A DNA stretch of 64,000 nt from Chloroflexota bacterium. GTDB taxonomy: Bacteria > Chloroflexota > Anaerolineae > Anaerolineales > Villigracilaceae. Of this stretch, positions 1 through 64,000 are shown one piece after another. The notes under the pieces are model-generated. The model was not told where the DNA came from. It did no database searches and was given only the letters and a program-made list of their open reading frames with translations. The translations under genes were made by a program, and so were the position numbers. Where the stretch lies: contig JACRBN010000022.1 in assembly GCA_016213105.1 (NCBI GenBank), forward strand, positions 1 to 64,000. Direction: 5' to 3'. How positions within the stretch are numbered: the first letter of the stretch is position 1; each line of letters begins with the position of its first letter.

Positions 1-1795
1 CGCAATAACGGTCGATGCGCTTGCCAATGATGGCCAGGCTGTCATCCCAGAACTTGCGCGTGCGGATGTCGATGCCGAAGCGGTCGGCCAGGTCGGCAGC
101 GGAGGCTTCGCCGGTGGAGGCCAGCAGGTTCTTGTAATCGGCCACGAACTCGGCTCCGCGCTGCTGATAGATGGCATACAGGCCGGTGGCGAAGAGCAGA
201 CCGAAGGCGTAGGGGTAATTGTAGAAGGCCAGGGCGGGCGAGTAGTAATGCGGTTTCCAGGTCCACATGAACTTCTGGAGCTGGGACTCGTCCAGGCCGT
301 CGCCATAGGTGGCCTTTTGGGCGCGTTCCATGATCTCATTCAACTCGTCGGCGGTCAGGTCGGCTTCGACGCGGCGCTCGAAGACTTCCTTCTCGAACAG
401 GAAGCGCGAGTAGATGTCCACGATGACCTGCGCGGCGCCGCTGATTTGCGCTTCGAGCACGGCCAGTTCCTCCTGCGGGTCGCTGACTTGTTTGATCACG
501 GCCTCGGTGACGATGGTCTCGCACATGATCGAGGCAGTCTCGGCCAGGGTCATGGGCGTGACCTGCTGCATGACGGTCTTGCCCGCCTGGTAGGCGCATT
601 CGTTGTGGAAGGCGTGACCCAACTCATGCGCCATAGTGCCGACCTGGTCGAGCGAGCCGTCGAAGTTGCACAGAATGCGGCTTTCCTTAAGCGACTGGAT
701 TTCGGTGCAGTAGGCGCCGCCGCGTTTGCCGTCACGCTGTTCGGCGTCGATCCAGTGATTGTCGGCGGCGCGTTTGGCAAAGGCCGCCAGGTCAGGCGAG
801 AAGTTGCCGAAGTGCTCGACGATAAAGTCACGGGCTTCCTCGAAGGAGTAGACCTTGTCGGTCCTGCCCATCGGGGCGAAGATGTCCCACCAGGCCAGGC
901 GTTGTTTGCCGAGTTTTTTGGCCTTGCTCCTGAAGTACCTGCGGAACATCGGGAAGGAGGCTTCCATCGCGCCCATCATCGCGTCGAGGGTGGCGCGGTC
1001 GATGCGGGCTGCGTCGAGGGAGGAATGCAGGGCGTCCTCGCGTCCGCGGCGTTTATTGAGGGCAATCGTCTCGCCCTTGACGCCGTTCATGCAGGCGGCC
1101 AGCACTTCCTTGATGCTCTCCCAGGCCTGATTCTCGGCCTCGTAGCCGCGGCGGCGGGTTTCGGCGTCGGGATGCGAGCGCAGGTTGATCAGCGCGGGCA
1201 TGGGCATCTTCTCGACTTTGCCGTCCATCTCAAAGTCCACGCTCAACTGCGAGGTGACAGTGCCTTGCAGCTTGCCGAAGGCGTTGCCGCCGCTCAGGCT
1301 GAGTTCAGCGGCCAGGGCCTCTTCGGCCTGGCTCATCAGGTATTTGCTCTGGTCGGCATTTTCCTTGATGATGAAGGCATGTTCCACGGCGATGGGATTC
1401 AAGGCGATGATCTTGTCCAACACGGGAGTGAGTCCTCCCAGCCAGCCCTTGAAGCGGACGAAGACCTGACGCAGGGGCAGGTAGGCCTGCTCAAACTCGG
1501 ATTCGGCGCGCAGGGCGACAGCGTCGCGCGAATTGGTGTCCACGTGGCAGGAGATGTACGGGCCAAGCGTATAAGCCTGGGTCTGGATGGCGTTGAGGCG
1601 ATCCACCACTTCACCCAGCAAGGCAGCCAGTTTTTTGGCCGAGGTTTTGGGCGTGGTTGCGTCGACCTGCTCGTCGAAAAAGGTTCCGAGGTCGGCGATT
1701 TGCTTTTTAAAGTTTTCGAAGGCGGCTTTGAATTCGGTTGATTCAAGGGAGGGATAGACGTTGGTCATATCCCAGCGCGGGGCGGAAAGGGGCAT
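1..1795 (-). CDS. M3 family oligoendopeptidase (PepF-like), 3' end cut by window edge
   Basis: Zinc metallopeptidase that should cleave short peptides in the cytoplasm. Reading leftward from ATG 1795 gives 598 residues without a stop before the window edge; M3 proteins are about 600 residues, so only a few C-terminal residues are missing. The zinc motif HELGHAF starts at residue 390 (628 down to about 608), and the family Glu follows about 25 residues later in a TLAETASIMCET context. There is no signal peptide. The start fits the N-terminus MPLSAPRWDMTNVYPSLES, typical of this family. The gene diverges from the gene at 1910. A long open frame on the opposite strand (248-1741) is its codon-bias shadow. 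Family assignment is secure; substrate is unknown. Confidence 0.9.
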   Translation of the reverse strand, partial: MPLSAPRWDMTNVYPSLESTEFKAAFENFKKQIADLGTFFDEQVDATTPKTSAKKLAALLGEVVDRLNAIQTQAYTLGPYISCHVDTNSRDAVALRAESEFEQAYLPLRQVFVRFKGWLGGLTPVLDKIIALNPIAVEHAFIIKENADQSKYLMSQAEEALAAELSLSGGNAFGKLQGTVTSQLSVDFEMDGKVEKMPMPALINLRSHPDAETRRRGYEAENQAWESIKEVLAACMNGVKGETIALNKRRGREDALHSSLDAARIDRATLDAMMGAMEASFPMFRRYFRSKAKKLGKQRLAWWDIFAPMGRTDKVYSFEEARDFIVEHFGNFSPDLAAFAKRAADNHWIDAEQRDGKRGGAYCTEIQSLKESRILCNFDGSLDQVGTMAHELGHAFHNECAYQAGKTVMQQVTPMTLAETASIMCETIVTEAVIKQVSDPQEELAVLEAQISGAAQVIVDIYSRFLFEKEVFERRVEADLTADELNEIMERAQKATYGDGLDESQLQKFMWTWKPHYYSPALAFYNYPYAFGLLFATGLYAIYQQRGAEFVADYKNLLASTGEASAADLADRFGIDIRTRKFWDDSLAIIGKRIDRYC

Positions 1796-1909
1796 TGGGG
1801 AACTCCTGGGGGTAGGTAGGGGTGAATATGCCAAGTATACCCGTTGAATCGCCTGCTTGCCTAAAGCCCGCAAACACCCTACAATGAACTTATCCCACGG
1901 AGGTGCTTT

Positions 1910-2383
1910 ATGAAACAGGATCGTTTTTTGCTGGGCATATTGATCGGGATCGGTGTGCTCATCGTTATTGCGTTGGGATTGTTCTTCACCCGCCAGGATA
2001 CCCAGGAATATCAAACCGCCGGCACACCCGATGCGGTGGTCTTCAACTACGTCCTGGCTGTGACCGAAAAGGATTACGAAAAGGCCTACGGCTACCTGGC
2101 CGACCTCGACCACAAACCCACCTACGATGAGTTCCGCCAGTCCTTTTTTAACGGGATGGTCTCCCCGCAGGGCGTGGGCGTGGATGTGGGTGAAGCCACC
2201 GTCCACGGGGACGAAGCCAGCGTCGAAATGAACATGGTCTACTCGGCCAGCGACCCGTTCTCTTCGGGTTACAGCAATACCGACCATGCCTTGCTGGTGC
2301 GCCACAAGGACGAGTGGAAGATCTCGTCCATGCCGTATAACTTCTGGGACTACAACTGGTACCAGCCACAGGTCAAGCCGTAA
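1910..2383 (+). CDS. Membrane-anchored NTF2-like (DUF4878-type) protein
   Basis: 157 residues. A single N-terminal hydrophobic segment (about residues 8-27) is followed by a soluble domain of about 120 residues, predicted to lie outside the membrane. The soluble part (residues 45-150: AVVFNYVLAVTEKDYEKAYGYLAD, later WKISSMPYNFWDYNWYQPQ) resembles small cystatin/NTF2-like domains such as DUF4878, which are common in lipoproteins. This is a fold-level resemblance only. A strong ribosome site (GGAGGTG) lies 6 bases before ATG 1910. The gene ends 11 bases before the next membrane gene, so the two are probably cotranscribed. No catalytic motif was seen. Confidence 0.75.
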   Translation: MKQDRFLLGILIGIGVLIVIALGLFFTRQDTQEYQTAGTPDAVVFNYVLAVTEKDYEKAYGYLADLDHKPTYDEFRQSFFNGMVSPQGVGVDVGEATVHGDEASVEMNMVYSASDPFSSGYSNTDHALLVRHKDEWKISSMPYNFWDYNWYQPQVKP

Positions 2384-2394
2384 CGGAGCCCCCC

Positions 2395-4302
2395 ATGAAA
2401 ACCATTCGACGCCTGTATTTTTATGCTGTTGCGCTGATCAGCCTGGAGGTCGTTCTGTGGGGCGGCATCGGCCTGCTGCGCAGCATCGTGAATCAACTCG
2501 CCGTGGGCGGCGCCACCGCACTGGCTCAGGCCCTGGCGCTCATCCTGGTCGGCGTGCCGATCTTCCTGGTGCATTGGCTGTGGGTGCAGAATGCCGCATC
2601 CCGCGACGATGAGGAAAAGACCGCCAGCCTGCGCGCCATCTTCTTCTACGCCGTGCTGATCGGCACGTTGGTGCCCGTGGTGCAGAACCTGCTGTCGCTG
2701 ATCAACCGTCTGCTGCTGGGCGCAACGGGGCTTTCGATTCAGCGCGCCATCGTGGGCGGATTCCAGTCCTGGCCCGACAACCTGATCGCCGTCTTCGTCA
2801 ACCTGCTCGTGGCCGCCTATTTCTGGAACACCCTGCAAGGCGCGTGGAAGTCCCTGCCCGAGCGCGAAAACTTCGCCGAGGTCCGCCGCCTGTATCGCTA
2901 CCTATGGATGCTGTACGGCCTGCTGATGACCGTCTTTGGCGCACAGCAAATCCTGCGCTTCATCTTCTACATTCCCAGCAACACGCTCGGGATGTTGGGA
3001 CGCGAAACCTTCGTGAACGGATTCGCGCTGTTGCTGGTGGGCACGCCCATCTGGATGCTCACCTGGAAAATCTGCCAGGACGCCCTGGCGGATTCCGCGG
3101 AACGGGAGTCGAATCTGCGCCTGGGCGTGCTATATCTGCTGGCCCTCGGCGGCGTCATCAGCGTGCTGGCGGCGGGCGGAACCCTGGCTTACCTCCTGCT
3201 CAACCGCCTGCTGGGCGACAGCATGCCGTGGTCGGATTTCATTCAGCGCATCGGCGGGCCGCTCTCCATCGGCATCCCGCTGGGAGTGGTATGGGGCTAC
3301 TTCGGCAGGTGGCTGACTCGTCACATCGAATCCGTGGCAGAGGGACAACAGCGCGAGTCACTCAAGCGGCCGTACGTTTACATCCTATCCATGATCGGAC
3401 TGGTGACCGCCTTCATCGGTATGACCACGCTGATCGGCGTGATCATCGACCTGGCCGTGGGCGGCATATTCCTCGGGCAGGATGTGATGCGCGAGCGCGA
3501 GTCAATGGCGATCGCCACCCTGCTGGTGGGACTTCCGCTCTGGCTGCTGACCTGGCGTCCCATCGACAAACAGGCCGCCGCCGAAGGAGACATGGGCGAA
3601 CATGCCCGCCGCTCGGTGGTTCGAAAAGTGTACCTGTACCTGGCGTTGTTCGGCTCCGTCATCGGCGGGATGGTCAGCGCGGTGACGCTGGTCTTTCGCC
3701 TGCTCAGCGCGCTTCTGACCAGGAATGTCGAGAGCGGTTTCCTTTCCTCCACGCTCAACCTGGCGCAGTTGCTGGCTCTGTTTGGGGTGGTGCTGGTCTA
3801 TCACCTGCTGGCCTTGCGGCGGGACGGCGCGTCTGCGGCGAGCGCGCTGGCGGCCAAACAAGCGGACTTCCGCGTGCTGGTGCTCGACCCAGGCCACGGC
3901 AAATTTGGCGAGGCCATGCAGGCCGCACTGCACAAGCAGTCCGCGCAGATGCCTGTGACGGTGCTGCGCGCCGATGAACCAATCCCTGACGGGCTGGCAG
4001 CGCAGGCGCTGATTTTGCCTGGCTCGCTGGCGGTTGCGGCGAACGCTCCGCTGGGGGCGTGGCTGCGCTCCTTTAACGGGAGCAGGCTCATCGTCCAGGA
4101 CGAGGCGGAGGGGGTCGTGTGGAGTCAGGATGCAGGCCAGGCGGCGGCCTTCGCGCGGCAACTGTCCGAAGGACAGGCTGTCCATCCGCAAAAGCGCGCA
4201 GGCTCGGCCTGGACCATCGTCATCTACATTTTTGCCGCACTGTTCGCCATCCAATTTGTGTTCATGCTGTTGGCGTTTGGGCTGTCGTTGATCTTTGGGT
4301 AA
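2395..4302 (+). CDS. Polytopic membrane protein with repeated DUF5671-like units
   Basis: 635 residues built from about five similar units. Each opens with an [R]-x-[LV]-Y-x-Y-type motif followed by two or three transmembrane segments: near residues 4 (RRLYFYAVALI), 165 (RRLYRYLWMLYG), 243 (LRLGVLYLLALGG), 325 (RPYVYILSMIGL) and 405 (RKVYLYLALFGS). This matches the DUF5671 architecture found in Chloroflexota membrane proteins. A soluble stretch of about 100 residues (500-600) precedes a final transmembrane helix at 607-630. The role of the family is not known. It follows the gene at 1910 closely and is probably in the same transcript. The internal repetition suggests growth by tandem duplication. 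Confidence 0.75.
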   Translation: MKTIRRLYFYAVALISLEVVLWGGIGLLRSIVNQLAVGGATALAQALALILVGVPIFLVHWLWVQNAASRDDEEKTASLRAIFFYAVLIGTLVPVVQNLLSLINRLLLGATGLSIQRAIVGGFQSWPDNLIAVFVNLLVAAYFWNTLQGAWKSLPERENFAEVRRLYRYLWMLYGLLMTVFGAQQILRFIFYIPSNTLGMLGRETFVNGFALLLVGTPIWMLTWKICQDALADSAERESNLRLGVLYLLALGGVISVLAAGGTLAYLLLNRLLGDSMPWSDFIQRIGGPLSIGIPLGVVWGYFGRWLTRHIESVAEGQQRESLKRPYVYILSMIGLVTAFIGMTTLIGVIIDLAVGGIFLGQDVMRERESMAIATLLVGLPLWLLTWRPIDKQAAAEGDMGEHARRSVVRKVYLYLALFGSVIGGMVSAVTLVFRLLSALLTRNVESGFLSSTLNLAQLLALFGVVLVYHLLALRRDGASAASALAAKQADFRVLVLDPGHGKFGEAMQAALHKQSAQMPVTVLRADEPIPDGLAAQALILPGSLAVAANAPLGAWLRSFNGSRLIVQDEAEGVVWSQDAGQAAAFARQLSEGQAVHPQKRAGSAWTIVIYIFAALFAIQFVFMLLAFGLSLIFG

Positions 4303-4357
4303 GGCGATCAACCTTTCCACCTTGGGAGTGTGTCCCCCCTGGGCCTGCGAAAAGATT

Positions 4358-4431
4358 TAACCACGGAATACACAGAGGACACGGAGAAAAGCCTCTAAAA
4401 ATCTCTGTGAACTCGGTGATCTCCGCGGTGC
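4358..4431. repeat. Imperfect palindromic repeat of the CCACGGA..CACGGAGA type
   Basis: Left arm contains CCACGGAATACACAGAGG and CACGGAGA; right arm contains TCTCTGTGAACTCGGTG and CTCCGCGGTG. The arms are roughly complementary. A related element lies inside the CHAT gene at 57611-57680. The 4303-4543 gap otherwise holds only the dnaN promoter region. Confidence 0.6.
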
Positions 4432-4481
4432 AAGGGTCTTTTAGCCCAATTCTGTAGACAATCCCTCTACCTTAACTTTTT

Positions 4482-4508
4482 TTGCGCAAATTCACTTAAT
4501 GATATACT
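4482..4508 (+). promoter_or_regulatory. Candidate dnaN promoter
   Basis: TTGCGC (4482-4487) and TATACT (4503-4508) are spaced 15 bases apart (16 if TTTGCG at 4481 is used). They lie about 35 bases before the dnaN start in an AT-rich strip. Spacing is short, so confidence is modest. Confidence 0.45.
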
Positions 4509-4543
4509 TCGCATAATCCATCTCAAATTTCGAGGTTCAGGCC

Positions 4544-5677
4544 ATGAAAGTAACCGTCTTACAAGAAAACCTCGCCCGCGGACTGAGCACTGTGTCGCGC
4601 GCGGTGTCGCCGCGTAGCACGCTGCCCGTGTTGTCGAACATCCTGATCGCATCCGACGAGGGCCGCCTGCGCCTTTCGGCCACGAACCTCGAGCTGGGCA
4701 TCACGTGCTGGATTCCCGCCCGCATCGAACAGGAAGGTTCGACCACGGTGCCCTCCCGCACCTTCGGCGACTTGATCAACACCCTGCCCGTCGACCAGGT
4801 GCAGTTGAGCCTCGATGTTCAGACCCAAAGCCTGCATGTGCATGGCGGGACGTCGAACAACGACATCAAGTGCATCGATGCCCAGGAGTTCCCGCCCCTG
4901 CCCGTCCCCGACATGGACGGCGCGGTGCAGATCAACGTGGCTGACTTCAAGGAAATGATTCAGCAGGTAACTTTTGCCGCTTCGAGCGACGAGGCCCGCC
5001 CGGTGTTGATGGGCGTGCTGGTGACCGTGGAAAAGGATCAGATCACCATGGCCGCCGCGGACGGGTTCCGCCTGTCGGTGCGCAAAGCCACGCTTTCGAA
5101 CCCGGCGCAGTCGCCGATCACGGCCATCATCCCGGCCCGCGCATTGAACGAACTGGCCCGCGTGGCTGGCGATGGCGAGGAATCAATCTACATGGTCATG
5201 CCCAAGGGCCGCGGCCAGGTGCTCTTCCGCGTCAAGGATGTGGAAGTCGTCTCGCAGTTGATCGATGGCACCTTCCCCGATTATCACCAGATCATCCCGC
5301 GCAATTACAAGTCGCGCACGCTCGTGTCCACCACGGCCATGCTCAAGGCCTGCAAACAGGCGGAAATCTTCGCCCGTGAAGGCTCGAACGTGGCGCGCCT
5401 GGACATCAAGTCGGCGCAGGGCGAAATGCAGCCCAGCGAAGTGGAAATCTCGGCCACCTCGGAAGAGACGGGCAAGAACGAGACCATCGTCGAGGCCACC
5501 GTGGACGGCGGCAGCATGTTGATCGCCTTCAACGTCAAATTCCTGCGCGAGGCGCTCGAAGCCGTCAAGACGCCCAACGTGGCAATGGAGACTTCAGGCC
5601 CGAACGCGCCTGGCGTCATCCGCCCGGTGGGCGACGATGACTACATCCAGGTCATCATGCCGATGCACCTGGGGTAG
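4544..5677 (+). CDS. dnaN: DNA polymerase III subunit beta (sliding clamp)
   Basis: 377 residues, the normal length for the ring-shaped clamp that tethers DNA polymerase III to DNA. The N-terminus MKVTVLQENLARGLSTVSRAVSPRSTLPVLSNILI and the C-terminal PVGDDDYIQVIMPMHL block are typical, with three clamp domains of about 120 residues each. The C-terminal peptide that forms the partner-binding pocket (VIMPMHLG) is intact. Not accompanied by dnaA or recF, unlike the classic dnaA-dnaN-recF order; it lies about 21 kb from the putative oriC. It has its own promoter region upstream and a clear terminator downstream, so it is probably monocistronic. Confidence 0.97.
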   Translation: MKVTVLQENLARGLSTVSRAVSPRSTLPVLSNILIASDEGRLRLSATNLELGITCWIPARIEQEGSTTVPSRTFGDLINTLPVDQVQLSLDVQTQSLHVHGGTSNNDIKCIDAQEFPPLPVPDMDGAVQINVADFKEMIQQVTFAASSDEARPVLMGVLVTVEKDQITMAAADGFRLSVRKATLSNPAQSPITAIIPARALNELARVAGDGEESIYMVMPKGRGQVLFRVKDVEVVSQLIDGTFPDYHQIIPRNYKSRTLVSTTAMLKACKQAEIFAREGSNVARLDIKSAQGEMQPSEVEISATSEETGKNETIVEATVDGGSMLIAFNVKFLREALEAVKTPNVAMETSGPNAPGVIRPVGDDDYIQVIMPMHLG

Positions 5678-5710
5678 TGATTGGTGATCGGTAATTGGTA
5701 ATTTGTGAAA

Positions 5711-5746
5711 AACGCGGTAGGCGCAGAAACCTGCCGCGTTTTAATT
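5711..5746 (+). terminator. Rho-independent terminator of dnaN
   Basis: AACGCGGTAGG pairs with CCTGCCGCGTT around an 8-10 base loop and is followed by TTAATT. It sits 34 bases after the dnaN stop. The stretch just before it (5678-5703, GTGATCGGTAATTGGTAATT) belongs to the same simple-repeat family as 52767-52790 and 60916-60950. Confidence 0.7.
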
Positions 5747-5783
5747 AGCCCCCCTCTTCATCTTTCACCTTTCATCCTTTCCC

Positions 5784-8129
5784 ATGACCCTTCCCAGCCC
5801 CTCCTTCGACAACGTCCTGCGCATTTACCTGGCGCTCAACCAATATCCCATCCTGGCGGGGCGCATCCGCTCGCGCATGCGCAAGGAAATGTTCGCGCGC
5901 GGCATCATCAGCAAGGAAGTCTTCGAAGCCGAAGCGCGCCAGAAGGCCATCGAGTCTCAGATGCGCGAGGGGGTGCATAATCCGCTTATCGAAGAGGCGC
6001 CTGATATCTGGGAAAAACGCCTCAACCGTGTGCGCGACTCGCTGTGCGATTTTTATTTTGCCTACAACCTGCCCTACACCGATTTCGAGAAAATTGTGCG
6101 CCAGATGCTGACCGAACACGGCAGCGAGGATACGGAGTTCGTCTGGTTCAACCCCGAGCTGGCCCCGCAGGACATGCTCTTCGAACAGGCCGAGATGATC
6201 GAGGCCATGCCCGAGAATGAGCGTGAAAAATACATGGCGCGCCTGCAGGAGATCGAAGTCGTGCTCATCCGCACCATGATCAGCGATCACCTGAAATACA
6301 TCAAGATGGCGCGCAAATGGTTCAACGTGGAGGACTTGAAGGAAATCCGCAGGAGCAAGATCGGCGGCGGCAAGGTCGGCGGCAAGGCGGCGGGCATGCT
6401 GCTGGCCATGCGCATCCTCAAGGAGACCGCGCCCGAGGAAGTCCGCGACCACTTCCGCACGCCGGTGTCCTATTACCTCGGCTCGGACGTTTTCTACAAT
6501 TTCATGTCCATCAACGGACTGATGCACTGGAACGATCAAAAATACAAAACCGAAGAGGACATGCGCGCCGACTTTCCCCTGATTTGCGCCGATTTTGCCA
6601 AGGGACAACTCCCATCCGACATCCTGGAGCGTTTGGAGGATGTACTGCACCAGGCGGGCAGCACCCCACTGATCGTCCGCTCCTCCAGCCTGCTGGAGGA
6701 TAACTTCGGCACCTCCTTTGCGGGAAAATACGAAAGCGTCTTCTGCCCCAACCAGGGCTCGCCCGAGGAAAATCTGCGGGCGCTGACCGATGCCATCATC
6801 CGCGTGTATTCGAGCGCCCTGCATCCCGACGCGCTCCTGTATCGTCACCACAAAGGCCTGGCCGATTACGATGAACGCATCGCCATCCTGATTCAATTCG
6901 TGGAAGGCGAAAAGCACGGGCGCTACTTCATGCCCCATGCAGCGGGCGTAGCCTTCAGCCGTAACCTGTACCGCTGGTCGCCGCAAATCAAGCAGGAGGA
7001 TGGTTTCCTGCGCCTGGTGTGGGGCCTCGGCACCCGCGCCGTCGACCTGCTGGCAAACGACTATCCGCGCCTGGTGGCGCTCAGCCATCCGCGCCTGTAC
7101 CCATCCTCCGATCCGCGCTACATCCAGCACTACTCCCAGCAGTTCGTGGATGTGATCGACCTGGAAGCCAACCAACTCCGCAGTGTGCCGGTCAAGGATG
7201 TCATCACCTCGCGCTATACGCCGATGCGTTACATCATGCAGGTGGAACAGGACGGCTACCTGGCGCCCATCCTCACCAACCAGGTCGCGCCCGAAAAGCT
7301 GGTCGTCACCTTCGACGGCCTGATGGCGCGCACGCCCTTCCCGACTCGCATCCGCGAAGCCCTGCGCCTGCTCGAAACGCACTACCAGGCCCCCGTCGAC
7401 ACCGAATTCACCGTTGAGTTGCTGCATGCGCACACTCAGTACCCCGAAGTGCGCATCACGCTGCTGCAATGCCGCCCGCAGAGTCACATCCAGGATGCGG
7501 ATGAAGCCGCCCTGCCGCGCGACCTGGCTCCCGAAGACATCGTCTTCCTGACCCAGCGCATGGTGCCGCAGGGCGCAATCCGCAACATCCGTTACGTCAT
7601 GTTCGTCACCTCCGAGGGCTACTTCAGTCTGGCCACCCAGGCCGAACGCACCAAACTGGAACGCACCATCAGCGACCTCAACCAGGCCCTCCAGGATGAG
7701 ACCTTCATCGCCGTCGGCCCGGGCCGCTGGGGCACCTCCACACCCGACCTGGGCGTCCACGTGGCCTACGGCGACATCTTCAATGCCCGCGCGCTGGTCG
7801 AGCTTTCAGGCGAAGCCATCGGCGCCTCGCCCGAACCCTCCTTCGGCACGCACTTCTTCCAGGATCTGATGGAAGCGCACATCTTCCCCCTGGCTGTGTT
7901 CATCGACGACCGCGACGCGGTCTTCAACCGCGACTTCTTCTACAAGACCCCCAACCGCATCTCGAAATTCATCAAGGCCGACAGGCGCCTGCTGCACACC
8001 CTGCGCCTGATCGCCGTCGAAGACTTCCGCGCGGGCCACCATCTCGACCTGGTGATGGACGGCAACCAGGGCCGCGCCGCCGCCTACTTTGTCCGCGACG
8101 AGCCTACTCCCCCAGCCGATACACAATAA
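5784..8129 (+). CDS. PPDK_N (PEP/pyruvate-binding ATP-grasp) domain protein lacking the phosphohistidine domain
   Basis: 781 residues. The first 180 residues are helical and of unknown type. Residues about 190-570 form a pyruvate phosphate dikinase/PEP synthase N-terminal domain: GGGKVGGKAAGMLLA near 195, PLIVRSSSLLEDNFGTSFAG near 295-315, and the family-ending LLQCRPQS near 560-567. True PEP synthases and PPDKs continue with a swivelling His domain (GGxTSHxA) and a TIM-barrel; neither is visible here. Instead there are about 210 residues with FIAVGPGRWGTSTPDLGV. It may be a nucleotide-dependent phosphotransferase or regulator rather than a PEP synthase. The ATG at 5784 has no clear ribosome site. 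Its 3' end overlaps the convergent gene by 26 bases. Confidence 0.8.
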   Translation: MTLPSPSFDNVLRIYLALNQYPILAGRIRSRMRKEMFARGIISKEVFEAEARQKAIESQMREGVHNPLIEEAPDIWEKRLNRVRDSLCDFYFAYNLPYTDFEKIVRQMLTEHGSEDTEFVWFNPELAPQDMLFEQAEMIEAMPENEREKYMARLQEIEVVLIRTMISDHLKYIKMARKWFNVEDLKEIRRSKIGGGKVGGKAAGMLLAMRILKETAPEEVRDHFRTPVSYYLGSDVFYNFMSINGLMHWNDQKYKTEEDMRADFPLICADFAKGQLPSDILERLEDVLHQAGSTPLIVRSSSLLEDNFGTSFAGKYESVFCPNQGSPEENLRALTDAIIRVYSSALHPDALLYRHHKGLADYDERIAILIQFVEGEKHGRYFMPHAAGVAFSRNLYRWSPQIKQEDGFLRLVWGLGTRAVDLLANDYPRLVALSHPRLYPSSDPRYIQHYSQQFVDVIDLEANQLRSVPVKDVITSRYTPMRYIMQVEQDGYLAPILTNQVAPEKLVVTFDGLMARTPFPTRIREALRLLETHYQAPVDTEFTVELLHAHTQYPEVRITLLQCRPQSHIQDADEAALPRDLAPEDIVFLTQRMVPQGAIRNIRYVMFVTSEGYFSLATQAERTKLERTISDLNQALQDETFIAVGPGRWGTSTPDLGVHVAYGDIFNARALVELSGEAIGASPEPSFGTHFFQDLMEAHIFPLAVFIDDRDAVFNRDFFYKTPNRISKFIKADRRLLHTLRLIAVEDFRAGHHLDLVMDGNQGRAAAYFVRDEPTPPADTQ

Positions 8130-9525
8130 ACCGTCGGTTCTCGAACACTGTCGTCAACGACAGCCCGCAGCCCTGCGCAGCACCCTCAGGGAGTTGCAGG
8201 CTGTCGTCTGCTTTCTTGCTCAAAGCCAGGTAATCACCCAGCGGCAGGCGCGCACATTCCGTGCTCAAAAACGAATCGCGCTCGCCCAACAGCCGCATCG
8301 CGCGCGGGCGGAAGAAAATCACCACGCTGGCGGGCGGCGTCTCCGCGCGGATGAATTCGAACATCGCCTGGCTGTGGGGATCGAACGGCCCGTTGATATC
8401 GCGCCCGTTGCGCAGATTCGTGATTCCGATTTGGGCGGATGCCGCCAGCGAGAGGAGGATCAAGAGCATGGCCGCCCCGAGGCCTGTCCACCGCGCCAGG
8501 GGCGTTCCCCACGTTGACAGCCTCTCCGCCACAGCCCGCCACCCCTCGGCCGCCATCAGCACCCCAATCGGCACGAGCGGATAGATGAAGCGCAATCCCT
8601 GCGTCTCAGGCCAGGTGATGAACAATCCCAGGCTGACGGCAAGGTAGGCCAGTAAAGGCAGGTTCTTATTGAAATTGGTAATCATTCCCAATAAGAACAA
8701 TCCCACCCACAGCCAGAAGAAAATCAAACCGAGCCAAACATCCTTGAACAAGTCCGCGGGCAGGCGCAGATAAAATCCCGCATTCGACAGCCAGCGTTCG
8801 ACCGTGAACATGGAGAAATGGCTGAGATAGGATTCCTGTCCACCCGGCAGGAGCAGGGAGAACAAGAGGGCTAATGCGCCAAAGACTGCGTAAGGAGCGG
8901 AAATCTCACGCCAGTTCTTACGTGTCTCTGTCCACGAACGGAACTGCATCATTGCCAGCGGCGCCAGCAGCAGCAGTCCGTTCGTGCGCAGGCTGAACGC
9001 GGCAAAGATGACCAGTCCGATGAGCCAGCTTTGTTTTACGTTTTTCTCGATCAACAACAGCGCCAGCGTGGAAAAAAACAGGAAGGGAATATCCGAGAGG
9101 ATCTGGTCATGCGCCTGCAACAGCGCAGGGTTGAAAGCCAGGATCGCCGTCAGAAACAGCGACCAGGTTGAGGTGAAACGGGTTTTGGCTAGTTTGTGGA
9201 AAACGATTAGAAAGAGTAAAAAGAAAATCGTGTTGAGCGCCTTGAGGGCCAGCAGTTTCATTCCAACAAGTCCCAGCACGGGTGTCAACAAAATCGGATA
9301 GCCCCACGGGTAGGCAATTGGCCCGGGCGGATACGAGGACTGTTCGATGGTAAAGGTATTGTGCGCGACGAAATCCGCGGGTATGCCGCTCGACAGGCTT
9401 TGGGCCTGCAGGATGTACGCAGCAAAATCATCCCACCACAGATGCCCGCGCGTCAACATGGACAGGCTGAGCAGAGTGGAGATCAGCAGGATGCCCGCAA
9501 GGGAAAGAACTTCGTTTCTTTTCAT
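8104..9525 (-). CDS. Polytopic GT39-like glycosyltransferase (ArnT/PMT type)
   Basis: 473 residues from ATG 9525. About ten hydrophobic helices are present, with an acidic motif in the first outer loop (GHLWWDDFAAYILQAQSL, residues 29-46) and a second later (LQAHDQILSDIPFLF). Both are as expected for dolichyl/undecaprenyl-phosphate-sugar dependent transferases, where the first-loop Asp is catalytic. The C-terminal soluble part (FDPHSQAMFEFIRAETPP, then VFFRPRAMRLL) also matches this superfamily. An in-frame upstream extension to 9768 is rejected because it is not hydrophobic and runs through repeat DNA. The likely role is adding a sugar to an envelope lipid, glycan or protein. It converges on and overlaps the PPDK_N gene. 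Confidence 0.8.
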   Translation of the reverse strand: MKRNEVLSLAGILLISTLLSLSMLTRGHLWWDDFAAYILQAQSLSSGIPADFVAHNTFTIEQSSYPPGPIAYPWGYPILLTPVLGLVGMKLLALKALNTIFFLLFLIVFHKLAKTRFTSTWSLFLTAILAFNPALLQAHDQILSDIPFLFFSTLALLLIEKNVKQSWLIGLVIFAAFSLRTNGLLLLAPLAMMQFRSWTETRKNWREISAPYAVFGALALLFSLLLPGGQESYLSHFSMFTVERWLSNAGFYLRLPADLFKDVWLGLIFFWLWVGLFLLGMITNFNKNLPLLAYLAVSLGLFITWPETQGLRFIYPLVPIGVLMAAEGWRAVAERLSTWGTPLARWTGLGAAMLLILLSLAASAQIGITNLRNGRDINGPFDPHSQAMFEFIRAETPPASVVIFFRPRAMRLLGERDSFLSTECARLPLGDYLALSKKADDSLQLPEGAAQGCGLSLTTVFENRRFIVYRLGE

Positions 9526-9709
9526 GCGATGGAATTTTACCCTTGAATCAATAAGAACAAATGTTCTATAAGAAATATCCGCCCTTCGACTTTGCCGCAA
9601 AGCCTGCCCTGCGACTACAAGAAGTGTCGAAGGGAACGCGGCCCCGCTCAGGGCGCATAAAATAAAAAAGGGACACAGATTGCGTCCCTTTCGTAAATGG
9701 AGAGAGGGA
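9526..9709. repeat. Gap with an inverted repeat and the yhfC-like gene terminator
   Basis: 9582-9635 contains CCCTTCGAC and, about 40 bases on, GTCGAAGGG. This resembles the CCCTTCGACTACG units of the tandem repeat at 28817-29057. The minus-strand terminator at 9661-9690 follows. No gene is seen here. Confidence 0.45.
9661..9690 (-). terminator. Rho-independent terminator for the minus-strand YhfC gene
   Basis: Read on the minus strand, AAGGGACGCA pairs with TGTGTCCCTT and is followed by TTTTATTTTA. It lies 20 bases after the stop codon of the 9710-10519 gene. Confidence 0.75.
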
Positions 9710-10519
9710 TCAGGCAGGCACAACTTCAGGATCGGGTAAAGGCTCCGCGGGCGCAGGGAATTTTCCACGCAGGTAGAACATAATTCCCAGGCTGAACAAA
9801 GCCATCACACCGACCACCGCCTCCAGCCCCACCACGCTGATCTTTTGAATGAGGAAGACTGCCGCAGCATCCACGACCGCGTGCCAAAGCAAAGCAGCCC
9901 AGAACCAAAGCGGCTTCTTTGCAACGATGCTGTATAGAACCATCACTGACAAAGTCAAGTGCAGACAGACCGCAGAAACGCGCTCGATCAATCCCATGAA
10001 AGCCATATACAACGGAGTCGACCAAAAAGCGGCAACCTGCTGCTTCATCAAAGCGGCCTGATCGGGCTGCATCCCCGGGATGCTGGCGGGATCCACGTTC
10101 TTATAAACCATCATGGATACAACTGTTACAGCCACCAGCAGACCCGTGATGACAGCTTCGACGCCGCCGTGTCCCACGCCGACCACCACGCCTTCATTCC
10201 AGGTCGAAGTTTTTCTGAGCACAAACTTGTAGAGGATGTAACGGGCCGTTTCCTCGAAGATGCCCGCCAGCAGGCCCAGCACCACGGCATTGAAGGGCAA
10301 GGCCCAGACGGGCGGGATGGCAGGCAAAATCCCATTCTGGAAGGCGGCGGTCAACCCATAGACCAATGGGATGTGCAGAACCTGTGAAGCGATGAAGGTC
10401 AACGCACCCGCCAGGATAAGCTTCCAGGAGAGTTTGAATTTGCGGGTCAGGTAAAACCCGAGCAACACGGGCAGGACGATCATGCCCAGAAAACTGAGAA
10501 CGTACGCGACAGAGAGCAT
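9710..10519 (-). CDS. YhfC-family glutamic-type intramembrane protease
   Basis: 269 residues with about seven membrane helices. It carries the two hallmark motifs of this branch of the CAAX-protease/glutamic intramembrane protease clan: EExxR (Glu89, Glu90, Arg93 in GIFEETARYILYK) and HxxxE (His117, Glu121 in GHGGVEAVITG). Such enzymes cut or sense substrates within the bilayer; the substrate here is unknown. The gene is last in a minus-strand series with GntR, slipin, SdpI and a small protein. A terminator follows at 9661-9690. A role in membrane stress or peptide resistance is inferred from the neighbourhood only. Confidence 0.85.
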   Translation of the reverse strand: MLSVAYVLSFLGMIVLPVLLGFYLTRKFKLSWKLILAGALTFIASQVLHIPLVYGLTAAFQNGILPAIPPVWALPFNAVVLGLLAGIFEETARYILYKFVLRKTSTWNEGVVVGVGHGGVEAVITGLLVAVTVVSMMVYKNVDPASIPGMQPDQAALMKQQVAAFWSTPLYMAFMGLIERVSAVCLHLTLSVMVLYSIVAKKPLWFWAALLWHAVVDAAAVFLIQKISVVGLEAVVGVMALFSLGIMFYLRGKFPAPAEPLPDPEVVPA

Positions 10520-10565
10520 TGTGTTTCCTTATGGTGCAGATTCCCGTCCCACACGGGACGGACGA

Positions 10566-10793
10566 TTAGTTGTATTGCGGCATCGAACGCGCGCGGCGCA
10601 CACGCTCGGTCAACGGGCGTTTGGCGATGACGTTGATCTTGTTGGCATTTTCGAGGATGTGGGTGGAGACGACCTCCCAGCCCTCCTCACCCCACTCATT
10701 GAGCAGGGTCTGGAGCACATCCGCCTTCACGCCCGACCAGAACGTGCCCACCGTTTCGACGCGGTACTCCCATTTTTGCATTTCTTCTGACAT
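10566..10793 (-). CDS. Small DUF4177-like protein
   Basis: 75 residues from ATG 10793, which has GAGGAG 5 bases upstream; the in-frame extension to 10814 lies before this ribosome site. The pattern WEYRVETV..LQTLLNEWGEEGWEVVS is that of DUF4177, a small alpha-beta domain that often accompanies membrane or envelope genes. No catalytic residues are evident. It lies between the SdpI and YhfC genes on the same strand and is probably part of that transcript, although a hairpin at 10841-10868 could reduce read-through. Confidence 0.75.
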   Translation of the reverse strand: MSEEMQKWEYRVETVGTFWSGVKADVLQTLLNEWGEEGWEVVSTHILENANKINVIAKRPLTERVRRARSMPQYN

Positions 10794-10869
10794 TTTGTCT
10801 CCTCGGATGTTCACGAAAGTGAAGAGCTATTTTCAACCTGGGCCAACTGAGAGGCCTGTTTTTGGCCCA

Positions 10870-10885
10870 AGTTTCACGTGAAACG
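10870..10885. promoter_or_regulatory. parS-like site 1 (ParB binding)
   Basis: Contains the perfect 14-bp palindrome GTTTCACGTGAAAC at 10871-10884, the core of the bacterial parS consensus TGTTTCACGTGAAACA; only the outermost base pair differs. It sits just after the sdpI stop codon. Proximity to a putative oriC about 15 kb away supports a chromosome-segregation role. Confidence 0.85.
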
Positions 10886-10891
10886 CCGGAC

Positions 10892-11542
10892 TTACGCCTT
10901 CGTTTCGCGGCGGTAAAGCACGTACGAATAGACCAGAAGGAACAGGGTCGAACCGATCAGCGGAACGAACAGGAACCAGAAGGCCAGCATCCCGCCCAGG
11001 AATCCGCCGATCACGGCCAGGACGCCCGAGGCCATGAACAGGATCGCTCCCAGGCGATGAGTCTCGTCCCAGACAGAGTCGCTGCTCAGCGTCCACGGCG
11101 TGCGAATGCCGATGAAGAAATTGCGTTTGGCCTTGCGCAGCATAAACCCAATGGCGATGAACAGGATGCCCATGAAGGGCAGCATGGCCATGCTCATCTT
11201 AAAACCCTGGTAGCCCAGGCTCCAGGCCAGGGTCAGGCCATGGACGTAGAGCATAAAACCGATGATCAACACAATGAACAGGTTGAACGCTTCGCGGAAC
11301 TGGGCGATGTTGGCCTTGAGCGGGTCAATCGAGGGGACGACCAGGAAGAGCACGAGCATCCCCAGTGTGACCAGCGGCATGAGAAACAATCCCCAGAATT
11401 TGGGCATGTAGCCATCCACCTGGTCGTTCACGTTCCAGTGTGAGGCCATCTGCTCGGGCAATTGACTCCACAGCAGCAGGCCGGCCAGAATGGCGGCAAC
11501 GATCAGAACGGATGAGATGATAAGGGTGGTGCGGGTTGACAT
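10892..11542 (-). CDS. SdpI/DUF1648-family membrane protein
   Basis: 216 residues with six predicted membrane helices. The N-terminal DUF1648 signature is clear (LPEQMASHWNVNDQVDGYMPKFWGL, residues 28-52). The second half carries the SdpI-type motif NFFIGIRTPWTLSSDSVWDETHRLG (about 142-166), diagnostic of the family whose Bacillus member gives immunity to the SdpC toxin and sequesters a repressor. Ribosome site AAGGAG precedes ATG 11542. Here it is co-oriented with a GntR regulator rather than an ArsR-type SdpR. parS-like sites lie directly before and after the gene. Confidence 0.88.
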   Translation of the reverse strand: MSTRTTLIISSVLIVAAILAGLLLWSQLPEQMASHWNVNDQVDGYMPKFWGLFLMPLVTLGMLVLFLVVPSIDPLKANIAQFREAFNLFIVLIIGFMLYVHGLTLAWSLGYQGFKMSMAMLPFMGILFIAIGFMLRKAKRNFFIGIRTPWTLSSDSVWDETHRLGAILFMASGVLAVIGGFLGGMLAFWFLFVPLIGSTLFLLVYSYVLYRRETKA

Positions 11543-11574
11543 TCTTTCTCCTTGTGTAACGCAAATTGCGCTAC

Positions 11575-11590
11575 TGTTTCACGTGAAACG
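11575..11590. promoter_or_regulatory. parS-like site 2 (ParB binding)
   Basis: TGTTTCACGTGAAACG matches the 16-bp parS consensus in 15 of 16 positions. It lies between the slipin stop and the sdpI start, about 0.7 kb from site 1. Paired or clustered parS sites near the origin are common in bacteria with ParABS. Confidence 0.88.
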
Positions 11591-11629
11591 AACAGGGTGG
11601 GGCGGAAGGGATTCCTCCCGCCCCGCGCC

Positions 11630-12562
11630 TTATTTGTTTTCCTTGTGTACGTTTTGCTGCGCCAGCGAGACCATGCCGCTCAGGCCGCCCAGGTTCATGG
11701 TATCCACGGCGGAGGAGGGGACGATCACCAGGGCGCCTTTTTCCTTCAGGCCTTCGAACAGCATGTTCATGGCGCGCAGGTGCAGGGCGGTCGGGTTATT
11801 GATGTAGGACTGTGAGGCATCGGCAAACGATTCGGCAATTTGCTTCTCAGACTCGCCGAGGATGACGCGCGCCTGGCGTTCGCGTTCCGCCTGGGCCTGG
11901 CGGGACATGGCGTCCTCCAGATCCTGCGGGATAACGATGTCGCGGATCTCCACCGACTGCACGGTCACACCCCAGGGCGTGGTGCGCTCGTCGATGATCT
12001 TCTGCAACTCCTGGTCGATCATGCTGCGTCCGACCAGAAGGTCGGCCAGCATCATCCGGCCCGTGATGTCGCGCAGGGCGGTCTGGGCGGCCCAGTCGAC
12101 GGCGGCTTCGTAGTTCTTCACTTCGAGCGCGGCCTTCTCGGCATCCCAAATCACCCAAAACAGCACGGCATCCACATCCACAGGAACGGTATCCTTGGTG
12201 AGCGTCTTCTGAGCTGCGAAGGGCGTCACCATCACGCGGTGGTCGATCCACGACGGGATCGTGTCGATGATGGGTACGATCCAGAACATGCCCGGGCCTT
12301 TCAACCCTTTGAACTTGCCCAGGCGCAGGACGACGGCCTTTTCCCATTGGGACGCCACTTTCAGGGCAAACAGCAGATAGGTTCCGATCAGCAGCGTGCC
12401 AAGCACGAAGGCGCCGATCCAGCCATCGCCAACCCGACCGTCCATCAGGATCGCGCCCAACGTCCCGACCACCAGGAACACGCCAAACAGCGCTCCCGCA
12501 ATCGGCGAGATGTGCTGGTCGATCTTCGCATTACGAGCATCTTTCATCATACTGAGTTTCAT
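11630..12562 (-). CDS. Slipin / SPFH (band 7) domain membrane protein
   Basis: 310 residues from ATG 12562, which has AAGGAG 6 bases upstream. Two hydrophobic segments (about residues 20-40 and 47-68) are followed by the band-7 domain (about 70-240): QWEKAVVLRLGKFKGLKGPGMFWIVP near 72 and TVQSVEIRDIVIPQDLEDAMSRQAQAERERQARV near 195-230. Stomatin/slipin proteins form oligomeric membrane scaffolds that organise microdomains. Many slipins are paired with an NfeD protease partner; none is seen here. The ribosome site overlaps the end of the GntR gene, showing translational coupling. The extra in-frame codons up to 12679 lie inside gntR and are not used. Confidence 0.9.
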   Translation of the reverse strand: MKLSMMKDARNAKIDQHISPIAGALFGVFLVVGTLGAILMDGRVGDGWIGAFVLGTLLIGTYLLFALKVASQWEKAVVLRLGKFKGLKGPGMFWIVPIIDTIPSWIDHRVMVTPFAAQKTLTKDTVPVDVDAVLFWVIWDAEKAALEVKNYEAAVDWAAQTALRDITGRMMLADLLVGRSMIDQELQKIIDERTTPWGVTVQSVEIRDIVIPQDLEDAMSRQAQAERERQARVILGESEKQIAESFADASQSYINNPTALHLRAMNMLFEGLKEKGALVIVPSSAVDTMNLGGLSGMVSLAQQNVHKENK

Positions 12563-12563
12563 G

Positions 12564-12983
12564 TCATTCTCCTTCATTGTTAATTTCTGGCTGGACCTCA
12601 AGCTGGTCCTGCAAATATTGCCTGATCTCATCGAACGAAAATCCCAGGCGGCGGGCCTCGCGTACGTAACGGCTGGCAAGCGCCGTCAGGGATTCGCGCC
12701 GCAGGTGTTCCGATCCCATGGGTGGCGGCTTTTCTGTAATGTACGTGCCGCGGCCCTGCTGCGTGGAAATCACGCCGGCTTCATCCAACATGCGATAGGA
12801 ACGCGCCACCGTGTTGAAGTTAATGCGCAGTTCCTCGGCGAGCGCCCGCACCGTCGGCAGTTGATCGCCGGGCTTGAGCGTTTCATCTGCGATCTGGCGC
12901 TTGACCTGTTCGATGATCTGCAAATAGATGGGCAGGTCGGAGCGCAGGTCGATTTCAATGGATTCTGAAAATCGTTTGTTCAT
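12564..12983 (-). CDS. GntR-family regulator (YtrA-like short type)
   Basis: 139 residues. The N-terminal winged helix (residues 12-80, DLPIYLQIIEQVKRQIADETLKPGDQLP then VRALAEELRINFNTVARSYRMLDEAGV) is followed by only about 55 residues. This is the short effector domain of the YtrA subfamily, which usually controls adjacent transporter or membrane genes. It is first in the minus-strand cluster with slipin, SdpI, a DUF4177-like protein and YhfC, and probably represses its own operon. The promoter at 13030-13057 has repeated TGTAC/GATACAA half-sites downstream that could be its operator. Start at ATG 12983. Confidence 0.9.
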   Translation of the reverse strand: MNKRFSESIEIDLRSDLPIYLQIIEQVKRQIADETLKPGDQLPTVRALAEELRINFNTVARSYRMLDEAGVISTQQGRGTYITEKPPPMGSEHLRRESLTALASRYVREARRLGFSFDEIRQYLQDQLEVQPEINNEGE

Positions 12984-13003
12984 ATCTTGCTCTCATTAGT
13001 CCA

Positions 13004-13057
13004 AATTGTATCATTGTATCAATGTACTAATTGTATACAAATTTAAATATTTGTCAA
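13004..13057 (-). promoter_or_regulatory. Promoter and probable operator of the gntR-slipin-sdpI cluster
   Basis: On the minus strand TTGACA (13057-13052), a 16-base spacer and TACAAT (13035-13030) form a near-consensus sigma-70 type promoter. The following bases to about 13004 contain repeated GATACAAT/TTAGTACATT half-sites arranged around the predicted start of transcription, a plausible autoregulatory GntR operator. Confidence 0.7.
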
Positions 13058-13078
13058 GAGGCTTCCCGTCAAGGGTCA

Positions 13079-13176
13079 TGGCTGTAGCAAAGTCCAGTTT
13101 GTGTCGCTCTCCCGAAGCGATACCGCTTCGGGAGGGTGACACTTCCTGCTTCTGTCAAGCGACTTTGCTACAACCA
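13079..13176. repeat. Nested long palindrome between gntR promoter and pdxS
   Basis: Outer arms TGGCTGTAGCAAAGTC (13079-13094) and GACTTTGCTACAACCA (13161-13176) pair with one mismatch. Inner arms 13101-13119 and 13124-13142 (core CTCCCGAAGCG / CGCTTCGGGAG) pair with two mismatches around a 4-base loop. It looks like a mobile palindromic repeat (REP/MITE-like) and could also act as a terminator. Most of the 13058-13251 gap is this element. Confidence 0.75.
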
Positions 13177-13251
13177 TACGTAAGGGGTCCCGCCCTGTTT
13201 CGTCAAGATTGGCGTGGTAGAATTCAGCCGCATTCAATAAAGGAGTAGAGT

Positions 13252-14139
13252 ATGGAACAACAGACTGGCACATTTGCGGTAAAGAAGGGCCTGGCCCAAA
13301 TGCTCAAAGGCGGCGTCATCATGGATGTGGTGAACGTCGAGCACGCCAAGATTGCAGAAGAAGCCGGCGCCTGCGCCGTGATGGCTCTCGAACGCGTGCC
13401 TGCCGATATCCGCGCAGACGGCGGTGTGGCGCGCATGTCCGACCCCGACATGATCCTCAAGATCATGGATGCGGTCACGATCCCGGTGATGGCCAAATGC
13501 CGCATCGGCCACTTCGTCGAGGCGCAGATCCTCGAAGCAATCGGCATCGACTACATCGACGAGTCCGAGGTGCTGACCCCGGCGGACGAGTCCAACCACA
13601 TCTTGAAGCACAACTTCAAGGTCCCGTTCGTGTGCGGATGCCGCAACCTGGGCGAGGCGCTGAGGCGCGTGGGCGAAGGCGCGGCCATGATCCGCACCAA
13701 GGGCGAGGCAGGCACCGGTGACGTGGTCGAAGCGGTCCGTCACGCGCGCACCGTGCTGGGCGACATCCGCCGCCTGACCACCATGGCAGACGAGGAACTG
13801 ATGAGCTACGCCAAGGAGATCGGCGCGCCGTACGAGCTCATCAAGGAAACGAAGGAACTCGGCCGCATGCCCGTGGTCAATTTTGCGGCGGGCGGCGTGG
13901 CCACCCCCGCGGATGCGGCCCTGATGATGCAGCTCGGCGTGGACGGCGTCTTCGTCGGCTCGGGCATCTTCAAGAGCGGCGATCCCGCCCGTCGCGCGGC
14001 TGCCATCGTCAAGGCAGTGACGCACTTCCAGGACGCTTCCATCCTGGCCGAGGTCAGCAAGAACCTGGGCGAGCCGATGGTCGGGCGCAACATCTCCCAA
14101 ATGCCCGAAAGCGAGAAGATCGCGGGACGCGGCTGGTAG
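13252..14139 (+). CDS. pdxS: Pyridoxal 5'-phosphate synthase lyase subunit
   Basis: 295 residues, full length. PdxS forms a dodecamer that makes pyridoxal 5'-phosphate from ribose 5-phosphate, glyceraldehyde 3-phosphate and ammonia. Key residues are present: Asp25 in GGVIMDVVN, Lys82 in [11 protein letters not shown] (Schiff base with the pentose) and Lys150 in [10 protein letters not shown] (the relay lysine). Cys after Lys82 replaces the more usual Ala. It starts at ATG 13252 with AGGAG upstream. It is followed 84 bases later by pdxT, which supplies the ammonia. The gap holds a perfect 12-bp hairpin that may tune the relative expression of the two subunits. Confidence 0.97.
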
Positions 14140-14158
14140 TTTGATGTAAACACGTATA

Positions 14159-14196
14159 CAGGTAGACAAGGAAACACACGCACACTTGTCTACCTG
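14159..14196 (+). promoter_or_regulatory. Intercistronic hairpin between pdxS and pdxT
   Basis: CAGGTAGACAAG (14159-14170) and CTTGTCTACCTG (14185-14196) form a perfect 12-bp stem with a 14-base loop and no T-run. It is more likely an mRNA-stability or attenuation element, or a small repeat, than a full terminator. Confidence 0.6.
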
Positions 14197-14223
14197 CATA
14201 TCCATCCACCTGTAACCATAACC

Positions 14224-14802
14224 ATGAAAATCGGTGTACTCGCCCTGCAGGGCGACTTTGCAGAACATATTGTCATGCTTCGCAGACTCAAGGTGGAGCC
14301 TGTCGAAGTGCGCCTGCCAGGGCATCTCAAAGGGCTGGATGGCTTGATCATCCCGGGCGGCGAGTCGACCACCATCGGCAAGCTGGCCGTGGCCTACGAC
14401 CTGATGGAACCGCTGCGCCTGTTCGGACAGCGTCACGCCATCTGGGGCACCTGCGCAGGCGCGATCTTCCTCTCGAAGGATGTCAGCCGCGACCAGCCCC
14501 TGCTCGGCCTGATGGACATCAAGGTGGAGCGCAACGCCTTCGGCCGCCAGTTGGATTCCTTCGAGGCCGACCTCGACATCCCCGAACTGAAGCAGGCCAC
14601 GGGAACGGCCAACCCGTATCACGCCATTTTCATCCGCGCGCCGATCATCGAATCGGTGAGCGGGGAGGCGCGGGTGCTCTCCAGCGTCGCCGATGGGCGC
14701 ATCGTCGCCGCGCAGCAGGGACACTTCCTGGCGACCTCCTTCCACCCCGAACTGACCGACGACACGCGTTTCCACGAGTACTTCCTCTCCCTGGCAGACT
14801 GA
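14224..14802 (+). CDS. pdxT: Pyridoxal 5'-phosphate synthase glutaminase subunit
   Basis: 192 residues. Class I glutamine amidotransferase that hydrolyses glutamine and channels ammonia to PdxS. The nucleophile elbow WGTCAGAI places the catalytic Cys at residue 77. The oxyanion region PGGESTTIGKL (about 39-49) and the terminal His/Glu pair in SFHPELTDD are intact. Start ATG 14224 gives the normal N-terminus MKIGVLALQGDFAEH. The stop is immediately followed by the ATG of the next gene. Confidence 0.97.
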   Translation: MKIGVLALQGDFAEHIVMLRRLKVEPVEVRLPGHLKGLDGLIIPGGESTTIGKLAVAYDLMEPLRLFGQRHAIWGTCAGAIFLSKDVSRDQPLLGLMDIKVERNAFGRQLDSFEADLDIPELKQATGTANPYHAIFIRAPIIESVSGEARVLSSVADGRIVAAQQGHFLATSFHPELTDDTRFHEYFLSLAD

Positions 14803-15720
14803 ATGTCCATCCGTCCCCTCGACCTGCGCGACCTGCCCAGCCTGTATCGTTTCCGCGACGAAGCTGTCGGCCTGGATACGGCGCGCACCCTGACGCGCGG
14901 CAGTCCGCTGGGGGCGGCGGGATTGATGGCCTACGTCAACCCGTCGCGGCACATCTACGCCGCCGTGGCGGACGGGGACGGCATTTCAATCGGGGGCATT
15001 ATCCATACTGTCGGGGAAAGTTACGCGAAGCTGTTATACATCGCGCCCGCTTCGCGCCTGGATAACCCCGACCTGCCCGCGTTGATCGAGAATCTCTCCG
15101 CCGAGGCGGGCACCTGGGGCGCATTTCACGTCATTGCCGAAGTGGACGAAACCAGCGACGCCTTCCTGGCCCTGAGACGGGCGGGCTTCTCGGTATACGC
15201 CTGGCAGAGGATGTGGGACGTCAGCCAGATAAACGGAGGCCCGGCCGAGGGACGATGGGCTCGAACCAGCCTGACTCAACTGCCTGCGGTGCAGAGTCTC
15301 TACCAGCAGATCGTCCCGCCCCTGCTGCATCCCGTCGAGCCGATGCCCAGGCATGCCAGCGGGTTTATTTGCAACGAAGGCTTTAAGTGTTACGTAAACC
15401 TGAGCGCCGGCGTCAATGGGATCGCGCTCTCCCCGCTGATCCACCCCGAGGCCACCCAGGTGGGCGCCAAACTCTCCGCGCTGATCGGCAGCCTGCCCGG
15501 CCGCCGCAACCGCCCGGTGTACCTGTGCGTGCGTTCCTACCAGGCCTGGCTCGAACCCGTACTGGAGGATCTCGGCGCACTGGCTGGACAACGCCAGGCG
15601 GTGATGGTGAAGCACCTGGCGCGCCTGGTAAAGGATGAACAGGCCGCGCGGGCGACCCAGCCGGCCGGCGTGAGCGTCCAGCCTTCGCACCTGTCGAGGA
15701 TGGATGGCGGTAAAAAATAG
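14803..15720 (+). CDS. GNAT-like hypothetical protein
   Basis: 305 residues. The N-terminal half (about 1-140) has the layout of a GNAT acyltransferase: MSIRPLDLRDLPSLYRFRDE at the start and AFLALRRAGFSVYAWQRMW near 118-136, where the end of a GNAT fold with a poorly conserved acetyl-CoA loop would fall. The C-terminal half (about 150-285) may be a second degenerate GNAT unit. No certain catalytic residue can be named. Its ATG directly abuts the pdxT stop, so translation is coupled, but there is no evident link to vitamin B6. Confidence 0.65.
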   Translation: MSIRPLDLRDLPSLYRFRDEAVGLDTARTLTRGSPLGAAGLMAYVNPSRHIYAAVADGDGISIGGIIHTVGESYAKLLYIAPASRLDNPDLPALIENLSAEAGTWGAFHVIAEVDETSDAFLALRRAGFSVYAWQRMWDVSQINGGPAEGRWARTSLTQLPAVQSLYQQIVPPLLHPVEPMPRHASGFICNEGFKCYVNLSAGVNGIALSPLIHPEATQVGAKLSALIGSLPGRRNRPVYLCVRSYQAWLEPVLEDLGALAGQRQAVMVKHLARLVKDEQAARATQPAGVSVQPSHLSRMDGGKK

Positions 15721-15732
15721 GAAGACCAATCC

Positions 15733-16581
15733 ATGAATGAACCCCGCACCTATCGACACCCGCCCGTGCAGTATATTTTCATCCTGCTCGCCTTGCTTTT
15801 GTTGGGCGGCGGCCTGGTCCTGATGATCACCCTGGGAGGGGATCCCTGGGGGGCGATCCTCCCAGGAATCATGTTCCTCTTCATCCTGGGATATGCCGCT
15901 TTCACCCTCAGCAGTACCGTTACCCTCAACGATACAGAGATCACCGCCAGGAACCTCCTGGGTGAAAAATCCCTGGCCTGGGGCGAGATTCAACAGGCGG
16001 GCGGGGGCAGCGGCCTCAAACTAAAAAACATGGATGGCAACGTGACCGTTTCGATCCCATCGGAACTGCCCGGCTTCGAGGAGATCGTGGAAACCGTCGG
16101 CGCAAAATGCCCCGCCCTGTTCGCTGCGCAGGAATTCGCCGAGATCGACAGCGGCCTGCGATTCTTCCTTCCCTTCGGCCTGCTGGCCGTCCTGGCAGGC
16201 GGCGCGCTGGCGTTTCTGGCCTACACTTTCCGCGGTTTTACCGCCTTGCCCGCCGCAACCCTGATACCAATGATCATCCTGGCGGTCCTGTTCCTGTTCA
16301 TCCTGGGCACAGCCCTCTTCACCCCGCGCGCCATCACACAGGACGGGAATATCCTGCGCATCAAATACCTGGGACGTGAGAAGAGCCTGTCTGCCGGCGA
16401 GATCGAAGCGGTGGAACTGAAATACCAAAGCACGCGCAGCGGGCGGGTCTACCATCCCTCGCTGAGACTGAACAACGGCAAAAGCATGCGCGTTTCGGGC
16501 CTGCGGCTCGGGGCGGCTGTCATGTATTTGGTATTAAAAGAATGGCACAAAAGGCAGACCGGCGGCAATTTCTTTGTATAA
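15733..16581 (+). CDS. Membrane protein with duplicated TM-pair plus PH-like unit
   Basis: 282 residues in two similar halves. Each has two adjacent hydrophobic helices (residues 12-60 and 150-190) followed by a beta-rich domain of about 70 residues: ITARNLLGEKSLAWGEIQQAGG in the first half and LRIKYLGREKSLSAGEIEAVELKY in the second. This looks like a bacterial PH (bPH)-type domain after a transmembrane hairpin. The function of such proteins is unknown. It begins 12 bases after the preceding gene and probably shares its transcript. The start ATG 15733 is preceded by AGGAAG. Confidence 0.7.
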   Translation: MNEPRTYRHPPVQYIFILLALLLLGGGLVLMITLGGDPWGAILPGIMFLFILGYAAFTLSSTVTLNDTEITARNLLGEKSLAWGEIQQAGGGSGLKLKNMDGNVTVSIPSELPGFEEIVETVGAKCPALFAAQEFAEIDSGLRFFLPFGLLAVLAGGALAFLAYTFRGFTALPAATLIPMIILAVLFLFILGTALFTPRAITQDGNILRIKYLGREKSLSAGEIEAVELKYQSTRSGRVYHPSLRLNNGKSMRVSGLRLGAAVMYLVLKEWHKRQTGGNFFV

Positions 16582-16739
16582 TGGGGGCAGATTGAAGAAT
16601 AGGCAGGTACCCACACATGGTGATTAGCGATTAATTCCTCGTATGCCGCGCGGACGGGCAAAACCCGGCGGCGCAAGTATTTTAGTGTTGCCTCCCAGTG
16701 TCGCCTGGCAAACGACACCTACCCCAAACAAAAAACATT
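16577..16739 (+). other. Gap with possible structured leader RNA before the R3H ATPase
   Basis: A TATAAT at 16577-16582 overlaps the previous stop codon. The 150 bases before the next ATG can form several hairpins: GCCG..CGGGC-AAAA-CCCG..CGGC at about 16642-16670, GCAA..TTGC after it, and GTGTCG-CCTGGCAAA-CGACAC near 16698-16718. No match to a known riboswitch could be made by eye. It could be a leader or only a random GC-rich gap. Confidence 0.35.
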
Positions 16740-18344
16740 ATGACTCAACTAAAAATCACAGACGATCTGGAAGCCCTATTGGAGGTTCTTCCAGCCAATA
16801 TCCGTCACGCGGTGGAAAAGGCCGACGACAGCGACAACCTGCTGGAGATTATCCTCGACCTGGGCCGCGTGCCCACCGCCCGCTTCGTGGACCGGGAGCT
16901 GATCCTGCAGGAAAAGGAGATCACCCGCCCCGAAATCGACCACGTGGTCGAGCGAGTGGGTGACTTCGACACGGACAACCGCTCGGGCATCGAACGCACC
17001 CTGCACCGCATCTCGGGCATCCGCAACCGCCGCAGCACCGTGGTGGGTCTCACCCTGCGCGTGGGCCGCGCCGTGTACGGCACCGTGGACATCATCCAGG
17101 ACATCATCGAATCGGGCAAGTCGGTGCTCATCCTCGGGCGCCCGGGCGTGGGCAAGACCACGCTCCTGCGCGAGGCGGCCCGCATCCTGGCCGAGAAAAA
17201 ACGCGTGGTGGTCGTGGATACCTCGAACGAAATCGGCGGCGACGGCGACGTGCCGCATCCCGCCGTGGGCAAGGCCCGCCGCATGCAAGTCCGCGAGCCG
17301 ATGCTCCAGCACGAGGTCATGATCGAGGCGGTCGAGAATCACAACCCCGAGGTCATCGTCATCGACGAGATTGGCCGCGAAATGGAAGCCGCCGCCGCCC
17401 GCACCATCGCCGAACGCGGCGTGCAGCTGGTCGGCACGGCGCACGGTCAGACCCTCGACAATCTGCTGCTCAACCCCACGCTGAGCGACCTGGTCGGCGG
17501 CATCGAAGCGGTCACGCTTTCAGACGAGGAAGCCCGCCGACGCGGGACCCAGAAAACAGTCCTGGAGCGCCGCGCGCCGCCCACCTTCGACGTGCTGATC
17601 GAAATCCAGCACCGCGAACGCTTCGCCATCCACACCGACATCATGAGTTCGGTGGATGCACTCCTGCGCGGCTTCCCGCTCCCGCCCGAGATCCGCACCC
17701 GGGACGCGGAGGGCAAGGTCATCATCGAGAAGGCGGCGCCCGTTCTCCCCGCCCGCGCGGAGGCGACCAAAGCCCCCCGCCGCGGACGCGTGAATGCCCC
17801 CGCTCCCGAGGAGCCGACCCAGCGCCCCGAGCCGACCCCGTTTGCCTCGGCGCCGCCCACAGCGGGTATGAACCTGCGGATGATCCGTGTCTACCCCTAC
17901 GGGGTGGCCCGCAACCGCCTGCAGCAGGCCGCCAAACGACTGGGCGTGCCTGCGGTGATCGTGCGCGCGCCCGATGAAGCGGACGCCCTGGTAACCCTGC
18001 GCGCCTACTATCGCGACCGCCAGCAGCCCATCGTGGATGCCGAGTCGCGCGGCATGCCGATCTACGTCCTGCGCGCGAACACCATCAACCAGGTCGAGCA
18101 ATTCCTGGGCGACCTGTTCAACCTGCATACCGACAGCGTCCCCGTCAACGGGGAGATGGATCTGGTGCGCGAACAAACCCAGCAGGCCATCGCGGCCGTG
18201 CTCAACGGGGAACGCTGGGTTGACCTGCCCCCGGGCCCCTCACTGGTGCGAAGGCTTCAGCATGAGATGGCCCGCGGCGCCGAACTGGTCAGTCATTCGT
18301 ATGGCAAGGAACCGCGGCGGCATGTGAGAATTTTCAGGGAGTAG
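16740..18344 (+). CDS. R3H-domain AAA ATPase (Ycf45-type, single-stranded nucleic acid binding)
   Basis: 534 residues from ATG 16740. The AAA domain (about 60-330) has Walker A GRPGVGKTT with Lys139, Walker B EVIVIDEIG and a sensor-like VQLVGTAHGQTLDNL. The segment 345-380 is a Pro/Ala linker. Residues about 385-450 form a mixed domain, and the C-terminus holds the R3H motif (RRLQHEMARGAELVSHSYG, R-x3-H) for single-stranded nucleic acids. The family includes plastid Ycf45 and bacterial SpoIIIAA-like ATPases; its biochemical role is unsettled. The next gene, tmk, is separated by a hairpin, so coupling is uncertain. Confidence 0.9.
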   Translation: MTQLKITDDLEALLEVLPANIRHAVEKADDSDNLLEIILDLGRVPTARFVDRELILQEKEITRPEIDHVVERVGDFDTDNRSGIERTLHRISGIRNRRSTVVGLTLRVGRAVYGTVDIIQDIIESGKSVLILGRPGVGKTTLLREAARILAEKKRVVVVDTSNEIGGDGDVPHPAVGKARRMQVREPMLQHEVMIEAVENHNPEVIVIDEIGREMEAAAARTIAERGVQLVGTAHGQTLDNLLLNPTLSDLVGGIEAVTLSDEEARRRGTQKTVLERRAPPTFDVLIEIQHRERFAIHTDIMSSVDALLRGFPLPPEIRTRDAEGKVIIEKAAPVLPARAEATKAPRRGRVNAPAPEEPTQRPEPTPFASAPPTAGMNLRMIRVYPYGVARNRLQQAAKRLGVPAVIVRAPDEADALVTLRAYYRDRQQPIVDAESRGMPIYVLRANTINQVEQFLGDLFNLHTDSVPVNGEMDLVREQTQQAIAAVLNGERWVDLPPGPSLVRRLQHEMARGAELVSHSYGKEPRRHVRIFRE

Positions 18345-18350
18345 AGGAGT

Positions 18351-18393
18351 AGAGAGCAGAGGGTAGTTGTCGCCCGGCGCAACCCTCTGCTCT
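18351..18393 (+). terminator. Hairpin after the R3H ATPase gene
   Basis: GAGAGCAGAGGGTAGTTG pairs almost perfectly with CAACCCTCTGCTCTC around a short GC loop. No strong T-run follows, so it may be a weak terminator or a repeat. Confidence 0.5.
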
Positions 18394-18443
18394 CACTTTA
18401 CTACTCTCCCCCCTACGCTCTACTCTCTCCTATCTTCCAACCC

Positions 18444-19055
18444 ATGTTCATCACCCTCGAAGGCCCCGAAGGCTCCGGCAAGACCTCCCACATCCCGCAC
18501 CTGGTGGAATTCCTGCGCGAAAAAGGCCGCAGTGTGTTCCCCACGCGCGAACCGGGCGGCACGTCCATCGGCGAGCAGATCCGCGGGGTGATCCACGATC
18601 TGAATAACGTGGAAATGCACCCGCGTACCGAAACCCTGCTCTACCAGGCGGCGCGCGCCCAGATCGTGGAACAGGTCATCCGTCCGCGGCTGGCGGCGGG
18701 GGAGATCGTGCTCTCGGACCGCTACGCCGATTCGACCATCGCCTACCAGGGCTACGGCCACCAGCAGGATTTGGAACAGGTGCGCGGCCTGATCCGCTAC
18801 GCCACGGGCGGACTGGTCCCCGACCTGACCATCCTACTCGACCTGGACGTGGAGGTCGGCCTGAAGCGCAAGACCCGCCAGGACGAGTGGAACCGCCTGG
18901 ACGCCTACACCGTGGACTTCCACCGCCGCGTCCGCGCGGGCTATCTCGAAATGGTTGCCCAGGAACCCGCCCGCTGGGTAGTTGTGGATGCCGGGCAGCC
19001 CTGGGACAAGGTTCAGGCTGTTTTGAAAAGGGTCATTGAAAACAGGCTGCAATGA
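18444..19055 (+). CDS. tmk: Thymidylate kinase
   Basis: 203 residues. Phosphorylates dTMP to dTDP for DNA synthesis. P-loop GPEGSGKT at residues 7-14, the DR-type motif LSDRYADSTIAYQGYG (about 91-106) that binds the nucleotide, and the REPGGTSIGEQIR motif near 34-46 are all present. The LID segment (KTRQDEWNRLD) lacks a rich Arg cluster. Length is normal for bacterial Tmk. The stop overlaps the start of the next gene (ATGA). Confidence 0.95.
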   Translation: MFITLEGPEGSGKTSHIPHLVEFLREKGRSVFPTREPGGTSIGEQIRGVIHDLNNVEMHPRTETLLYQAARAQIVEQVIRPRLAAGEIVLSDRYADSTIAYQGYGHQQDLEQVRGLIRYATGGLVPDLTILLDLDVEVGLKRKTRQDEWNRLDAYTVDFHRRVRAGYLEMVAQEPARWVVVDAGQPWDKVQAVLKRVIENRLQ

Positions 19056-20107
19056 ACGAATATCTTTTTATCGCACTGGAAGAACTCAGCAAGAGACCTG
19101 TTTTTCTTCCAGCAAACTGGGATGAAGAAAAATACTTACGGGCCTCACGGGGTTTTGGCCGTATCTTTTTGGGATTGCTATCCATTTTGACTGTGGCAGC
19201 AGGTGGCATCTTGTGGTTCGTGACACCGTTCGAGCGATTGCAAGGCTCGCCGCTTTGGATGCCAGCTATCGTTTTATTAGGATTTCTCTGCCTGTTCCTG
19301 GTTTTTCGTAATAGGCCGGGCGATATGCGCTTATTGTTTTTGTGTAGTATTCCATTAGCCACTTCATTTGCCATGAATCTATGGAGCAACTTTAGTGTAA
19401 AAAACACAAACAACAATATTTATGTGTTCGTATTGATATTTGGCACATTTCTTCTCCCCGTTCTTTTTTTTCTTTTTACCGTTTCGATACAACCATTGGA
19501 TCCTTTACCCATCGAGTCGAGCCTTTTGCCCCTTTTCTATCCGGTACGCTTCCGACATTTGCGCAGACTGAGAGAGTTTTCTCAGGCAAGAGGGTGGACA
19601 GTGCACGGTCTGAACGGATTTTCACATAGATTGATAATCACCGGCCACTGGCAAGGTTGCAAAATAACCCTAGTTAGTTTGCGCATTTCCAACAAGCTTC
19701 CCAAACACCTCAAACGTCGGAATTTTGTTGACATTACACTTTACTGTGGAAAACATCTTACCCCACTGGAATTGAAACCTCGCACAAAACAAAATATAAA
19801 TGAGTCTGAACTTTTCATAAAGGGTTTCAGGGATGAATATCTACTCTGTAATTACTCATCGCAGCAAGTCTCTGCCAACAGCATAAATTTACTTAAATCA
19901 ACACTATCCGAGGGAGGAAAATTTCTCCGAAAATCTTCCGTTCTTGGCACAGTTGAGGGTGCTTTATTGTTTCGATGTTATGATTTGAAATTACTGGAAG
20001 ACATCAACATGCTGCACGACCTGTTGACATGGCTTGAAAAAATTACAGCCACCATGAAACTGCAAAACTTTTACATTGAAGAAGCCCTCCAGAAATTTGA
20101 GGATTGA
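19052..20107 (+). CDS. AT-rich orphan membrane protein
   Basis: 351 residues of no recognised family. Four hydrophobic segments occupy the first half (about 32-55, 66-86, 94-110, 123-148), followed by a soluble basic domain of about 200 residues with Lys/Asn-rich, AT-rich codons (for example TLYCGKHLTPLELKPRTKQ near 228). Base composition is clearly lower in GC than all neighbours. This suggests recent transfer or relaxed selection. The start ATG overlaps the tmk stop by four bases, so translation may be coupled. No catalytic motif could be identified. Confidence 0.7.
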   Translation: MNEYLFIALEELSKRPVFLPANWDEEKYLRASRGFGRIFLGLLSILTVAAGGILWFVTPFERLQGSPLWMPAIVLLGFLCLFLVFRNRPGDMRLLFLCSIPLATSFAMNLWSNFSVKNTNNNIYVFVLIFGTFLLPVLFFLFTVSIQPLDPLPIESSLLPLFYPVRFRHLRRLREFSQARGWTVHGLNGFSHRLIITGHWQGCKITLVSLRISNKLPKHLKRRNFVDITLYCGKHLTPLELKPRTKQNINESELFIKGFRDEYLLCNYSSQQVSANSINLLKSTLSEGGKFLRKSSVLGTVEGALLFRCYDLKLLEDINMLHDLLTWLEKITATMKLQNFYIEEALQKFED

Positions 20108-20110
20108 TCC

Positions 20111-20257
20111 ATGCCCACCTTGTATCTCTTCTCCACCTTCAGTTGCGAGAACAGGGAAGGAAAAGCGAAAACAGTAACCCCTACCTGCCCGTGGCTCCCT
20201 CCCAGTTGGGCCATCCAGGATGCATTGAGACAGGTGCTGTCAGAAAGGCTGGGCTGA
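20111..20257 (+). CDS. Possible 48-residue small ORF, perhaps a remnant
   Basis: A short open frame fits exactly between two genes: ATG 20111 is 3 bases after the previous stop, and its stop is one base before the next ATG. The opening MPTLYLFSTFS resembles the opening of the S51 peptidase downstream (MPTPNFHLFSTPG), so it may be a decayed copy of that N-terminus or a leader peptide. Evidence is only spacing and this short similarity. Confidence 0.35.
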   Translation: MPTLYLFSTFSCENREGKAKTVTPTCPWLPPSWAIQDALRQVLSERLG

Positions 20258-20258
20258 A

Positions 20259-20870
20259 ATGATCCCCTCCCTCATCAAACGCGTCAAAAAGACCGAACAC
20301 GGTTTTGCAGACATCCTGCTGGCCGCCGAGGAGGTCCACGCGAGTCACCCAGCGGCGGAGACTCTCGAACTTGCGCGGCAACTCTACGCCTCGGCCGTGC
20401 CCCAGGCGCGCATGCTGGCGACCTTCCTGTTCGGGAAACTGGCGGCGCACTCGAAGGAGGCGCTGGCCTTCCTGCACCTGCGCGTCAGCCTGGACGAGGA
20501 CTGGCGCGTGCAGGAGATCCTGGCCAAGGCCTTCGACCAGTATTGCAGCGACAGCGGTTACGAAGCCTCCATCTCCGTGATGCGCGACTGGCTCTCGGAC
20601 ACAAATCCCAACACACGCCGCGCCGTGACCGAGGGACTGCGCATCTGGACCTCGCGCCCGTACTTCGACGAACATCCGGAGGCCGCCATCCAACTGCTCA
20701 GTTCCATGCGTCTGGATGCCAGTGAATACGTCCGCAAATCGGTGGGAAATGCCCTGCGAGATATCAGCCGCAAGCACAAGAAACTGGTCGCATCCGAACT
20801 CGCAAAATGGGACCAGAACGACAAGCGCGTCCAGCAGGTCTACAAACTGGCCAGCCGATTCCTCAAATAG
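20259..20870 (+). CDS. AlkD-like HEAT-repeat protein (DNA alkylation repair family)
   Basis: 203 residues, entirely helical, made of about five HEAT-like repeats: ARMLATFLFGKLAAHSKEAL, DWRVQEILAKAFDQY, TRRAVTEGLRIWTSRP and EYVRKSVGNALRDISRKHK. This arrangement with Trp/Arg-rich repeats matches the AlkD/AlkC DNA-glycosylase superfamily, which removes cationic alkylated bases without base flipping. The family's catalytic Asp/Trp set cannot be assigned with certainty by eye, so enzymatic activity is unproven. It is followed by the S51 peptidase gene 4 bases later and is probably cotranscribed. Confidence 0.75.
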   Translation: MIPSLIKRVKKTEHGFADILLAAEEVHASHPAAETLELARQLYASAVPQARMLATFLFGKLAAHSKEALAFLHLRVSLDEDWRVQEILAKAFDQYCSDSGYEASISVMRDWLSDTNPNTRRAVTEGLRIWTSRPYFDEHPEAAIQLLSSMRLDASEYVRKSVGNALRDISRKHKKLVASELAKWDQNDKRVQQVYKLASRFLK

Positions 20871-20873
20871 CAC

Positions 20874-21560
20874 ATGCCCACACCCAACTTTCACCTGTTT
20901 TCAACCCCCGGCAGGGATGACCTGCGCTACATCCTCGAAGCCAGCCACCCGTATCTGGAAGGGAAGGAGGACGCGACGGTCGCCTACCTGCCCCTGGCCT
21001 CCCTGTACATCGAACGCTGGCAGGCACTGACCGCAGAGGCCTTCCAGGGCCTGGCGCGCCTGCAAACCATCAACACCGAGCTGATGCGCCTGCCCGAGAT
21101 GGAAGCCATCCTGCGGGAGGCGAAGCTGGTCTACATCCCCGGCGGAAACACCTTCCTGCTCAACCACCGCCTGCACATCAGCGGACTGATGCCCTACCTG
21201 AGGAAGAAAGTCCAGGCGGGGCTGCCGCTGGTGGCCTTCAGCGCGGGCACCATTCTGTGCGGGCCGAACATTCTCACCTCGAAGGACATGAACTCCGTGG
21301 GGACGCCACATTTCGACGGACTGGGCGTCTCGCCATTCAATTTCAAGACGCATTATCCGCTGGACGAAGCCGGGCAGAGCGCACTGGACGACTGGCTGGG
21401 AGATTATCAATTCTTCCATGACAATCCCATCGTCATGCTGACGGACGGCGCCTACGTGAAAAGCGAGGGCAGGAAGGTCGTACTCGTGCGCGGCGAGGCG
21501 TGGATCATGCGCCAGGACCGCGAAAAACACAGGCTCGAAGAAGGCCAGCCCATCGAGTGA
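20874..21560 (+). CDS. S51-family peptidase (dipeptidase E-like)
   Basis: 228 residues with the class I glutamine amidotransferase-like fold of dipeptidase E and cyanophycinase. The turn YIPGGNTFLL (about 87-96) and the nucleophile elbow AFSAGTILCG with Ser123 are present. The catalytic His is expected downstream, and THYPLDEAGQ near 158 is a candidate. Substrates in the family are Asp-X dipeptides or related isopeptides. It starts 4 bases after the AlkD-like gene and ends before a bidirectional terminator shared with the convergent surface-protein gene. Confidence 0.82.
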   Translation: MPTPNFHLFSTPGRDDLRYILEASHPYLEGKEDATVAYLPLASLYIERWQALTAEAFQGLARLQTINTELMRLPEMEAILREAKLVYIPGGNTFLLNHRLHISGLMPYLRKKVQAGLPLVAFSAGTILCGPNILTSKDMNSVGTPHFDGLGVSPFNFKTHYPLDEAGQSALDDWLGDYQFFHDNPIVMLTDGAYVKSEGRKVVLVRGEAWIMRQDREKHRLEEGQPIE

Positions 21561-21590
21561 GGCGGCGGGCCAAAGTCAGCGCAGCATACA

Positions 21591-21617
21591 AAAAGTCCCC
21601 GCAACCGGGGACTTTTC
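21591..21617. terminator. Bidirectional terminator between convergent genes
   Basis: AAAAGTCCCCG and CCGGGGACTTTT form a stem with flanking A and T runs (CATTTTTCTC follows on the plus strand). It serves both the S51 peptidase gene and the opposing surface-protein gene. Confidence 0.85.
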
Positions 21618-21653
21618 ATTTTTCTCATCAAATATAATCGTTTTGGGGCCTGT

Positions 21654-24600
21654 CTATTCCACAAAGGTATCCCATTTGCTCGCGCCCTGGGACACGATGA
21701 ATTCCTTGAACCAGCCCGACAGGTCCCAGTACATGGCCTGCCACATGTTGCTGCCGAAACCGTAACATTCCGCGTTGCGGAAGTCCTCGGGCAGGGTGTC
21801 GGGGAGCAGGCAGAGCGGCGTCTCGAGGCCGGTGTCGGGCGGCGCATCGGGCACTTCGCCCGTGCGGCTGTTGCGCTGGTTGGGGGTGGGGAAGCAATCC
21901 ATGAACCACGAGCCGTTGATATCGGGCAGGCGGCACCAACTCTGGTCCGCGATCTTGATGACCGAGTAGGTCTGCGCATCCTTGACGACGTTGTTGGGGT
22001 TCATCAGGCGCACCGTGTCGCCGCCGTCGCTGAGCAGGATATTGGTCTGGGAGGCGTAGAAGACGATGCGCTCGCCAACCTTGAGCGTCTTGCTCGGGAT
22101 GGTGTACGGACTGGAGCCCTGCCCGGCCGCGTCATCCAATTTCCAGCCATTCAGGTTGATGTCCAGCGGGCCAAGGTTGGCGATCTCGATGAACTCGTCG
22201 AAGACATCCACCTTGCCGTCCTGGTTCCAGTCGAAGCCCGCGCGCGGCATGAATTCATTGATCACCAGGGTGGTCGAGGGGGTGACGATCACCGCGCCCT
22301 TGCGGGTGGGCGTGCGGGTGGGGCTGGGCGTCTTGGAGGGCGTAGCCGTCACGCCCGCGGCCCAGTTGGCGTAGCCGGGCGTGCCGTAGATCCAGTTCCC
22401 ATCGGCATCCTTTTCGGTCGGGGTGCCGCCAAAGGTATACCAGTTGGCAGACATGTCACGGAAATTGACCAAATGACGCTCCATGGTGTAATAGCTGGGG
22501 GAGGACACGCCCGCCGGCCAGGCCCCGCCGCTGGCGTTGGCGGTGTCGATCAGGATGCCCGATGCATTCCTCAATTCCAGGGACTTGCCGTCATTGGAAA
22601 AGGTGGTCGAGATATTCTTGTTGATCACCACGCTCTCGAACGTCCCGGCGGGAGCCAGGATGAAATATTCGCCCGGGGCAATGGTGTGATCGGGATCCGA
22701 CGAAGTGAACACGATATTGATCGCGCCGTCGGTGGATTTGAGCGTCCAGCCGCTCAGGTCGACCGAGGCCGAACCGCGGTTGTACAACTCCACCCACTCG
22801 TCCGAGGAGCTGGCCTTCGTGCCCATCCAGGCGATTTCACTGATGACGACCCCCAGGGTGGGCGTGGGGGAGGGTGTGGCGGTACGGCGTGTGCCGGTGG
22901 GCGTGGGGGAGCGCGAGGGAGTGCGGGTGGGCGTGCGGGTGGGCGTGAAAGAGGGCACCACGGAAGGCGCCGTGACCGTATTGTCGGTGCTTGTGCTGGC
23001 CCGGTTGCTGTTGCCTGCCGGGTCCATCACCTTCCCCGCTGCAACAGAGGGGGTCACTGTCCCATTTTTGGACAGGCCAAGGGCAGACAGGGTAAACGTC
23101 TTGTGATCGCCTGAATCCGTGATGCTCCACGCAGAGACTGCCGCCGTTCCCGCCTGGGTGATGTCTTCCACAGTGAAGGTACCGGCATTGATGCCCTCGG
23201 AAAAAACCACCGTGAAGCGAATGGGCAGGCTGGTGGCCGGGTCGCGTTGACCGGCAGCCTGATTGACGGTCACGGTCGGAGCGGTGATGTCATAAAAAAC
23301 GATGTTGCCCGCGTCGCTGCTGGTGCTGGCGGTATTGTTGTTGCCCGCATAATCGGTCACGCGGTTGGCGGCGATGGTTGGGATGATCGTCCCGGACGCG
23401 CTCGCGGTGACCGCCGTCAGGGTAAACAGCATGTGATCCCCTGAATCCGTGATGGTCCAGGTCACGCCGGGCGCCGTGCCCTCCTGGGTGATATCCGAAG
23501 GGGTAAAAATACTGACGATGATCGGCTCCGAAAACTGAACCTCGAAATCGATTGGCAGGGTGCTCGTCGCCTCCGCCTGGTACCTGGCCCGGTTGACCGT
23601 CACCGACGGGGAAATTTCATCGCCATACGTCACTGCGTTGTCGACACTCGAACTGGCGGAGAGATTGGTATTCCCGGCTATATCCGCCACCATGTTGGAA
23701 TCGATGACCGGCTGTAATGTTGATGTGGGACCGCCAACTCCAGCAATCCCAACGGCCGACAAGGTGAAGGTCTTGTGGTCACCCATGTCGAAGATTTCCC
23801 AGGTAATCAGCGAAGACAGGATTGTTCCCATTTGATGGATGTCCGCAACGGTAAAGGTGGCGGTGTCGATTGGCTCGGAGAACACGACCGTGAAATCCAC
23901 TGGCGGGCCTGCGGCAGGGTCGGCCTGGCCAGATGCCTGGTTGACCGTCACGGTGGGGAGGATATTATCCACAAGGTAGTCTTCATCGATCAAAGGCTCT
24001 GTGCCCGTCAAGACTTCTCCCATCGTATCCACAATGCTTGGGGAAGCGACCAGATTCAGGCTCACAACACCATTAAGATTCCCCAAATTGACCGATGAGA
24101 CCTGAATATCGTACACGTTGCCTTCAACAGGCAAAAAGGTCAGTGCATATCCCGTTACCCCATTGACAATGAAATCACCCGCATCTACGTTGACAACCGG
24201 CTCACTAAAAATTGCGCGGAATGTCAACGTATCAGAATTCGTGATACGCGCGATCGGAGCTTGGCGCGTGAACGAAACCACGTAGGGATCAACCAGGTTA
24301 TCCAGGACAATATTTTTATTGGCCGAAAGCGAGTTGGGCCCGCTCGGGCTTGGAAGGGCTAAACTGGCGCCCCCCACGGCTCCTATGATCGTGCCGCCGT
24401 TCAGGGACAGGGCGTCCGCCCCGAGGTAATCCAGGTCAGCCGAGGCATCGCCTGCCTGCACAATGTAATTGAAGGTCAGGGTATCCGTGCCGCTGCCGCT
24501 GGCGTAGCTGGCAAATCCATCCTGCAGCCCGGTTTCGAGCTGCAGCACAGGCGTACCTGTCACATTCACATTCGAACTGAATTGCACCGTCACGGCAATG

Positions 24601-25289
24601 ACGGCGTTGGTGGTGTAATATCCATCCGTAGTAGTGGACGAGACATCGACCACATAGAGGCAAGGCAGGGGCAGGCTGGCTGAATTTTGCGGGCTGCTGG
24701 GGGAGATGTTCGTAAAGTCGATGCTATTGTCGTTGGCGTCGATGCAGCCATTCCCAATGCGCTCATAGCTTTGATCGGAGGTACCACTCAATTCAACCAG
24801 GGCTGTACCTTCCCGATAGGTTGTATCTTCGCACATCCCAACCTGGTCGATGACCGTGTAAGTCGGCGAGTTATTGTAAGTTAGCGCAATCCCGCCGGTA
24901 TCCGCAATTCCCAGGCTGGTTGTAACATCCGGGAGAACCGAGCCTGAATACGTACTGCCGGCCACCAGGTACCGTCGATGCGGTTCCAACGAAACTGCGG
25001 CAAACGTATGCAAATTACCAAGGGTTGTTCCGCAACCGCTGGACGCCCGCAATCTCAAACCGCCCAGGGGAATGGAAGCCTCGGTGGGATTGTAGATTTC
25101 AATAAATTCGTCATTGCCCCCATTGGGGCCAGTCGTGCGAAACTCACTGATCACCAAGCTGGTAGCAAGCTGTTCCTGGGGCGCAGCCTCCGCAGACCGC
25201 AAGAATATCCCGCCCAGCCAGGCCAACAGGCCGAGCAGCAGGGAAAGGGTCAACAGTCCGCGGGCAAACCGGGGGAGACGAATGGGCAT
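21654..25289 (-). CDS. Large secreted lamin-tail / Ig-like domain surface protein
   Basis: 1,211 residues from ATG 25289. A Sec signal peptide (LTLSLLLGLLAWLGGIF, cleavage near AEAAP) leads to a first lamin-tail domain (LVISEFRTTGPNGGNDEFIEIYNP). Then come about 600 residues with at least four Ig-like units, several starting TVTVNQA or SVTVNRA and running into FTVVFSEPI. A Thr/Pro/Arg linker (residues near 795-830) and two more lamin-tail domains (VVISEIAWMGT.., LVINEFMPRAGFDWNQDG) follow. There is no clear LPXTG or C-terminal anchor. Probably an extracellular adhesin or matrix protein; the lamin-tail domains may bind carbohydrate or attach enzymes. The Thr/Pro linkers are likely glycosylated. 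Confidence 0.85.
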   Translation of the reverse strand: MPIRLPRFARGLLTLSLLLGLLAWLGGIFLRSAEAAPQEQLATSLVISEFRTTGPNGGNDEFIEIYNPTEASIPLGGLRLRASSGCGTTLGNLHTFAAVSLEPHRRYLVAGSTYSGSVLPDVTTSLGIADTGGIALTYNNSPTYTVIDQVGMCEDTTYREGTALVELSGTSDQSYERIGNGCIDANDNSIDFTNISPSSPQNSASLPLPCLYVVDVSSTTTDGYYTTNAVIAVTVQFSSNVNVTGTPVLQLETGLQDGFASYASGSGTDTLTFNYIVQAGDASADLDYLGADALSLNGGTIIGAVGGASLALPSPSGPNSLSANKNIVLDNLVDPYVVSFTRQAPIARITNSDTLTFRAIFSEPVVNVDAGDFIVNGVTGYALTFLPVEGNVYDIQVSSVNLGNLNGVVSLNLVASPSIVDTMGEVLTGTEPLIDEDYLVDNILPTVTVNQASGQADPAAGPPVDFTVVFSEPIDTATFTVADIHQMGTILSSLITWEIFDMGDHKTFTLSAVGIAGVGGPTSTLQPVIDSNMVADIAGNTNLSASSSVDNAVTYGDEISPSVTVNRARYQAEATSTLPIDFEVQFSEPIIVSIFTPSDITQEGTAPGVTWTITDSGDHMLFTLTAVTASASGTIIPTIAANRVTDYAGNNNTASTSSDAGNIVFYDITAPTVTVNQAAGQRDPATSLPIRFTVVFSEGINAGTFTVEDITQAGTAAVSAWSITDSGDHKTFTLSALGLSKNGTVTPSVAAGKVMDPAGNSNRASTSTDNTVTAPSVVPSFTPTRTPTRTPSRSPTPTGTRRTATPSPTPTLGVVISEIAWMGTKASSSDEWVELYNRGSASVDLSGWTLKSTDGAINIVFTSSDPDHTIAPGEYFILAPAGTFESVVINKNISTTFSNDGKSLELRNASGILIDTANASGGAWPAGVSSPSYYTMERHLVNFRDMSANWYTFGGTPTEKDADGNWIYGTPGYANWAAGVTATPSKTPSPTRTPTRKGAVIVTPSTTLVINEFMPRAGFDWNQDGKVDVFDEFIEIANLGPLDINLNGWKLDDAAGQGSSPYTIPSKTLKVGERIVFYASQTNILLSDGGDTVRLMNPNNVVKDAQTYSVIKIADQSWCRLPDINGSWFMDCFPTPNQRNSRTGEVPDAPPDTGLETPLCLLPDTLPEDFRNAECYGFGSNMWQAMYWDLSGWFKEFIVSQGASKWDTFVE

Positions 25290-25397
25290 CAGGGTCAACT
25301 CAAGGCAGAGCGAAATTCACGCAATGAAAACAGGCCTGGTCCAACAGCGCCAGCCTGATGGAATTATAAACCACCCTACTTAAAAATATATGAACCA

Positions 25398-25420
25398 TGC
25401 GGCCCCAGGTCGGGCCGCCT
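25398..25420 (-). terminator. Probable spoVS terminator hairpin
   Basis: On the minus strand GCGGCCC-GACCT-GGGGCCGC is followed after about 10 bases by ATATATTTTTAAG. It lies about 30 bases after the spoVS stop. The T-run is not immediately adjacent, so this is a moderate call. Confidence 0.5.
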
Positions 25421-25448
25421 CGTGAAACCTGTAAAATGTCCGGTAAAA

Positions 25449-25709
25449 TCAACGCGGCGCGACAACCAGTTTGATGGCCGTGCGCACCTTTGTCTCGATC
25501 TCCACGTCCACGAACTCGGGGACGCAGACCACCTCGATCCCGTCATTCTTCAGGTACCCGGTGGCCAACACCAGCGCCTTGACGGCCTGGTTCACGGCGC
25601 CAGCGCCGATGGCCTGTACCTCCGCCCGTTTGTGCTCACGGACGACACCCGCGATCGCCCCGGCGACTGCAGCGGTGCGGGAGTTGGCTGAGACTTTAAT
25701 CATATCCAT
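25449..25709 (-). CDS. spoVS: Stage V sporulation protein S (SpoVS) family, Alba-like
   Basis: 86 residues from ATG 25709, which has GGGAGG 6 bases upstream; ATG 25703 is a close alternative (MIKVSANSRTAAVAGAIAG). Matches SpoVS along its whole length, including AIGAGAVNQAVKALVLATGYL and the conserved C-terminus. SpoVS has an Alba-like fold and is a suspected nucleic-acid binding protein. It is widespread in non-sporulating bacteria, including Chloroflexota. Here it borders the putative oriC and is transcribed away from it. A structural or regulatory role at the origin is speculation. Confidence 0.93.
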   Translation of the reverse strand: MDMIKVSANSRTAAVAGAIAGVVREHKRAEVQAIGAGAVNQAVKALVLATGYLKNDGIEVVCVPEFVDVEIETKVRTAIKLVVAPR

Positions 25710-25827
25710 AATGAGCCTCCCAATGAGTTGGAGTTTGGGGCTTTCAATAACGATTGTACAGGAATCCCCCCTTATATTCAAGCAGTATATTAGTAGGGTA
25801 TCCTATTATAGAAATAGTAGTAGGGGC

Positions 25828-25845
25828 TGTGGAGGATGTGGAGAA
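25828..25845 (-). promoter_or_regulatory. Tandem reverse DnaA boxes next to DnaA-trio sequence
   Basis: TGTGGAGGA and TGTGGAGAA lie head to tail with no gap (complements TCCTCCACA and TTCTCCACA). A GC step GGGGC and three TAG trinucleotides sit immediately to the left. Confidence 0.7.
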
Positions 25846-26020
25846 CCGCCGTCCGCCCCCAGATACGGGAGACCGTCATGACCCGCCCCCCAGCCCTTGG
25901 CCTGATTCCGTTTGCGGGCCGATGCGCCGCTGTGGAGAGAAATGGGACAATCCCAGGGACAATTTATCCACAAAATCAACATATTGTCCACACTTCCATA
26001 TGTTGGGAGGCTCAAAAATA

Positions 26021-26040
26021 CCCCCCCATATATGGGGGGG
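26021..26040. repeat. Perfect 20-bp C7-ATATAT-G7 palindrome inside oriC
   Basis: Seven C, ATATAT, seven G, self-complementary over its whole length, with nothing similar elsewhere in the window. It sits in the roughly 100-base gap between the two groups of forward DnaA boxes. Confidence 0.9.
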
Positions 26041-26225
26041 GTGCTGTGGGGCTGGCAAGCCTCATTTTTCGAACAGTTGAGCCATTTGTCCACAATGGGA
26101 GGGGTTTATCCACAGTTTTCCGCAACTTATCCACAGATTGGAGTTAGTCTCTCGCTTTTGTCGGGACAAGCGACCTCCCAAATATGGCCTATACTGGAAA
26201 TGTTCCCAAAACTATACGCAATGGG

Positions 26226-26891
26226 TCAATCCTCCGCGGCGCGGGCCACTTCCTCCGGCTCGAAAACCACCTCATCCTTGCCCGTCAGCTTCTCCTCCAC
26301 CTTCTTGACGATCAGGCGCAGGTGCCCGGGATGGGCCACGTAATCCAGATCGTCGGCCGGCACGGAGAGCATCGGGCAGAGCGTGAAATTGTCGATCCAC
26401 TGTTCGTACAGGTTGTTCAGGCTGTGCAGGTACTCGGGCGCGATGGTGCGCTCGTAATCCCGTCCGCGATTGGAGATGCGCTTGAGCAGGGTCGGCACCG
26501 AAGCGCGCAGATAGATCACCAGGTCGGGCGCCGGCAGGAATTGCATGGCGGTTTCGTACAATTCGCGGTAGGTCTGGTAATCGCGTTCGGAGATATACTC
26601 CTGCAGGTACAGGTTGCGGGCAAAAATTTCGGCGTCTTCGTATAGACTTCGATCCTGGATCACCGACTCGGCCCGCTGCGCGAGGCGCACGTGCGACCGC
26701 AGGCGGTGGGTCAGGAAAAAGACCTGCGAATGAAACGCCCAACTCTTCATGTCGCCATAGAAATCCGCCAGGTATGGATTTTCATTGACCGGCTCGAAGA
26801 ACGGTTCCCACCCCAGATGGTCACATAACATCGTCACGAGCGTGGATTTACCCACGCCGATATTACCTGCCACGGCTACGAATTTTTTCAT
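26226..26891 (-). CDS. Deoxynucleoside kinase (dNK/dGK-dAK family)
   Basis: 221 residues. Phosphorylates deoxynucleosides in the salvage pathway. P-loop GNIGVGKST at 9-17, the catalytic/substrate Glu in FFEPV (Glu33), the DRS motif at 80-82 (IQDRSLYED) and the LID region SNRGRDYER (about 160-168) are all present. Length and motifs match the bacterial dGK/dAK branch; substrate preference cannot be read from sequence alone. The start ATG 26891 has TCTGGAGGGAG upstream. Its stop is within a few bases of the oriC region. Confidence 0.92.
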   Translation of the reverse strand: MKKFVAVAGNIGVGKSTLVTMLCDHLGWEPFFEPVNENPYLADFYGDMKSWAFHSQVFFLTHRLRSHVRLAQRAESVIQDRSLYEDAEIFARNLYLQEYISERDYQTYRELYETAMQFLPAPDLVIYLRASVPTLLKRISNRGRDYERTIAPEYLHSLNNLYEQWIDNFTLCPMLSVPADDLDYVAHPGHLRLIVKKVEEKLTGKDEVVFEPEEVARAAED

Positions 26892-26947
26892 CCTTCTCCC
26901 TCCAGAGGAAATGAGTTTGGTTTTTGGATCATTGGGTTCATGAAAAT

Positions 26948-26973
26948 CCCGCTGGATCTTTCAACCCAGCGGG
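26948..26973 (-). terminator. Terminator after the DsbA-like gene
   Basis: On the minus strand CCCGCTGG and CCAGCGGG form the stem and ATTTTC follows. It lies about 20 bases after the stop codon of the 26992-27732 gene. Confidence 0.75.
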
Positions 26974-26991
26974 CGTCATACGAAAGGCAGC

Positions 26992-27732
26992 TTACGGCAG
27001 GGTGCCAGCCAGTTCCTGGTCGATGACCTGCTTGAAATACTCGAGTGGATACGCGCCAATGACGGGATAGCCATTGACGTAGAAGGTCGGGGTGGAACTC
27101 ACGCCGATGGAGATCGCATACTCGGAGTCTTTTATGATCTCCGTGTCATGGCGCCCACTGGACAGGCATTCCTGAAAGGCCGCCACGTCCAGGCCGAGGT
27201 CGGTGGCGTATTGGATGTAGACCGCCTCTCCCAGGTCGGCGCTGCTCAACAGCTTTTCGTGATAGGGCCAGAAGGAGGCCTGGTCCTGGGCGCACAGCGC
27301 GGCCACGGCCGAGGGGTAGGCCTCGGGGTGGATCGAGGTCAACGGGAAGTTGCGGTACACAAAGCGGATCTGGCCCGGGTAGGCATCCAACAGGGCCTGA
27401 TAGGTCTCATCGTGGAATTTGCGGCAATACGGGCATTGGAAGTCGCTGAACTCGACGATGGTGATGGGGGCGTCTGCGGGTCCCTGGCTGGGATAGCCGT
27501 CGGTGGATACATTCACGCGGCGGGGAACCTGTGTGGCGGCCGGGGCCTGAACCTGGGCCTGCTGGGCTGCCCCTGGCGCGGCGGCCACAGTGCTTGCGCC
27601 GCTGCTGCCCCAGGCGTATCCGATCAGGACACCCACGCCAAAGGCCAGCGCAACCAGGAGCATATAAAAGTGGCTGCGCTTGAGGGTGATGGTGTTTTCT
27701 TTACTGGAACGGGTGTGGGCTTTTTCATTCAT
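26992..27732 (-). CDS. Membrane-anchored DsbA-family thiol oxidoreductase
   Basis: 246 residues. A cytoplasmic N-terminus of about 20 residues, a transmembrane helix (22-42), an Ala/Gln/Pro linker and then a thioredoxin-fold domain with the active site Cys100-Pro-Tyr-Cys103 (FSDFQCPYCRKF). The cis-Pro loop SSTPTFYVNG is near residue 213. This is the DsbA/BdbD type that forms or isomerises disulfides in exported proteins. No DsbB/VKOR partner gene is adjacent. Start ATG 27732; terminator at 26948-26973. Confidence 0.9.
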   Translation of the reverse strand: MNEKAHTRSSKENTITLKRSHFYMLLVALAFGVGVLIGYAWGSSGASTVAAAPGAAQQAQVQAPAATQVPRRVNVSTDGYPSQGPADAPITIVEFSDFQCPYCRKFHDETYQALLDAYPGQIRFVYRNFPLTSIHPEAYPSAVAALCAQDQASFWPYHEKLLSSADLGEAVYIQYATDLGLDVAAFQECLSSGRHDTEIIKDSEYAISIGVSSTPTFYVNGYPVIGAYPLEYFKQVIDQELAGTLP

Positions 27733-27836
27733 AGGCGGGGATTATACTGCCTAATGCGGCAGGTCGCGGGGAAATTTCAGCGTTCGAATTTGCATCCTTC
27801 GGACGCAAGACCCGTATATATTTCATGGAGGCCCCA

Positions 27837-28067
27837 ATGACAACGAATACAAAAAACAATTCCACCCCCTGGTTTCTCTGGCCGTTCGTGGCGATCTGGC
27901 GTTTGCTGGCCGTGATCGTGGAGATGACGGGCCGCTTCGTGGCGATGGTGCTCGGCATCGTCTTCATCGTCGTCGGTGTGATCGTCAGCCTGACGGTGAT
28001 CGGCGCGATCATCGGCGTGCCGCTGGCGTTGATCGGTTTATTGCTGTTTCTGCGAGGTTTGTTATAA
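27837..28067 (+). CDS. Small two-helix membrane protein
   Basis: 76 residues from ATG 27837, preceded by GGAGG at 27827-27831; an upstream ATG at 27825 overlaps that ribosome site and is less likely. There is a Thr/Asn-rich N-terminus, a first hydrophobic segment (about 12-30), then a long hydrophobic stretch (36-70) with Gly residues: VLGIVFIVVGVIVSLTVIGAIIGVPLALIG as its core. It is similar to short membrane proteins found widely with no known role. It is followed by a palindrome that can terminate both converging genes. Confidence 0.7.
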   Translation: MTTNTKNNSTPWFLWPFVAIWRLLAVIVEMTGRFVAMVLGIVFIVVGVIVSLTVIGAIIGVPLALIGLLLFLRGLL

Positions 28068-28071
28068 AAAG

Positions 28072-28099
28072 GTAGGGCGAGATTATTATCTCGCCCTAC
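28072..28099. repeat. GTAGGGCGAG palindrome, doubling as bidirectional terminator
   Basis: GTAGGGCGAGAT and ATCTCGCCCTAC form a perfect stem. A-rich DNA lies on the left and GGTTTTAA on the right. It belongs to a family of GTAGGG..CCCTAC palindromes also at 50751-50777, 51711-51734, 51751-51775 and in-frame at 59602-59628. Confidence 0.8.
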
Positions 28100-28103
28100 G
28101 GTT

Positions 28104-28787
28104 TTAATCCAGGGGGGCCTGGGGCCGCGGACGCGGCTCCTTGAACGGGACCCGCAGACGGGTCCAGAACGAGGCCAGGGGGCGTTTCACGGCGGGGATG
28201 CGCAGGATCATCAGCAGCAGTAAAACAATCCCATACACCAGCGGACGCAGGATGTCGCCCTGCAGGCTGAAGATGTCGCCTTTCTTGCTCCAGGCGTAGT
28301 GCAGGATGACGAGCGGGGCGATGAAATAAATCACCTGGTGCAGGCGCTTCCAGTTTTTCTTGAGCCGAATTTTCCAGATGTCGAAGGAGGTGACGGCGAG
28401 CGGGATGAGCAGCAGGAAGGCGGTCATGCCAACCAGGATGTAGGGCTTCTGGAAGACGGTCTGGAGGATGAGACTCCAGGCCAGGCCATAATCCAGGTCG
28501 GCGAAGATGATGACGTGGATGGCGGCATACATGAAGGTATACAGCCCCAGGGCGCGGCGGCGTTTGAGGGGTTCCTTCCAGCCGAAGAGGCTGTTGAGCG
28601 GGGTGCAGGCCAGCGACAGCAGCAGCAGGGTGACGGCGGCGCGGCCGGTGCGCTGTTCGATGGCCTGGATGGGGTTGGCGGTCAGGTTGTCGGCTAGGAG
28701 GTCGACGAGGATGCGCGCCAGGGGAAACCATGCGCCGAGGTGCATGATGATCTGAAGCGGGGTGTAGCGTTGCAGGAATTTTTTCAT
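28104..28787 (-). CDS. msrQ: Protein-methionine-sulfoxide reductase heme-binding subunit
   Basis: 227 residues with six predicted helices of the ferric-reductase-like transmembrane domain. Conserved features include LGAWFPLARI, GRAAVTLLLLSLACTPLN (about 48-65), RRALGLYTFMYAAIHVIIF (about 76-94, heme-ligand His) and the later WKRLHQVIYFIAPLVILHYAW, with two further His. MsrQ passes electrons from the respiratory chain or flavin to MsrP to repair methionine sulfoxide in envelope proteins. The catalytic partner is encoded upstream on the same strand, 270 bases away across a tandem repeat. Confidence 0.93.
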   Translation of the reverse strand: MKKFLQRYTPLQIIMHLGAWFPLARILVDLLADNLTANPIQAIEQRTGRAAVTLLLLSLACTPLNSLFGWKEPLKRRRALGLYTFMYAAIHVIIFADLDYGLAWSLILQTVFQKPYILVGMTAFLLLIPLAVTSFDIWKIRLKKNWKRLHQVIYFIAPLVILHYAWSKKGDIFSLQGDILRPLVYGIVLLLLMILRIPAVKRPLASFWTRLRVPFKEPRPRPQAPLD

Positions 28788-28816
28788 GTGATTCGATCAA
28801 GGTTTGTGAAGATACA

Positions 28817-29057
28817 GGTCCGCGCTGAGCGGAGGGACGGCGATCTTCCGTCCCGCAGTCGAAGCGTGGTATGTCCTGGGACAGTGTGGATTGCGGCAAC
28901 GGTCCTGCGACTGCGTTCGGACGAAGGGTCCACGCTGAGCGGAGGTCCTGAGCCTGCCGAAGGGCCGTAGTCGAAGCGCAGTATATCTTGGAGCAGTATC
29001 CATTTCAGCAACGGCCCTTCGACTACGTTCGGACGAAGAGTCCGAACTGGGCGGAGG
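28817..29057. repeat. Two tandem copies of a 110-bp repeat between msrP and msrQ
   Basis: Copy A (28817-28926) and copy B (28927-29038) each begin GGTCC[GA]CGCTGAGCGGAG, contain [AG]GTCGAAGCG and end TACGTTCGGACGAAG or TGCGTTCGGACGAAG. A partial third start follows at 29039-29057 (GTCCGAACTGGGCGGAGG). Short inverted CCTTCGAC/GTCGAAG pieces occur within. It separates msrP from msrQ; no gene is present. Confidence 0.75.
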
Positions 29058-30008
29058 TTAATACTCTACCATCAAATCCATGCCATCGTACAGGTGCGCG
29101 ACCTGTTCGGCGTAGCCGTTGAAGGGCAGGGTCTCGCGGCGGGAGAGTTCACCGATGCGCCGCTCGGAGGCCTGCGACCAGCGCGGATGCGGCCGCTCGG
29201 GATTGACGTTGGAGTAGAAGCCGTACTCGCGCGGGTTGGCGTCGTTCCACAGGGTCGAGGGCTGGTAATCGACCAGCTCGATCTTCACGATGGACTTGAT
29301 GGACTTGAAGCCATACTTCCACGGCACGACCACGCGGATGGGGGCGCCGTTCTGGTTGGGCATGGGCTCGCCGTACAGGCCCGTGGCGAGGAGGGTCAGG
29401 TCATTCATGGCCTCGTCCAGGCGCAGGCCTTCCTGGTAGGGCCAGGAGTAGAAGGCCGATTTAAGCCCGGGCATTTCGTCGGGGCGGCTGACGGTCTCGA
29501 AGCGCACGAATTTTGCGTCCGAGGTCGGCTCCACTTCCTTGAGCAGGCTGGCCAGGGTGAAGCCCGTCCACGGGATGACCATGCTCCAGGCCTCCACGCA
29601 GCGCAGGCGATAGATGCGTTCCTCCTGCGTGAAGTTCCTGAGCAGGTCTTCGATGCCGTAGGTCTTCGGCTTGTTCACCAGCCCGTAGACTTCGACCGTC
29701 CAGGGCGAGGTGGTGAAACCCTGGGACAGCGGTGCCACGCCTTCCTTGGAGGTGGTGAACTCATAGTAATTATTATAGTTGGTGATGTCTTCGTAGGTGT
29801 TGAACGGGCCGCCGAGTTCGTCGGTCCGTCCGTTCGCCTGGGGGATGGGGCCGCTGGGCGTGGCGGCTGCCTGGGGCGCGCAGGCAGCCAGCAGCGCCGA
29901 GCCTGCGGCGAGTCCGGCTGCCTTGATGAAGTCGCGCCGCGAGAGATACAGCGACTTGGGGGTGATCTCTGAGGGGAGCACGGGAACGGATTTGTATTGG
30001 TTGTTCAT
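29058..30008 (-). CDS. msrP: Protein-methionine-sulfoxide reductase catalytic subunit
   Basis: 316 residues. A periplasmic/exported molybdenum enzyme that reduces free and protein-bound methionine sulfoxide. It carries a twin-arginine signal ([10 protein letters not shown], Arg24-Arg25) and a hydrophobic h-region ending in LLAACAP. That sequence resembles a lipobox, so it may be a lipoprotein. The sulfite-oxidase fold follows, with the Mo-ligand Cys137 in [15 protein letters not shown] and the conserved [17 protein letters not shown] near 220. MsrQ lies downstream. Start ATG 30008 gives a standard N-terminus. Confidence 0.95.
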
Positions 30009-30136
30009 GATTTGCCTCTAAACAGTCTGGTGGATTTGTCTCCTTGATGGAGCGTTTGCGTGAAATCTTGCCCCCGCACGATGATGAAAGGCTGAGAGGT
30101 CGGTTAAGGGAGGGTGAGTGAAATGCCCGACGCGGC

Positions 30137-30817
30137 CTACAATTTGAAGGGCGCGCCTGTTTTTTGGATCTCAACCCGCCCGCTGCGATAAAGCGTGACC
30201 TGTCCCGCGCCATGGACTGTCCATTCATCCTGGGCTGAGATCATGCCCGTGTGCTCATCGATGCCGATCAGGGTCGCACCGGGCAGCAGTTCCGTCAATT
30301 GCGCCGCCCAGCGATGGCCGAAGTTGTTGTGATGCGGCAGGACGCAGGCGTTGGGAACCAGTCCCAGCCCCGACAGAAGTTTCCCCTCGTATGGATCAAA
30401 ATAATGTTCGCACAACACCATCGCGCCCGCGCTCGAGCCTGCGAGGACCGCGCCGTTGCGATGCGCGTCCAGCATCGACTTCCATGCCAGGCTGTTGGCG
30501 AGCGTCTCGGCGGTGAAGCGCGGAAAGCCGCCCAGCAGGTAGATCAATTTTGCGGAGCGCAGGGCTGCGGCAATGACCTCGTCGTTCGCGCTGGCCTGGT
30601 CGATGACGGATGCCACTTCCACGTCCGTTGCGCCCAGCGACCTGAACCAGCGCAGGCTGTTGTTCCCCGCGCGGACGTGGTTGTTGTCCGCTGCGGCGGC
30701 GGTGGGCAGGATGCAGATCGGCGCCGCAAAGCCGCCGGCCAATTCGATGGCGCGCAGGTCAGGCTCGGACATGCGACCGCCAAATTCCGCGCCGCCGGCC
30801 AGCAGGATGTATCCCAT
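30137..30817 (-). CDS. Cyanophycinase-like S51 peptidase
   Basis: 226 residues. An S51 fold with GGAEFGGRMSE near the N-terminus, LIYLLGGFPRFTAETL (about 91-106), and the nucleophile elbow LAGSSAGAMVL with Ser129. LPHHNNFGHRW (about 175-185) supplies His residues of the active site. It is closer to cyanophycinase than to dipeptidase E by these motifs. No cyanophycin synthetase (CphA) is in the window, so the substrate may be another beta-aspartyl peptide. It lacks a signal peptide. It is 46 bases from the flavoprotein gene on the same strand. Confidence 0.8.
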   Translation of the reverse strand: MGYILLAGGAEFGGRMSEPDLRAIELAGGFAAPICILPTAAAADNNHVRAGNNSLRWFRSLGATDVEVASVIDQASANDEVIAAALRSAKLIYLLGGFPRFTAETLANSLAWKSMLDAHRNGAVLAGSSAGAMVLCEHYFDPYEGKLLSGLGLVPNACVLPHHNNFGHRWAAQLTELLPGATLIGIDEHTGMISAQDEWTVHGAGQVTLYRSGRVEIQKTGAPFKL

Positions 30818-30863
30818 TCGATCTCCAGTTTTTGAACCGAGTTGAAGAGAAGGCTGTTGTAAA

Positions 30864-32093
30864 TTAGACCTTCGCAGGTGATGGATTTTCCAGCCATTGC
30901 ATTACGCCGCGCGCGGCGATGCGCCCGCTGGCGAAACAGGCCGTGAGCAGGTAGCCGCCGGTCGGCGCTTCCCAATCCAGCATTTCGCCGGCGCAGAACA
31001 CACCGGGCAGGGACTTCAACATCAGGTGCCCATCGACCGACTCGAAGGTCACGCCGCCCGCGCTGCTGATGGCCTCGTCCAGCGGGCGCGGACGGACCAG
31101 CGGAACGGGCAGGCGTTTGATGGCCGCGGCCAATTTAGCTGGATCGGTGAAATCCTCTTTGGGGATGAACTCGTGCAGCAGGCCGACCTTCACGCCCTTG
31201 AGGCCAATCGTCTTTTCGATGTGGCTGGACATCGAACGCGATCCGCGCGGCCTGGCCAGGGCTGCGGCCAGCTTCTCCTGCGTGGAACCCGGCGCCAGGT
31301 CCAGAAAAAGCACGGCGCGGCCGTGGCTCTCGATCTCATCGCGCAGGCGCGCGGAGGCGGCGTAGACCAGGCTGCCTTCCACACCCTCCTTCGTGATGAT
31401 GAACTCGCCCTGCTGATGAAAATCCCCAAACGAGAGGATGACGGATTTGATGGGCTGGCCCTCGAAGCGCGAGCGGAAATGCTCGGACCAGTCCACGTCG
31501 AAGCCGCAGTTGGCGGGACGCAGATCCCGCACCTGGACACCGGCCTGTCTCAGACCATCGACCCATTCTCCGCTCGAGCCGAGGCGCGCCCAACTGCCGC
31601 CGCCCAGGGCCAGGATGACCGCGTCGGCGCGGACGAGCGTTTCGCCCTCGGGCGTCTCGAAGCGCAGGGAGCCGTCCGCGTCCCAGCCCATCCATTTGTG
31701 GCGCAGGTGGACGGTCACGCCGCTTTGGTCGAGGCGCTGAAGCCAGGCGCGCAGCAGCGGACTGGCCTTCATGCCCACGGGAAAGATGCGCCCCGAGGTG
31801 CCGACGAAGGTCTCGACGCCGAGTTCGCTGGCCCAAGCGCGCAGGTCGTCGGGCGTGAAGTCTTTGAGCCAGGTCCCGACCTCGCGCGCGCTGTAGCGGC
31901 TGACGAAACGCTCGAAGGGTTCGGCGTGCGTCAGGTTGAGCCCGCTCTTGCCGGCCATGAGGAACTTGCGTCCAAGCGAGGACATCGAGTCATACACATC
32001 CACGCGGAGATGGTTTTGGCTGAGCACCTCGGCGGCCATCAGGCCGGCGGGTCCTCCGCCGACGATGGCGATGGTTGGTTGGGGGAGAGTCAT
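30864..32093 (-). CDS. HI0933/BaiN-type flavoprotein (TIGR03862-like)
   Basis: 409 residues from ATG 32093; the longer frame to 32147 would run into the tetR promoter. The N-terminal FAD-binding Rossmann motif IAIVGGGPAGLMAAEVLS, the family block GRKFLMAGKSGLNLTHAEP (about 42-60), the central SGRIFPVGMKASPLL, and the C-terminal GVFCAGEMLDWEAPTGGYLLTACFASGRIA all match the HI0933 family of NAD(P)/FAD-dependent oxidoreductases, specifically the TIGR03862 branch. The substrate is unknown. It is divergent from tetR; the intervening 86 bases hold the TetR operator, which could also affect this gene. Confidence 0.9.
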   Translation of the reverse strand: MTLPQPTIAIVGGGPAGLMAAEVLSQNHLRVDVYDSMSSLGRKFLMAGKSGLNLTHAEPFERFVSRYSAREVGTWLKDFTPDDLRAWASELGVETFVGTSGRIFPVGMKASPLLRAWLQRLDQSGVTVHLRHKWMGWDADGSLRFETPEGETLVRADAVILALGGGSWARLGSSGEWVDGLRQAGVQVRDLRPANCGFDVDWSEHFRSRFEGQPIKSVILSFGDFHQQGEFIITKEGVEGSLVYAASARLRDEIESHGRAVLFLDLAPGSTQEKLAAALARPRGSRSMSSHIEKTIGLKGVKVGLLHEFIPKEDFTDPAKLAAAIKRLPVPLVRPRPLDEAISSAGGVTFESVDGHLMLKSLPGVFCAGEMLDWEAPTGGYLLTACFASGRIAARGVMQWLENPSPAKV

Positions 32094-32140
32094 GGGATGA
32101 TTATACGGACAAAACCACCAAACGGGTTGAGGGATTTCCC

Positions 32141-32169
32141 TTGACAATTACTATACCACTCGGTATACT
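32141..32169 (+). promoter_or_regulatory. tetR promoter with overlapping TetR operator 1
   Basis: TTGACA (32141-32146), a 17-base spacer and TATACT (32164-32169) make a near-consensus promoter. The palindrome TATACC-ACTC-GGTATA (32152-32167) covers the spacer and the -10 box. The same half-sites recur at 33007-33022 before the GH13 gene, so this is very likely the autoregulatory operator of the adjacent TetR protein. Confidence 0.85.
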
Positions 32170-32179
32170 CCCGTCGCTT

Positions 32180-32746
32180 ATGGACAATCGCGCCAAAATC
32201 CTTTCGAATGCATTGAAGCTGTTCGCCGCGCGCGGCTACGACGCGGTCGGCACGCAGGAGATTGTCGATGCAGCCGGCATCACCAAGCCCACGCTGTATC
32301 ACTATTTCGGCAGCAAGGAAGGCCTGCTCAAGGCGCTGCTGGAGACAAACTTCGAGCCGTTGTACCAGTCGGTGCGCGAGGCGGCGGCCTACCAGCATGA
32401 CCTGCCGCTGACGCTGGAACGGGTTGTGCTGGCCTACTTCAACTTCGCGGACAAGCACAGGCCGTACTATCGCATGCAGCTTTCGATGTGGTTCGCGCCC
32501 GTGGACAGCGTCCCCTTTAAGGCGGTGGCTGAGTTGAATCGCAGGCAGCAGCAATTGCTCGAAACCCTCTTTCTGCTGGCCGCGGAGGATCACGGCAATA
32601 TGCGCGGCCGCCATCAGATGTATGCCGCCACCTTCCTGGGCATGATCAACACCTACGTCAGCCTGGCGTTGAACGGTTATGCCAGTGTGAACGATGACCT
32701 GGTCTACAAGGCTGTGCATCAATTCATGCACGGGATATTCTCGTAG
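32180..32746 (+). CDS. TetR/AcrR-family repressor
   Basis: 188 residues. The N-terminal helix-turn-helix (AKILSNALKLFAARGYDAVGTQEIVDAAG, then ITKPTLYHYFGSKEGLL) is typical TetR. The C-terminal ligand-binding part (about 60-188) is not specific enough to name an effector. Start ATG 32180 lies just after an ideal promoter. The palindrome TATACC-N4-GGTATA in that promoter and before the next gene suggests autoregulation and control of the GH13 enzyme. Confidence 0.93.
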   Translation: MDNRAKILSNALKLFAARGYDAVGTQEIVDAAGITKPTLYHYFGSKEGLLKALLETNFEPLYQSVREAAAYQHDLPLTLERVVLAYFNFADKHRPYYRMQLSMWFAPVDSVPFKAVAELNRRQQQLLETLFLLAAEDHGNMRGRHQMYAATFLGMINTYVSLALNGYASVNDDLVYKAVHQFMHGIFS

Positions 32747-32786
32747 AAACGCCGATATTTTTTCCCTACGTACAAACCATGCTTTT

Positions 32787-32972
32787 GTCATTGCGAGGGC
32801 GCTCTCCCTGGCACCGCCCGCCACCGCCGCAGGGATGCCGCGAGTATCAGCGTAGCGATCTGTGGAAGACGGTGCGAGACGGCAGGGCAGGTGTGCTCTT
32901 GCGCAAAGTAATCCCAGTCCGACTCTGAGATTGCTTCGCCGCCAAAGGGCAAGAGCGGCGGCTCGCAATGAC
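32787..32972. repeat. GTCATTGCGAG..CTCGCAATGAC palindromic repeat element
   Basis: Outer arms GTCATTGCGAG (32787-32797) and CTCGCAATGAC (32962-32972) pair perfectly. The interior carries GAGATTGCTTCG near the right arm, as in the second copy at 60655-60760. A non-autonomous repeat (MITE/REP-like) filling most of the 32747-33040 gap; no gene is present. Confidence 0.8.
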
Positions 32973-33006
32973 GGATGCGCAGGAGTAATTTTTTTTAGGT
33001 TCGGAT

Positions 33007-33024
33007 TATACCGATTGGTATACT
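33007..33024 (+). promoter_or_regulatory. TetR operator 2 and -10 box of the GH13 gene
   Basis: TATACC-GATT-GGTATA (33007-33022) shares both six-base half-sites with operator 1. TATACT at 33019-33024 would be the -10 box, placing the transcript start near 33031, after ATG 33026. This favours ATG 33041 as the true start of the gene. Confidence 0.8.
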
Positions 33025-33040
33025 AATGGAGAAAAACACA

Positions 33041-34402
33041 ATGTCACACTGGTCTTTCGATTCGGTCTTCTATCACATCCATCCGCTGGGACTGTGCGGC
33101 GCGCCCGTAGCAAATGACTTCCACTCGCCGGCCGAGCCGCGGCTGGGAAAGATATTCGAGTGGCTGAACCACATTCAGGGGTTGGGCGTGAACGCGCTGT
33201 ACCTCGGCCCGCTGTTTGAGTCGAGCCGTCACGGTTACGACACCGCCGACTATTTCTGGGTCGACCGCCGCCTGGGCGATAACGCTTTGCTCAAGGAATT
33301 GGTGCGCGTCTGCCACGAGCGCGGGATGCGGGTCATTTTGGATGGGGTCTTCAACCACGTCGGAAGGGATTTCTGGGCCTTCCGCGACGTGCTGGAGAAG
33401 GGCCAGTCCTCGGCCTATTGCAACTGGTTTGCGGGACTCTCGTTCAATGGGCGCAGTCCGCGCAACGATCCCTTCACCTACGAAGGCTGGAGCGGACACT
33501 ATGACCTGGTCAAATTGAACCTGCACAACCCGGAGGTGGTCGCCCATCTGCTGCTGGCAGTGGAAATGTGGATCAAGGAGTTCGGCATCGACGGCCTGCG
33601 GCTGGATGCGGCCGACGTGGTGGAGCACGGCTTCCTGCGCCAGCTTGCGGCCTTCACGAAGAGTCTGCGCTCCGACTTCTGGCTGATGGGCGAGGTGGTG
33701 CATGGCGACTACAACCAGTGGGCCAACCCTGGGATGCTGGATGCGGTCACGAATTACGAATGTTACAAGGGTTTGTATTCCAGCCATGTGGACAGGAATT
33801 ATTTCGAGATCGCCTATGCCCTCCAGCGTGAGTTTGGCGAACAGGGAGTGTATCGCGGCCTGCCTTTGTACAATTTTGCCGACAACCACGACGTGACCCG
33901 CGTGGCCAGCAATCTCACCCATCCCGCCCACCTGTATCCGTTATATGGATTGTTGTTCACGATGCCCGGTGTGCCGTCGATCTACTATGGCAGCGAGTGG
34001 GGCCTGGAGGGCAAGCGGCAGGGCGGCGATGACCGTCCGCTGCGGCCCGCGCTCGATCTCAACCCGGCGCGGGAAAATGCCCCGCATCCCGAACTGGCCG
34101 AGGTCATCGCGCGGCTGGCGCAGGTGCGCCACGGGTCGAATGCGCTGCGGCATGGCGATTATCATCAATTACTGGTACAGTCCGAGCAGTTGGCGTTCTT
34201 GCGGCGGAGTGCAGGGGAACGCGTGGTCGTGCTGGTCAACGCGGCGGACGAGGCGGCCGCTGTCGAATTGAATCTCCCCGAAGTGCATGGTGGTCAGTTG
34301 GTTGACCTGCTCGACGCAGGCGACGCCATTTCCATTTCTGCGGAGGGCAAGGTCAAAGTGGATGTCTGGCCGCATTGGTTGCGGATCATGGCTGTGTGTT
34401 AA
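33041..34402 (+). CDS. GH13 alpha-amylase family glycoside hydrolase
   Basis: 453 residues from ATG 33041 (GGAG about 10 bases upstream); ATG 33026 is open but precedes the predicted transcript start. A (beta/alpha)8 barrel carries the four GH13 regions: DGVFNHVG (I), GLRLDAADVV with nucleophile Asp189 (II), LMGEVVHGD with acid Glu218 (III), and FADNHD with Asp284 (IV). A C-terminal beta domain follows (about 370-453). No signal peptide, so it acts in the cytoplasm, perhaps on maltodextrins or cyclodextrins. Regulation by the adjacent TetR protein is strongly suggested by the shared operator. Exact substrate is not evident. Confidence 0.92.
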   Translation: MSHWSFDSVFYHIHPLGLCGAPVANDFHSPAEPRLGKIFEWLNHIQGLGVNALYLGPLFESSRHGYDTADYFWVDRRLGDNALLKELVRVCHERGMRVILDGVFNHVGRDFWAFRDVLEKGQSSAYCNWFAGLSFNGRSPRNDPFTYEGWSGHYDLVKLNLHNPEVVAHLLLAVEMWIKEFGIDGLRLDAADVVEHGFLRQLAAFTKSLRSDFWLMGEVVHGDYNQWANPGMLDAVTNYECYKGLYSSHVDRNYFEIAYALQREFGEQGVYRGLPLYNFADNHDVTRVASNLTHPAHLYPLYGLLFTMPGVPSIYYGSEWGLEGKRQGGDDRPLRPALDLNPARENAPHPELAEVIARLAQVRHGSNALRHGDYHQLLVQSEQLAFLRRSAGERVVVLVNAADEAAAVELNLPEVHGGQLVDLLDAGDAISISAEGKVKVDVWPHWLRIMAVC

Positions 34403-34414
34403 TATTTTGGAAGC

Positions 34415-34507
34415 GCGGACTGAAGTCCGCAGTCCGAACTACAAGACCTGATTACGGAGCGCAGACTTTAATCTGCGTTCTTACCAAGCCAAAGAGGACT
34501 AAAGTCC
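34415..34507. repeat. Three short palindromes with a shared ACT..AGT core
   Basis: GCGGACT-GA-AGTCCGC (34415-34430), CGCAGACT-TT-AATCTGCG (34460-34477) and GGACTAAAGTCC (34496-34507). The central ACTDAAGT-like core is similar while the outer arms differ yet stay self-complementary. This fills the 34403-34552 gap; no gene is seen. Confidence 0.65.
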
Positions 34508-34552
34508 GCAGTCCATGCAAGCCATGATTTACAGGATTTGGGAAACTGCGGC

Positions 34553-34912
34553 TCATTCCTGATGTGTAACGCCCAGCGCGGCGGCCAGGTCATAGTAGCG
34601 TTTGGCTTCGGTCTGGTCGCCAAGGGCCTCATGCGATTGCCCCATGTTCAAATAGAGCGATGGATAAAATTCCCTGACCAGATCGGGGTCGCAGGCGTCC
34701 GCGCGTTGGAGCGCGATCTGGTTCCAATGCAGGGTCCGCTCGGGAGAATCTTGAAAGCGGGCCACGTAATGAGCGGCGATGCAGGCTTCGTAATCATCCC
34801 GCGCCGAATCCCAGGCTTGCCGATACAGGACGCGGGCATCCTCACGTCTGCCTTCGAACTCGGCGCGCGTGCCTTCGATACATAACTGGATAATGGGATT
34901 GGTGATGTCCAT
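34553..34912 (-). CDS. Small TPR-like protein
   Basis: 119 residues, helical, with two or three helix pairs similar to tetratricopeptide repeats: GTRAEFEGRREDARVLYRQAWDSA (about 14-37) and LYLNMGQSHEALGDQTEAKRYYDLAAALG (about 86-114). There is no signal peptide or catalytic motif. A role as a protein-interaction adaptor is all that can be inferred. It lies after a strong minus-strand terminator (34933-34959) and is therefore a separate transcription unit. Confidence 0.7.
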   Translation of the reverse strand: MDITNPIIQLCIEGTRAEFEGRREDARVLYRQAWDSARDDYEACIAAHYVARFQDSPERTLHWNQIALQRADACDPDLVREFYPSLYLNMGQSHEALGDQTEAKRYYDLAAALGVTHQE

Positions 34913-34932
34913 TGCGGTTGGATTATAAATAA

Positions 34933-34959
34933 AAATCTCCCGAGTGGTTCGGGAGATTT
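34933..34959 (-). terminator. Terminator of the comEC-ynbA-ynbB series
   Basis: On the minus strand AAATCTCCCGAA pairs with TCGGGAGATTT and is followed by TTATTTATAA. It lies directly after the duplicated comEC tail. Confidence 0.8.
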
Positions 34960-34970
34960 AGGCACCACTC

Positions 34971-35040
34971 TTATTGCCCTGCCGCTTCCCTCTCCGCCTC
35001 CAGCCGCATCATGGTGACATCGGTCACGATGCATACTGGG
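34971..35040 (-). pseudogene. Duplicated 3' tail of comEC
   Basis: Read on the minus strand this encodes ..CIVTDVTMMRLEAEREAAGQ followed by TAA. It aligns with the end of ComEC (HISTDGNSMQVEAEREAADPLK). A 22-base block (GCCGCTTCCCTCTCCGCCTC on the plus strand and two more) is identical to 36851-36872. It has no start and cannot be a gene by itself. It marks either an insertion of the ynbA/ynbB pair at the comEC end or a decayed second comEC copy. Confidence 0.75.
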
Positions 35041-35087
35041 AGGGTGACACTTTCTTATTTTTTCTTCAAGGTGGCAACCTGGGTTAA

Positions 35088-35116
35088 CTATCCACAGTTT
35101 TTGGGGATGTGGAGAA
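35088..35116. promoter_or_regulatory. Inverted pair of DnaA-box-like sites
   Basis: CTATCCACA (35088-35096) and TGTGGAGAA (35108-35116) face each other 11 bases apart, each one mismatch from the DnaA consensus. They are within the 35041-35143 gap. This may be a titration site or chance. Confidence 0.4.
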
Positions 35117-35143
35117 AAACGAGAGCATCGATCCCCATATTTT

Positions 35144-36100
35144 TCATAACAACCGAAAGTAGCGTGTCATATGAAAGAACAGGGAGGCGACGAATACCAG
35201 GCTGTCGATGCGGTCGAGCAGGCCGCCGTGGCCTGGTATGGATGTGCCCATGTCTTTGATGCCCACGTCGCGTTTGATGAAGCTGATGGTCAGGTCGCCC
35301 AGTTGGCCGCCGATCCCCACAATCAGGCCCGAGAGGATCAGTTGCAGAGGGCTGAACAAGGGCAGGGAGAATGACAACAGCCACGGCAGGCACATCGATA
35401 CTCCCAACGCGCCCAGGGCGCCTTCCACCGTTTTGTTGGGACTGATCTGGTCGCGCAATTTATGCCGCCCGAAAAGCCTGCCAAAGTTGAATGCGGTCAC
35501 GTCGTTCAACTCCACGGCGAAGACCAGGTAAAGGAGGTAATTGTCCGCATGGGTTGAATTGGCCAGAAAACCCAGATGGCCGAACATCCACCCGAAGTAG
35601 ATGAATCCCATGATGCCCAACGCCACGGGTTGAAGTTGCCCTTCATATCGATTTTGCAGCACCGGCACGATGAGGATCAGTCCCACCACGAAAGTCGGCA
35701 GGGCCATGAAGAAGCCGTATGCTCCCAACTCTCCCGTGCGCTGGTCGCGCATTAGCGCTGAAACGGCCACGGCCAGGATGCCCAGGTAGACGATGCCATT
35801 GATGCTGCGATGCGCGGACAGGCCTGTGGCGCGGGCAAATTCACGAAAACCGTAGAGCGACAGCAGGGAAACTCCCAGGATAATAACCACCCGTCCCAAC
35901 AGCATGACGACGAAGACCAGCGGCAGCATAATCAGCCAGCCGCGCACGATGTTCCACAACGAGGCCACGTTCTTCCCCATTATTTTTTGCATGAAGAGCA
36001 ATACCACGAACGTGACCAGCAGCAGTCCCAGCGTGAAAACTGCGTACAGCGTCAAAACGTCCCTTTCCATGAGGGACGGGAACCAGTTGGGGAGGATCAT
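35144..36100 (-). CDS. CdsA-family phosphatidate cytidylyltransferase (YnbB-like)
   Basis: 318 residues with about eight membrane helices. It carries the full CDS signature SFIKRDVGIKDMGTSIPGHGGLLDRIDS near residues 275-302, with the expected K-D, H-G-G and D-R-x-D residues. It activates phosphatidate with CTP to CDP-diacylglycerol. The start ATG overlaps the stop of the CDP-alcohol transferase gene (ATGA), so the pair is translationally coupled. This order is that of Escherichia coli ynbA-ynbB and suggests a dedicated accessory phospholipid rather than the housekeeping cdsA, though that cannot be excluded. Confidence 0.88.
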   Translation of the reverse strand: MILPNWFPSLMERDVLTLYAVFTLGLLLVTFVVLLFMQKIMGKNVASLWNIVRGWLIMLPLVFVVMLLGRVVIILGVSLLSLYGFREFARATGLSAHRSINGIVYLGILAVAVSALMRDQRTGELGAYGFFMALPTFVVGLILIVPVLQNRYEGQLQPVALGIMGFIYFGWMFGHLGFLANSTHADNYLLYLVFAVELNDVTAFNFGRLFGRHKLRDQISPNKTVEGALGALGVSMCLPWLLSFSLPLFSPLQLILSGLIVGIGGQLGDLTISFIKRDVGIKDMGTSIPGHGGLLDRIDSLVFVASLFFHMTRYFRLL

Positions 36101-36771
36101 ACCCTGGCCGCCTTGTTCCTCAGCTCATGGGCAATGCGCCCCAGGCGGCGAAGCCCAGTCCATAGGCCGCCCAGGATGATGAGGATCAATGTCAAGGCGG
36201 ATAGTCCCAATCCGCCTGGGTGGGTGGGCTGCCAGGCGGAGGGGGCCAGCCCGAGGTACAGACCTGTGAACGCGAGCAGGAACATGCGCTGTTGCTTGGC
36301 CATGGGACCGATAAACAATCCTGAAACTCCCAGCGAGTTGCCGAAAGAACGCAGGTAGGCTGCCAGTACGGCCACGAGGGCGGCGATATATCCCAGATGA
36401 ATGGAACTCCCCATGGAAAAGCCTGCGCCAACCAGGATGAGCGTATCCGAGATGCGGTCGGGTACCTCGTTGAAGATATCCCCGTATACCGAGAACTGAT
36501 TGGATGCAAAGGCAACCATTCCGTCCAGCAGATTGCAGAACAGACGCAGCAGGATCAAAATAGCGGCGGCAATCCAGAAGGGACGGGGCGAATCCGTGTA
36601 TGAGGTCCACGCCAGACACCCCGCTGCGCCCAGGGCCAGAACCATGCTCGTGATGGAAATCGTGTTGGGTGTGACTTTCAGCCGAAGCAGCAAGTCCATT
36701 GCCATTTTCGGAATGGGGTTTTCCCGCCCGGGGACGGGTCGGCGTTCCATGGATTTTCTCGTGTTATGCAT
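36097..36771 (-). CDS. CDP-alcohol phosphatidyltransferase, divergent motif (YnbA-like)
   Basis: 224 residues from ATG 36771 (alternative ATG 36798). Six helices. The CDP-alcohol motif is present in variant form: D83-G-M-V-A-F-A then G97-D-I-F-N101-E-V-P-D105. The usual A-R is A-F and the third Asp is Asn. The same variant pattern (DGMVA..LYNEVPDRISD) occurs in the YnbA-like branch next to a CdsA homologue. It therefore probably attaches an uncommon alcohol to CDP-diacylglycerol. It follows comEC by about 65 bases, or 37 from the alternative start, and is coupled to the next gene by a four-base overlap. Confidence 0.85.
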   Translation of the reverse strand: MHNTRKSMERRPVPGRENPIPKMAMDLLLRLKVTPNTISITSMVLALGAAGCLAWTSYTDSPRPFWIAAAILILLRLFCNLLDGMVAFASNQFSVYGDIFNEVPDRISDTLILVGAGFSMGSSIHLGYIAALVAVLAAYLRSFGNSLGVSGLFIGPMAKQQRMFLLAFTGLYLGLAPSAWQPTHPGGLGLSALTLILIILGGLWTGLRRLGRIAHELRNKAARV

Positions 36772-36835
36772 CGTTTCACCTTCCCATTTGCCTGCCATGA
36801 TTGCAGAGAATTTCCTTTGACTTGGAGCGCCTGGT

Positions 36836-39268
36836 TTATTTCAACGGGTCGGCCGCTTCCCTCTCCGCCTCCACCTGCATGCTGTTCCCATCGGTCGAGA
36901 TGTGGATCCAGCCGCTGCGGTCGGTGCGCAGCAGGGTGTAGCCGCCGGCGGCTTCGAGCGCCTCGGGGCTGGGCAGGCCGTCGGGATCGCCCGCGGCCAC
37001 GCTGAGCACGATCAACTGCGGATTGAGGTTCTGCACCCAGTCGATGTTGGTGGTGGCGAAGAAGCCCGAGTCGGCCAGCAGCAGCACATCCACGGGGCCG
37101 ATGGCGTTGCCGTATTCGAGCGCTTCCATCGTGTCTGAGCTCATGCCGATGGGCAGCAGCGCGCGGAAGTCGTGCCACTCGATGAGCAAGATGCTGCCCC
37201 GCGAGCCGACGGACAGCACTTCGAGGATGGCGCCTTCGCCCAAATCCAGGCGCTGGCCCGGCTCGGCGTAGATGACGGGGATGTTCGCGGCGGCCAGGTA
37301 CTTGTCCACCTGTTCGGCGGAGTAGGAGGCCTGCATGTATCCGCTCCACAGCACGCTTTGCGGCGGGTAACGCTCCAGCACGCGCGGCAGGGCGGACATC
37401 TGATTCTCGGTGGTCGAGGCCACCACCAGCCAGTCCAACTCGCGCTGGAAGACGGGCAGGCGGCGTCCCAGTTCGTCGGACAGGTTGGACGCGCTCGGTC
37501 CGCCGTTGACCAGCACCGAGCGGCCGTCGGGAGTCTGGATCAGCACCGCGTCCGCCGAGCCGACGCTCAGGAAGGTGACGTGCAGTTGGCCGTCGGGCAG
37601 GCTGGCAGTGGAGCGCCAGACCAGCAGGGTCACGGCCAGCAGCGCTGTCAATATCCCCGCGATGGACAGATTGCGGATGCCCACGCCCAGGGCGGAGAGG
37701 GCCTCCTTTAAACGGGACCAGCTGAGGGTCAGGCCGAACAATATCCCATAGAAGGCGGCCACCAGCCAGGGCGAGGAGTCGCCCAGGTAGAGGGTGCCGT
37801 GCGGGATGCTGTCGAAAAATTCCACGGCGCGGATGGTGTACTCCACGAACGGCCAGGCGGCCCAGGCGGCGAGTTGTCCCAGCGGGAACCAGGCCAGGCT
37901 GAGCAGCACGGCGATCCCGCCCAGGATCATCACCGCGGGCTGCGGCGGCAGGACGAAGGGATTGGAAATCAATGAGACGATGGAGATGCGTTTGAAATGA
38001 TAAGCCATGATCGGAAGGGTGGTGATCTGTGCGGCCAGGGTAAGCAGGACGAAGTCGGAAAGCGGCGGGAGGATTTGTTCGATGGTGGCGGGCGAAACAC
38101 GCAGCTTGAGGAAGGCGACCTTGACTAGGTTCGAGAGCGGTTCGGCGTAGAGGATCAGGCCGAGGGTGGCGAAGAAGGAAAGCTGGAAGCCCACGTCCCA
38201 GATGACCAGCGGGTTGGCCAGCGCCATGATGAGCGCCACGATGGACAGGGTGTTGAGGCCCAGGTTGCGCCGCCCGACCTGCCGCGCCAGCAGCGAGAAG
38301 ACGCCCATGATGGCGGCGCGCACGACGGCCGAATCCGCGCCGACCAGCAGGGTGTAGAAGGCGATGCCGAGGATGGCGACCACGGCGCCGAGGCGTGGCC
38401 CGAACCAGCGGCTGAACAGGCTGACGAAGATGCCCGCAATGATCGAGATGTTGAAGCCCGAAATGGCGATGATGTGCGCGGTGCCGGTGTTCTTGAAGGC
38501 GTCCTGCAATTCGCGTGTCAGGCCGGTGTCCACGCCGAGCAGGATGCCCGCCAGCAGCGAGGCCTCGGGGTCGGGGAACAGGCGGTAGATGTGCGCCAGC
38601 ATCTTTTCCTTGAGGGCGAACATCCACTTGTGGGGCAGGTCGCCGCGCTCGCCCGGCAGGACGGTGACTTCGGCCTTGGTCATGTACGAGTAGATGCCCT
38701 CGCGCGCGAGATAATCGCGATAGGAAAACTCATCGTCGGCGGGCGGGGTTTCGAGCTGGCCGCGCAGGCGCAGGCGCTCCCCGTAATGATGGATCTCGTT
38801 CTCGCCCACGCGCACCAGGAGGATGCCGTCGGCGGGCAGGTCGCCCGTACCCGAGTCCACCGCCTCGACCTGGATGCGCAGGTTGGTGTACGTGTCGCGG
38901 CGGTCGGGCATCTCGGTCACCCAGCCGGTTACCAGCAGGTCGTATTCGCGGTCGTTGAAGAAGGCCACGTCGAAGGCCGTCACCTCATGCTGGACTTGTT
39001 GATAGCGCGCCGCGCCGAGGAAGAGTCCGAGCAGGGAGAGGCCCAGCAATGTGACCTGCGTGAGCCTGACGAAGCGCCGCGCCAGCAGGGTGAGCAGCAG
39101 GGCAACTCCCGCGCAGGCCAGCCAGATGGACACGGGCAGGGACTTCCAGGAAGCCAGCCTGATCCCGCCCAGGAAGGCCAGCGCCACCCAGGCCAATGGC
39201 ATGTGGGCGGTGAGTTGTTCCCGAACCTGGTCCCGCGTCGAAGGAGTGGGTGCCTGCGTCATTGGCAT
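36836..39268 (-). CDS. comEC: ComEC/Rec2-family DNA uptake channel with degenerate beta-lactamase domain
   Basis: 810 residues. An N-terminal DUF4131/OB-like region with GDLPADGILLVRVG and YGERLRLRGQL (about 135-170) precedes the competence-domain helices (about 235-540), including DTGLTRELQDAFKNTGTAHIIAISGFNISII. The C-terminal metallo-beta-lactamase-like domain (about 565-790) keeps the opening VTFLSVGSADAVLIQTPDG, but the metal-binding HxHxDH is missing, reading VVASTTENQMSALPRV instead. DNA translocation may be retained while nuclease activity is likely lost. No other competence genes are nearby. Start ATG 39268. Confidence 0.92.
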   Translation of the reverse strand: MPMTQAPTPSTRDQVREQLTAHMPLAWVALAFLGGIRLASWKSLPVSIWLACAGVALLLTLLARRFVRLTQVTLLGLSLLGLFLGAARYQQVQHEVTAFDVAFFNDREYDLLVTGWVTEMPDRRDTYTNLRIQVEAVDSGTGDLPADGILLVRVGENEIHHYGERLRLRGQLETPPADDEFSYRDYLAREGIYSYMTKAEVTVLPGERGDLPHKWMFALKEKMLAHIYRLFPDPEASLLAGILLGVDTGLTRELQDAFKNTGTAHIIAISGFNISIIAGIFVSLFSRWFGPRLGAVVAILGIAFYTLLVGADSAVVRAAIMGVFSLLARQVGRRNLGLNTLSIVALIMALANPLVIWDVGFQLSFFATLGLILYAEPLSNLVKVAFLKLRVSPATIEQILPPLSDFVLLTLAAQITTLPIMAYHFKRISIVSLISNPFVLPPQPAVMILGGIAVLLSLAWFPLGQLAAWAAWPFVEYTIRAVEFFDSIPHGTLYLGDSSPWLVAAFYGILFGLTLSWSRLKEALSALGVGIRNLSIAGILTALLAVTLLVWRSTASLPDGQLHVTFLSVGSADAVLIQTPDGRSVLVNGGPSASNLSDELGRRLPVFQRELDWLVVASTTENQMSALPRVLERYPPQSVLWSGYMQASYSAEQVDKYLAAANIPVIYAEPGQRLDLGEGAILEVLSVGSRGSILLIEWHDFRALLPIGMSSDTMEALEYGNAIGPVDVLLLADSGFFATTNIDWVQNLNPQLIVLSVAAGDPDGLPSPEALEAAGGYTLLRTDRSGWIHISTDGNSMQVEAEREAADPLK

Positions 39269-39362
39269 TTATCATAGCATATAATTTGCAGGTGAGATAC
39301 AATTTTGGAACTTGTAAATTGGTTTGGATGGCGCCTCATTGCGTCCCGTTGGAGTAATCACC

Positions 39363-39920
39363 ATGAAAAAGAAGCTATTGCTTATCACCTTAGCCGACAT
39401 CATACTTGTTGTCATGGCAGTAGCGTTTTGTTTTGTCTACAATGCAAAGAAATATGAACACGTACAAATCTTGCCATTGTACTTAACCCTTGATTTGGAT
39501 CAAGGTGAGTATCATCTTGGTCAGTCCATCATTGCAACTATAACCCTTGAGAATGTGAGTAATAGCCCTCTTCTCTTCAACTCAAGGATGGCTTTGGATG
39601 ACCCTACCTTCGCAGATCGACAAATAGCGTTTCATATTATCACTCCAAATGGCAAACCCTATCAGCTTACTGGGTATGTTAACTATTCAGCCATTCACCA
39701 GGATGACTTTATTACTTTAAACCCTGGAGAGATCATTAAACACACCTATGAACTAAATAGTGATGTTAATCGTTATAAGTTTACGGAAATGGGTGTTTAT
39801 CATTTTACTGTGGATTACCTAAATATTTTTGATCCAAGCTTCATTGACCCAAACGATAGTCGAGTAGCATGGAAGGGGATGGTTTTTTCAAATGAGGTAA
39901 TATTTTCAATTATTCCATAA
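39363..39920 (+). CDS. AT-rich membrane-anchored protein of unknown family
   Basis: 185 residues from ATG 39363. A single N-terminal hydrophobic segment (about 4-25) is followed by an exported beta-rich domain. Phrases such as LDLDQGEYHLGQSIIATITLENVSNSPLLFN suggest an immunoglobulin-like fold, as in BsuPI/DUF-type proteins that describe 'loss of moisture' or anchor domains; the match is only in style. The codons are AT-rich against a GC-rich background, indicating possible transfer. It stands alone between comEC (divergent) and the SDR-DUF2867 genes. Confidence 0.7.
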   Translation: MKKKLLLITLADIILVVMAVAFCFVYNAKKYEHVQILPLYLTLDLDQGEYHLGQSIIATITLENVSNSPLLFNSRMALDDPTFADRQIAFHIITPNGKPYQLTGYVNYSAIHQDDFITLNPGEIIKHTYELNSDVNRYKFTEMGVYHFTVDYLNIFDPSFIDPNDSRVAWKGMVFSNEVIFSIIP

Positions 39921-40136
39921 TGGTGTTGAGTTAAGAGCGCGAAGATTTAAATGTTTTCTTAGCGTCCTCACCTGCCTGATTTGCTAAGCAAATCACGGGT
40001 GGTGCCAGGGTGGCGGGCTTCGCGGTTTTAAAAAGCCTGACGATCAGGCACACGGTTAAAAGCTGTTCTACCCTCGGTTTGGATGGAACCTAACTTCCAA
40101 TGCAAATGGGTGTTAGGCTAACATAGGAAACATCGC

Positions 40137-41603
40137 ATGAAAGATTCCAAACTCATTCTCGTCACAGGCGTCACTGGCTACGTGGGCGGACGTCTCGTCC
40201 CGAAGCTGCTGGATGCGGGCTATCGCGTCCGCTGTGTGGTGCGCGACCCCGAACGCATCCGCGATTTTCCCTGGGCCAAACGCGTGGAGGTTTTCGCCTG
40301 CGACATGAGTCATCGTGAGCGCGCCGTGGATGCCATGCGCGGAGTCCATGCTGCCTACTATCTGATCCACGGGCGGCAGGGCGGCAAGGATTCGGCCCAG
40401 CGTGACCTGGATGTGGCGCGCATCTTCGCCGCAGCCGCCGACGAGGCCGGCGTGGAGCGCATCCTGTATCTGGGTGAGCTGGTCGACCCGACCACCAACC
40501 TGTCCCCCTACCTGCGCTCCCGCCACGAGACGGGTTACATCCTGCGCACCAGCCGCGTGCCGGTCACCGAGTTCCGCGCGGGCATGATCGTCGGTTCGGG
40601 CAGCGCCCTGTTCGAGATGGTGCGCTACCTGACCGAGCGCGAACCGCTGTTGGTGTGCCCCGCCTGGTTCTACTCCGAGGCCCAGCCCATCGCCATCCGC
40701 GACGCGCTGTCGTATCTCGTGTCCGCGCTGGAGACGCCCGACAGCGTCGGCAGGATGATCGAGATCGGCGGCCCCTCCCGCCTGACCTACGCCGACATGC
40801 TGCTGGCCTACGCCAAAGCGCGCGGACTCAGGCGCCGCCTGATCCGCACGCCGATCTACGCGCCGCTGCTCTCGGCCTATTGGGTTCACATGATCACACC
40901 CATCCATTGGCGCGTGGTGTTACCACTCATCGAAGGCCTGCACGCCAGTCTGGTTGTTCGCGACGAAACCGCCCGCCGCCTGTTCCCGAAAATCCAGCCC
41001 ATCGATTTCGGCACCGCTGTCCACCTGGCGCTGGGACGCATCCAGCGCGACAACGTCGAAACCTCCTGGGCCGACGCGCTGGTCACCTCGCTGGGCGACA
41101 GAAAGCCGTATGACTTCTCGGTGGAGGAGGGCATGTTCATCGAACGCCGCCGCCTGTCCCTGGACCTGGAGCCTGGCACCGTTTTTCGGGCCTACACCGG
41201 CATCGGCGGCGCGCGCGGCTGGATGTATATGAACTGGGCCTGGGGCATCCGCGGCTGGATGGACAAGGTCATCGGCGGTGTGGGCCTGCGCCGCGGCCGC
41301 CGCCATCCCGACGACATCCGCGCGGGCGAGTCGCTCGATTTCTGGCGCGTCGAGGCGGTCGAGAAGGATCGCCTGATGCGCCTGGTGGCCGAGATGAAAG
41401 TCCCGGGCAAAGCCTGGCTCGAATTCCAATCCGACCCGCAGGAGGGCGGCGGGACGCTCTTCACCGTCACCGCCTATTTCGACGCGCACGGCCTGCCGGG
41501 CTTTCTCTACTGGTACGCCATGTGGCCCTTCCATAAATTCATCTTCGACGGACTGGCCCGCCGCCTGGCCTCGCGCGCGCGCGTGCTGGCGCACTCGTAT
41601 TAG
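40137..41603 (+). CDS. SDR-DUF2867 fusion protein, copy 1
   Basis: 488 residues. The N-terminal half is an atypical NAD(P)-binding SDR (LILVTGVTGYVGGRLVPKLLDAGYRVRCVVRD, residues 5-37; VERILYLGEL near 105), and the C-terminal third (about 325-480) is DUF2867. The fusion is known from Escherichia coli YbjT-like and Chloroflexota proteins. DUF2867 resembles START-type lipid-binding folds, so a membrane-associated redox or lipid role is possible but unproven. The paralogue at 41768 follows on the same strand. The 216-base gap before the gene holds GC-poor sequence with small palindromes only. Confidence 0.85.
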   Translation: MKDSKLILVTGVTGYVGGRLVPKLLDAGYRVRCVVRDPERIRDFPWAKRVEVFACDMSHRERAVDAMRGVHAAYYLIHGRQGGKDSAQRDLDVARIFAAAADEAGVERILYLGELVDPTTNLSPYLRSRHETGYILRTSRVPVTEFRAGMIVGSGSALFEMVRYLTEREPLLVCPAWFYSEAQPIAIRDALSYLVSALETPDSVGRMIEIGGPSRLTYADMLLAYAKARGLRRRLIRTPIYAPLLSAYWVHMITPIHWRVVLPLIEGLHASLVVRDETARRLFPKIQPIDFGTAVHLALGRIQRDNVETSWADALVTSLGDRKPYDFSVEEGMFIERRRLSLDLEPGTVFRAYTGIGGARGWMYMNWAWGIRGWMDKVIGGVGLRRGRRHPDDIRAGESLDFWRVEAVEKDRLMRLVAEMKVPGKAWLEFQSDPQEGGGTLFTVTAYFDAHGLPGFLYWYAMWPFHKFIFDGLARRLASRARVLAHSY

Positions 41604-41607
41604 CGAT

Positions 41608-41717
41608 ACCCTTGCGAAGGTTTGGAATCGAACGCACGCCTGTTGACTCCCAGGCTTTGTTGTTGAATCCCAAGCGCCTGTAGTGGAAAAACCTTCGCAA
41701 GGTTGTTTTTTTATTCA
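41608..41717 (+). terminator. Terminator-like inverted repeat between the SDR-DUF2867 genes
   Basis: CCTTGCGAAGGTTT (41610-41623) and AAACCTTCGCAAGG (41689-41702) pair perfectly across about 65 bases, and TTGTTTTTTTA follows. The large loop is unusual for an intrinsic terminator and may itself be a repeat insertion. Confidence 0.6.
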
Positions 41718-41767
41718 CCCCCATATCTTTCTCCTTCGCCAAAGGAAGAAAGAGGAAAGCAGCCGCT

Positions 41768-43207
41768 TTGACCGCTTCTCCCCTCATCCTCGTGACCGGC
41801 GCGACGGGATACATCGCCAGCCGGTTGATCCCGCGTTTGTTGGAACGCGGCTACCGCGTCCGCGCCCTGGCCCGCCAGCCGTGGCGACTCAAAGGCCGCG
41901 CCTGGTTCCGCCATGTGGAGGTGGTGGCCGGCGACGTGATGGATCCGTCCACCCTGCCCGCGGCGCTGGAGGGAGTCCATACCGCGTATTACCTGATCCA
42001 CAGCATGTCCAGCGGGAAGGGTTATACCGAAAAGGAAACGGATGGCGCGCGCAACTTCGCCGAAGCCGCCGAATCCGCGGGCGTGGAGCACATCATCTAC
42101 CTGGGCGGGCTGGCCGACCCACACGCAAAGATTGCCGCGCACATGCGCTCGCGCATCGAGACCGGCGAGGCGCTGCGCGATTGCCGCGTACCCGTCACCG
42201 AATTCCGCGCGGGGGTCATCGTCGGCCCGGGCAGCATCTCGTTCGAGATGATCCGCTTTATGACCGAACTGTTGCCGCTCGTGCCCGGCCCGACCTGGAT
42301 GCGCAACCAATCCCAGCCCATCTCCGCGCAAAACGTGTTCGACTATCTGCTGGCCGCGCTGGACGATCCTGCCGGGCGCGGACAAGTCTTCGAGATCGGC
42401 GGCCCGGACTTGATGATCTACTCGCAGTTGATGCTCGACTACGCCCGCCTGCGCGGACTTAATCGCCGCATGTTCCTGCTGCCCTACATCCCGTTGTGGT
42501 TCATGGCTTTCGGTGTGGGCCTGACCACGCCTGTCCCGCCGCGCATCGCCTACGCGTTGATCGACGGCCTGCGCAGCGACAGCCGCGTGCAGGAGCCGAC
42601 CGTCCAGCGGGTCTTCCCCTCGGTGCAGTTGATCGCCTTTCACCAGGCCGTGCTCGATTCATTGGCGCAGCTGCATCCCGACCAGCTCGAACCCGTGTGG
42701 ACGGACGGACGCCGCCCGGTGGTCAACGTGCGGCACGAGGGCTTCTTCATCAACCACCGCTCCCTGCGCGTGGACGCTCCGCCCGAGGCGGTCTGGCGCG
42801 TGCTGCATACGCTGGGTGGAAAGGATGGCTGGCTGTACGCCGACTTCCTGTGGAAATTGCGCGGCGGACTGGATGCCCTGCTTCGCCCCCAAAAGACTTC
42901 GCGTCCTTCCCCGTTGCGCGGTTCAAATCTACAGACAGGCGACATCCTCGACTTCTACCGCGTCGAAGACATCAACTCCACCCGCCTGCTGCTGCGCGAC
43001 GAAATGCGCGTGCCCGGCGACAGTTGGATGGAATGGCAGGTCATCCCCGACGGCGACAGCACGCACCTGACACAGACCGGTTACTTCGCCCCGCGCGGCC
43101 TGCCCGGCTTCCTGTACTGGAACCTGCTGTACCCCATTCACGAGTTCGTCTTCCGCGGCATGTTCGCCGAGATTGCCCGGCGCAGCAAGGGCCGCGAGCC
43201 TGGCTGA
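41768..43207 (+). CDS. SDR-DUF2867 fusion protein, copy 2
   Basis: 479 residues starting with TTG 41768; no ATG exists upstream in frame and the first internal ATG would remove the Rossmann motif LILVTGATGYIASRLIPRLLERG. Same two-domain layout as the preceding gene, with clear but divergent similarity (for example VPVTEFRAG.IVG.GS in both, and RGLPGFLYW versus HGLPGFLYW). It is therefore an old tandem duplication rather than a recent one. The DUF2867 part (about 320-470) contains a short insertion LLRPQKTSRPSPLRGSN. Probable function as for copy 1. Confidence 0.83.
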   Translation: MTASPLILVTGATGYIASRLIPRLLERGYRVRALARQPWRLKGRAWFRHVEVVAGDVMDPSTLPAALEGVHTAYYLIHSMSSGKGYTEKETDGARNFAEAAESAGVEHIIYLGGLADPHAKIAAHMRSRIETGEALRDCRVPVTEFRAGVIVGPGSISFEMIRFMTELLPLVPGPTWMRNQSQPISAQNVFDYLLAALDDPAGRGQVFEIGGPDLMIYSQLMLDYARLRGLNRRMFLLPYIPLWFMAFGVGLTTPVPPRIAYALIDGLRSDSRVQEPTVQRVFPSVQLIAFHQAVLDSLAQLHPDQLEPVWTDGRRPVVNVRHEGFFINHRSLRVDAPPEAVWRVLHTLGGKDGWLYADFLWKLRGGLDALLRPQKTSRPSPLRGSNLQTGDILDFYRVEDINSTRLLLRDEMRVPGDSWMEWQVIPDGDSTHLTQTGYFAPRGLPGFLYWNLLYPIHEFVFRGMFAEIARRSKGREPG

Positions 43208-43238
43208 AAAGGATGTCAGGCTGGCAGCATGGCAAAAG

Positions 43239-46200
43239 TTACATCCCGCCCAAAAAGTCATACCCCACCTTCTTCTGCACCGCCGCGATCTGGGTGAAGG
43301 CTTGCTTCAACAATTCCTGCTGGATGTAACCCAATTTACCGGGCTGGATGACATTCTGCGGACTTTGTCCAGACTGGATTGACGCAAGCTGGGTTTGCAG
43401 GCGCAATTGCATCAGGAAATCGTAGGCGGCGATGATCTCATCGCGGCTGGACGGGAGAATCACATTTCTTTCAGTCAGCGCTTCGATGCGTTTGAGGGTG
43501 TGCGTCTGGTCGATTTGGTGGCGCAGGGCATACAAGCGCGCAAAGCTGACCATCGGCATCATGGCGTCCTTGAGGTTGATCTCCCCGGCGTGCTCCGTGG
43601 CGCCGCCGCTGAGGTAGATGTTGCCCGGCAGGCGGATGGGTGGTTTAAATGCCAGGGCGTTTTGCGCGAGGTGATGAAGGAAGGCGGGTGTATCGAGCAG
43701 AGCCTTGTGGATGTGCTGGCGCAGTTCGTGGGTCAGCCCCGCCTCGCCGTGGACGGTGCGGAAGTCGAAGAAGATGCTGAGGTCGATGACCTCCTGCTCT
43801 TCGGACTTTAGCGCCCACTCATCGAATCCGCTCAACCAATCGGGCAGGGAGCGGCACCAGCGCGGGTTGCTCGCCATCACCCCGCCGCGGCAGTAGGGAT
43901 AGCCAGCCTGATTCAAGCCGTCGCAGACGCGCTTTCCCAATTGCAGGAAATATTCCCCCACCTGTTTCGGGTCGGCATCGGCGGGCGGGACGAAGATAAT
44001 TCCGTTATCCTGGTCGGTGACGAGGGTCTGCTCCTGACGTCCCTGACTGCCCATGGCGATGAAGGCGAAGGGGGCGGGCGGCGCGCCGAGGTCATTCACC
44101 GCCAGTTGAATCAGGCGCTCGGTGGCGGCGTCGCAGATCGAAGCCAGCATGTTGGTGACGTGACGCGGGCGGGCGCTGCTGTCCATGAGAGTTCGCACCA
44201 GCAGGGAGGTTCGTCCGCTGGAGTGCGCCACCTCATCGGGTGACTTGGCGCGGCTGATTTCGCGTGAAAGCACAATCGGTCCATAACGCTGAAACTGGAT
44301 CAGCGATTTGTTGTCGATCACGCTGACGATTTGTCCGCTGCGGTCTTCGACTGCCAGGTGCAGCACGCCCTTTTCTTCCATGCGCATGAGCGCTTCGTAA
44401 ATCAGCGCGTCTTCGGAAATCTTGATCAGCGGCGCGCTCATGACGGTATGGATTGGATCGTTCAGGTTGATATTTTCAGCCAGTACGCGGGCGCGCAAGT
44501 CATGGTCGGTGACGATGCCAATGATGGCGGAACTCTCGCTGGCGACCAGCGCGGCGGTCACGTTGCGGGCGGTCATCAGGCGCGCGAGTTGGGCAATACT
44601 GGCGCTCATGCCGCAGACCACCGAATCCCGCCCGAGGTTGGCAATCGGTTCATGCAGGAAGAGCAGCGAGGCTTGCAGTTTTTCGATCAGTGTCTCGCGT
44701 TCCGCCTCCTGTCTGCGGGCTGTGGTGACATCCTCCAGCGAGCCGTCGATGTAGGCGGGTTGACGGTGTTCATCGCGAACCAGACGCGCCGACAGCGAAA
44801 TAAAATAAACCGCCGCTTCGCCTGTCTCGACGTGGACGATGTGGTTTTCGATCTCCCCGTCTGACAGCAGGGTTTGAAAAACCTGTTCGTATTCGGCGGG
44901 GTCGGAGAAAAAATCCGCGAGGGCAGGCTGGGAGGTTTCGGCGGGCGAGAGATGCGAAAGCAGGGCGCGTCCTGCAGAATTGATTTCCAAAAAGATTCCG
45001 CGCCGCGCTGCCCTTGCGCGGAAAATCCCAATCGAAACCGAACCTGCCGCCGAGTTCAGTTCGCCGTTTTCGAGCGCGAGGGATTGGCGCGTGATGTCTT
45101 TTGCCAGCAGGATGAATCCGCGCTGACCGGCAAACAAAATCGGGTTGACGGTCAGGATGCATTCCACCAGACTTCCGTCGCGCCGAGTCAAACAGCCTTC
45201 GAGCGCTTCGCTCATGGTCTGCTCGACATCCGCGTTTTGGAAGCGCTCCCAGATGGCGGCGTTATCCGCTTCACGCGGCAGCAGGTCAGCGAGTTCCAAA
45301 AATTCCAACTGACGCGCAGTGTAGCCGAGCATCTCCAAAAACGTTGGGTTGGCGTAGCGGCAGCGGTCATCGAGGATGAGCAGGGTGCCTTCGGTGGTGG
45401 CTTCGATCAGGGTGTGATAGCGTTCGGTGGATTCGCGCAGGGTATCCACCACTTCCTGACGCGACCGTTCGATGCGCAGGCTTTGTTGCAGCACGAAGAC
45501 GAGCAATAAAATGATGGCGCCCGAAATCGCCAGCGAAGTGTTGACCAGACTCCTCTCTAGGGCGGCAATCTCCAGGTTGACATCGTCGGTGTAAATACCT
45601 GTGCCGATGATCCAGCCCCAGGGTTCAAAGCCCTTGACGTAGGACTCCTTCGGTTCGAGCCGCTGCGGGTCGTCCTTCCACTGCCAGACGTAATCGATGT
45701 AGCCTTCGCCCTCGCGTCGCACCTGATCGGCGAACTCGACAAAAATCGCCACCCCGCGTGGGTCGGTGAAACTGTCGAGTTCCTGCCCGTTCAGGTCGCT
45801 GCGATAGGGATGCATGATCATGCGCGGCTGCATGTCCTGAATCCAGAAATAGTCCTTGCCCTCCGCCCCGTAGCGCAGCGCCTCGATGCGGGTGATTGCC
45901 AGCGCTTGCGCCTCTTCGCGGGTGAGCAGTCCATTTTTCTCGTCACGTTCGTAGGATGCCAGAATGCTCCAGGCGGAGTTGGTCAACTCGCGGATCATTT
46001 CGCGCTTGCGCTCCAGCAGGGTCTGCTCGAAGGACGGCAGGATGATGCCCCAGATGGCGGAGAGGAATAACCCAATGGCGATCAGGGTGGGCAGGAAGAT
46101 TCGCAACGCAAAGGAGCGCCGCTGGAAACGCGGATGCTTCGCGGAAGCCGCATGGTCATGGGTGCTGGATGCCTTCCGATACGAGGGGTGGCTTTCGTCT

Positions 46201-46928
46201 GAAAAACTGACGCTCGAAAAGAACGCCTGACGAAACTGGAACCAGGCACCGCGCGGCATTTCGATGACGTATTGACCGTTGCCGTGGGTATCCGTGCCGG
46301 CGGAAACCAGCAGGTCGTGTTTGTTCGCGAGTTGAATCAAAGAGTCGCGCTGGCTTTCGGTAAAAGGCGCGTAAATGGCTTCGAGACCGTCCAACCCCTT
46401 CGACTTTAATTCCCCAACCAGTTCATCCAATTTTTCGAGGTCTGATTCGAAATGGAACGGATGCGCCCAAAAGACGCGCCCGCCGGCGCGATGGATCAGC
46501 GCGATGGCTTCCCCGACTTCGAGTTGTCCCTGTGGCGCGGCGCTGACGGCTGCTCCGCTGTCATTCGGACGGCTGGCTCCCGCCTTGCGCAACGACCCCG
46601 CAATGCTGTGAACTTCCAGGTTGTGAATCTGGCGCATGGAATGCAGGGTCTCTGTCAGTTCGGGATTCTCGAAGTCGAATCCGTAGCCAAGCAGGTGGGC
46701 TTCGCGCCCGTTGAACTGAGTCGTCAGCTCCACGCCGGAGATACAAGCCACGCCGCGCTTCTTGAGCGCCTCGCGGAAACGCGGCAGACCTTCGATGCTG
46801 TCGTGGTCGGTCAGGGCGGCGTAGCGCACTCCCGCCGAAGCAAGGCTTGCCGCCAGCGCCTCGGGCGTCTGCTCGCCGTCGCTGAACATCGAATGGCAGT
46901 GGAAGTTGACGAGGATGGAATTGTTCAT
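43239..46928 (-). CDS. PHP-Cache-PAS-PAS-CBS-DUF294 nucleotidyltransferase regulator
   Basis: 1,229 residues. Order of domains: PHP phosphoesterase (1-230), with metal ligands His10, His12, Asp17, His42, Glu67, His156 and the GTDTHG motif near 211-216; a transmembrane helix (273-297); an extracellular sCache_2 sensor (about 300-455, with EGKDYFWIQDMQPRMIMHP); a second helix (about 466-486); PAS domains (about 510-625 and 640-750); two CBS domains (about 775-885, MTARNVTAALVASE); a DUF294 nucleotidyltransferase (GSQGRQEQTLVTDQDNG, about 960-976); and DUF294_C. CBS-DUF294 proteins normally accompany sodium symporters as here. Fusion to a PHP enzyme and a transmembrane sensor is not a layout I know. 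Confidence 0.88.
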   Translation of the reverse strand: MNNSILVNFHCHSMFSDGEQTPEALAASLASAGVRYAALTDHDSIEGLPRFREALKKRGVACISGVELTTQFNGREAHLLGYGFDFENPELTETLHSMRQIHNLEVHSIAGSLRKAGASRPNDSGAAVSAAPQGQLEVGEAIALIHRAGGRVFWAHPFHFESDLEKLDELVGELKSKGLDGLEAIYAPFTESQRDSLIQLANKHDLLVSAGTDTHGNGQYVIEMPRGAWFQFRQAFFSSVSFSDESHPSYRKASSTHDHAASAKHPRFQRRSFALRIFLPTLIAIGLFLSAIWGIILPSFEQTLLERKREMIRELTNSAWSILASYERDEKNGLLTREEAQALAITRIEALRYGAEGKDYFWIQDMQPRMIMHPYRSDLNGQELDSFTDPRGVAIFVEFADQVRREGEGYIDYVWQWKDDPQRLEPKESYVKGFEPWGWIIGTGIYTDDVNLEIAALERSLVNTSLAISGAIILLLVFVLQQSLRIERSRQEVVDTLRESTERYHTLIEATTEGTLLILDDRCRYANPTFLEMLGYTARQLEFLELADLLPREADNAAIWERFQNADVEQTMSEALEGCLTRRDGSLVECILTVNPILFAGQRGFILLAKDITRQSLALENGELNSAAGSVSIGIFRARAARRGIFLEINSAGRALLSHLSPAETSQPALADFFSDPAEYEQVFQTLLSDGEIENHIVHVETGEAAVYFISLSARLVRDEHRQPAYIDGSLEDVTTARRQEAERETLIEKLQASLLFLHEPIANLGRDSVVCGMSASIAQLARLMTARNVTAALVASESSAIIGIVTDHDLRARVLAENINLNDPIHTVMSAPLIKISEDALIYEALMRMEEKGVLHLAVEDRSGQIVSVIDNKSLIQFQRYGPIVLSREISRAKSPDEVAHSSGRTSLLVRTLMDSSARPRHVTNMLASICDAATERLIQLAVNDLGAPPAPFAFIAMGSQGRQEQTLVTDQDNGIIFVPPADADPKQVGEYFLQLGKRVCDGLNQAGYPYCRGGVMASNPRWCRSLPDWLSGFDEWALKSEEQEVIDLSIFFDFRTVHGEAGLTHELRQHIHKALLDTPAFLHHLAQNALAFKPPIRLPGNIYLSGGATEHAGEINLKDAMMPMVSFARLYALRHQIDQTHTLKRIEALTERNVILPSSRDEIIAAYDFLMQLRLQTQLASIQSGQSPQNVIQPGKLGYIQQELLKQAFTQIAAVQKKVGYDFLGGM

Positions 46929-46946
46929 GAAGTGATGAAAATGGAG

Positions 46947-46999
46947 TCCGAAGTCTCCAGACTTCGGAGAGAGAGTCCAACGTCAGGAGACGTTGGACT
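46947..46999. repeat. Two palindromes with a GTC-NGGA-GAC core
   Basis: TCCGAAGTC-TCCA-GACTTCGGA (46947-46968) and AGTCCAACGTC-AGGA-GACGTTGGACT (46974-46999). The arms differ completely but both use the same inner GTC..GAC closing and a four-base purine-rich (or complementary) loop. Identical cores occur inside valS (63183-63242). They lie between the symporter and PHP genes. Confidence 0.75.
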
Positions 47000-47011
47000 C
47001 CAAGTCGCGAT

Positions 47012-48901
47012 TTATGCCTTGGCGTTCTTTTGGGTCATCAATGAAACCACCACCAGCGTGATAAAGCTCAACGGGATGGAAACAATTCCGGGGTTGTTGA
47101 GCGGGATCGGCGCGTCGAGCGGGTTCATCCCATAGAGGGTGTACAACTCCGGCGAGAAGGCGATCAATCCCAGCGAGGTGACGATGCCCACCACGATGGA
47201 GGCGGCGATGCCGCGGGCTGTGGTCTTCTTCCAGAAGAGCAGCATGACGATGGCAGGCAGGTTCGCTGAAGCCGCCACCGCAAACGCCAGCCCGACGAGG
47301 AAGGTCACGTTCATGCCCTTGAACAAAATGCCGAGCAAAATGGCGATGCCGCCGATGACGAAGGCGGCAATCTTCCCCGCGCGGACTTTCTGGCGGTCGT
47401 CCATCTTGACGTTCAGGTAGCGATCCATCAGGTCGTGGGCGACTGCGCCCGAAGCGGCGACGATCAAGCCGCTGACGGTTCCGAGCACGGTGGCGAAGGC
47501 AATCGCTGAAATGACCGCAAAGAGCAATTCGCCAAACGAACGCGCCAGCAGGGGCGCCGCCATGTTGCTGTCCGCTGGATTAATCACGCCGCTTGTCATG
47601 GCGCCCAATCCCATGAAGAGGGTCAGGATGTAGAAGAAGCCGATGGCGGCAATCGCCACGATGGTCGATTTGCGCGCGCTGGCGGGGCTGGGCACGGTGT
47701 AATAGCGGATGAGAATATGCGGCAGGGCGGCGGTGCCGAGGAAGAGCGCCAGCATCAGCGAAAGGAAGTCGAGCCGTTCCAGCCAGGTGCCTTCCACTTT
47801 GAACTTCAAGCCGGGGCGCATGATGCGGTCGCCCGTGACATCCTTGGGATAATAGACGGTGACTTTTGCGCCTGCTTCATCTGTGAAACTGGCGGTCTTC
47901 CAGGTGCGGACGATGGTGTCTTTATCGGTGATGGTCGACAAAAAACCGAAGATGGACAGGCTGCCCGTTTCGGTGTTTTTCTGCCCGCGAATCTGTTCGA
48001 GGTTTCCCACTTGTCGCAGTTGATTATCCGCTGAGGCGGGCGCGCCGTTGATCCATTTCTCCGCGCCCTTGGTCACCACGGATTGGGATTCTTTCAAAGT
48101 AAGCACGCCATCTGTTTCAGAGGCATACCACCAGGTTTCCTTGCCCTCGTGACCGAGCTTGACAAAGAACAGTCCGCCCTTTACCTCAGCCTGCTCCAGC
48201 ACATCCCAGCCTGCTTCGGTGACCTCGATCTGGTCGCCGTTTTTGACTGCCGCCAAATGCGAATATTCATAAAATTCCACTGCGCCGTTCTGGTCAGGCT
48301 GGGTGGACAAGCCGCGGATCACCACCGCTCCCACCAGCACGCTGGAGAAAACGATCAGCAAGCCGCCTTTGAGAAATTGCACATAAGTGGTGGAAGCCAT
48401 GCCCGCGGTGGCGACAATGGTGATGACGATGGCTCCGACCATCAGCACACCCCAGGCGTGGGGGATGCCAAGCAACGGTTCGACCAGCACGCCCGCGCCG
48501 ACCATCTGCGGAATGAGATAACAAACGGAGACAACCAGCGTGCTGATGGCTGCCGCCAGTTTGATTCCGCGCGAGTTGTAGTTGGCGTCCACTGCGTCGG
48601 TGAAAGTGTACTTGCCCAGCCGTTTGAGCGGCTCGGCGACCACAAACAGCGCCACGATCCAGCCCGCCAAATATCCGATGGAATACAGGAAGCCGTCATA
48701 GCCGACGGTAGCGATCATGCCGCAGATTCCGAGGAAGGACGCCGCCGAGAGATAATCCCCCGCGAAAGCGATGCCGTTCACGCCCCAATGGATCTGTCCA
48801 CCCGCGGCATAATACCCGCTGGAGGTCTTGGCTTTGTTTCCCAAATAAAGCGAAAGCCCGATGACAAAGACAACAAAGATGAGGAAGACAATGATCGCCA
48901 T
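47012..48901 (-). CDS. Sodium:solute symporter (ActP/VC2705-like)
   Basis: 629 residues with about 13 membrane helices of the SSS fold. Family signatures include YYAAGGQIHWGVNGIAFAGDYLSAASFLGICG (about 30-61), GYLAGWIVALFVVAEPLKRLGKYTFTDAV and AFATVLGTVSGLIVAASGAVAHDL (near 480-503). A soluble insertion of about 160 residues (215-375) lies between helices; this is longer than in ActP and typical of the branch paired with DUF294 proteins. It probably imports acetate or another short organic acid with sodium. It starts 3 bases after the DUF485 stop, and the regulator gene lies downstream. Confidence 0.88.
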   Translation of the reverse strand: MAIIVFLIFVVFVIGLSLYLGNKAKTSSGYYAAGGQIHWGVNGIAFAGDYLSAASFLGICGMIATVGYDGFLYSIGYLAGWIVALFVVAEPLKRLGKYTFTDAVDANYNSRGIKLAAAISTLVVSVCYLIPQMVGAGVLVEPLLGIPHAWGVLMVGAIVITIVATAGMASTTYVQFLKGGLLIVFSSVLVGAVVIRGLSTQPDQNGAVEFYEYSHLAAVKNGDQIEVTEAGWDVLEQAEVKGGLFFVKLGHEGKETWWYASETDGVLTLKESQSVVTKGAEKWINGAPASADNQLRQVGNLEQIRGQKNTETGSLSIFGFLSTITDKDTIVRTWKTASFTDEAGAKVTVYYPKDVTGDRIMRPGLKFKVEGTWLERLDFLSLMLALFLGTAALPHILIRYYTVPSPASARKSTIVAIAAIGFFYILTLFMGLGAMTSGVINPADSNMAAPLLARSFGELLFAVISAIAFATVLGTVSGLIVAASGAVAHDLMDRYLNVKMDDRQKVRAGKIAAFVIGGIAILLGILFKGMNVTFLVGLAFAVAASANLPAIVMLLFWKKTTARGIAASIVVGIVTSLGLIAFSPELYTLYGMNPLDAPIPLNNPGIVSIPLSFITLVVVSLMTQKNAKA

Positions 48902-48904
48902 GAC

Positions 48905-49216
48905 TTATGCCTTTCCCTTCTTGGATTTGCCGCTCTTTTGTTTTTCAGCCGCTGCAAACTCCGCTTCCTTTTTGCGGCACATCCCGTCATAGATCAGGGC
49001 TTCGATCAGCGCCACGATGATGAGCGCAAAGCCGTAGACCGTCGCCAGGTTCAACCCTGCAAAAACAATCGCCGCCATTGCCAGCGGACTGAGCAAGTTG
49101 ACGGCGACAAACCCGGCATAGAAGAGAGAGTAAAACACGAACATCCATATTCCCAGACGCATCTTGTAGGGTCCCGCAGGGTCTTTTTCCGCAGGTTTTG
49201 CAGGTTCATGTAGCAT
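48905..49216 (-). CDS. DUF485-family small symporter subunit
   Basis: 103 residues with two membrane helices (about 23-44 and 56-76). FYSLFYAGFVAVNLLSPLAM and GLNLATVYGFALIIVALIEALIYDGMCR match DUF485, the small protein that regularly precedes ActP-type sodium symporters. The C-terminus is Lys/Glu-rich (KKEAEFAAAEKQK). Ribosome site AAGGAG is 11 bases before ATG 49216, a slightly long spacing. A TATAAT at 49260-49265 (minus strand) may be the operon's -10 box. Confidence 0.87.
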   Translation of the reverse strand: MLHEPAKPAEKDPAGPYKMRLGIWMFVFYSLFYAGFVAVNLLSPLAMAAIVFAGLNLATVYGFALIIVALIEALIYDGMCRKKEAEFAAAEKQKSGKSKKGKA

Positions 49217-49404
49217 GGCGATGGCTCTCCTTATTATTTTTTTTGACGTGCGTACGCAAATTATAAATCAAGCACCCTAAAACAGATAGGAAAAGTGAAA
49301 TAATACACGAGGCTGCTTTCTCACCAAAAAGCCATTCGACCCGTCGAGCCGAGCGGTAAAGGCGCAGAAACAGGCTGGCTTTGAGGAGAGACTGATCAAA
49401 AATG

Positions 49405-49434
49405 AAACTCACCCCGTGAGTGCGGGGTGAGTTT
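49405..49434 (-). terminator. Terminator of the acyltransferase gene
   Basis: On the minus strand AAACTCACCCC pairs with GGGGTGAGTTT around an 8-base loop, and CATTTTTG follows. The rest of the 49217-49448 gap holds the DUF485-symporter promoter and otherwise nothing recognised. Confidence 0.8.
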
Positions 49435-49448
49435 TGCGTCCGGTCTTC

Positions 49449-50462
49449 TTACGCCTGCGCCGCTTTGGGTGACGGCTTCTTCGCTGGCGCGGGCTTGATG
49501 ATGGTGATGAAGAAGTAAATGATCGCCAGCAGCAGCGCCGTCAGCGCGAGGGACATCGGCATGCCGATGGGGAAGTTGTCGAAGGATTTGCGCCCGGCGA
49601 AGAGCAGCAGGTTCGAGAATAAATAGAAGAACAGGGTATTCCGCCCGATGGCGGCCAGGATGATGTTGACCACCGGTACACGCTCCAGCAGGCGCGCGCC
49701 CGAGTACCAGGCCATCAGGAACAGGATGCCGCCCACCAGCCACTGCGTGTCGGGCGGAAAGCGCTGGGCCTGCATGACGTTGTAATGCACGTAGCGATAA
49801 GCGACCACGCCCACCGCGCCCGCGATGGTCAGTATCCACGAAAAGCCGATCTGATGTTTGGCCACGGCCAGGCCCAGCAGGAAGAAAACGAAATAATGCA
49901 GGACGGGGAAGCCGACGGACACGTTCAATTCACAGCCGACGAACAGGCACAACTGCGGGGACTGCACCCAGGCATTCGGCAGGAAGGGCGTCAGCAGCAG
50001 CAGAATCACGGCCACGCCCAGGCGCAGCCACGAGTCGGTGATCCAGTTGAGCGGGCGCATCAGCAGGCCGCCGATCAGCGAGGTCAACGCAAAGGCCGGC
50101 AGAAACTCGGACAGCTCGGGCAGGGTGTTCAACAGCAGGATATTGCCCAGAATGGCGGGAGTCCATTCCTTGGCGTGGACGATCAACTCGTATGCAAAGC
50201 CCGAAATGTAGAAGGCGACCAAGATGCGCGCCGAGTTGGACAGGATCTGCATGAAGGTCAACCGTCCGCGCGCATGGGAAACCTGCATGCCGTAGCCGAA
50301 ACAGAACAGGAACCCGGAAAAGGTCACAATGCTCAGGGTGTAGTAGATGTTCCCGGCGATGCCGTTGGTCGTGCTCCACAAATCCATCATGTGGCCCCAG
50401 ACCATTCCCACCACGAAAATGCCTTTGAGCAGGTCGATGCCGTCGTCGCGTTTGTGTTCCAT
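49449..50462 (-). CDS. Acyltransferase family 3 / DUF1624-like membrane protein
   Basis: 337 residues with about ten membrane helices. The N-terminal motif RDDGIDLLKGIFVVGMVWGHMMDL (residues 5-28), in which the His is the expected catalytic base, places it in the acyltransferase-3 superfamily that decorates exported polysaccharides or lipids. The C-terminal tail is Pro/Lys/Ala-rich and cytoplasmic. Substrate unknown. It diverges from the cobalamin riboswitch unit; start ATG 50462 with GAGGAG upstream. Confidence 0.8.
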   Translation of the reverse strand: MEHKRDDGIDLLKGIFVVGMVWGHMMDLWSTTNGIAGNIYYTLSIVTFSGFLFCFGYGMQVSHARGRLTFMQILSNSARILVAFYISGFAYELIVHAKEWTPAILGNILLLNTLPELSEFLPAFALTSLIGGLLMRPLNWITDSWLRLGVAVILLLLTPFLPNAWVQSPQLCLFVGCELNVSVGFPVLHYFVFFLLGLAVAKHQIGFSWILTIAGAVGVVAYRYVHYNVMQAQRFPPDTQWLVGGILFLMAWYSGARLLERVPVVNIILAAIGRNTLFFYLFSNLLLFAGRKSFDNFPIGMPMSLALTALLLAIIYFFITIIKPAPAKKPSPKAAQA

Positions 50463-50526
50463 GAAAACTCCTCGCGCAATTTTACTGCCAAATCAAAAAA
50501 AATTCCGCGCGTGGTACAATCCTTTC

Positions 50527-50690
50527 ACAACCACATAACGGCCAGTCAGCGGCGAAGCCAGTGAAAATCTGGCACTGTCGCGCAACTGTGAAGGTCGAGT
50601 TCATGCTGCACGCGTGACTCACCCAAGTCAGGTCGCCCGCCCTGGTCGGTTCGCCACACTCTCGCAGAAAGGAGGTGGAGGACGGCCTGC
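50527..50690 (+). ncRNA. Cobalamin (AdoCbl) riboswitch
   Basis: The conserved core GCCAGTGAAAATCTGGCACTGTCGCGCAACTGTGA (50557-50591, shown as two adjoining parts: GCCAGTGAAAATCTGGC and ACTGTCGCGCAACTGTGA) and the B12-box-like AAGTCAGGTCGCCCGCC (50625-50641) match the cobalamin riboswitch. A pairing of GGAGGTGGAG with CTCCTACCTCC (50671-50711) probably forms the expression platform. A TACAAT at 50515-50520 may be the promoter -10. It precedes btuFCD, as expected for repression by cobalamin. Confidence 0.92.
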
Positions 50691-50750
50691 TCGGATTGCC
50701 TCTCCTACCTCCCCTGTCCACTCGGCAGGGGATTTTGATTCAAATTTTGC

Positions 50751-50777
50751 GTAGGGCGGGATATTATCCCGCCCTAC
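50751..50777. repeat. GTAGGGCGGG palindrome before btuF
   Basis: GTAGGGCGGGATA and TATCCCGCCCTAC pair perfectly around one base. Member of the GTAGGG..CCCTAC family, located between the riboswitch and btuF. Confidence 0.8.
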
Positions 50778-50794
50778 AACACACAGGAGTTTCC

Positions 50795-51703
50795 ATGTTT
50801 CGAAAATTGACCTTCATCCTGCTCGTCCTGGGATTGTTGTTGACCGCCTGCGGCCCGTCCGCCCCGGCGGCTGGTTCCGTAAAATTGACCGACGGCCTCG
50901 GCCGCGAGGTGTCCCTGGCTGGCCCGGCCCAGCGCATCGTCTCACTGGCGCCTTCCAACACCGAAATCCTCTTCGCCATCGGCGCGGGGAGCCAGGTGGT
51001 GGGCCGCGATGAATTTTCCGATTTCCCCGCCGAAGCCGCCAACGTTGAAAAGGTCGGCGGCTCGATGGGCGAATACAGCGCCGAAGCCATCGTGGCGCTC
51101 GAACCCGACCTGGTCCTCGCGGCCGAGATCAACACGCCCGAACTGGTCAAGCAGCTCGAAGACCTCGGCCTGACGGTCTACTACCTCAAAAACCCGACCA
51201 CCATCGAAGAGATGTACGCCAACCTGGGCATTGTCGGCCAGTTGAGCGGACACGACACGACCGCCCTCGTCGATGCGCTCAAGGCGCGCGTGCAGGCCGT
51301 GGACGAGAAGATCGCGGCCGCCACCGAACGTCCCGCCGTGTTCTACGAGATCGACGCCACCGACCCCGCCAAGCCGTACACCTACGGCCCGGGCAATTTT
51401 GGCGACCTGCTCATCACCCGCGCCGGCGGAGTTAATATCGGCGGCCAGCTCACCGACCCGTATCCGCAGATGAGCCTGGAGCAGATCGTGGTCTCGAATC
51501 CCGCCCTCATTTTGCTGGGTGATGCGATGTGGGGCACCACGCCCGAGTCTGTGCTGGCCCGCCCCGGCTGGGAGACCATCGCCGCGGTGCAGTCCAATGC
51601 GGTCTTCCCCATCGACGACAACCTGATCAGCCGTCCCGGTCCGCGCCTGGTGGACGGCCTCGAAGCGCTGGCGAAATTGATCCATCCTGAATTGTTCCAA
51701 TAA
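50795..51703 (+). CDS. btuF: Cobalamin-binding lipoprotein of the ABC importer
   Basis: 302 residues. A lipoprotein signal (LLLTACGPS, lipidated Cys19) is followed by a helical-backbone periplasmic-binding (class III) domain. Typical phrases include LGREVSLAGPAQRIVSLAPSN near 41-61, DLVLAAEINTPELVKQLEDLG near 108-128 and GNFGDLLITRAGG near 200. The protein delivers the ligand to BtuCD. The riboswitch upstream and cognate permease and ATPase genes downstream make cobalamin the likely ligand, with cobinamide also possible. Start ATG 50795 with CAGGAG upstream. Confidence 0.92.
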   Translation: MFRKLTFILLVLGLLLTACGPSAPAAGSVKLTDGLGREVSLAGPAQRIVSLAPSNTEILFAIGAGSQVVGRDEFSDFPAEAANVEKVGGSMGEYSAEAIVALEPDLVLAAEINTPELVKQLEDLGLTVYYLKNPTTIEEMYANLGIVGQLSGHDTTALVDALKARVQAVDEKIAAATERPAVFYEIDATDPAKPYTYGPGNFGDLLITRAGGVNIGGQLTDPYPQMSLEQIVVSNPALILLGDAMWGTTPESVLARPGWETIAAVQSNAVFPIDDNLISRPGPRLVDGLEALAKLIHPELFQ

Positions 51704-51710
51704 ATTGCAC

Positions 51711-51775
51711 GTAGGGGCGAGGTCTCCTCGCCCCCTTTTTTGAAAACCAACAGGGCGGGGGGACCCCGCCCCTAC
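51711..51775. repeat. Two GTAGGGG palindromes between btuF and btuC
   Basis: GTAGGGGCGAGG-TCT-CCTCGCCCC (51711-51734) is followed by six T and may work as a partial terminator. GGGCGGGG-GGA-CCCCGCCCCTAC (51752-51775) follows. Both belong to the GTAGGG family. Confidence 0.75.
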
Positions 51776-51780
51776 AACCC

Positions 51781-52773
51781 ATGAAACAATTCGTCTTTCT
51801 TTCTTTCCTCTTTCTTCTGCTCGCCCTGCTGCTCAGCCTGGCGATCGGTTCGGTATTCCTGACCCCCGCCGAACTGTGGGATGTGCTGCTGGGGCGCGGC
51901 ACGGTTACGGCGACGCAGATCGTGTGGGCCATCCGCCTGCCGCGCACGGTGTTGATCGCGCTGACCGGCATGGCGCTGGCGGGCAGCGGCACGGCCTACC
52001 AGGGTCTCTTCCGCAATCCGTTGGCCGACCCGTTCCTGATCGGCGTGGCCTCGGGCGCGGGCCTGGGCGCGGTCATCGCGATGAGCGTCAAATGGCCGTA
52101 TTCGTTCTGGGGGCTGATGGCCATTCCGATGGCGGCCTTCATCGGCGCGCTGGCGACGGTCTTCTTCGTGTACTTTGTTGCCCGCGTGGGACATACCGTT
52201 CCCACCACCAACCTGATCCTGGCGGGCGTGGCCGTCTCTTCCTTCGCCACCTCGTTGACCTCGTTCTTCATGCTGCGCTCGACCGGCGAGGTGCGGCGCG
52301 CGTTGGGCTGGCTGTTGGGCGGCGCCAGCCAGGCGGGTTGGACAGCCATCCTGGCGGTCCTGCCGTACCTGCTGATCGGACTGGGCGTCCTGCTCGTGAG
52401 CGGACACATCCTCAACCTGCTGCAATTCGGCGATGACCAGGCCCAGCAGCTCGGCTTGAACGTCAACCGCGCGCGGGCGCTGGTGCTGGCGGCGGCTTCG
52501 CTCTCGGCGGCGGCGGCGGTGGCCTTCTCGGGCATCATCGGTTTCATCGGGCTGATCGTCCCGCATCTCATCCGCCTGTGGGTCGGCGGGGACTATCGCC
52601 GCATCCTGCCGCTGGCGATCCTGGGCGGCGCCACGGCCCTGCTGCTCTCGGACGTGCTGGCGCGCGTGGTGCTGGCCCCGCAGGAGCTGCCTGTGGGCAT
52701 TGTCACATCGCTGGCGGGCGCGCCCTTCTTTTTGTGGGTGCTGCGGCGGGCGAAGAATCAGGGATATTGGTAA
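51781..52773 (+). CDS. btuC: Cobalamin ABC importer permease (FecCD family)
   Basis: 330 residues with ten membrane helices. Signatures of FecCD permeases: RLPRTVLIALTGMALAGSGTAYQGLFRNPLADPFLIGVASGAGLGA (about 57-102), the ATPase-contact loop GDDQAQQLGLNVNR, and GFIGLIVPHLIRLWVGGDYRRILP (about 253-276). Forms a homodimer with BtuD. It starts 77 bases after btuF, past two palindromes. Start ATG 51781. Confidence 0.94.
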   Translation: MKQFVFLSFLFLLLALLLSLAIGSVFLTPAELWDVLLGRGTVTATQIVWAIRLPRTVLIALTGMALAGSGTAYQGLFRNPLADPFLIGVASGAGLGAVIAMSVKWPYSFWGLMAIPMAAFIGALATVFFVYFVARVGHTVPTTNLILAGVAVSSFATSLTSFFMLRSTGEVRRALGWLLGGASQAGWTAILAVLPYLLIGLGVLLVSGHILNLLQFGDDQAQQLGLNVNRARALVLAAASLSAAAAVAFSGIIGFIGLIVPHLIRLWVGGDYRRILPLAILGGATALLLSDVLARVVLAPQELPVGIVTSLAGAPFFLWVLRRAKNQGYW

Positions 52774-52815
52774 TTGGTGATTGGCGCATCCAGAGTCGGT
52801 TGTTGGGAGTTGGGT

Positions 52816-53589
52816 ATGTTGCGAATTGAAAATCTATCGGCTGCTTATCATGGACGCCAGGTTCTGCACGGCGTCTCGCTGGAGGTGAACAACGGCGAGG
52901 TGCTGTCGCTGATCGGGCCGAACGGCGCGGGCAAGTCCACGTTGATCCGCGCGGTCAGCGGCGTGATTCCGTACACGGGTCAGGTGCGCACCAACGGCGA
53001 CGACTTCGCCGCACTCACGCCCATCCAGCGCGCGCGTTACATCGCGGTGGTGCCGCAGGCCATCTCGCTGCCGCCCGCCTTCACGGTCTGGGAGACGGTA
53101 CTGATGGGACGCACGCCCTACCTGGGATTCCTCGGCCACGCCTCGACTCGTGACGAGGAACTGGCCCGCCGCTCGCTGGAGCGCGTCCACGCCCTGGAGT
53201 TGATCGACCGCCGCGTGGGCGAACTCTCGGGTGGAGAGTCCCAGCGCGTGCTGCTGGCCCGCGCTCTGACCCAATCCACGCCCATCCTGCTGCTCGACGA
53301 GCCGACCGCGCATCTCGACCTGCAATATCAGGTCAGCCTGCTGGAGTTGATCCGTGACCTGGCGCGGCGGGACAACCTGGCCGTGCTGGTTGCCTTGCAC
53401 GATCTCAACCTGGCCGCGCGTTACGCCGACCGCATCGCGCTGCTGGTCGGGGGCGTGGAAAAAGCCGTGGGGACGCCGAATCAGGTGCTTCGTCCGGAGG
53501 TGATCGAGGCGGCCTATTGCCTGCCCGTCCACGTTGTCCCGCATCCGTTCCACGAAGGGCCCCTTGTGCTGCCCGCCGAACGCGAATAA
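52816..53589 (+). CDS. btuD: Cobalamin ABC importer ATPase
   Basis: 257 residues from ATG 52816, preceded by GGGAG with 6-base spacing; an in-frame upstream ATG (52774) lies in simple-repeat DNA and is rejected. Walker A GPNGAGKST (about 35-43), signature LSGGESQRVLLARAL (near 138-152), Walker B PILLLDEPTAHLD and the switch His in VALHDLNLAA are all present. Energises BtuC. The 52774-52815 gap carries a TAATTGGTGATTGG simple repeat. Confidence 0.94.
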   Translation: MLRIENLSAAYHGRQVLHGVSLEVNNGEVLSLIGPNGAGKSTLIRAVSGVIPYTGQVRTNGDDFAALTPIQRARYIAVVPQAISLPPAFTVWETVLMGRTPYLGFLGHASTRDEELARRSLERVHALELIDRRVGELSGGESQRVLLARALTQSTPILLLDEPTAHLDLQYQVSLLELIRDLARRDNLAVLVALHDLNLAARYADRIALLVGGVEKAVGTPNQVLRPEVIEAAYCLPVHVVPHPFHEGPLVLPAERE

Positions 53590-53609
53590 AATCGACCCGG
53601 CGAGGTGGC

Positions 53610-54035
53610 ATGAAAAAACGGATTCCAAACGCGGAAGACCAATACCCCATCCAGATCGAGATGGGCCTGCTCGACGAGAAGACAAAATATCTGGTCGGCT
53701 GGCCTGGATATCGCACCTATCGAAACAAATCGGGGCTGGGCTATGTCGAGACGGTGGCCGAGGAGGCGCACATGGAGGGGCTGATGCTGCGCTGGCTGTT
53801 GACGGGGAAGTTCATCACGCGCAATCCGATCTACCTGATCTTCATGATGTCCCTGGCCCTGTTGATAGGCGTCCTGCCCACGCTGGGAATTTTGATCGAG
53901 CTGCTGGCTGGAAATTTCGAGATCCTGTGGCTGATGTTCGTCGCCTTTCCCTACCTGGCCCTGGGCGTGCTCTTAACGATCAACGTCCTCCTGAGCCTGT
54001 TCGACACGGACAGCAAATCCATCACCGGCGACTGA
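53610..54035 (+). CDS. Small two-helix membrane protein after btuD
   Basis: 141 residues from ATG 53610 with GAGGTGG 2-8 bases upstream. A soluble N-terminus (about 1-70) precedes two membrane helices (about 76-100 and 108-132). The family is not recognised. It may be cotranscribed with btuFCD (20 bases after btuD) or serve the SDR genes downstream. No catalytic residue stands out. Confidence 0.65.
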   Translation: MKKRIPNAEDQYPIQIEMGLLDEKTKYLVGWPGYRTYRNKSGLGYVETVAEEAHMEGLMLRWLLTGKFITRNPIYLIFMMSLALLIGVLPTLGILIELLAGNFEILWLMFVAFPYLALGVLLTINVLLSLFDTDSKSITGD

Positions 54036-54077
54036 CCCTTTTCCACTCGACTATTTTTCCATCAGGCTATCAGACTC

Positions 54078-55046
54078 ATGACCACTTATTTCATCACCGG
54101 CGGCCTCGGCTTCCTGGGCCAGTACATCGTCAAGGCCATTCACGACTATGACCCCACGGCCGAACTGCGCGTCATGGTGCGGACTCAGCGCAAGACCTTC
54201 CTCGGCATCGAGTCGCTGCCCGGCGTGCGCTGGGTGCATGGCGACCTGCTCCAGCCCGAGAGCTACGCCGAACACCTGCGCGGCGTGGACGCGGTCATCC
54301 ACAACGCGGCCATGGTCTCCTTCCGTAAATCGGACGCGGACGCCATCATCCGTGCCAACGTGGAGGGCACGCACAACCTGATCCAGGCGGCGCGCGCGGC
54401 GGGCTGTCCCAACTTCATCTTCATCAGTTCCATCTCGGCGCTGGGCTTTCAGCCCGGCCGCATCATCGACGAGGACATGCTGCCCGACCTCGAAACCAAG
54501 CGCCGCACGGACGCTTACGGCTACAGCAAACTGGTCAGCGAAAACGAGCTGCGCGGGATGAGCCGCAACCTGCGCGTGGTCATGCTCAACCCAAGCGTGA
54601 TCCTCGGCCCCGGCTCCGAACGCGTGGAGATGGTCAGGCGCGCCGCGCGCTGGCTGTTCGTCCTGCCCATGCTGGACTACATCAACACCTTTGTGGATGT
54701 GCGCGACGTGGCGCGGGCCGTGACGCTGGCGCTCACCCAGGGCCGCAGCGGCGAGCGTTACATCGTCACCGCCTGGAACGTGGGCATGGTCGAGTTCACG
54801 CGCACGGCGCTGAAGGTGCTGGGCAAGCGCGCGTTGATCCTGCCGCTGGGCGGAGCGGGCATCCGCTTTCTGGATGGACTGCTGACCCTGCTCGACAAAC
54901 TGCACCTCAACCCGGGCATCCGCCGCCTGTCCGAGGTCAACGTGGACAAGCCCTGCTCGTCCGACAAGCTTCGCCGCGAGATGGGCTGGGAACCCGCCTT
55001 CACGCTCGAACAATCGTTATCCGACACACTCAAGGGCGGGATATGA
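54078..55046 (+). CDS. NAD-dependent epimerase/dehydratase family protein (3-beta-HSD-like)
   Basis: 322 residues. An extended SDR with TYFITGGLGFLGQYIVKAIHD (Rossmann GxxGxxG), a Ser-Tyr-Lys type active site in TDAYGYSKLVSENEL (Tyr-x3-Lys near 152-156), and NTFVDVRDVARAVTLAL near 207-223. It is similar to dihydroflavonol-4-reductase/3-beta-hydroxysteroid dehydrogenase-like enzymes; substrate unknown. The stop overlaps the start of the next SDR gene by four bases (ATGA), so both may act in one pathway. Confidence 0.87.
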   Translation: MTTYFITGGLGFLGQYIVKAIHDYDPTAELRVMVRTQRKTFLGIESLPGVRWVHGDLLQPESYAEHLRGVDAVIHNAAMVSFRKSDADAIIRANVEGTHNLIQAARAAGCPNFIFISSISALGFQPGRIIDEDMLPDLETKRRTDAYGYSKLVSENELRGMSRNLRVVMLNPSVILGPGSERVEMVRRAARWLFVLPMLDYINTFVDVRDVARAVTLALTQGRSGERYIVTAWNVGMVEFTRTALKVLGKRALILPLGGAGIRFLDGLLTLLDKLHLNPGIRRLSEVNVDKPCSSDKLRREMGWEPAFTLEQSLSDTLKGGI

Positions 55047-55777
55047 ACCTGGCGGGAAAATCCGTACTGCTGACGGGCGCCGCCCACGGCCTGGGCCGCG
55101 AACTGGCCCTGCTGCTCGAGCGCGAGGCCTGCGCCCTGACTCTGGTTGACCGTGACGCCCCGGCCCTTTCCGCCTTGCAAGCGGAGCTGGCCCATCCCGC
55201 CCGCGCCCTGACCTGTGACCTGAGTCAGCCCGAGGTGCGGCGTGAGTTGATTACTGCCGTTCAAGGCAGTGTACAGATTCTCATCAACTGCGCGGGCGTG
55301 GGCAGCCATTCCACCTTCGCGCAGATGACCGTCGACGAGGTGACGCGTGTGATGCAGGTCAACGCCCTGGCCCCGCTCGAACTGGCCGCGGGCCTGCATC
55401 CGCTCGACGCGCTGGTCAACATCGGCTCGGTGGCAGGCGAGATGAACCTGCCCTCGATGGGACTGTACGCCGCGGGCAAGTCGGCGCTGCACGCCTTCAC
55501 CCGCGCCGCCGCCCTCGAAGGGACACGCAGCCTGTTGGTCATCCTCGGCCCGATGCGGGGGGAACATTTCGTCCAATCCATCGCCCATCCCCGCACGGGA
55601 CAGCCTGCCTGGTATCGTAATCTCGATATTTCTCCCGCCGATACCGCGCGCCGCATCGTGCAGGCTTTGAAGCAAGGCCGCACGGAACTCGTCCACCCAG
55701 GCTGGTATCGCGTCGTGTTCGTGCTGGCGCGCTGGTTTGCTCCGCTGGTGGTTTGGGCGGGGAAAAGTAAGTTGTAG
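55043..55777 (+). CDS. Classical SDR-family oxidoreductase
   Basis: 244 residues. N-terminal LAGKSVLLTGAAHGLGRELALLLER (TGxxxGxG motif), the NAG-like ILINCAGVGSHSTF (about 75-88), Ser in NIGSVAGEMNLP (near 132-143) and the catalytic LYAAGKSALHAF Tyr-x3-Lys (near 145-156). NAD(P)-dependent; the substrate may be a fatty alcohol or short-chain aldehyde, but nothing in the sequence decides. Translationally coupled to the preceding SDR gene. Confidence 0.88.
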   Translation: MNLAGKSVLLTGAAHGLGRELALLLEREACALTLVDRDAPALSALQAELAHPARALTCDLSQPEVRRELITAVQGSVQILINCAGVGSHSTFAQMTVDEVTRVMQVNALAPLELAAGLHPLDALVNIGSVAGEMNLPSMGLYAAGKSALHAFTRAAALEGTRSLLVILGPMRGEHFVQSIAHPRTGQPAWYRNLDISPADTARRIVQALKQGRTELVHPGWYRVVFVLARWFAPLVVWAGKSKL

Positions 55778-55875
55778 CCATGTCGCTCTGAACCGTGTAG
55801 CGGCGAAGAATTCGTCTATAATTCACACATCAGATTCACAACAATTTCGGGCAAGTCATTTGCAGGGAGCAAACC

Positions 55876-58800
55876 ATGCCTACACTGTCAATTACCGAAA
55901 AACTTCTTGGTGCAATCCTTGAATACTTGAAAAAAGGCGGCGAAAACCTCATCAAGGATGCAACAGCAAAGAAGGCGATCAAGGAAGCCATTGAACGAGC
56001 GGCGGAACGCTTTGGAAATGAGTATTCCAACCAAGGGTTAGCGAAGGCGCTGGTTGTCAGCACGCGCTTCCATGATCTTCCTAGTGTCCAGGAAGCAATC
56101 CGCCAGGTTTTACAACATCCTTTTGATCCCGTTCCACAAGTTGAACTTGAAAACGAATTTTCAATTACATTACCACAGAGCCAAAAGAAATTGGCGGGCG
56201 AGGCAGCACAAGCATATCTTGAGATTCTACGGGAGGAATTGATTGGTGTTGAAAAACTCAACGACAAGTTGAAATTAATCTACTTGAGGCGAACAGCAGA
56301 CGCAACCGAAAGAACTGCCGATGGAGTCAAAGAACTTGTCGAAATGCAGAAGAAATCTTCGACAGAAAAAAAGTCTTCGACAAAATCAACGACACCTAAA
56401 GGTCGTAAGTCTCCCTCTGCAAAATCTGTTGTCAAACAGATTCAGATCAAACCTTCCGTTTCAAACCTGATTCTGCATTTTCAGAAAATTTCTCAAAATG
56501 CAGAATTCGACGCGCCGATACCAGTGACCGTTGAATTTGAAGATTCAACCACTGAAGTCTTTGATTTCATCAACCCGTTGACGGACAAGAACCTCTCCGA
56601 GTTGCGTTGGTATCTGGAAAATTACTGGCAGTGGCCCTCGGACATCGACGACGAGCGCGCCCGCGAGGTGGAGGGAAAATTGCCCAAGTGGGGCAAAGCC
56701 CTGATGGACGCGATCATCCAAAAGTCGTCGGATGCGATGCGGCTGTTCGGGCGGTTCAGCGAAGCGGACGGCGAACGCATGTTGACCATCGACACGACCG
56801 AGCCGCGCATTCTGCGCCTGCCGTGGGAACTTCTGCGCGACGAGGGCGGATATTTGTTCAGCGAGCAAATCAGCGTGCGGCGCAGGATGCACAAGGTCAA
56901 GCCGCAGACCGTTCAGCCGTTCGACCTGCCCGTGCGGATTCTGATGGTGACCTGCCGTCCCGACGGCGCGGGCTTCATCGATCCGCGTTCCATCGCCACG
57001 CCGCTGCTGGATGCGTTGGATTCCCTGCCCGAACAATTCGAGGTGGAATTCCTGCGCCCGCCGACCTTGAAGGCGTTGGATGAACGCCTGCGGGACGAGA
57101 CCCAGCCGCGCGTGCATATCGTCCACTTTGACGGGCATGGGGTCTACGACAAAGGCGTGGGACTTGGCTTCCTGCTGTTCGAGGACGAGAGCCATCAAAA
57201 ACATCTGGTGGACGCGGAACAGCTCGGCACCCTGCTCAACCGCAGCGGCATCCCGCTAATGGTATTGAACGCCTGCCAAAGCGCCCAACCCGATGACCGC
57301 AATCCCTTCGCCAGCGTCGCCTCGCGGCTGATCGAGTCGGGCGTGGGCGGCGTGGTGGCGATGAATTACAGCGTGCTGGTCGAGACCGCCAAACGCTTCA
57401 CGCAGGAATTTTACGGCGCGCTGGCGCGTGGACAAAGCGCGAATGCCGCCATGGACTCGGCGCGGCGCAACTTGTTCGCGGACACCAAACGCCTGACCCT
57501 GCGCCGTCCGCATGAAGAGGATGCCATCATCGTCCATTTGCAGGATTGGTTCCTGCCCGCGTTGTACCAACAGGCGGAGGAACTCAAGCCCTTTGCCGCC
57601 CCGAGCCGCCCCACCACAGAGGGCACCGAGTCCACAGAGAAGAAAGAGAATCTCCGTGCCCTCCGTGGTCTCCGTGGTGGATTTCCTCCCGCCCCCTTGC
57701 ACGGATTCCACGGCCGCGCCCGCGAACTGCTTGACCTGGAACGCGCCTTCGCCACGCGGAACGTCGTCGTGCTGCACGGCTTCGGCGGACAGGGCAAGAC
57801 CTCGCTGGCCACCCAGGCCGCGGAGTGGTTCACGCGCACGCATCTCTTCGAGCGCGCGGCATTCATCTCTTTTGAAACGGGAGCCAGTTTCGACTTCGTG
57901 CTGAACGAGTTGGGCAATGCGCTGGTGGAGGAGAATTTCCAGATTTACGACGGCGACAAAATCGAAGCCATCGCCCAGGCCCTGCGCGAACACCCCACCC
58001 TGCTGGTTTGGGACAACTTTGAATCGGTACTGCCAAAGGGAAACGCGCCTTTGAAAGATGAAGACTTGCAAGCCTTATTAAATGCTGGCGCAAAATGGGC
58101 TTCACAAAGGAACTCGCGTTTATTGATTACGACTCGTAACGACAAAGTTCCGCATGATGGATTTATCGCAGGAAAGAATTGCTTGCATAAAGAACTTGAA
58201 GGTCTTGCCCTTGGTGACGCACTTGATCTGGCAGCTTCAATTCTAGAATCCAACGGACTTGCACGTCCTGCACGTGTTCCATTGGAAGAATTACTAAAAT
58301 TTCTCAAAGGCCACCCGCTCTCCTTGCAACTGGCCTTGCCGCAATTACGCACCTACAGCGCCGAAGCCCTGCTGGAACAATACCAGACCATCCTGCCGCA
58401 GATGAAGACGGGCGAGGCCAAGGAACGCAACGAATCCCTCGAAGTGAGTTTGCGCTTCTCCCTCGACCGCCTCGGCGCAGACGCTGTGAACCTGCTCTCG
58501 CGCCTGTGGGTCTTTGAAGGTGGGGCGATGGAACATATTTTGCTCGCCATTACAGAAATTCCCGAAGAAGCATGGAACGCCCTCAAACCACAATTGACTT
58601 CAACTGCTTTAATTCGAGTCGAAGAAGTTGCTGGTGTGAATGTGCCTTTCATCCACTTCCACCCAACCCTCGCCCCCTACCTCAAAGCCACCATTGACAA
58701 CGATCCATCACAATCTCCAGAGGCAATCGAAAATCGTAAATCTGAAATCGTAAATAGATATTGGCAAATTTATTATTCTTATGCCAATCAACTCTATCAA

Positions 58801-60654
58801 GATGATACTCAACATCCTATACCAGTACGTGCCATCGTTCTGCGCGAACTCCCCAACCTGAAACGCGCCCTCAAACTGACCCTCGCCGCGGACGCGCTGG
58901 ATGAAGCCGTGGAGTTTGCTGACAGTATCAACAAGTTTTTGAATGCCTTTGGGCGGTGGCGGGAGAGGGATGAGATCGCCAAGGCAGTGGAAAGAGCAGT
59001 GAACAGTGATCAGTCATCAGTGGGGAGTGGAAAGATGACCAAGCGTGAAACCCTGCTGGAATACGGGCGCGGGGACAGGCTCTTACAGCAGGGACGCGCG
59101 GGGGAGGCGGAGAAGGTTTTCCGCGCCTTGCTGGCCCGGCTGGAAGGGGAGGCGGCGTATGACACGCGCTATGACCAGACGATTATTTTGCGAAACATTG
59201 GTCTCAGCCTGAGAGCACAGGGACACCCCTCGCAGGCGGCGGACTTCTATCGCCGCGCGATTGCATTAACAAACGATCAAGAACAGAATAAAGATGTCAA
59301 AAACACATTAGCGTCTTGTCATGGCGATTTGGCAGATGCTTTGGCTGATAGTGGCCAATACGTAGAAGCGCGGAAAGAATATGAAACTGCATTAGCAATT
59401 TCCAAAGAAACCGACAACGACAGACATCAAGGTGTTTTTCTCGGTCAACTCGGCACGCTGGCAATGAGGCAGGGTGACCTGAACGAAGCCCGCAAACGCC
59501 ACCTTGAAGCGTTGGGTCTCTTTCAGCGCATGGGCGAAGACCAGATGGAAGCCGTCGCCTGGCACCAGTTGGGCGTGGTGGCACAGACCGAAGGGGAACG
59601 CGTAGGGGCGCAGCACGCTGCGCCCTACTGGGACGAAGCCGAGCGCTGTTACAAGGAAAGCGTGAACATCAAAGAACACTTGGGAGATTTGGCTGGTGTG
59701 GCGCGTACAAGCAACCAACTCGCCATCGTCGCGGAGAGCGCGGGACGGTTTGATGAGAGCGAAAGATGGGCGCGACGCTCATTAGAAATAAAAGAAAAAT
59801 CAGGCAATCCAAAAGATATAGCCATTGGCAATCACAAATTAGCAGTAAGCTTGTTAAATCTTGGTCGTCTCGATGAAGCCACAAAACTTATTGAAAAGGC
59901 AATTACACTTTATGAGACGGTGCAAGATTTTGAGAATACTGTGAAAGCATATGCTACAGCCGCCGAACTCGCCGAGAAGCGGGGGCACATGGACGAAGTC
60001 CGCGCGTGGCGGCGCAAGGAGCAGGAAAGCAGAATGGAGTTTGAACGCTTATCTGGTGGTCAAGCCAATACAAGCGGCGCAAATATTCGAACACAGGTTG
60101 ATAAGTGGAACCCCATTATTGCAGAGGTTGTAAAAACTTGTCGCAACGAAACAGAACTTTCTCCAGAACTGAATCAATTTCTTGATGAACAGGCTAAAAC
60201 TGATGATTGGCGAAACCTAATCGCTGTTATTCGGCGTGTGTTATCGGGCGAAAGAGGAATGGATTTACTTGACGGACTAGATCAAGTTGACTCTGCGATT
60301 ATTCGCCGTATTTTGCATGCGTTTTCAGATGCGACGGCGGACGGTGGTCAACAGACCGTGGAAAACGGTCCATCGTCCACGGTCCACGGCCAGGCACAGC
60401 AACAAGAGCAAGGCGTCACCCTGCCCCAACTGCTCGAACTGGTCGAGCGCGCCGCGCGCGGCGACCAGCAATTGGGCGGGCAGTTGTTCAACGCCTTCCA
60501 GGGAATGGCCAGGGCCGACGACCCCGCCATGCGCGCCCTGGGCAACGTCCTGCTGCGCGTGCTGGTCGGCGATCATAATCCCGACCTCAGCGCCCTGCCC
60601 GATGAAGTCGCCTCCCTCCTCCGCGGCATGTTGGGGAGGTTGAAGAACAGTTAA
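55876..60654 (+). CDS. CHAT protease - STAND NTPase - TPR protein (candidate defence or cell-death gene)
   Basis: 1,592 residues. An N-terminal helical part (1-175) and a linker lead to a CHAT caspase-like domain (about 310-570) with the dyad His421 (HFDGHGVYD) and Cys467 (VLNACQSAQP). A STAND/NB-ARC ATPase follows (about 610-930): Walker A LHGFGGQGKTSLA (Lys641), Walker B TLLVWDNFE, sensor SRLLITTRND and GHPLSLQLAL. Then come TPRs (about 1055-1430) and a C-terminal tail. CHAT-STAND-TPR proteins sense a trigger through the repeats and activate the protease. Base composition alternates between AT-rich and GC-rich patches, and at least five short repeats are inserted in frame (near 579-602, 950-962, 1041-1052, 1243-1251, 1494-1505). 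TATAAT at 55817 may be the promoter -10. Confidence 0.9.
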   Translation: MPTLSITEKLLGAILEYLKKGGENLIKDATAKKAIKEAIERAAERFGNEYSNQGLAKALVVSTRFHDLPSVQEAIRQVLQHPFDPVPQVELENEFSITLPQSQKKLAGEAAQAYLEILREELIGVEKLNDKLKLIYLRRTADATERTADGVKELVEMQKKSSTEKKSSTKSTTPKGRKSPSAKSVVKQIQIKPSVSNLILHFQKISQNAEFDAPIPVTVEFEDSTTEVFDFINPLTDKNLSELRWYLENYWQWPSDIDDERAREVEGKLPKWGKALMDAIIQKSSDAMRLFGRFSEADGERMLTIDTTEPRILRLPWELLRDEGGYLFSEQISVRRRMHKVKPQTVQPFDLPVRILMVTCRPDGAGFIDPRSIATPLLDALDSLPEQFEVEFLRPPTLKALDERLRDETQPRVHIVHFDGHGVYDKGVGLGFLLFEDESHQKHLVDAEQLGTLLNRSGIPLMVLNACQSAQPDDRNPFASVASRLIESGVGGVVAMNYSVLVETAKRFTQEFYGALARGQSANAAMDSARRNLFADTKRLTLRRPHEEDAIIVHLQDWFLPALYQQAEELKPFAAPSRPTTEGTESTEKKENLRALRGLRGGFPPAPLHGFHGRARELLDLERAFATRNVVVLHGFGGQGKTSLATQAAEWFTRTHLFERAAFISFETGASFDFVLNELGNALVEENFQIYDGDKIEAIAQALREHPTLLVWDNFESVLPKGNAPLKDEDLQALLNAGAKWASQRNSRLLITTRNDKVPHDGFIAGKNCLHKELEGLALGDALDLAASILESNGLARPARVPLEELLKFLKGHPLSLQLALPQLRTYSAEALLEQYQTILPQMKTGEAKERNESLEVSLRFSLDRLGADAVNLLSRLWVFEGGAMEHILLAITEIPEEAWNALKPQLTSTALIRVEEVAGVNVPFIHFHPTLAPYLKATIDNDPSQSPEAIENRKSEIVNRYWQIYYSYANQLYQDDTQHPIPVRAIVLRELPNLKRALKLTLAADALDEAVEFADSINKFLNAFGRWRERDEIAKAVERAVNSDQSSVGSGKMTKRETLLEYGRGDRLLQQGRAGEAEKVFRALLARLEGEAAYDTRYDQTIILRNIGLSLRAQGHPSQAADFYRRAIALTNDQEQNKDVKNTLASCHGDLADALADSGQYVEARKEYETALAISKETDNDRHQGVFLGQLGTLAMRQGDLNEARKRHLEALGLFQRMGEDQMEAVAWHQLGVVAQTEGERVGAQHAAPYWDEAERCYKESVNIKEHLGDLAGVARTSNQLAIVAESAGRFDESERWARRSLEIKEKSGNPKDIAIGNHKLAVSLLNLGRLDEATKLIEKAITLYETVQDFENTVKAYATAAELAEKRGHMDEVRAWRRKEQESRMEFERLSGGQANTSGANIRTQVDKWNPIIAEVVKTCRNETELSPELNQFLDEQAKTDDWRNLIAVIRRVLSGERGMDLLDGLDQVDSAIIRRILHAFSDATADGGQQTVENGPSSTVHGQAQQQEQGVTLPQLLELVERAARGDQQLGGQLFNAFQGMARADDPAMRALGNVLLRVLVGDHNPDLSALPDEVASLLRGMLGRLKNS
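57611..57680. repeat. In-frame palindromic repeat in the CHAT gene (residues 579-602)
   Basis: Arms CCACCACAGAGGGCAC and GTGCCCTCCGTGGTCTCCG (with CACCGAGTCCACAGAGA opposite TCTCCGTG) are imperfectly complementary. It encodes PTTEGTESTEKKENLRALRG in the linker between the CHAT and STAND domains. Related to the intergenic repeat at 4358-4431. Confidence 0.75.
59602..59628. repeat. In-frame GTAGGG palindrome in the CHAT gene (residues 1243-1251)
   Basis: GTAGGGGCGCAGC and GCTGCGCCCTAC pair around the centre. It encodes VGAQHAAPYW within the TPR region, a sequence with no relation to the TPR pattern. Confidence 0.8.
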
Positions 60655-60760
60655 CGTCATTGCGAGGAGGGTTGAGGCGCGGCAGCGCCGAAACCCGACG
60701 AAGCAATCTCCTTGTAACCTGAGATTGCTTCGTCGGGCTGTCGCCCTCCTCGCAATGACG
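60655..60760. repeat. CGTCATTGCGAGGAG palindromic repeat element, copy 2
   Basis: Outer arms CGTCATTGCGAGGAGGG (60655-60671) and CCCTCCTCGCAATGACG (60744-60760), and inner arms CCCGACGAAGCAATCTC (60694-60710) and GAGATTGCTTCGTCGGG (60721-60737), are each perfect. It begins right at the CHAT gene stop and ends just before the T-box promoter. Same family as 32787-32972. Confidence 0.85.
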
Positions 60761-60765
60761 GGTGC

Positions 60766-60794
60766 TTGACTCTCCCCGTCCCCAAGCGTATAAT
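60766..60794 (+). promoter_or_regulatory. Promoter of the T-box-hydrolase-dinB-valS unit
   Basis: TTGACT (60766-60771), 17 bases, TATAAT (60789-60794): a near-consensus promoter with transcription expected from about 60800. It is only a few bases from the palindromic repeat. Confidence 0.85.
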
Positions 60795-60795
60795 C

Positions 60796-61116
60796 CCAGC
60801 CATTCAGGAGTAGTACGCGGACTGGCGCGCTGATAGAGACGGAGGTCAATGGCTGGAAGCCTCCCCAGCAACAAGCCGCAGAAGTCGCCTGAAGCATTTT
60901 GACGAAGAACGCCAGAATTACCAATTACCAATTACCAATTACCAATTACCATCCTGGCCAGTAGACCGTCACGGGCATGCCCGTTACAGCATGGGCTGAT
61001 GAACACGTCAGCCATTGAGTGCATTTTCTTAAACCTTTGTGTTTGAGAAAATGAACCGAGGTGGTACCGCGGAGCCAGGCGCTTCGTCCTCTTGTGGACG
61101 AGGCGTTTTTTGTTTT
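60796..61116 (+). ncRNA. T-box leader (predicted valine specific)
   Basis: The T-box sequence AGGTGGTACCGCGG is at 61059-61072, and an intrinsic terminator (CGCTTCGTCC / GGACGAGGCG then T6) is at 61080-61112. Upstream there are the AGAGA and GGCTGGAAGCC features of Stem I (60833-60860) and a likely specifier GTC at 60884-60886 (GAAGTCGCC), a valine codon in agreement with valS downstream. Uncharged tRNA-Val would allow read-through. A five-fold AATTACC repeat lies in the loop between Stem I and the T-box. Confidence 0.9.
60916..60950. repeat. Five tandem AATTACC units inside the T-box leader
   Basis: Five perfect copies of the heptamer. Similar TAATTGG(TGA) runs occur at 5678-5703 and 52767-52790. 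It is probably an expansion in the tolerant region between the leader's stems. Confidence 0.85.
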
Positions 61117-61126
61117 TGGAGGTCGC

Positions 61127-62056
61127 ATGACATCGAATGCATTTCAGGGAATAGCCGATGAGATGGCTCGTTTGTACATGGCAGGGCAGTATGCCGCTGC
61201 GTTGCAGTTCGTCGAGCAGAACGCGGATCATTTCCCTGAACAGGCGGCGCGTACGACCTTCTGGCGAATGTGTCTGCTGAGCCAGTGTGGCCGCGTACAT
61301 GAGGTCATCGATCTCTTTCGGCGCAGTCTGGATGCGGGCCTGTGGTGGGCTGAGAGCCAGTTCCTGGATCCAGACCTGGACGCCGTCCGCGGCCTGGCGG
61401 AGTTCCAGCGCCTGGCCGACGAGTCGAACAGGATGTGTCTGGAGGCGCAGGCCCAGATCGAGCCTGCCCGCACCCTGCTCACACCTGCGGAGACTTCCCA
61501 TCCGCTGCCGTTGTTGATCGCCCTGCACGGACGAAGCGGAGACCGTAACTCGAACCTCGAACACTGGGAGGCGGCCCGCCAGCGTGGCTGGCTGGTACTC
61601 TCTCCCCAGTCCAGACAGATGCTTTTCCCGGGCGGCAGTTGTTGGGACGATGGCGAACAGGGATTGGCCGATATCCTCTTCCACGTGGAGCAGGTCCAGG
61701 CTGAGTATGAGATCGACCCCTCGCGAATCGTAGCGGCTGGTTTCTCGCAAGGCAGCGGTATGGCTGTTTATGCGGCTTTGAGCGGCAGGCTTGGGGCGCG
61801 CGGCTTCATCGGTGTTGGCACGTTCATCGCCGACCCCGATTCCCTGCTGCCGCTGGCGCAGACGCCGCCGTCTGTGCGCGGATACTTTGTCACAGGCGAG
61901 AAAGACCACACCCTGGACAGCGCCCGCGCCGTCCAGAAGATTTTGCAGGACGCTCACATTCCATTTGGCGAGGAAGCCTTCCCCGACCTGGGGCACGCGT
62001 TCCCGCCCGATTTCGAGAGCACGTTCGAGCGCGCGCTCACGTTCATTTTGGAGTAA
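61127..62056 (+). CDS. Alpha/beta hydrolase with N-terminal TPR-like region
   Basis: 309 residues from ATG 61127 (TTTGGAGG upstream). The first 110 residues are helical and TPR-like (LYMAGQYAAALQFVEQNADHFP). Residues about 125-309 form a serine esterase: LLIALHGRSGDRNS, the nucleophile elbow AAGFSQGSGMAVYAAL, the acid in GYFVTGEKDHTLD and the His in FPDLGHAFPPDF. Resembles carboxylesterase/phospholipase-type enzymes. It is the first gene after the valyl T-box, thus predicted to rise when valyl-tRNA runs low. Link to translation is not evident; a D-aminoacyl or peptidyl ester substrate would be an attractive but unproven idea. Confidence 0.85.
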   Translation: MTSNAFQGIADEMARLYMAGQYAAALQFVEQNADHFPEQAARTTFWRMCLLSQCGRVHEVIDLFRRSLDAGLWWAESQFLDPDLDAVRGLAEFQRLADESNRMCLEAQAQIEPARTLLTPAETSHPLPLLIALHGRSGDRNSNLEHWEAARQRGWLVLSPQSRQMLFPGGSCWDDGEQGLADILFHVEQVQAEYEIDPSRIVAAGFSQGSGMAVYAALSGRLGARGFIGVGTFIADPDSLLPLAQTPPSVRGYFVTGEKDHTLDSARAVQKILQDAHIPFGEEAFPDLGHAFPPDFESTFERALTFILE

Positions 62057-62061
62057 GGCAC

Positions 62062-62520
62062 ATGGACATGCACAAAGCCATCCAATCCCAATATCTGGCC
62101 GCGCTGGAGATGCTGAAGCAGGTCATTGTCCGCTGCCCGCCGGCGTTGTGGGACGCCGCGGGCAACCAGGATAAATTTTGGAGAAAGTCCTATCACGCGC
62201 TTTTCTATGCCCATCTGTATCTACAGCATGCCGAGCAGGATTTTGTCCCCTGGGAAAAGCATCACGACCCCGATGGGGACGTGCCGTTCACGCAGGGCGA
62301 GGTGCTCGAATATTTGTCCTTCGTGCAACGACAGGTGGCCGAACGTGTTCCCGCGACGAACCTCGCAGCCGAATCGGGCTTTCACTGGCTTCCGTTCGAT
62401 AAACTGGAATTGCAGCTTTACAACATCAGGCACATCCAGCAGCACACGGGTGAACTGTATGAACGCCTGGGCACACACGCAAACATCGAACTGGACTGGG
62501 TTTCGTCCAGCACCCTCTAA
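62062..62520 (+). CDS. DinB-superfamily protein
   Basis: 152 residues; four-helix-bundle DinB/YfiT type. The metal-binding His triad is probably at His45 or His52 (KSYHALFYAHLYLQHAEQ, residues 42-59) and the pair in IRHIQQHTGEL (near 128-138). It starts 5 bases after the hydrolase stop and precedes valS, hence under T-box control. Members act as thiol transferases or metal-dependent hydrolases; specific substrate unknown. Confidence 0.82.
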   Translation: MDMHKAIQSQYLAALEMLKQVIVRCPPALWDAAGNQDKFWRKSYHALFYAHLYLQHAEQDFVPWEKHHDPDGDVPFTQGEVLEYLSFVQRQVAERVPATNLAAESGFHWLPFDKLELQLYNIRHIQQHTGELYERLGTHANIELDWVSSSTL

Positions 62521-62529
62521 GGAGCAAGA

Positions 62530-64000
62530 ATGACCCAACACGAATTACCAAAGGCATACGACTTCAAATCCACCGAGCCGCGCATCTACGAGATGTGGGA
62601 GCAGGGCGGATACTTCAAGCCGCACAACGACCCGAACCAGCCCGACTTCGACCCGACGGTCAAGCCGTTCGTGATCTCCATCCCGCCGCCGAACGTGACG
62701 GGCGAACTGCACCTCGGTCACGCCATGTTCGTCAGCATGGAAGACCTGATGATCCGCTACCACCGCATGAAGGGCTACTCCGCGTTGTGGGTGCCCGGCT
62801 CCGACCACGCGGGCATCGCCACGCAGTTGATGGTGGAGCGCCACATCCTCAAGACCGAGGAGGTCACGCGCGAGGAAATGGGCCGCGAGGAATTCCTCAA
62901 GCGCACCTGGGAGTGGAAGCACAAATACGCCAGCCAGATCACTGGTCAGATCCGCCGCCTGGGCGCCTCCTGCGACTGGGAGCGCGAACGCTTCACCCTC
63001 GACGACGGCCTGAGTCACGCCGTGCGCGAGGCCTTCGTGCGCCTGTACGAAAAGGGACTGATCTACCGCGGCCCGCGCCTGATCAACTGGTCGCCCGGCC
63101 TCAAGACCGCCGTCTCGGACCTCGAAGTGGAATATTCCGAGGAGCAGGCCACGCTGTATTATTTCAAATATATGTTGAAGCCAGATGGGTCAGGAGACCC
63201 ATCTGCAACGGGCAAGGCTGGGTTCGGGTCGGGAGACCCGAACGCCGAGTTCATCCCCGTGGCCACCATCCGCCCCGAGACCATCCTGGGCGATACGGCC
63301 GTGGCCGTGCATCCCGAGGATGAGCGCTACAAGAAATTCATCGGGCGCAAGGTGATTGTGCCGATGCTGGGACGCGAGATCCCCGTCATCGCCGACGAGT
63401 ACGTGGCGATGGAGTTCGGCACGGGCGCGCTCAAGATCACGCCCGGGCACGACCCGAACGACTACGCCATCGCCCAGCGTCACAACCTGCCGATCATCTC
63501 GATGCTGGATGAGTCCGCCAGGGTCAACGAAAACGGCGGCCCATACCAGGGTCAGGACCGTTTCGAGGCGCGCAAGCACCTGTGGGCCGACATGAAGTCC
63601 GCGGGCCTGGTCATCAAGGAGGAGCCGTACCTCACCACCATCCCGCGCTCGCAGCGCGGCGGCGAGATCGTCGAGCCGATGATCTCCGAGCAGTGGTTCG
63701 TGAAGATCGATCCGCTGGCCGAGGCCGCGCTCGAAGCCGTGCGCGACGGCCGCATCAAGATCGTGCCCGAGCGCTTCGAGAAGGTTTACTACAACTGGCT
63801 GGACAACATCAAGGACTGGTGCATCAGCCGCCAATTGTGGTGGGGACACCGCATCCCGGTCTGGTACTGCCCCGACGGCCACATGACCGTGGGCCGCGAA
63901 GACCCGACCCAGTGCTCCACCTGCGGCTCAAAGGACATCCGCCAGGATGACGACGTGCTCGACACCTGGTTCTCGTCCGGGCTGTGGCCGTTCTCCACGC
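62530..64000 (+). CDS. valS: Valine-tRNA ligase, 3' end cut by window edge
   Basis: 490 residues visible of about 880. Class I synthetase with HIGH signature HLGHAM (about 55-60), the connecting editing domain from about 200 (VATIRPETILGDTAVAVHPEDERY), and the zinc-like CPDGHMTVGREDPTQCSTCGSKD near 456-478, with DVLDTWFSSGLWP at the end. Start ATG 62530 with AAGGAGC. Unusual: residues about 218-238 (LKPDGSGDPSATGKAGFGSG and DPNAEF) are encoded by two palindromes inserted just before the editing domain; other ValS proteins have a short loop here. Regulated by the T-box three genes upstream. Confidence 0.95.
   Translation, partial: MTQHELPKAYDFKSTEPRIYEMWEQGGYFKPHNDPNQPDFDPTVKPFVISIPPPNVTGELHLGHAMFVSMEDLMIRYHRMKGYSALWVPGSDHAGIATQLMVERHILKTEEVTREEMGREEFLKRTWEWKHKYASQITGQIRRLGASCDWERERFTLDDGLSHAVREAFVRLYEKGLIYRGPRLINWSPGLKTAVSDLEVEYSEEQATLYYFKYMLKPDGSGDPSATGKAGFGSGDPNAEFIPVATIRPETILGDTAVAVHPEDERYKKFIGRKVIVPMLGREIPVIADEYVAMEFGTGALKITPGHDPNDYAIAQRHNLPIISMLDESARVNENGGPYQGQDRFEARKHLWADMKSAGLVIKEEPYLTTIPRSQRGGEIVEPMISEQWFVKIDPLAEAALEAVRDGRIKIVPERFEKVYYNWLDNIKDWCISRQLWWGHRIPVWYCPDGHMTVGREDPTQCSTCGSKDIRQDDDVLDTWFSSGLWPFST
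63183..63242. repeat. Two in-frame palindromes inside valS
   Basis: AGATGGGTC-AGGA-GACCCATCT (63183-63204) and TTCGGGTC-GGGA-GACCCGAA (63223-63242). They share the GTC-NGGA-GAC centre with the pair at 46947-46999, although their arms differ. They add about 20 residues in frame. Confidence 0.8.

Follow-up and report, generated by a model that had tools for sequence, protein, structure and literature searches.

In Bacillus subtilis, the basal unwinding system (BUS) guides DnaA from its boxes over a GC step onto DnaA-trios, and the DNA is opened (PMC6669920, PMC8287927). As worded in these papers, the search rule for such systems calls for a box with at most two mismatches lying 0–16 bp from a run of three or more NAN trios and for a second box with at most four mismatches, and GAT is given as the commonest trio beside the box (PMC6669920, PMC8287927). 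The origin of Thermotoga maritima is described as having a minimal length of 149 bp and as depending on the phasing of specific boxes (PMC10316083). A search for 'chloroflex' in the main text of the paper on the DoriC collection of predicted origins returned no match (PMC6323995).

A DnaA-dependent oriC is taken here as a cluster of DnaA boxes beyond chance expectation, with an AT-rich unwinding element adjoining it, that is conserved at about one place per genome. Judged by its sequence, the region 25,771–26,187 of the 64,000-nucleotide stretch analysed here (the window) is very probably the DnaA-dependent chromosomal oriC of its genome, in a layout found across the phylum Chloroflexota. The original prediction of a complete-looking oriC between spoVS and a deoxynucleoside kinase gene (dNK) is supported by the conservation of both the box array and the unwinding module. 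New in this layout are the remote and oppositely oriented array, the frequent association with spoVS, and a palindrome phased with the array. The genome (G000) comprises 5.385 Mb in 28 contigs and the window lies on contig C21.

The unwinding module and the forward boxes

An AT-rich duplex unwinding element (72% AT) was found at 25,771–25,823, adjoining the DnaA boxes. The 53-bp windows starting at 25,770–25,772 are the AT maximum among all starts from 20,000 to 32,000, and the window mean is 40.5% AT. The inner end of the element consists of five DnaA-trios, TAG-AAA-TAG-TAG-TAG (25,809–25,823, + strand), which read 3' to 5' outward from the boxes give GAT GAT GAT AAA GAT. They are followed by the 4-bp GC spacer GGGC (25,824–25,827), often GCCC-like in relatives, and by two boxes on the - strand: the trio-proximal TCCTCCACA (25,828–25,836), with two mismatches to TTATCCACA, and the trio-distal TTCTCCACA (25,837–25,845), with one. 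Two tandem reverse boxes had been predicted at 25,828–25,845; their positions hold, and both are degenerate rather than consensus boxes. In many relatives the trio-proximal box is nearer to the consensus, and both boxes are more degenerate than those of a second module on the same contig (see below). The GC step followed by TAG and AAA triplets running into AT-rich DNA reads exactly as first described. The claimed DnaA-trio layout also agrees with the published BUS rule, since a two-mismatch box lies 4 bp and a one-mismatch box 13 bp from five consecutive trios, with GAT next to the box.

On the + strand, the five predicted forward boxes were recovered at the same coordinates and with the same spacing. 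All are exact: a pair formed by TTATCCACA (25,964–25,972) and TTGTCCACA (25,984–25,992), and an array formed by TTGTCCACA (26,086–26,094) and two further copies of TTATCCACA (26,106–26,114 and 26,127–26,135), the last of which closes a conserved 50-bp array at 26,086–26,135. Starts within the two groups are spaced by 20, 20 and 21 bp, and a similar pair with 20-bp spacing is present in the same-genus genome G160. The whole window contains six exact TTRTCCACA boxes, five of them packed into 172 bp. This clustering exceeds chance: among 150 third-order Markov simulations of the 64-kb window, the mean was 0.63 exact boxes per 64 kb and none contained two within 180 bp. Tandem TTRTCCACA pairs occur at four places genome-wide, three of which belong to the spoVS-dNK origin region. 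Between 21,000 and 31,000, no known RNA gene was matched in Rfam at gathering score.

From the box sequences and their 20/21-bp spacing, DnaA would be expected to load on the phased array (26,086–26,135) and on the pair (25,964–25,992). DnaA at the reverse pair (25,828–25,845) would be guided over the GC step to reach the trios (25,809–25,823) in single-stranded form, and, by the layout and its conservation, DnaA on the trios would open the AT-rich element in the direction of spoVS. A loop or a filament may bridge the gap of roughly 255 bp that separates the array from the unwinding module. If the published findings for B. subtilis and T. maritima are a guide, the DnaA bound at the array and the pair probably works together with that at the reverse pair.

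Conservation, neighbouring genes and GC skew

The exact form of the array is box-11-box-12-box (9-11-9-12-9), 50 bp in all. The triple-box pattern was found in 67 of 80 genomes of the family and was absent by this pattern from the other 13; its reversed control had no match. Sixty-nine of the 71 family arrays have the exact 50-bp form and are spread over the same 67 genomes, which bears out the expectation of the original prediction that the boxes should be conserved in related genomes. The array is accordingly found at about one place per genome, two 50-bp arrays occurring among these family genomes only in G000 and, identical in sequence, in G177. A looser pair pattern was detected in 72 of 150 genomes of the class (reversed control, 3). 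Scanning named genomes with the array pattern yielded at least 120 stretches; among the 120 listed, 114 belong to Chloroflexota by title or by the genus or order name, including Chloroflexaceae, Herpetosiphon, Roseiflexaceae and Thermomicrobiales. Relatives that bear the array on a long or complete sequence include Pelolinea submarina (NZ_AP018437.1) and Longilinea arvoryzae (NZ_DF967972.1). The six listed titles that lack a Chloroflexota name are from Cytophagales, Albibeggiatoa, Clostridia, Gracilibacteria, Parvimonas and one other. One Anaerolineaceae contig (L266, PABH01000023.1) has two 50-bp arrays 2 kb apart on the - strand (488–537 and 2544–2593).

The unwinding module was sought with the expression [TC]CNCA-(2-6)-CTA[CT][TGA]A on the strand opposite to the array. 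Merging identical arrays left 139, of which 132 had at least 450 bp upstream and 131 were usable downstream. On the expected side and strand the motif was found at 78 of the 132 non-redundant arrays, a few of these matches looking like chance (e.g. L265, L315 and L348), and it was missing from the other 54. The distance from array to motif has a median of 255 bp (quartiles 235–259). Control counts were 2 for the same strand, 1 and 6 (of 131) for the downstream side, and 3.5 on average (maximum 6) for shuffled sequences. A stricter two-box pattern was present in 33 of 150 class genomes, with no match for its reversed control; it lay less than 1 kb from a listed array in 12 of the 33 and away from any in 21.

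Facing the unwinding side of the origin is spoVS (25,449–25,709, - strand; 86 aa; PF04232, 4.6e-34), solved structures of whose relatives exist (2eh1, 2ek0). A candidate sigma-70-like spoVS promoter, TTGAAT-17-TACAAT, was recognised by consensus match at 25,753–25,781 (- strand); it abuts the AT-rich element and points away from the origin, and its hexamers and 17-bp spacer are also visible in G160 and in the second module. On the array side, dNK (26,226–26,891, - strand; PF01712, 1.4e-52) is transcribed toward the origin. A lamin-tail/Big repeat protein (21,654–25,298, - strand; PF00932, 5.7e-45) is a neighbour outside the origin proper. The order dNK-oriC-spoVS recurs in G160, and is not universal across the family arrays. 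Of the 71 family arrays, 49 (in 48 of the 67 genomes) have spoVS beside them, 246–717 bp off and on the unwinding side, and in 47 of the 120 listed named loci spoVS lies within 1.2 kb of the array; as it is absent beside 22 of 71 family arrays, it was ruled out as a fixed neighbour. Among 69 family arrays, a set that leaves out two arrays of 52 and 53 bp, 19 have dNK and 9 have pyrC within 6 kb, and none has both. Among the 120 listed named loci, which the spoVS and dnaA counts cover in full, 7 have dnaA adjoining the array; dnaA is also near the array in several other loci of the class. With neighbours varying in this way and dnaA near the array in some loci, the array has stayed constant in form through changes of neighbour. 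In one family genome (G089), dNK and spoVS stand near each other without a box cluster on its contig C21 (L110 6744–7358 and 9727–9969), and the array is on another contig, so that the origin seems to have moved away.

A dnaA-linked origin would have dnaA or dnaN close by. In the present genome, dnaN (4544–5677, + strand; PF02767, PF00712, PF02768) is about 20 kb from the origin region, and dnaA lies on contig C9 (TIGR00362, 520 bits against a cut-off of 343.9). The original prediction was thus right in placing the origin away from dnaA-dnaN and in finding no dnaA within the 64-kb window; its figure of 21 kb for the distance to dnaN is corrected to about 20 kb. A competing origin at dnaA was set aside, as the 20 kb around the gene on C9 contained only two one-mismatch boxes and no cluster. 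A reading frame in G200 (L253, C1 at about 1.911 Mb) carries a stretch of 94 residues resembling the N-terminus of DnaA (61% identity) and is otherwise not DnaA; it possibly encodes a mobile replication protein.

Box clusters also occur outside origins, as in the DnaA titration site datA of Escherichia coli. Seven DnaA boxes (four exact) point in one direction at C24:287,507–287,680 (L011 10008–10180) in the present genome, so non-origin clusters occur in it as well. No unwinding module was found at this cluster by the strict pattern, nor near its counterparts in G027, G111 and G061 by the regular expression, and its setting, with a NeuB-family gene on one side and an RmlD/epimerase-family gene on the other, is the same in five family genomes (also L114, L105, L107 and L186). 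On these grounds the C24 cluster was set aside as an origin and regarded as a possible titration site. The existence of such a conserved cluster without a detected unwinding module, together with the intergenic position of the window cluster upstream of spoVS and the candidate spoVS promoter abutting the AT-rich element, would suit a view of the window cluster as a DnaA-regulated promoter region of spoVS/dNK or as a titration site. We hold this to be extremely unlikely, since the form of the array is constant whether its neighbour is pyrC, dNK, dnaA or none of these, since neither kind of site needs trios beside an AT-rich element, and since the 50-bp array is almost always single within a genome (67 genomes have 69 in all).

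For an oriC at the array, a switch in GC skew is expected at the same place. Cumulative skew over contig C21 is lowest at 21.8 kb, a point 4 kb away from the window module. Two single-contig relatives were sampled: G027 (about 18% of its 4.40 Mb, in 40 stretches of 20 kb each) and G200 (10% of its 3.97 Mb, in 20 stretches). The array of G027 is at 506 kb; its sampled cumulative skew is lowest at 565–675 kb, levels off from 2325 kb and peaks at 2875 kb. The best two-segment switch in this genome falls at 895–1005 kb (t 4.95, reached by 1 of 300 permutations), as against 3.89 for the interval of the array. When the genome is split into halves, the best position is 705 kb, 17% of positions fit at least as well as the array, and another box cluster at 150 kb fits equally (0.039 vs 0.038). 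In G200, whose array is at 3905 kb, skew was mostly positive between 105 and 2105 kb (10 of 11 samples) and mostly negative between 2305 and 3905 kb (7 of 9 samples). The fit is best at 505–705 kb (t 4.14, reached by 19 of 500 permutations) vs 4.10 and 3.36 for the intervals flanking the array sample, and 10% of positions fit as well. Sampled skew in G160 shows at most a weak change at the origin. The sampled skew of G200 and G027 is hence compatible with a switch at the array, other positions fitting equally or better; it agrees coarsely with an origin there and does not decide the matter.

A second module on the same contig

A second origin-like module lies outside the window at C21:86,232–86,963 (L009 2232–2963), inverted relative to the first. 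It consists of a reverse 50-bp array found by the triple pattern (C21:86,232–86,281), a palindrome core at C21:86,332, an unwinding part found by the strict pattern (C21:86,523–86,550) and a second spoVS gene, spoVS2 (C21:86,661–86,963; PF04232), which is followed by a homologue of the lamin-tail protein (48% over the best alignment of 676 columns). The gene order, pyrC-oriC-spoVS-pyrF-pyrE-pyrD, is that of G061, G111 and G027. Among these neighbours, Pfam identified pyrF as orotidine decarboxylase and pyrD as dihydroorotate dehydrogenase; pyrC matched as an amidohydrolase only and pyrE below threshold, and these two names are our own assignment. Another full-length pyrC is present in the genome at C25:133,717.

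Could this module be the active origin (C21:86,232–86,560, beside spoVS2) and the window module a duplicated or decaying copy? Its unwinding boxes, TTATCCACA-CTATCCACA, are the better ones, and the order pyrC-oriC-spoVS is shared with G061, G111 and G027. We nevertheless regard this as very improbable: the first module and its neighbouring genes are common to G160, whose sole 50-bp array is the module-1 one, the second module sits at a contig end of foreign composition, and the skew minimum of the contig is at 21.8 kb, not 86 kb.

The segment at the contig end has a GC content of 0.548, and its tetranucleotide frequencies correlate with samples of its own genome at r 0.56, as against 0.84–0.92 for the other seven segments. 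They shift toward G061 (r 0.75) and G027 (0.74), and not toward G111 (0.55). From about 81.4 kb, identity to G160 drops from 94% to 82–84%, and the identity to L295 ends at 92%; this break lies inside an icd-like gene of the isocitrate/isopropylmalate dehydrogenase family (PF00180). Module 1 matches G160 on both sides, and the whole genome of G160 is without a second 50-bp array. Single genes disagree, pyrF being nearer to G061 (89 vs 74%) and pyrE nearer to G160 (88 vs 79%). The second module is thus either recombination-acquired DNA or a chimeric contig end, and we lean slightly to a chimera. A reading in which two complete DnaA origins, diverged from each other and separated by 60 kb, are natural parts of this chromosome, and in which recombination within icd brought in the second one from a relative, seems rather unlikely to us. 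The question whether two origins can exist naturally on one bacterial chromosome has been raised in the literature (PMC4403523); the second module, if real, would provide a test case.

Palindromes beside the array and comparison with described origins

Palindromes of the general form CCCCCATATATGGGGG accompany many of the arrays, and the k-mers enriched in origin regions are parts of CCCCATATATGGGG. In the window, CCCCCCCATATATGGGGGGG lies upstream of the array (26,021–26,040) and the core CCAAATATGG on its far side (26,178–26,187), with its centre 96.5 bp from the array start, which is one of two preferred downstream places. Among 125 loci selected by flank length, the core CCATATNTGG was present in 46 of 73 with the unwinding motif and in 15 of 52 without it. 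As background, the rest of those loci (553 kb) contained it 4 times and the samples from G027 and G200 (1,200 kb) 13 times. In the sample set by flank length, an upstream palindrome was found within 110 bp of 55 of 132 arrays.

The distances between palindrome and array step by about one helical turn. Upstream, the bp from palindrome centre to first box were 37.5 (3 sites), 47.5–48.5 (17), 57.5–59.5 (30), 66.5–67.5 (2), 76.5 (1) and 87.5 (2). The 19 downstream palindromes lie 39.5–41.5 (9), 50.5–51.5 (9) or 73.5 bp (1) from the last box. With sites grouped by spacer sequence (53 groups upstream and 19 downstream), phase concentration at 10.5 bp was 0.88 upstream and 0.92 downstream, values reached by none of 20,000 random sets, in a test that was devised after the pattern had been seen and whose groups are partly dependent because the genomes share ancestry. 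Periods from 10 to 11 fit about equally, most sites occupying two steps per side.

The strict form CCCATATNTGGG occurs at three places in the present genome (C21:26,025, C9:34,937 and C2:58,067, the last spanning 58,067–58,078), compared with one for its read-backwards control. At least one strict palindrome was found in 72 of 80 family genomes, most having a few and G205 having 34 strand matches. The copy on C9, CCCATATATGGG (C9:34,937–34,948; L010 10938–10949), is 330 bp upstream of the assumed dnaA start, an arrangement seen in one genome, and stands where no DnaA box cluster was found.

The upstream palindrome of the window is terminator-like on the - strand, which is the strand of dNK: a GC stem at 26,042–26,020 is followed by ATTTTTG. 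As a simple intrinsic terminator of dNK (or of pyrC), the palindrome would not be an origin element at all. We consider this unlikely. The T tract that is present in the window is uncommon overall: a T-rich tail (at least 5 T in 8) follows at just 11 of the 55 sites when one side is read and at 7 when the other is, so that a terminator reading is not general. Distances are also phased on both sides of the array despite differing spacer sequences (53 groups among 55 sites). The retention of the ATAT core even with a stem of 5–6 bp points the same way, weakly, because the core was required by the search.

The palindrome phased with the array may instead mark, or bind, a protein that acts together with DnaA. 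Such a protein, perhaps dimeric, would occupy a constant helical face with respect to the array, an arrangement for which no precedent was found. To our knowledge, a phased palindrome has not been described as an origin component; a string search of open-licence papers for four spellings of the palindrome found none, which is no proof of an undescribed element. If the same putative protein were bound at the site 330 bp upstream of dnaA, origin firing would be coupled to initiator supply. The full proposal, that Chloroflexota origins consist of two DnaA modules and CCCCCATATATGGGGG palindromes at whole helical turns, the latter bound by a dimeric protein that also binds upstream of dnaA and so couples firing to initiator supply, is put forward tentatively, as a reading falling a little short of even probability. 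The phased palindrome offers a concrete bait for an origin-binding protein, and the site near dnaA suggests a possible role for it. The 50-bp pattern and the unwinding module together could locate origins by sequence in a large and mostly uncultured phylum, which would be useful when growth rates are estimated from read depth in metagenomes.

A site that lies in the origin and also occurs at a replication gene is known for CtrA- and MtrA-type origin regulators, as is the case for the palindrome here, the sequence of which is unlike CtrA and MtrA sites. The boxes of T. maritima belong to another sequence class than those of the window. The unwinding element described for T. maritima resembles that of the window in its three tandem TAG repeats, and the minimal origin differs in its length of 149 bp (PMC10316083). 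The combination of DnaA boxes and an unwinding element is shared with the origins predicted in DoriC, for which DnaA-trios are also recorded (PMC6323995). An origin far from dnaA as well as from dnaN has a precedent in Synechococcus lividus PCC 6715, whose origin is unlike the present one in having the cyanobacterial box TTTTCCACA and, in the passage that describes it, no spoVS linkage (PMC6323995). The closest likeness is to the BUS of B. subtilis, which shares with the window two tandem boxes, a short GC step and 3'-GAT-5' trios leading into AT-rich DNA, the box-to-trio spacing in the window being inside the published limits (PMC6669920, PMC8287927). Unlike in B. subtilis, the array here is about 255 bp away and in opposite orientation, the origin is not beside dnaA, and a phased palindrome has been added. 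The present case is in line with the view, proposed in the literature, that the unwinding system of B. subtilis is ancient.
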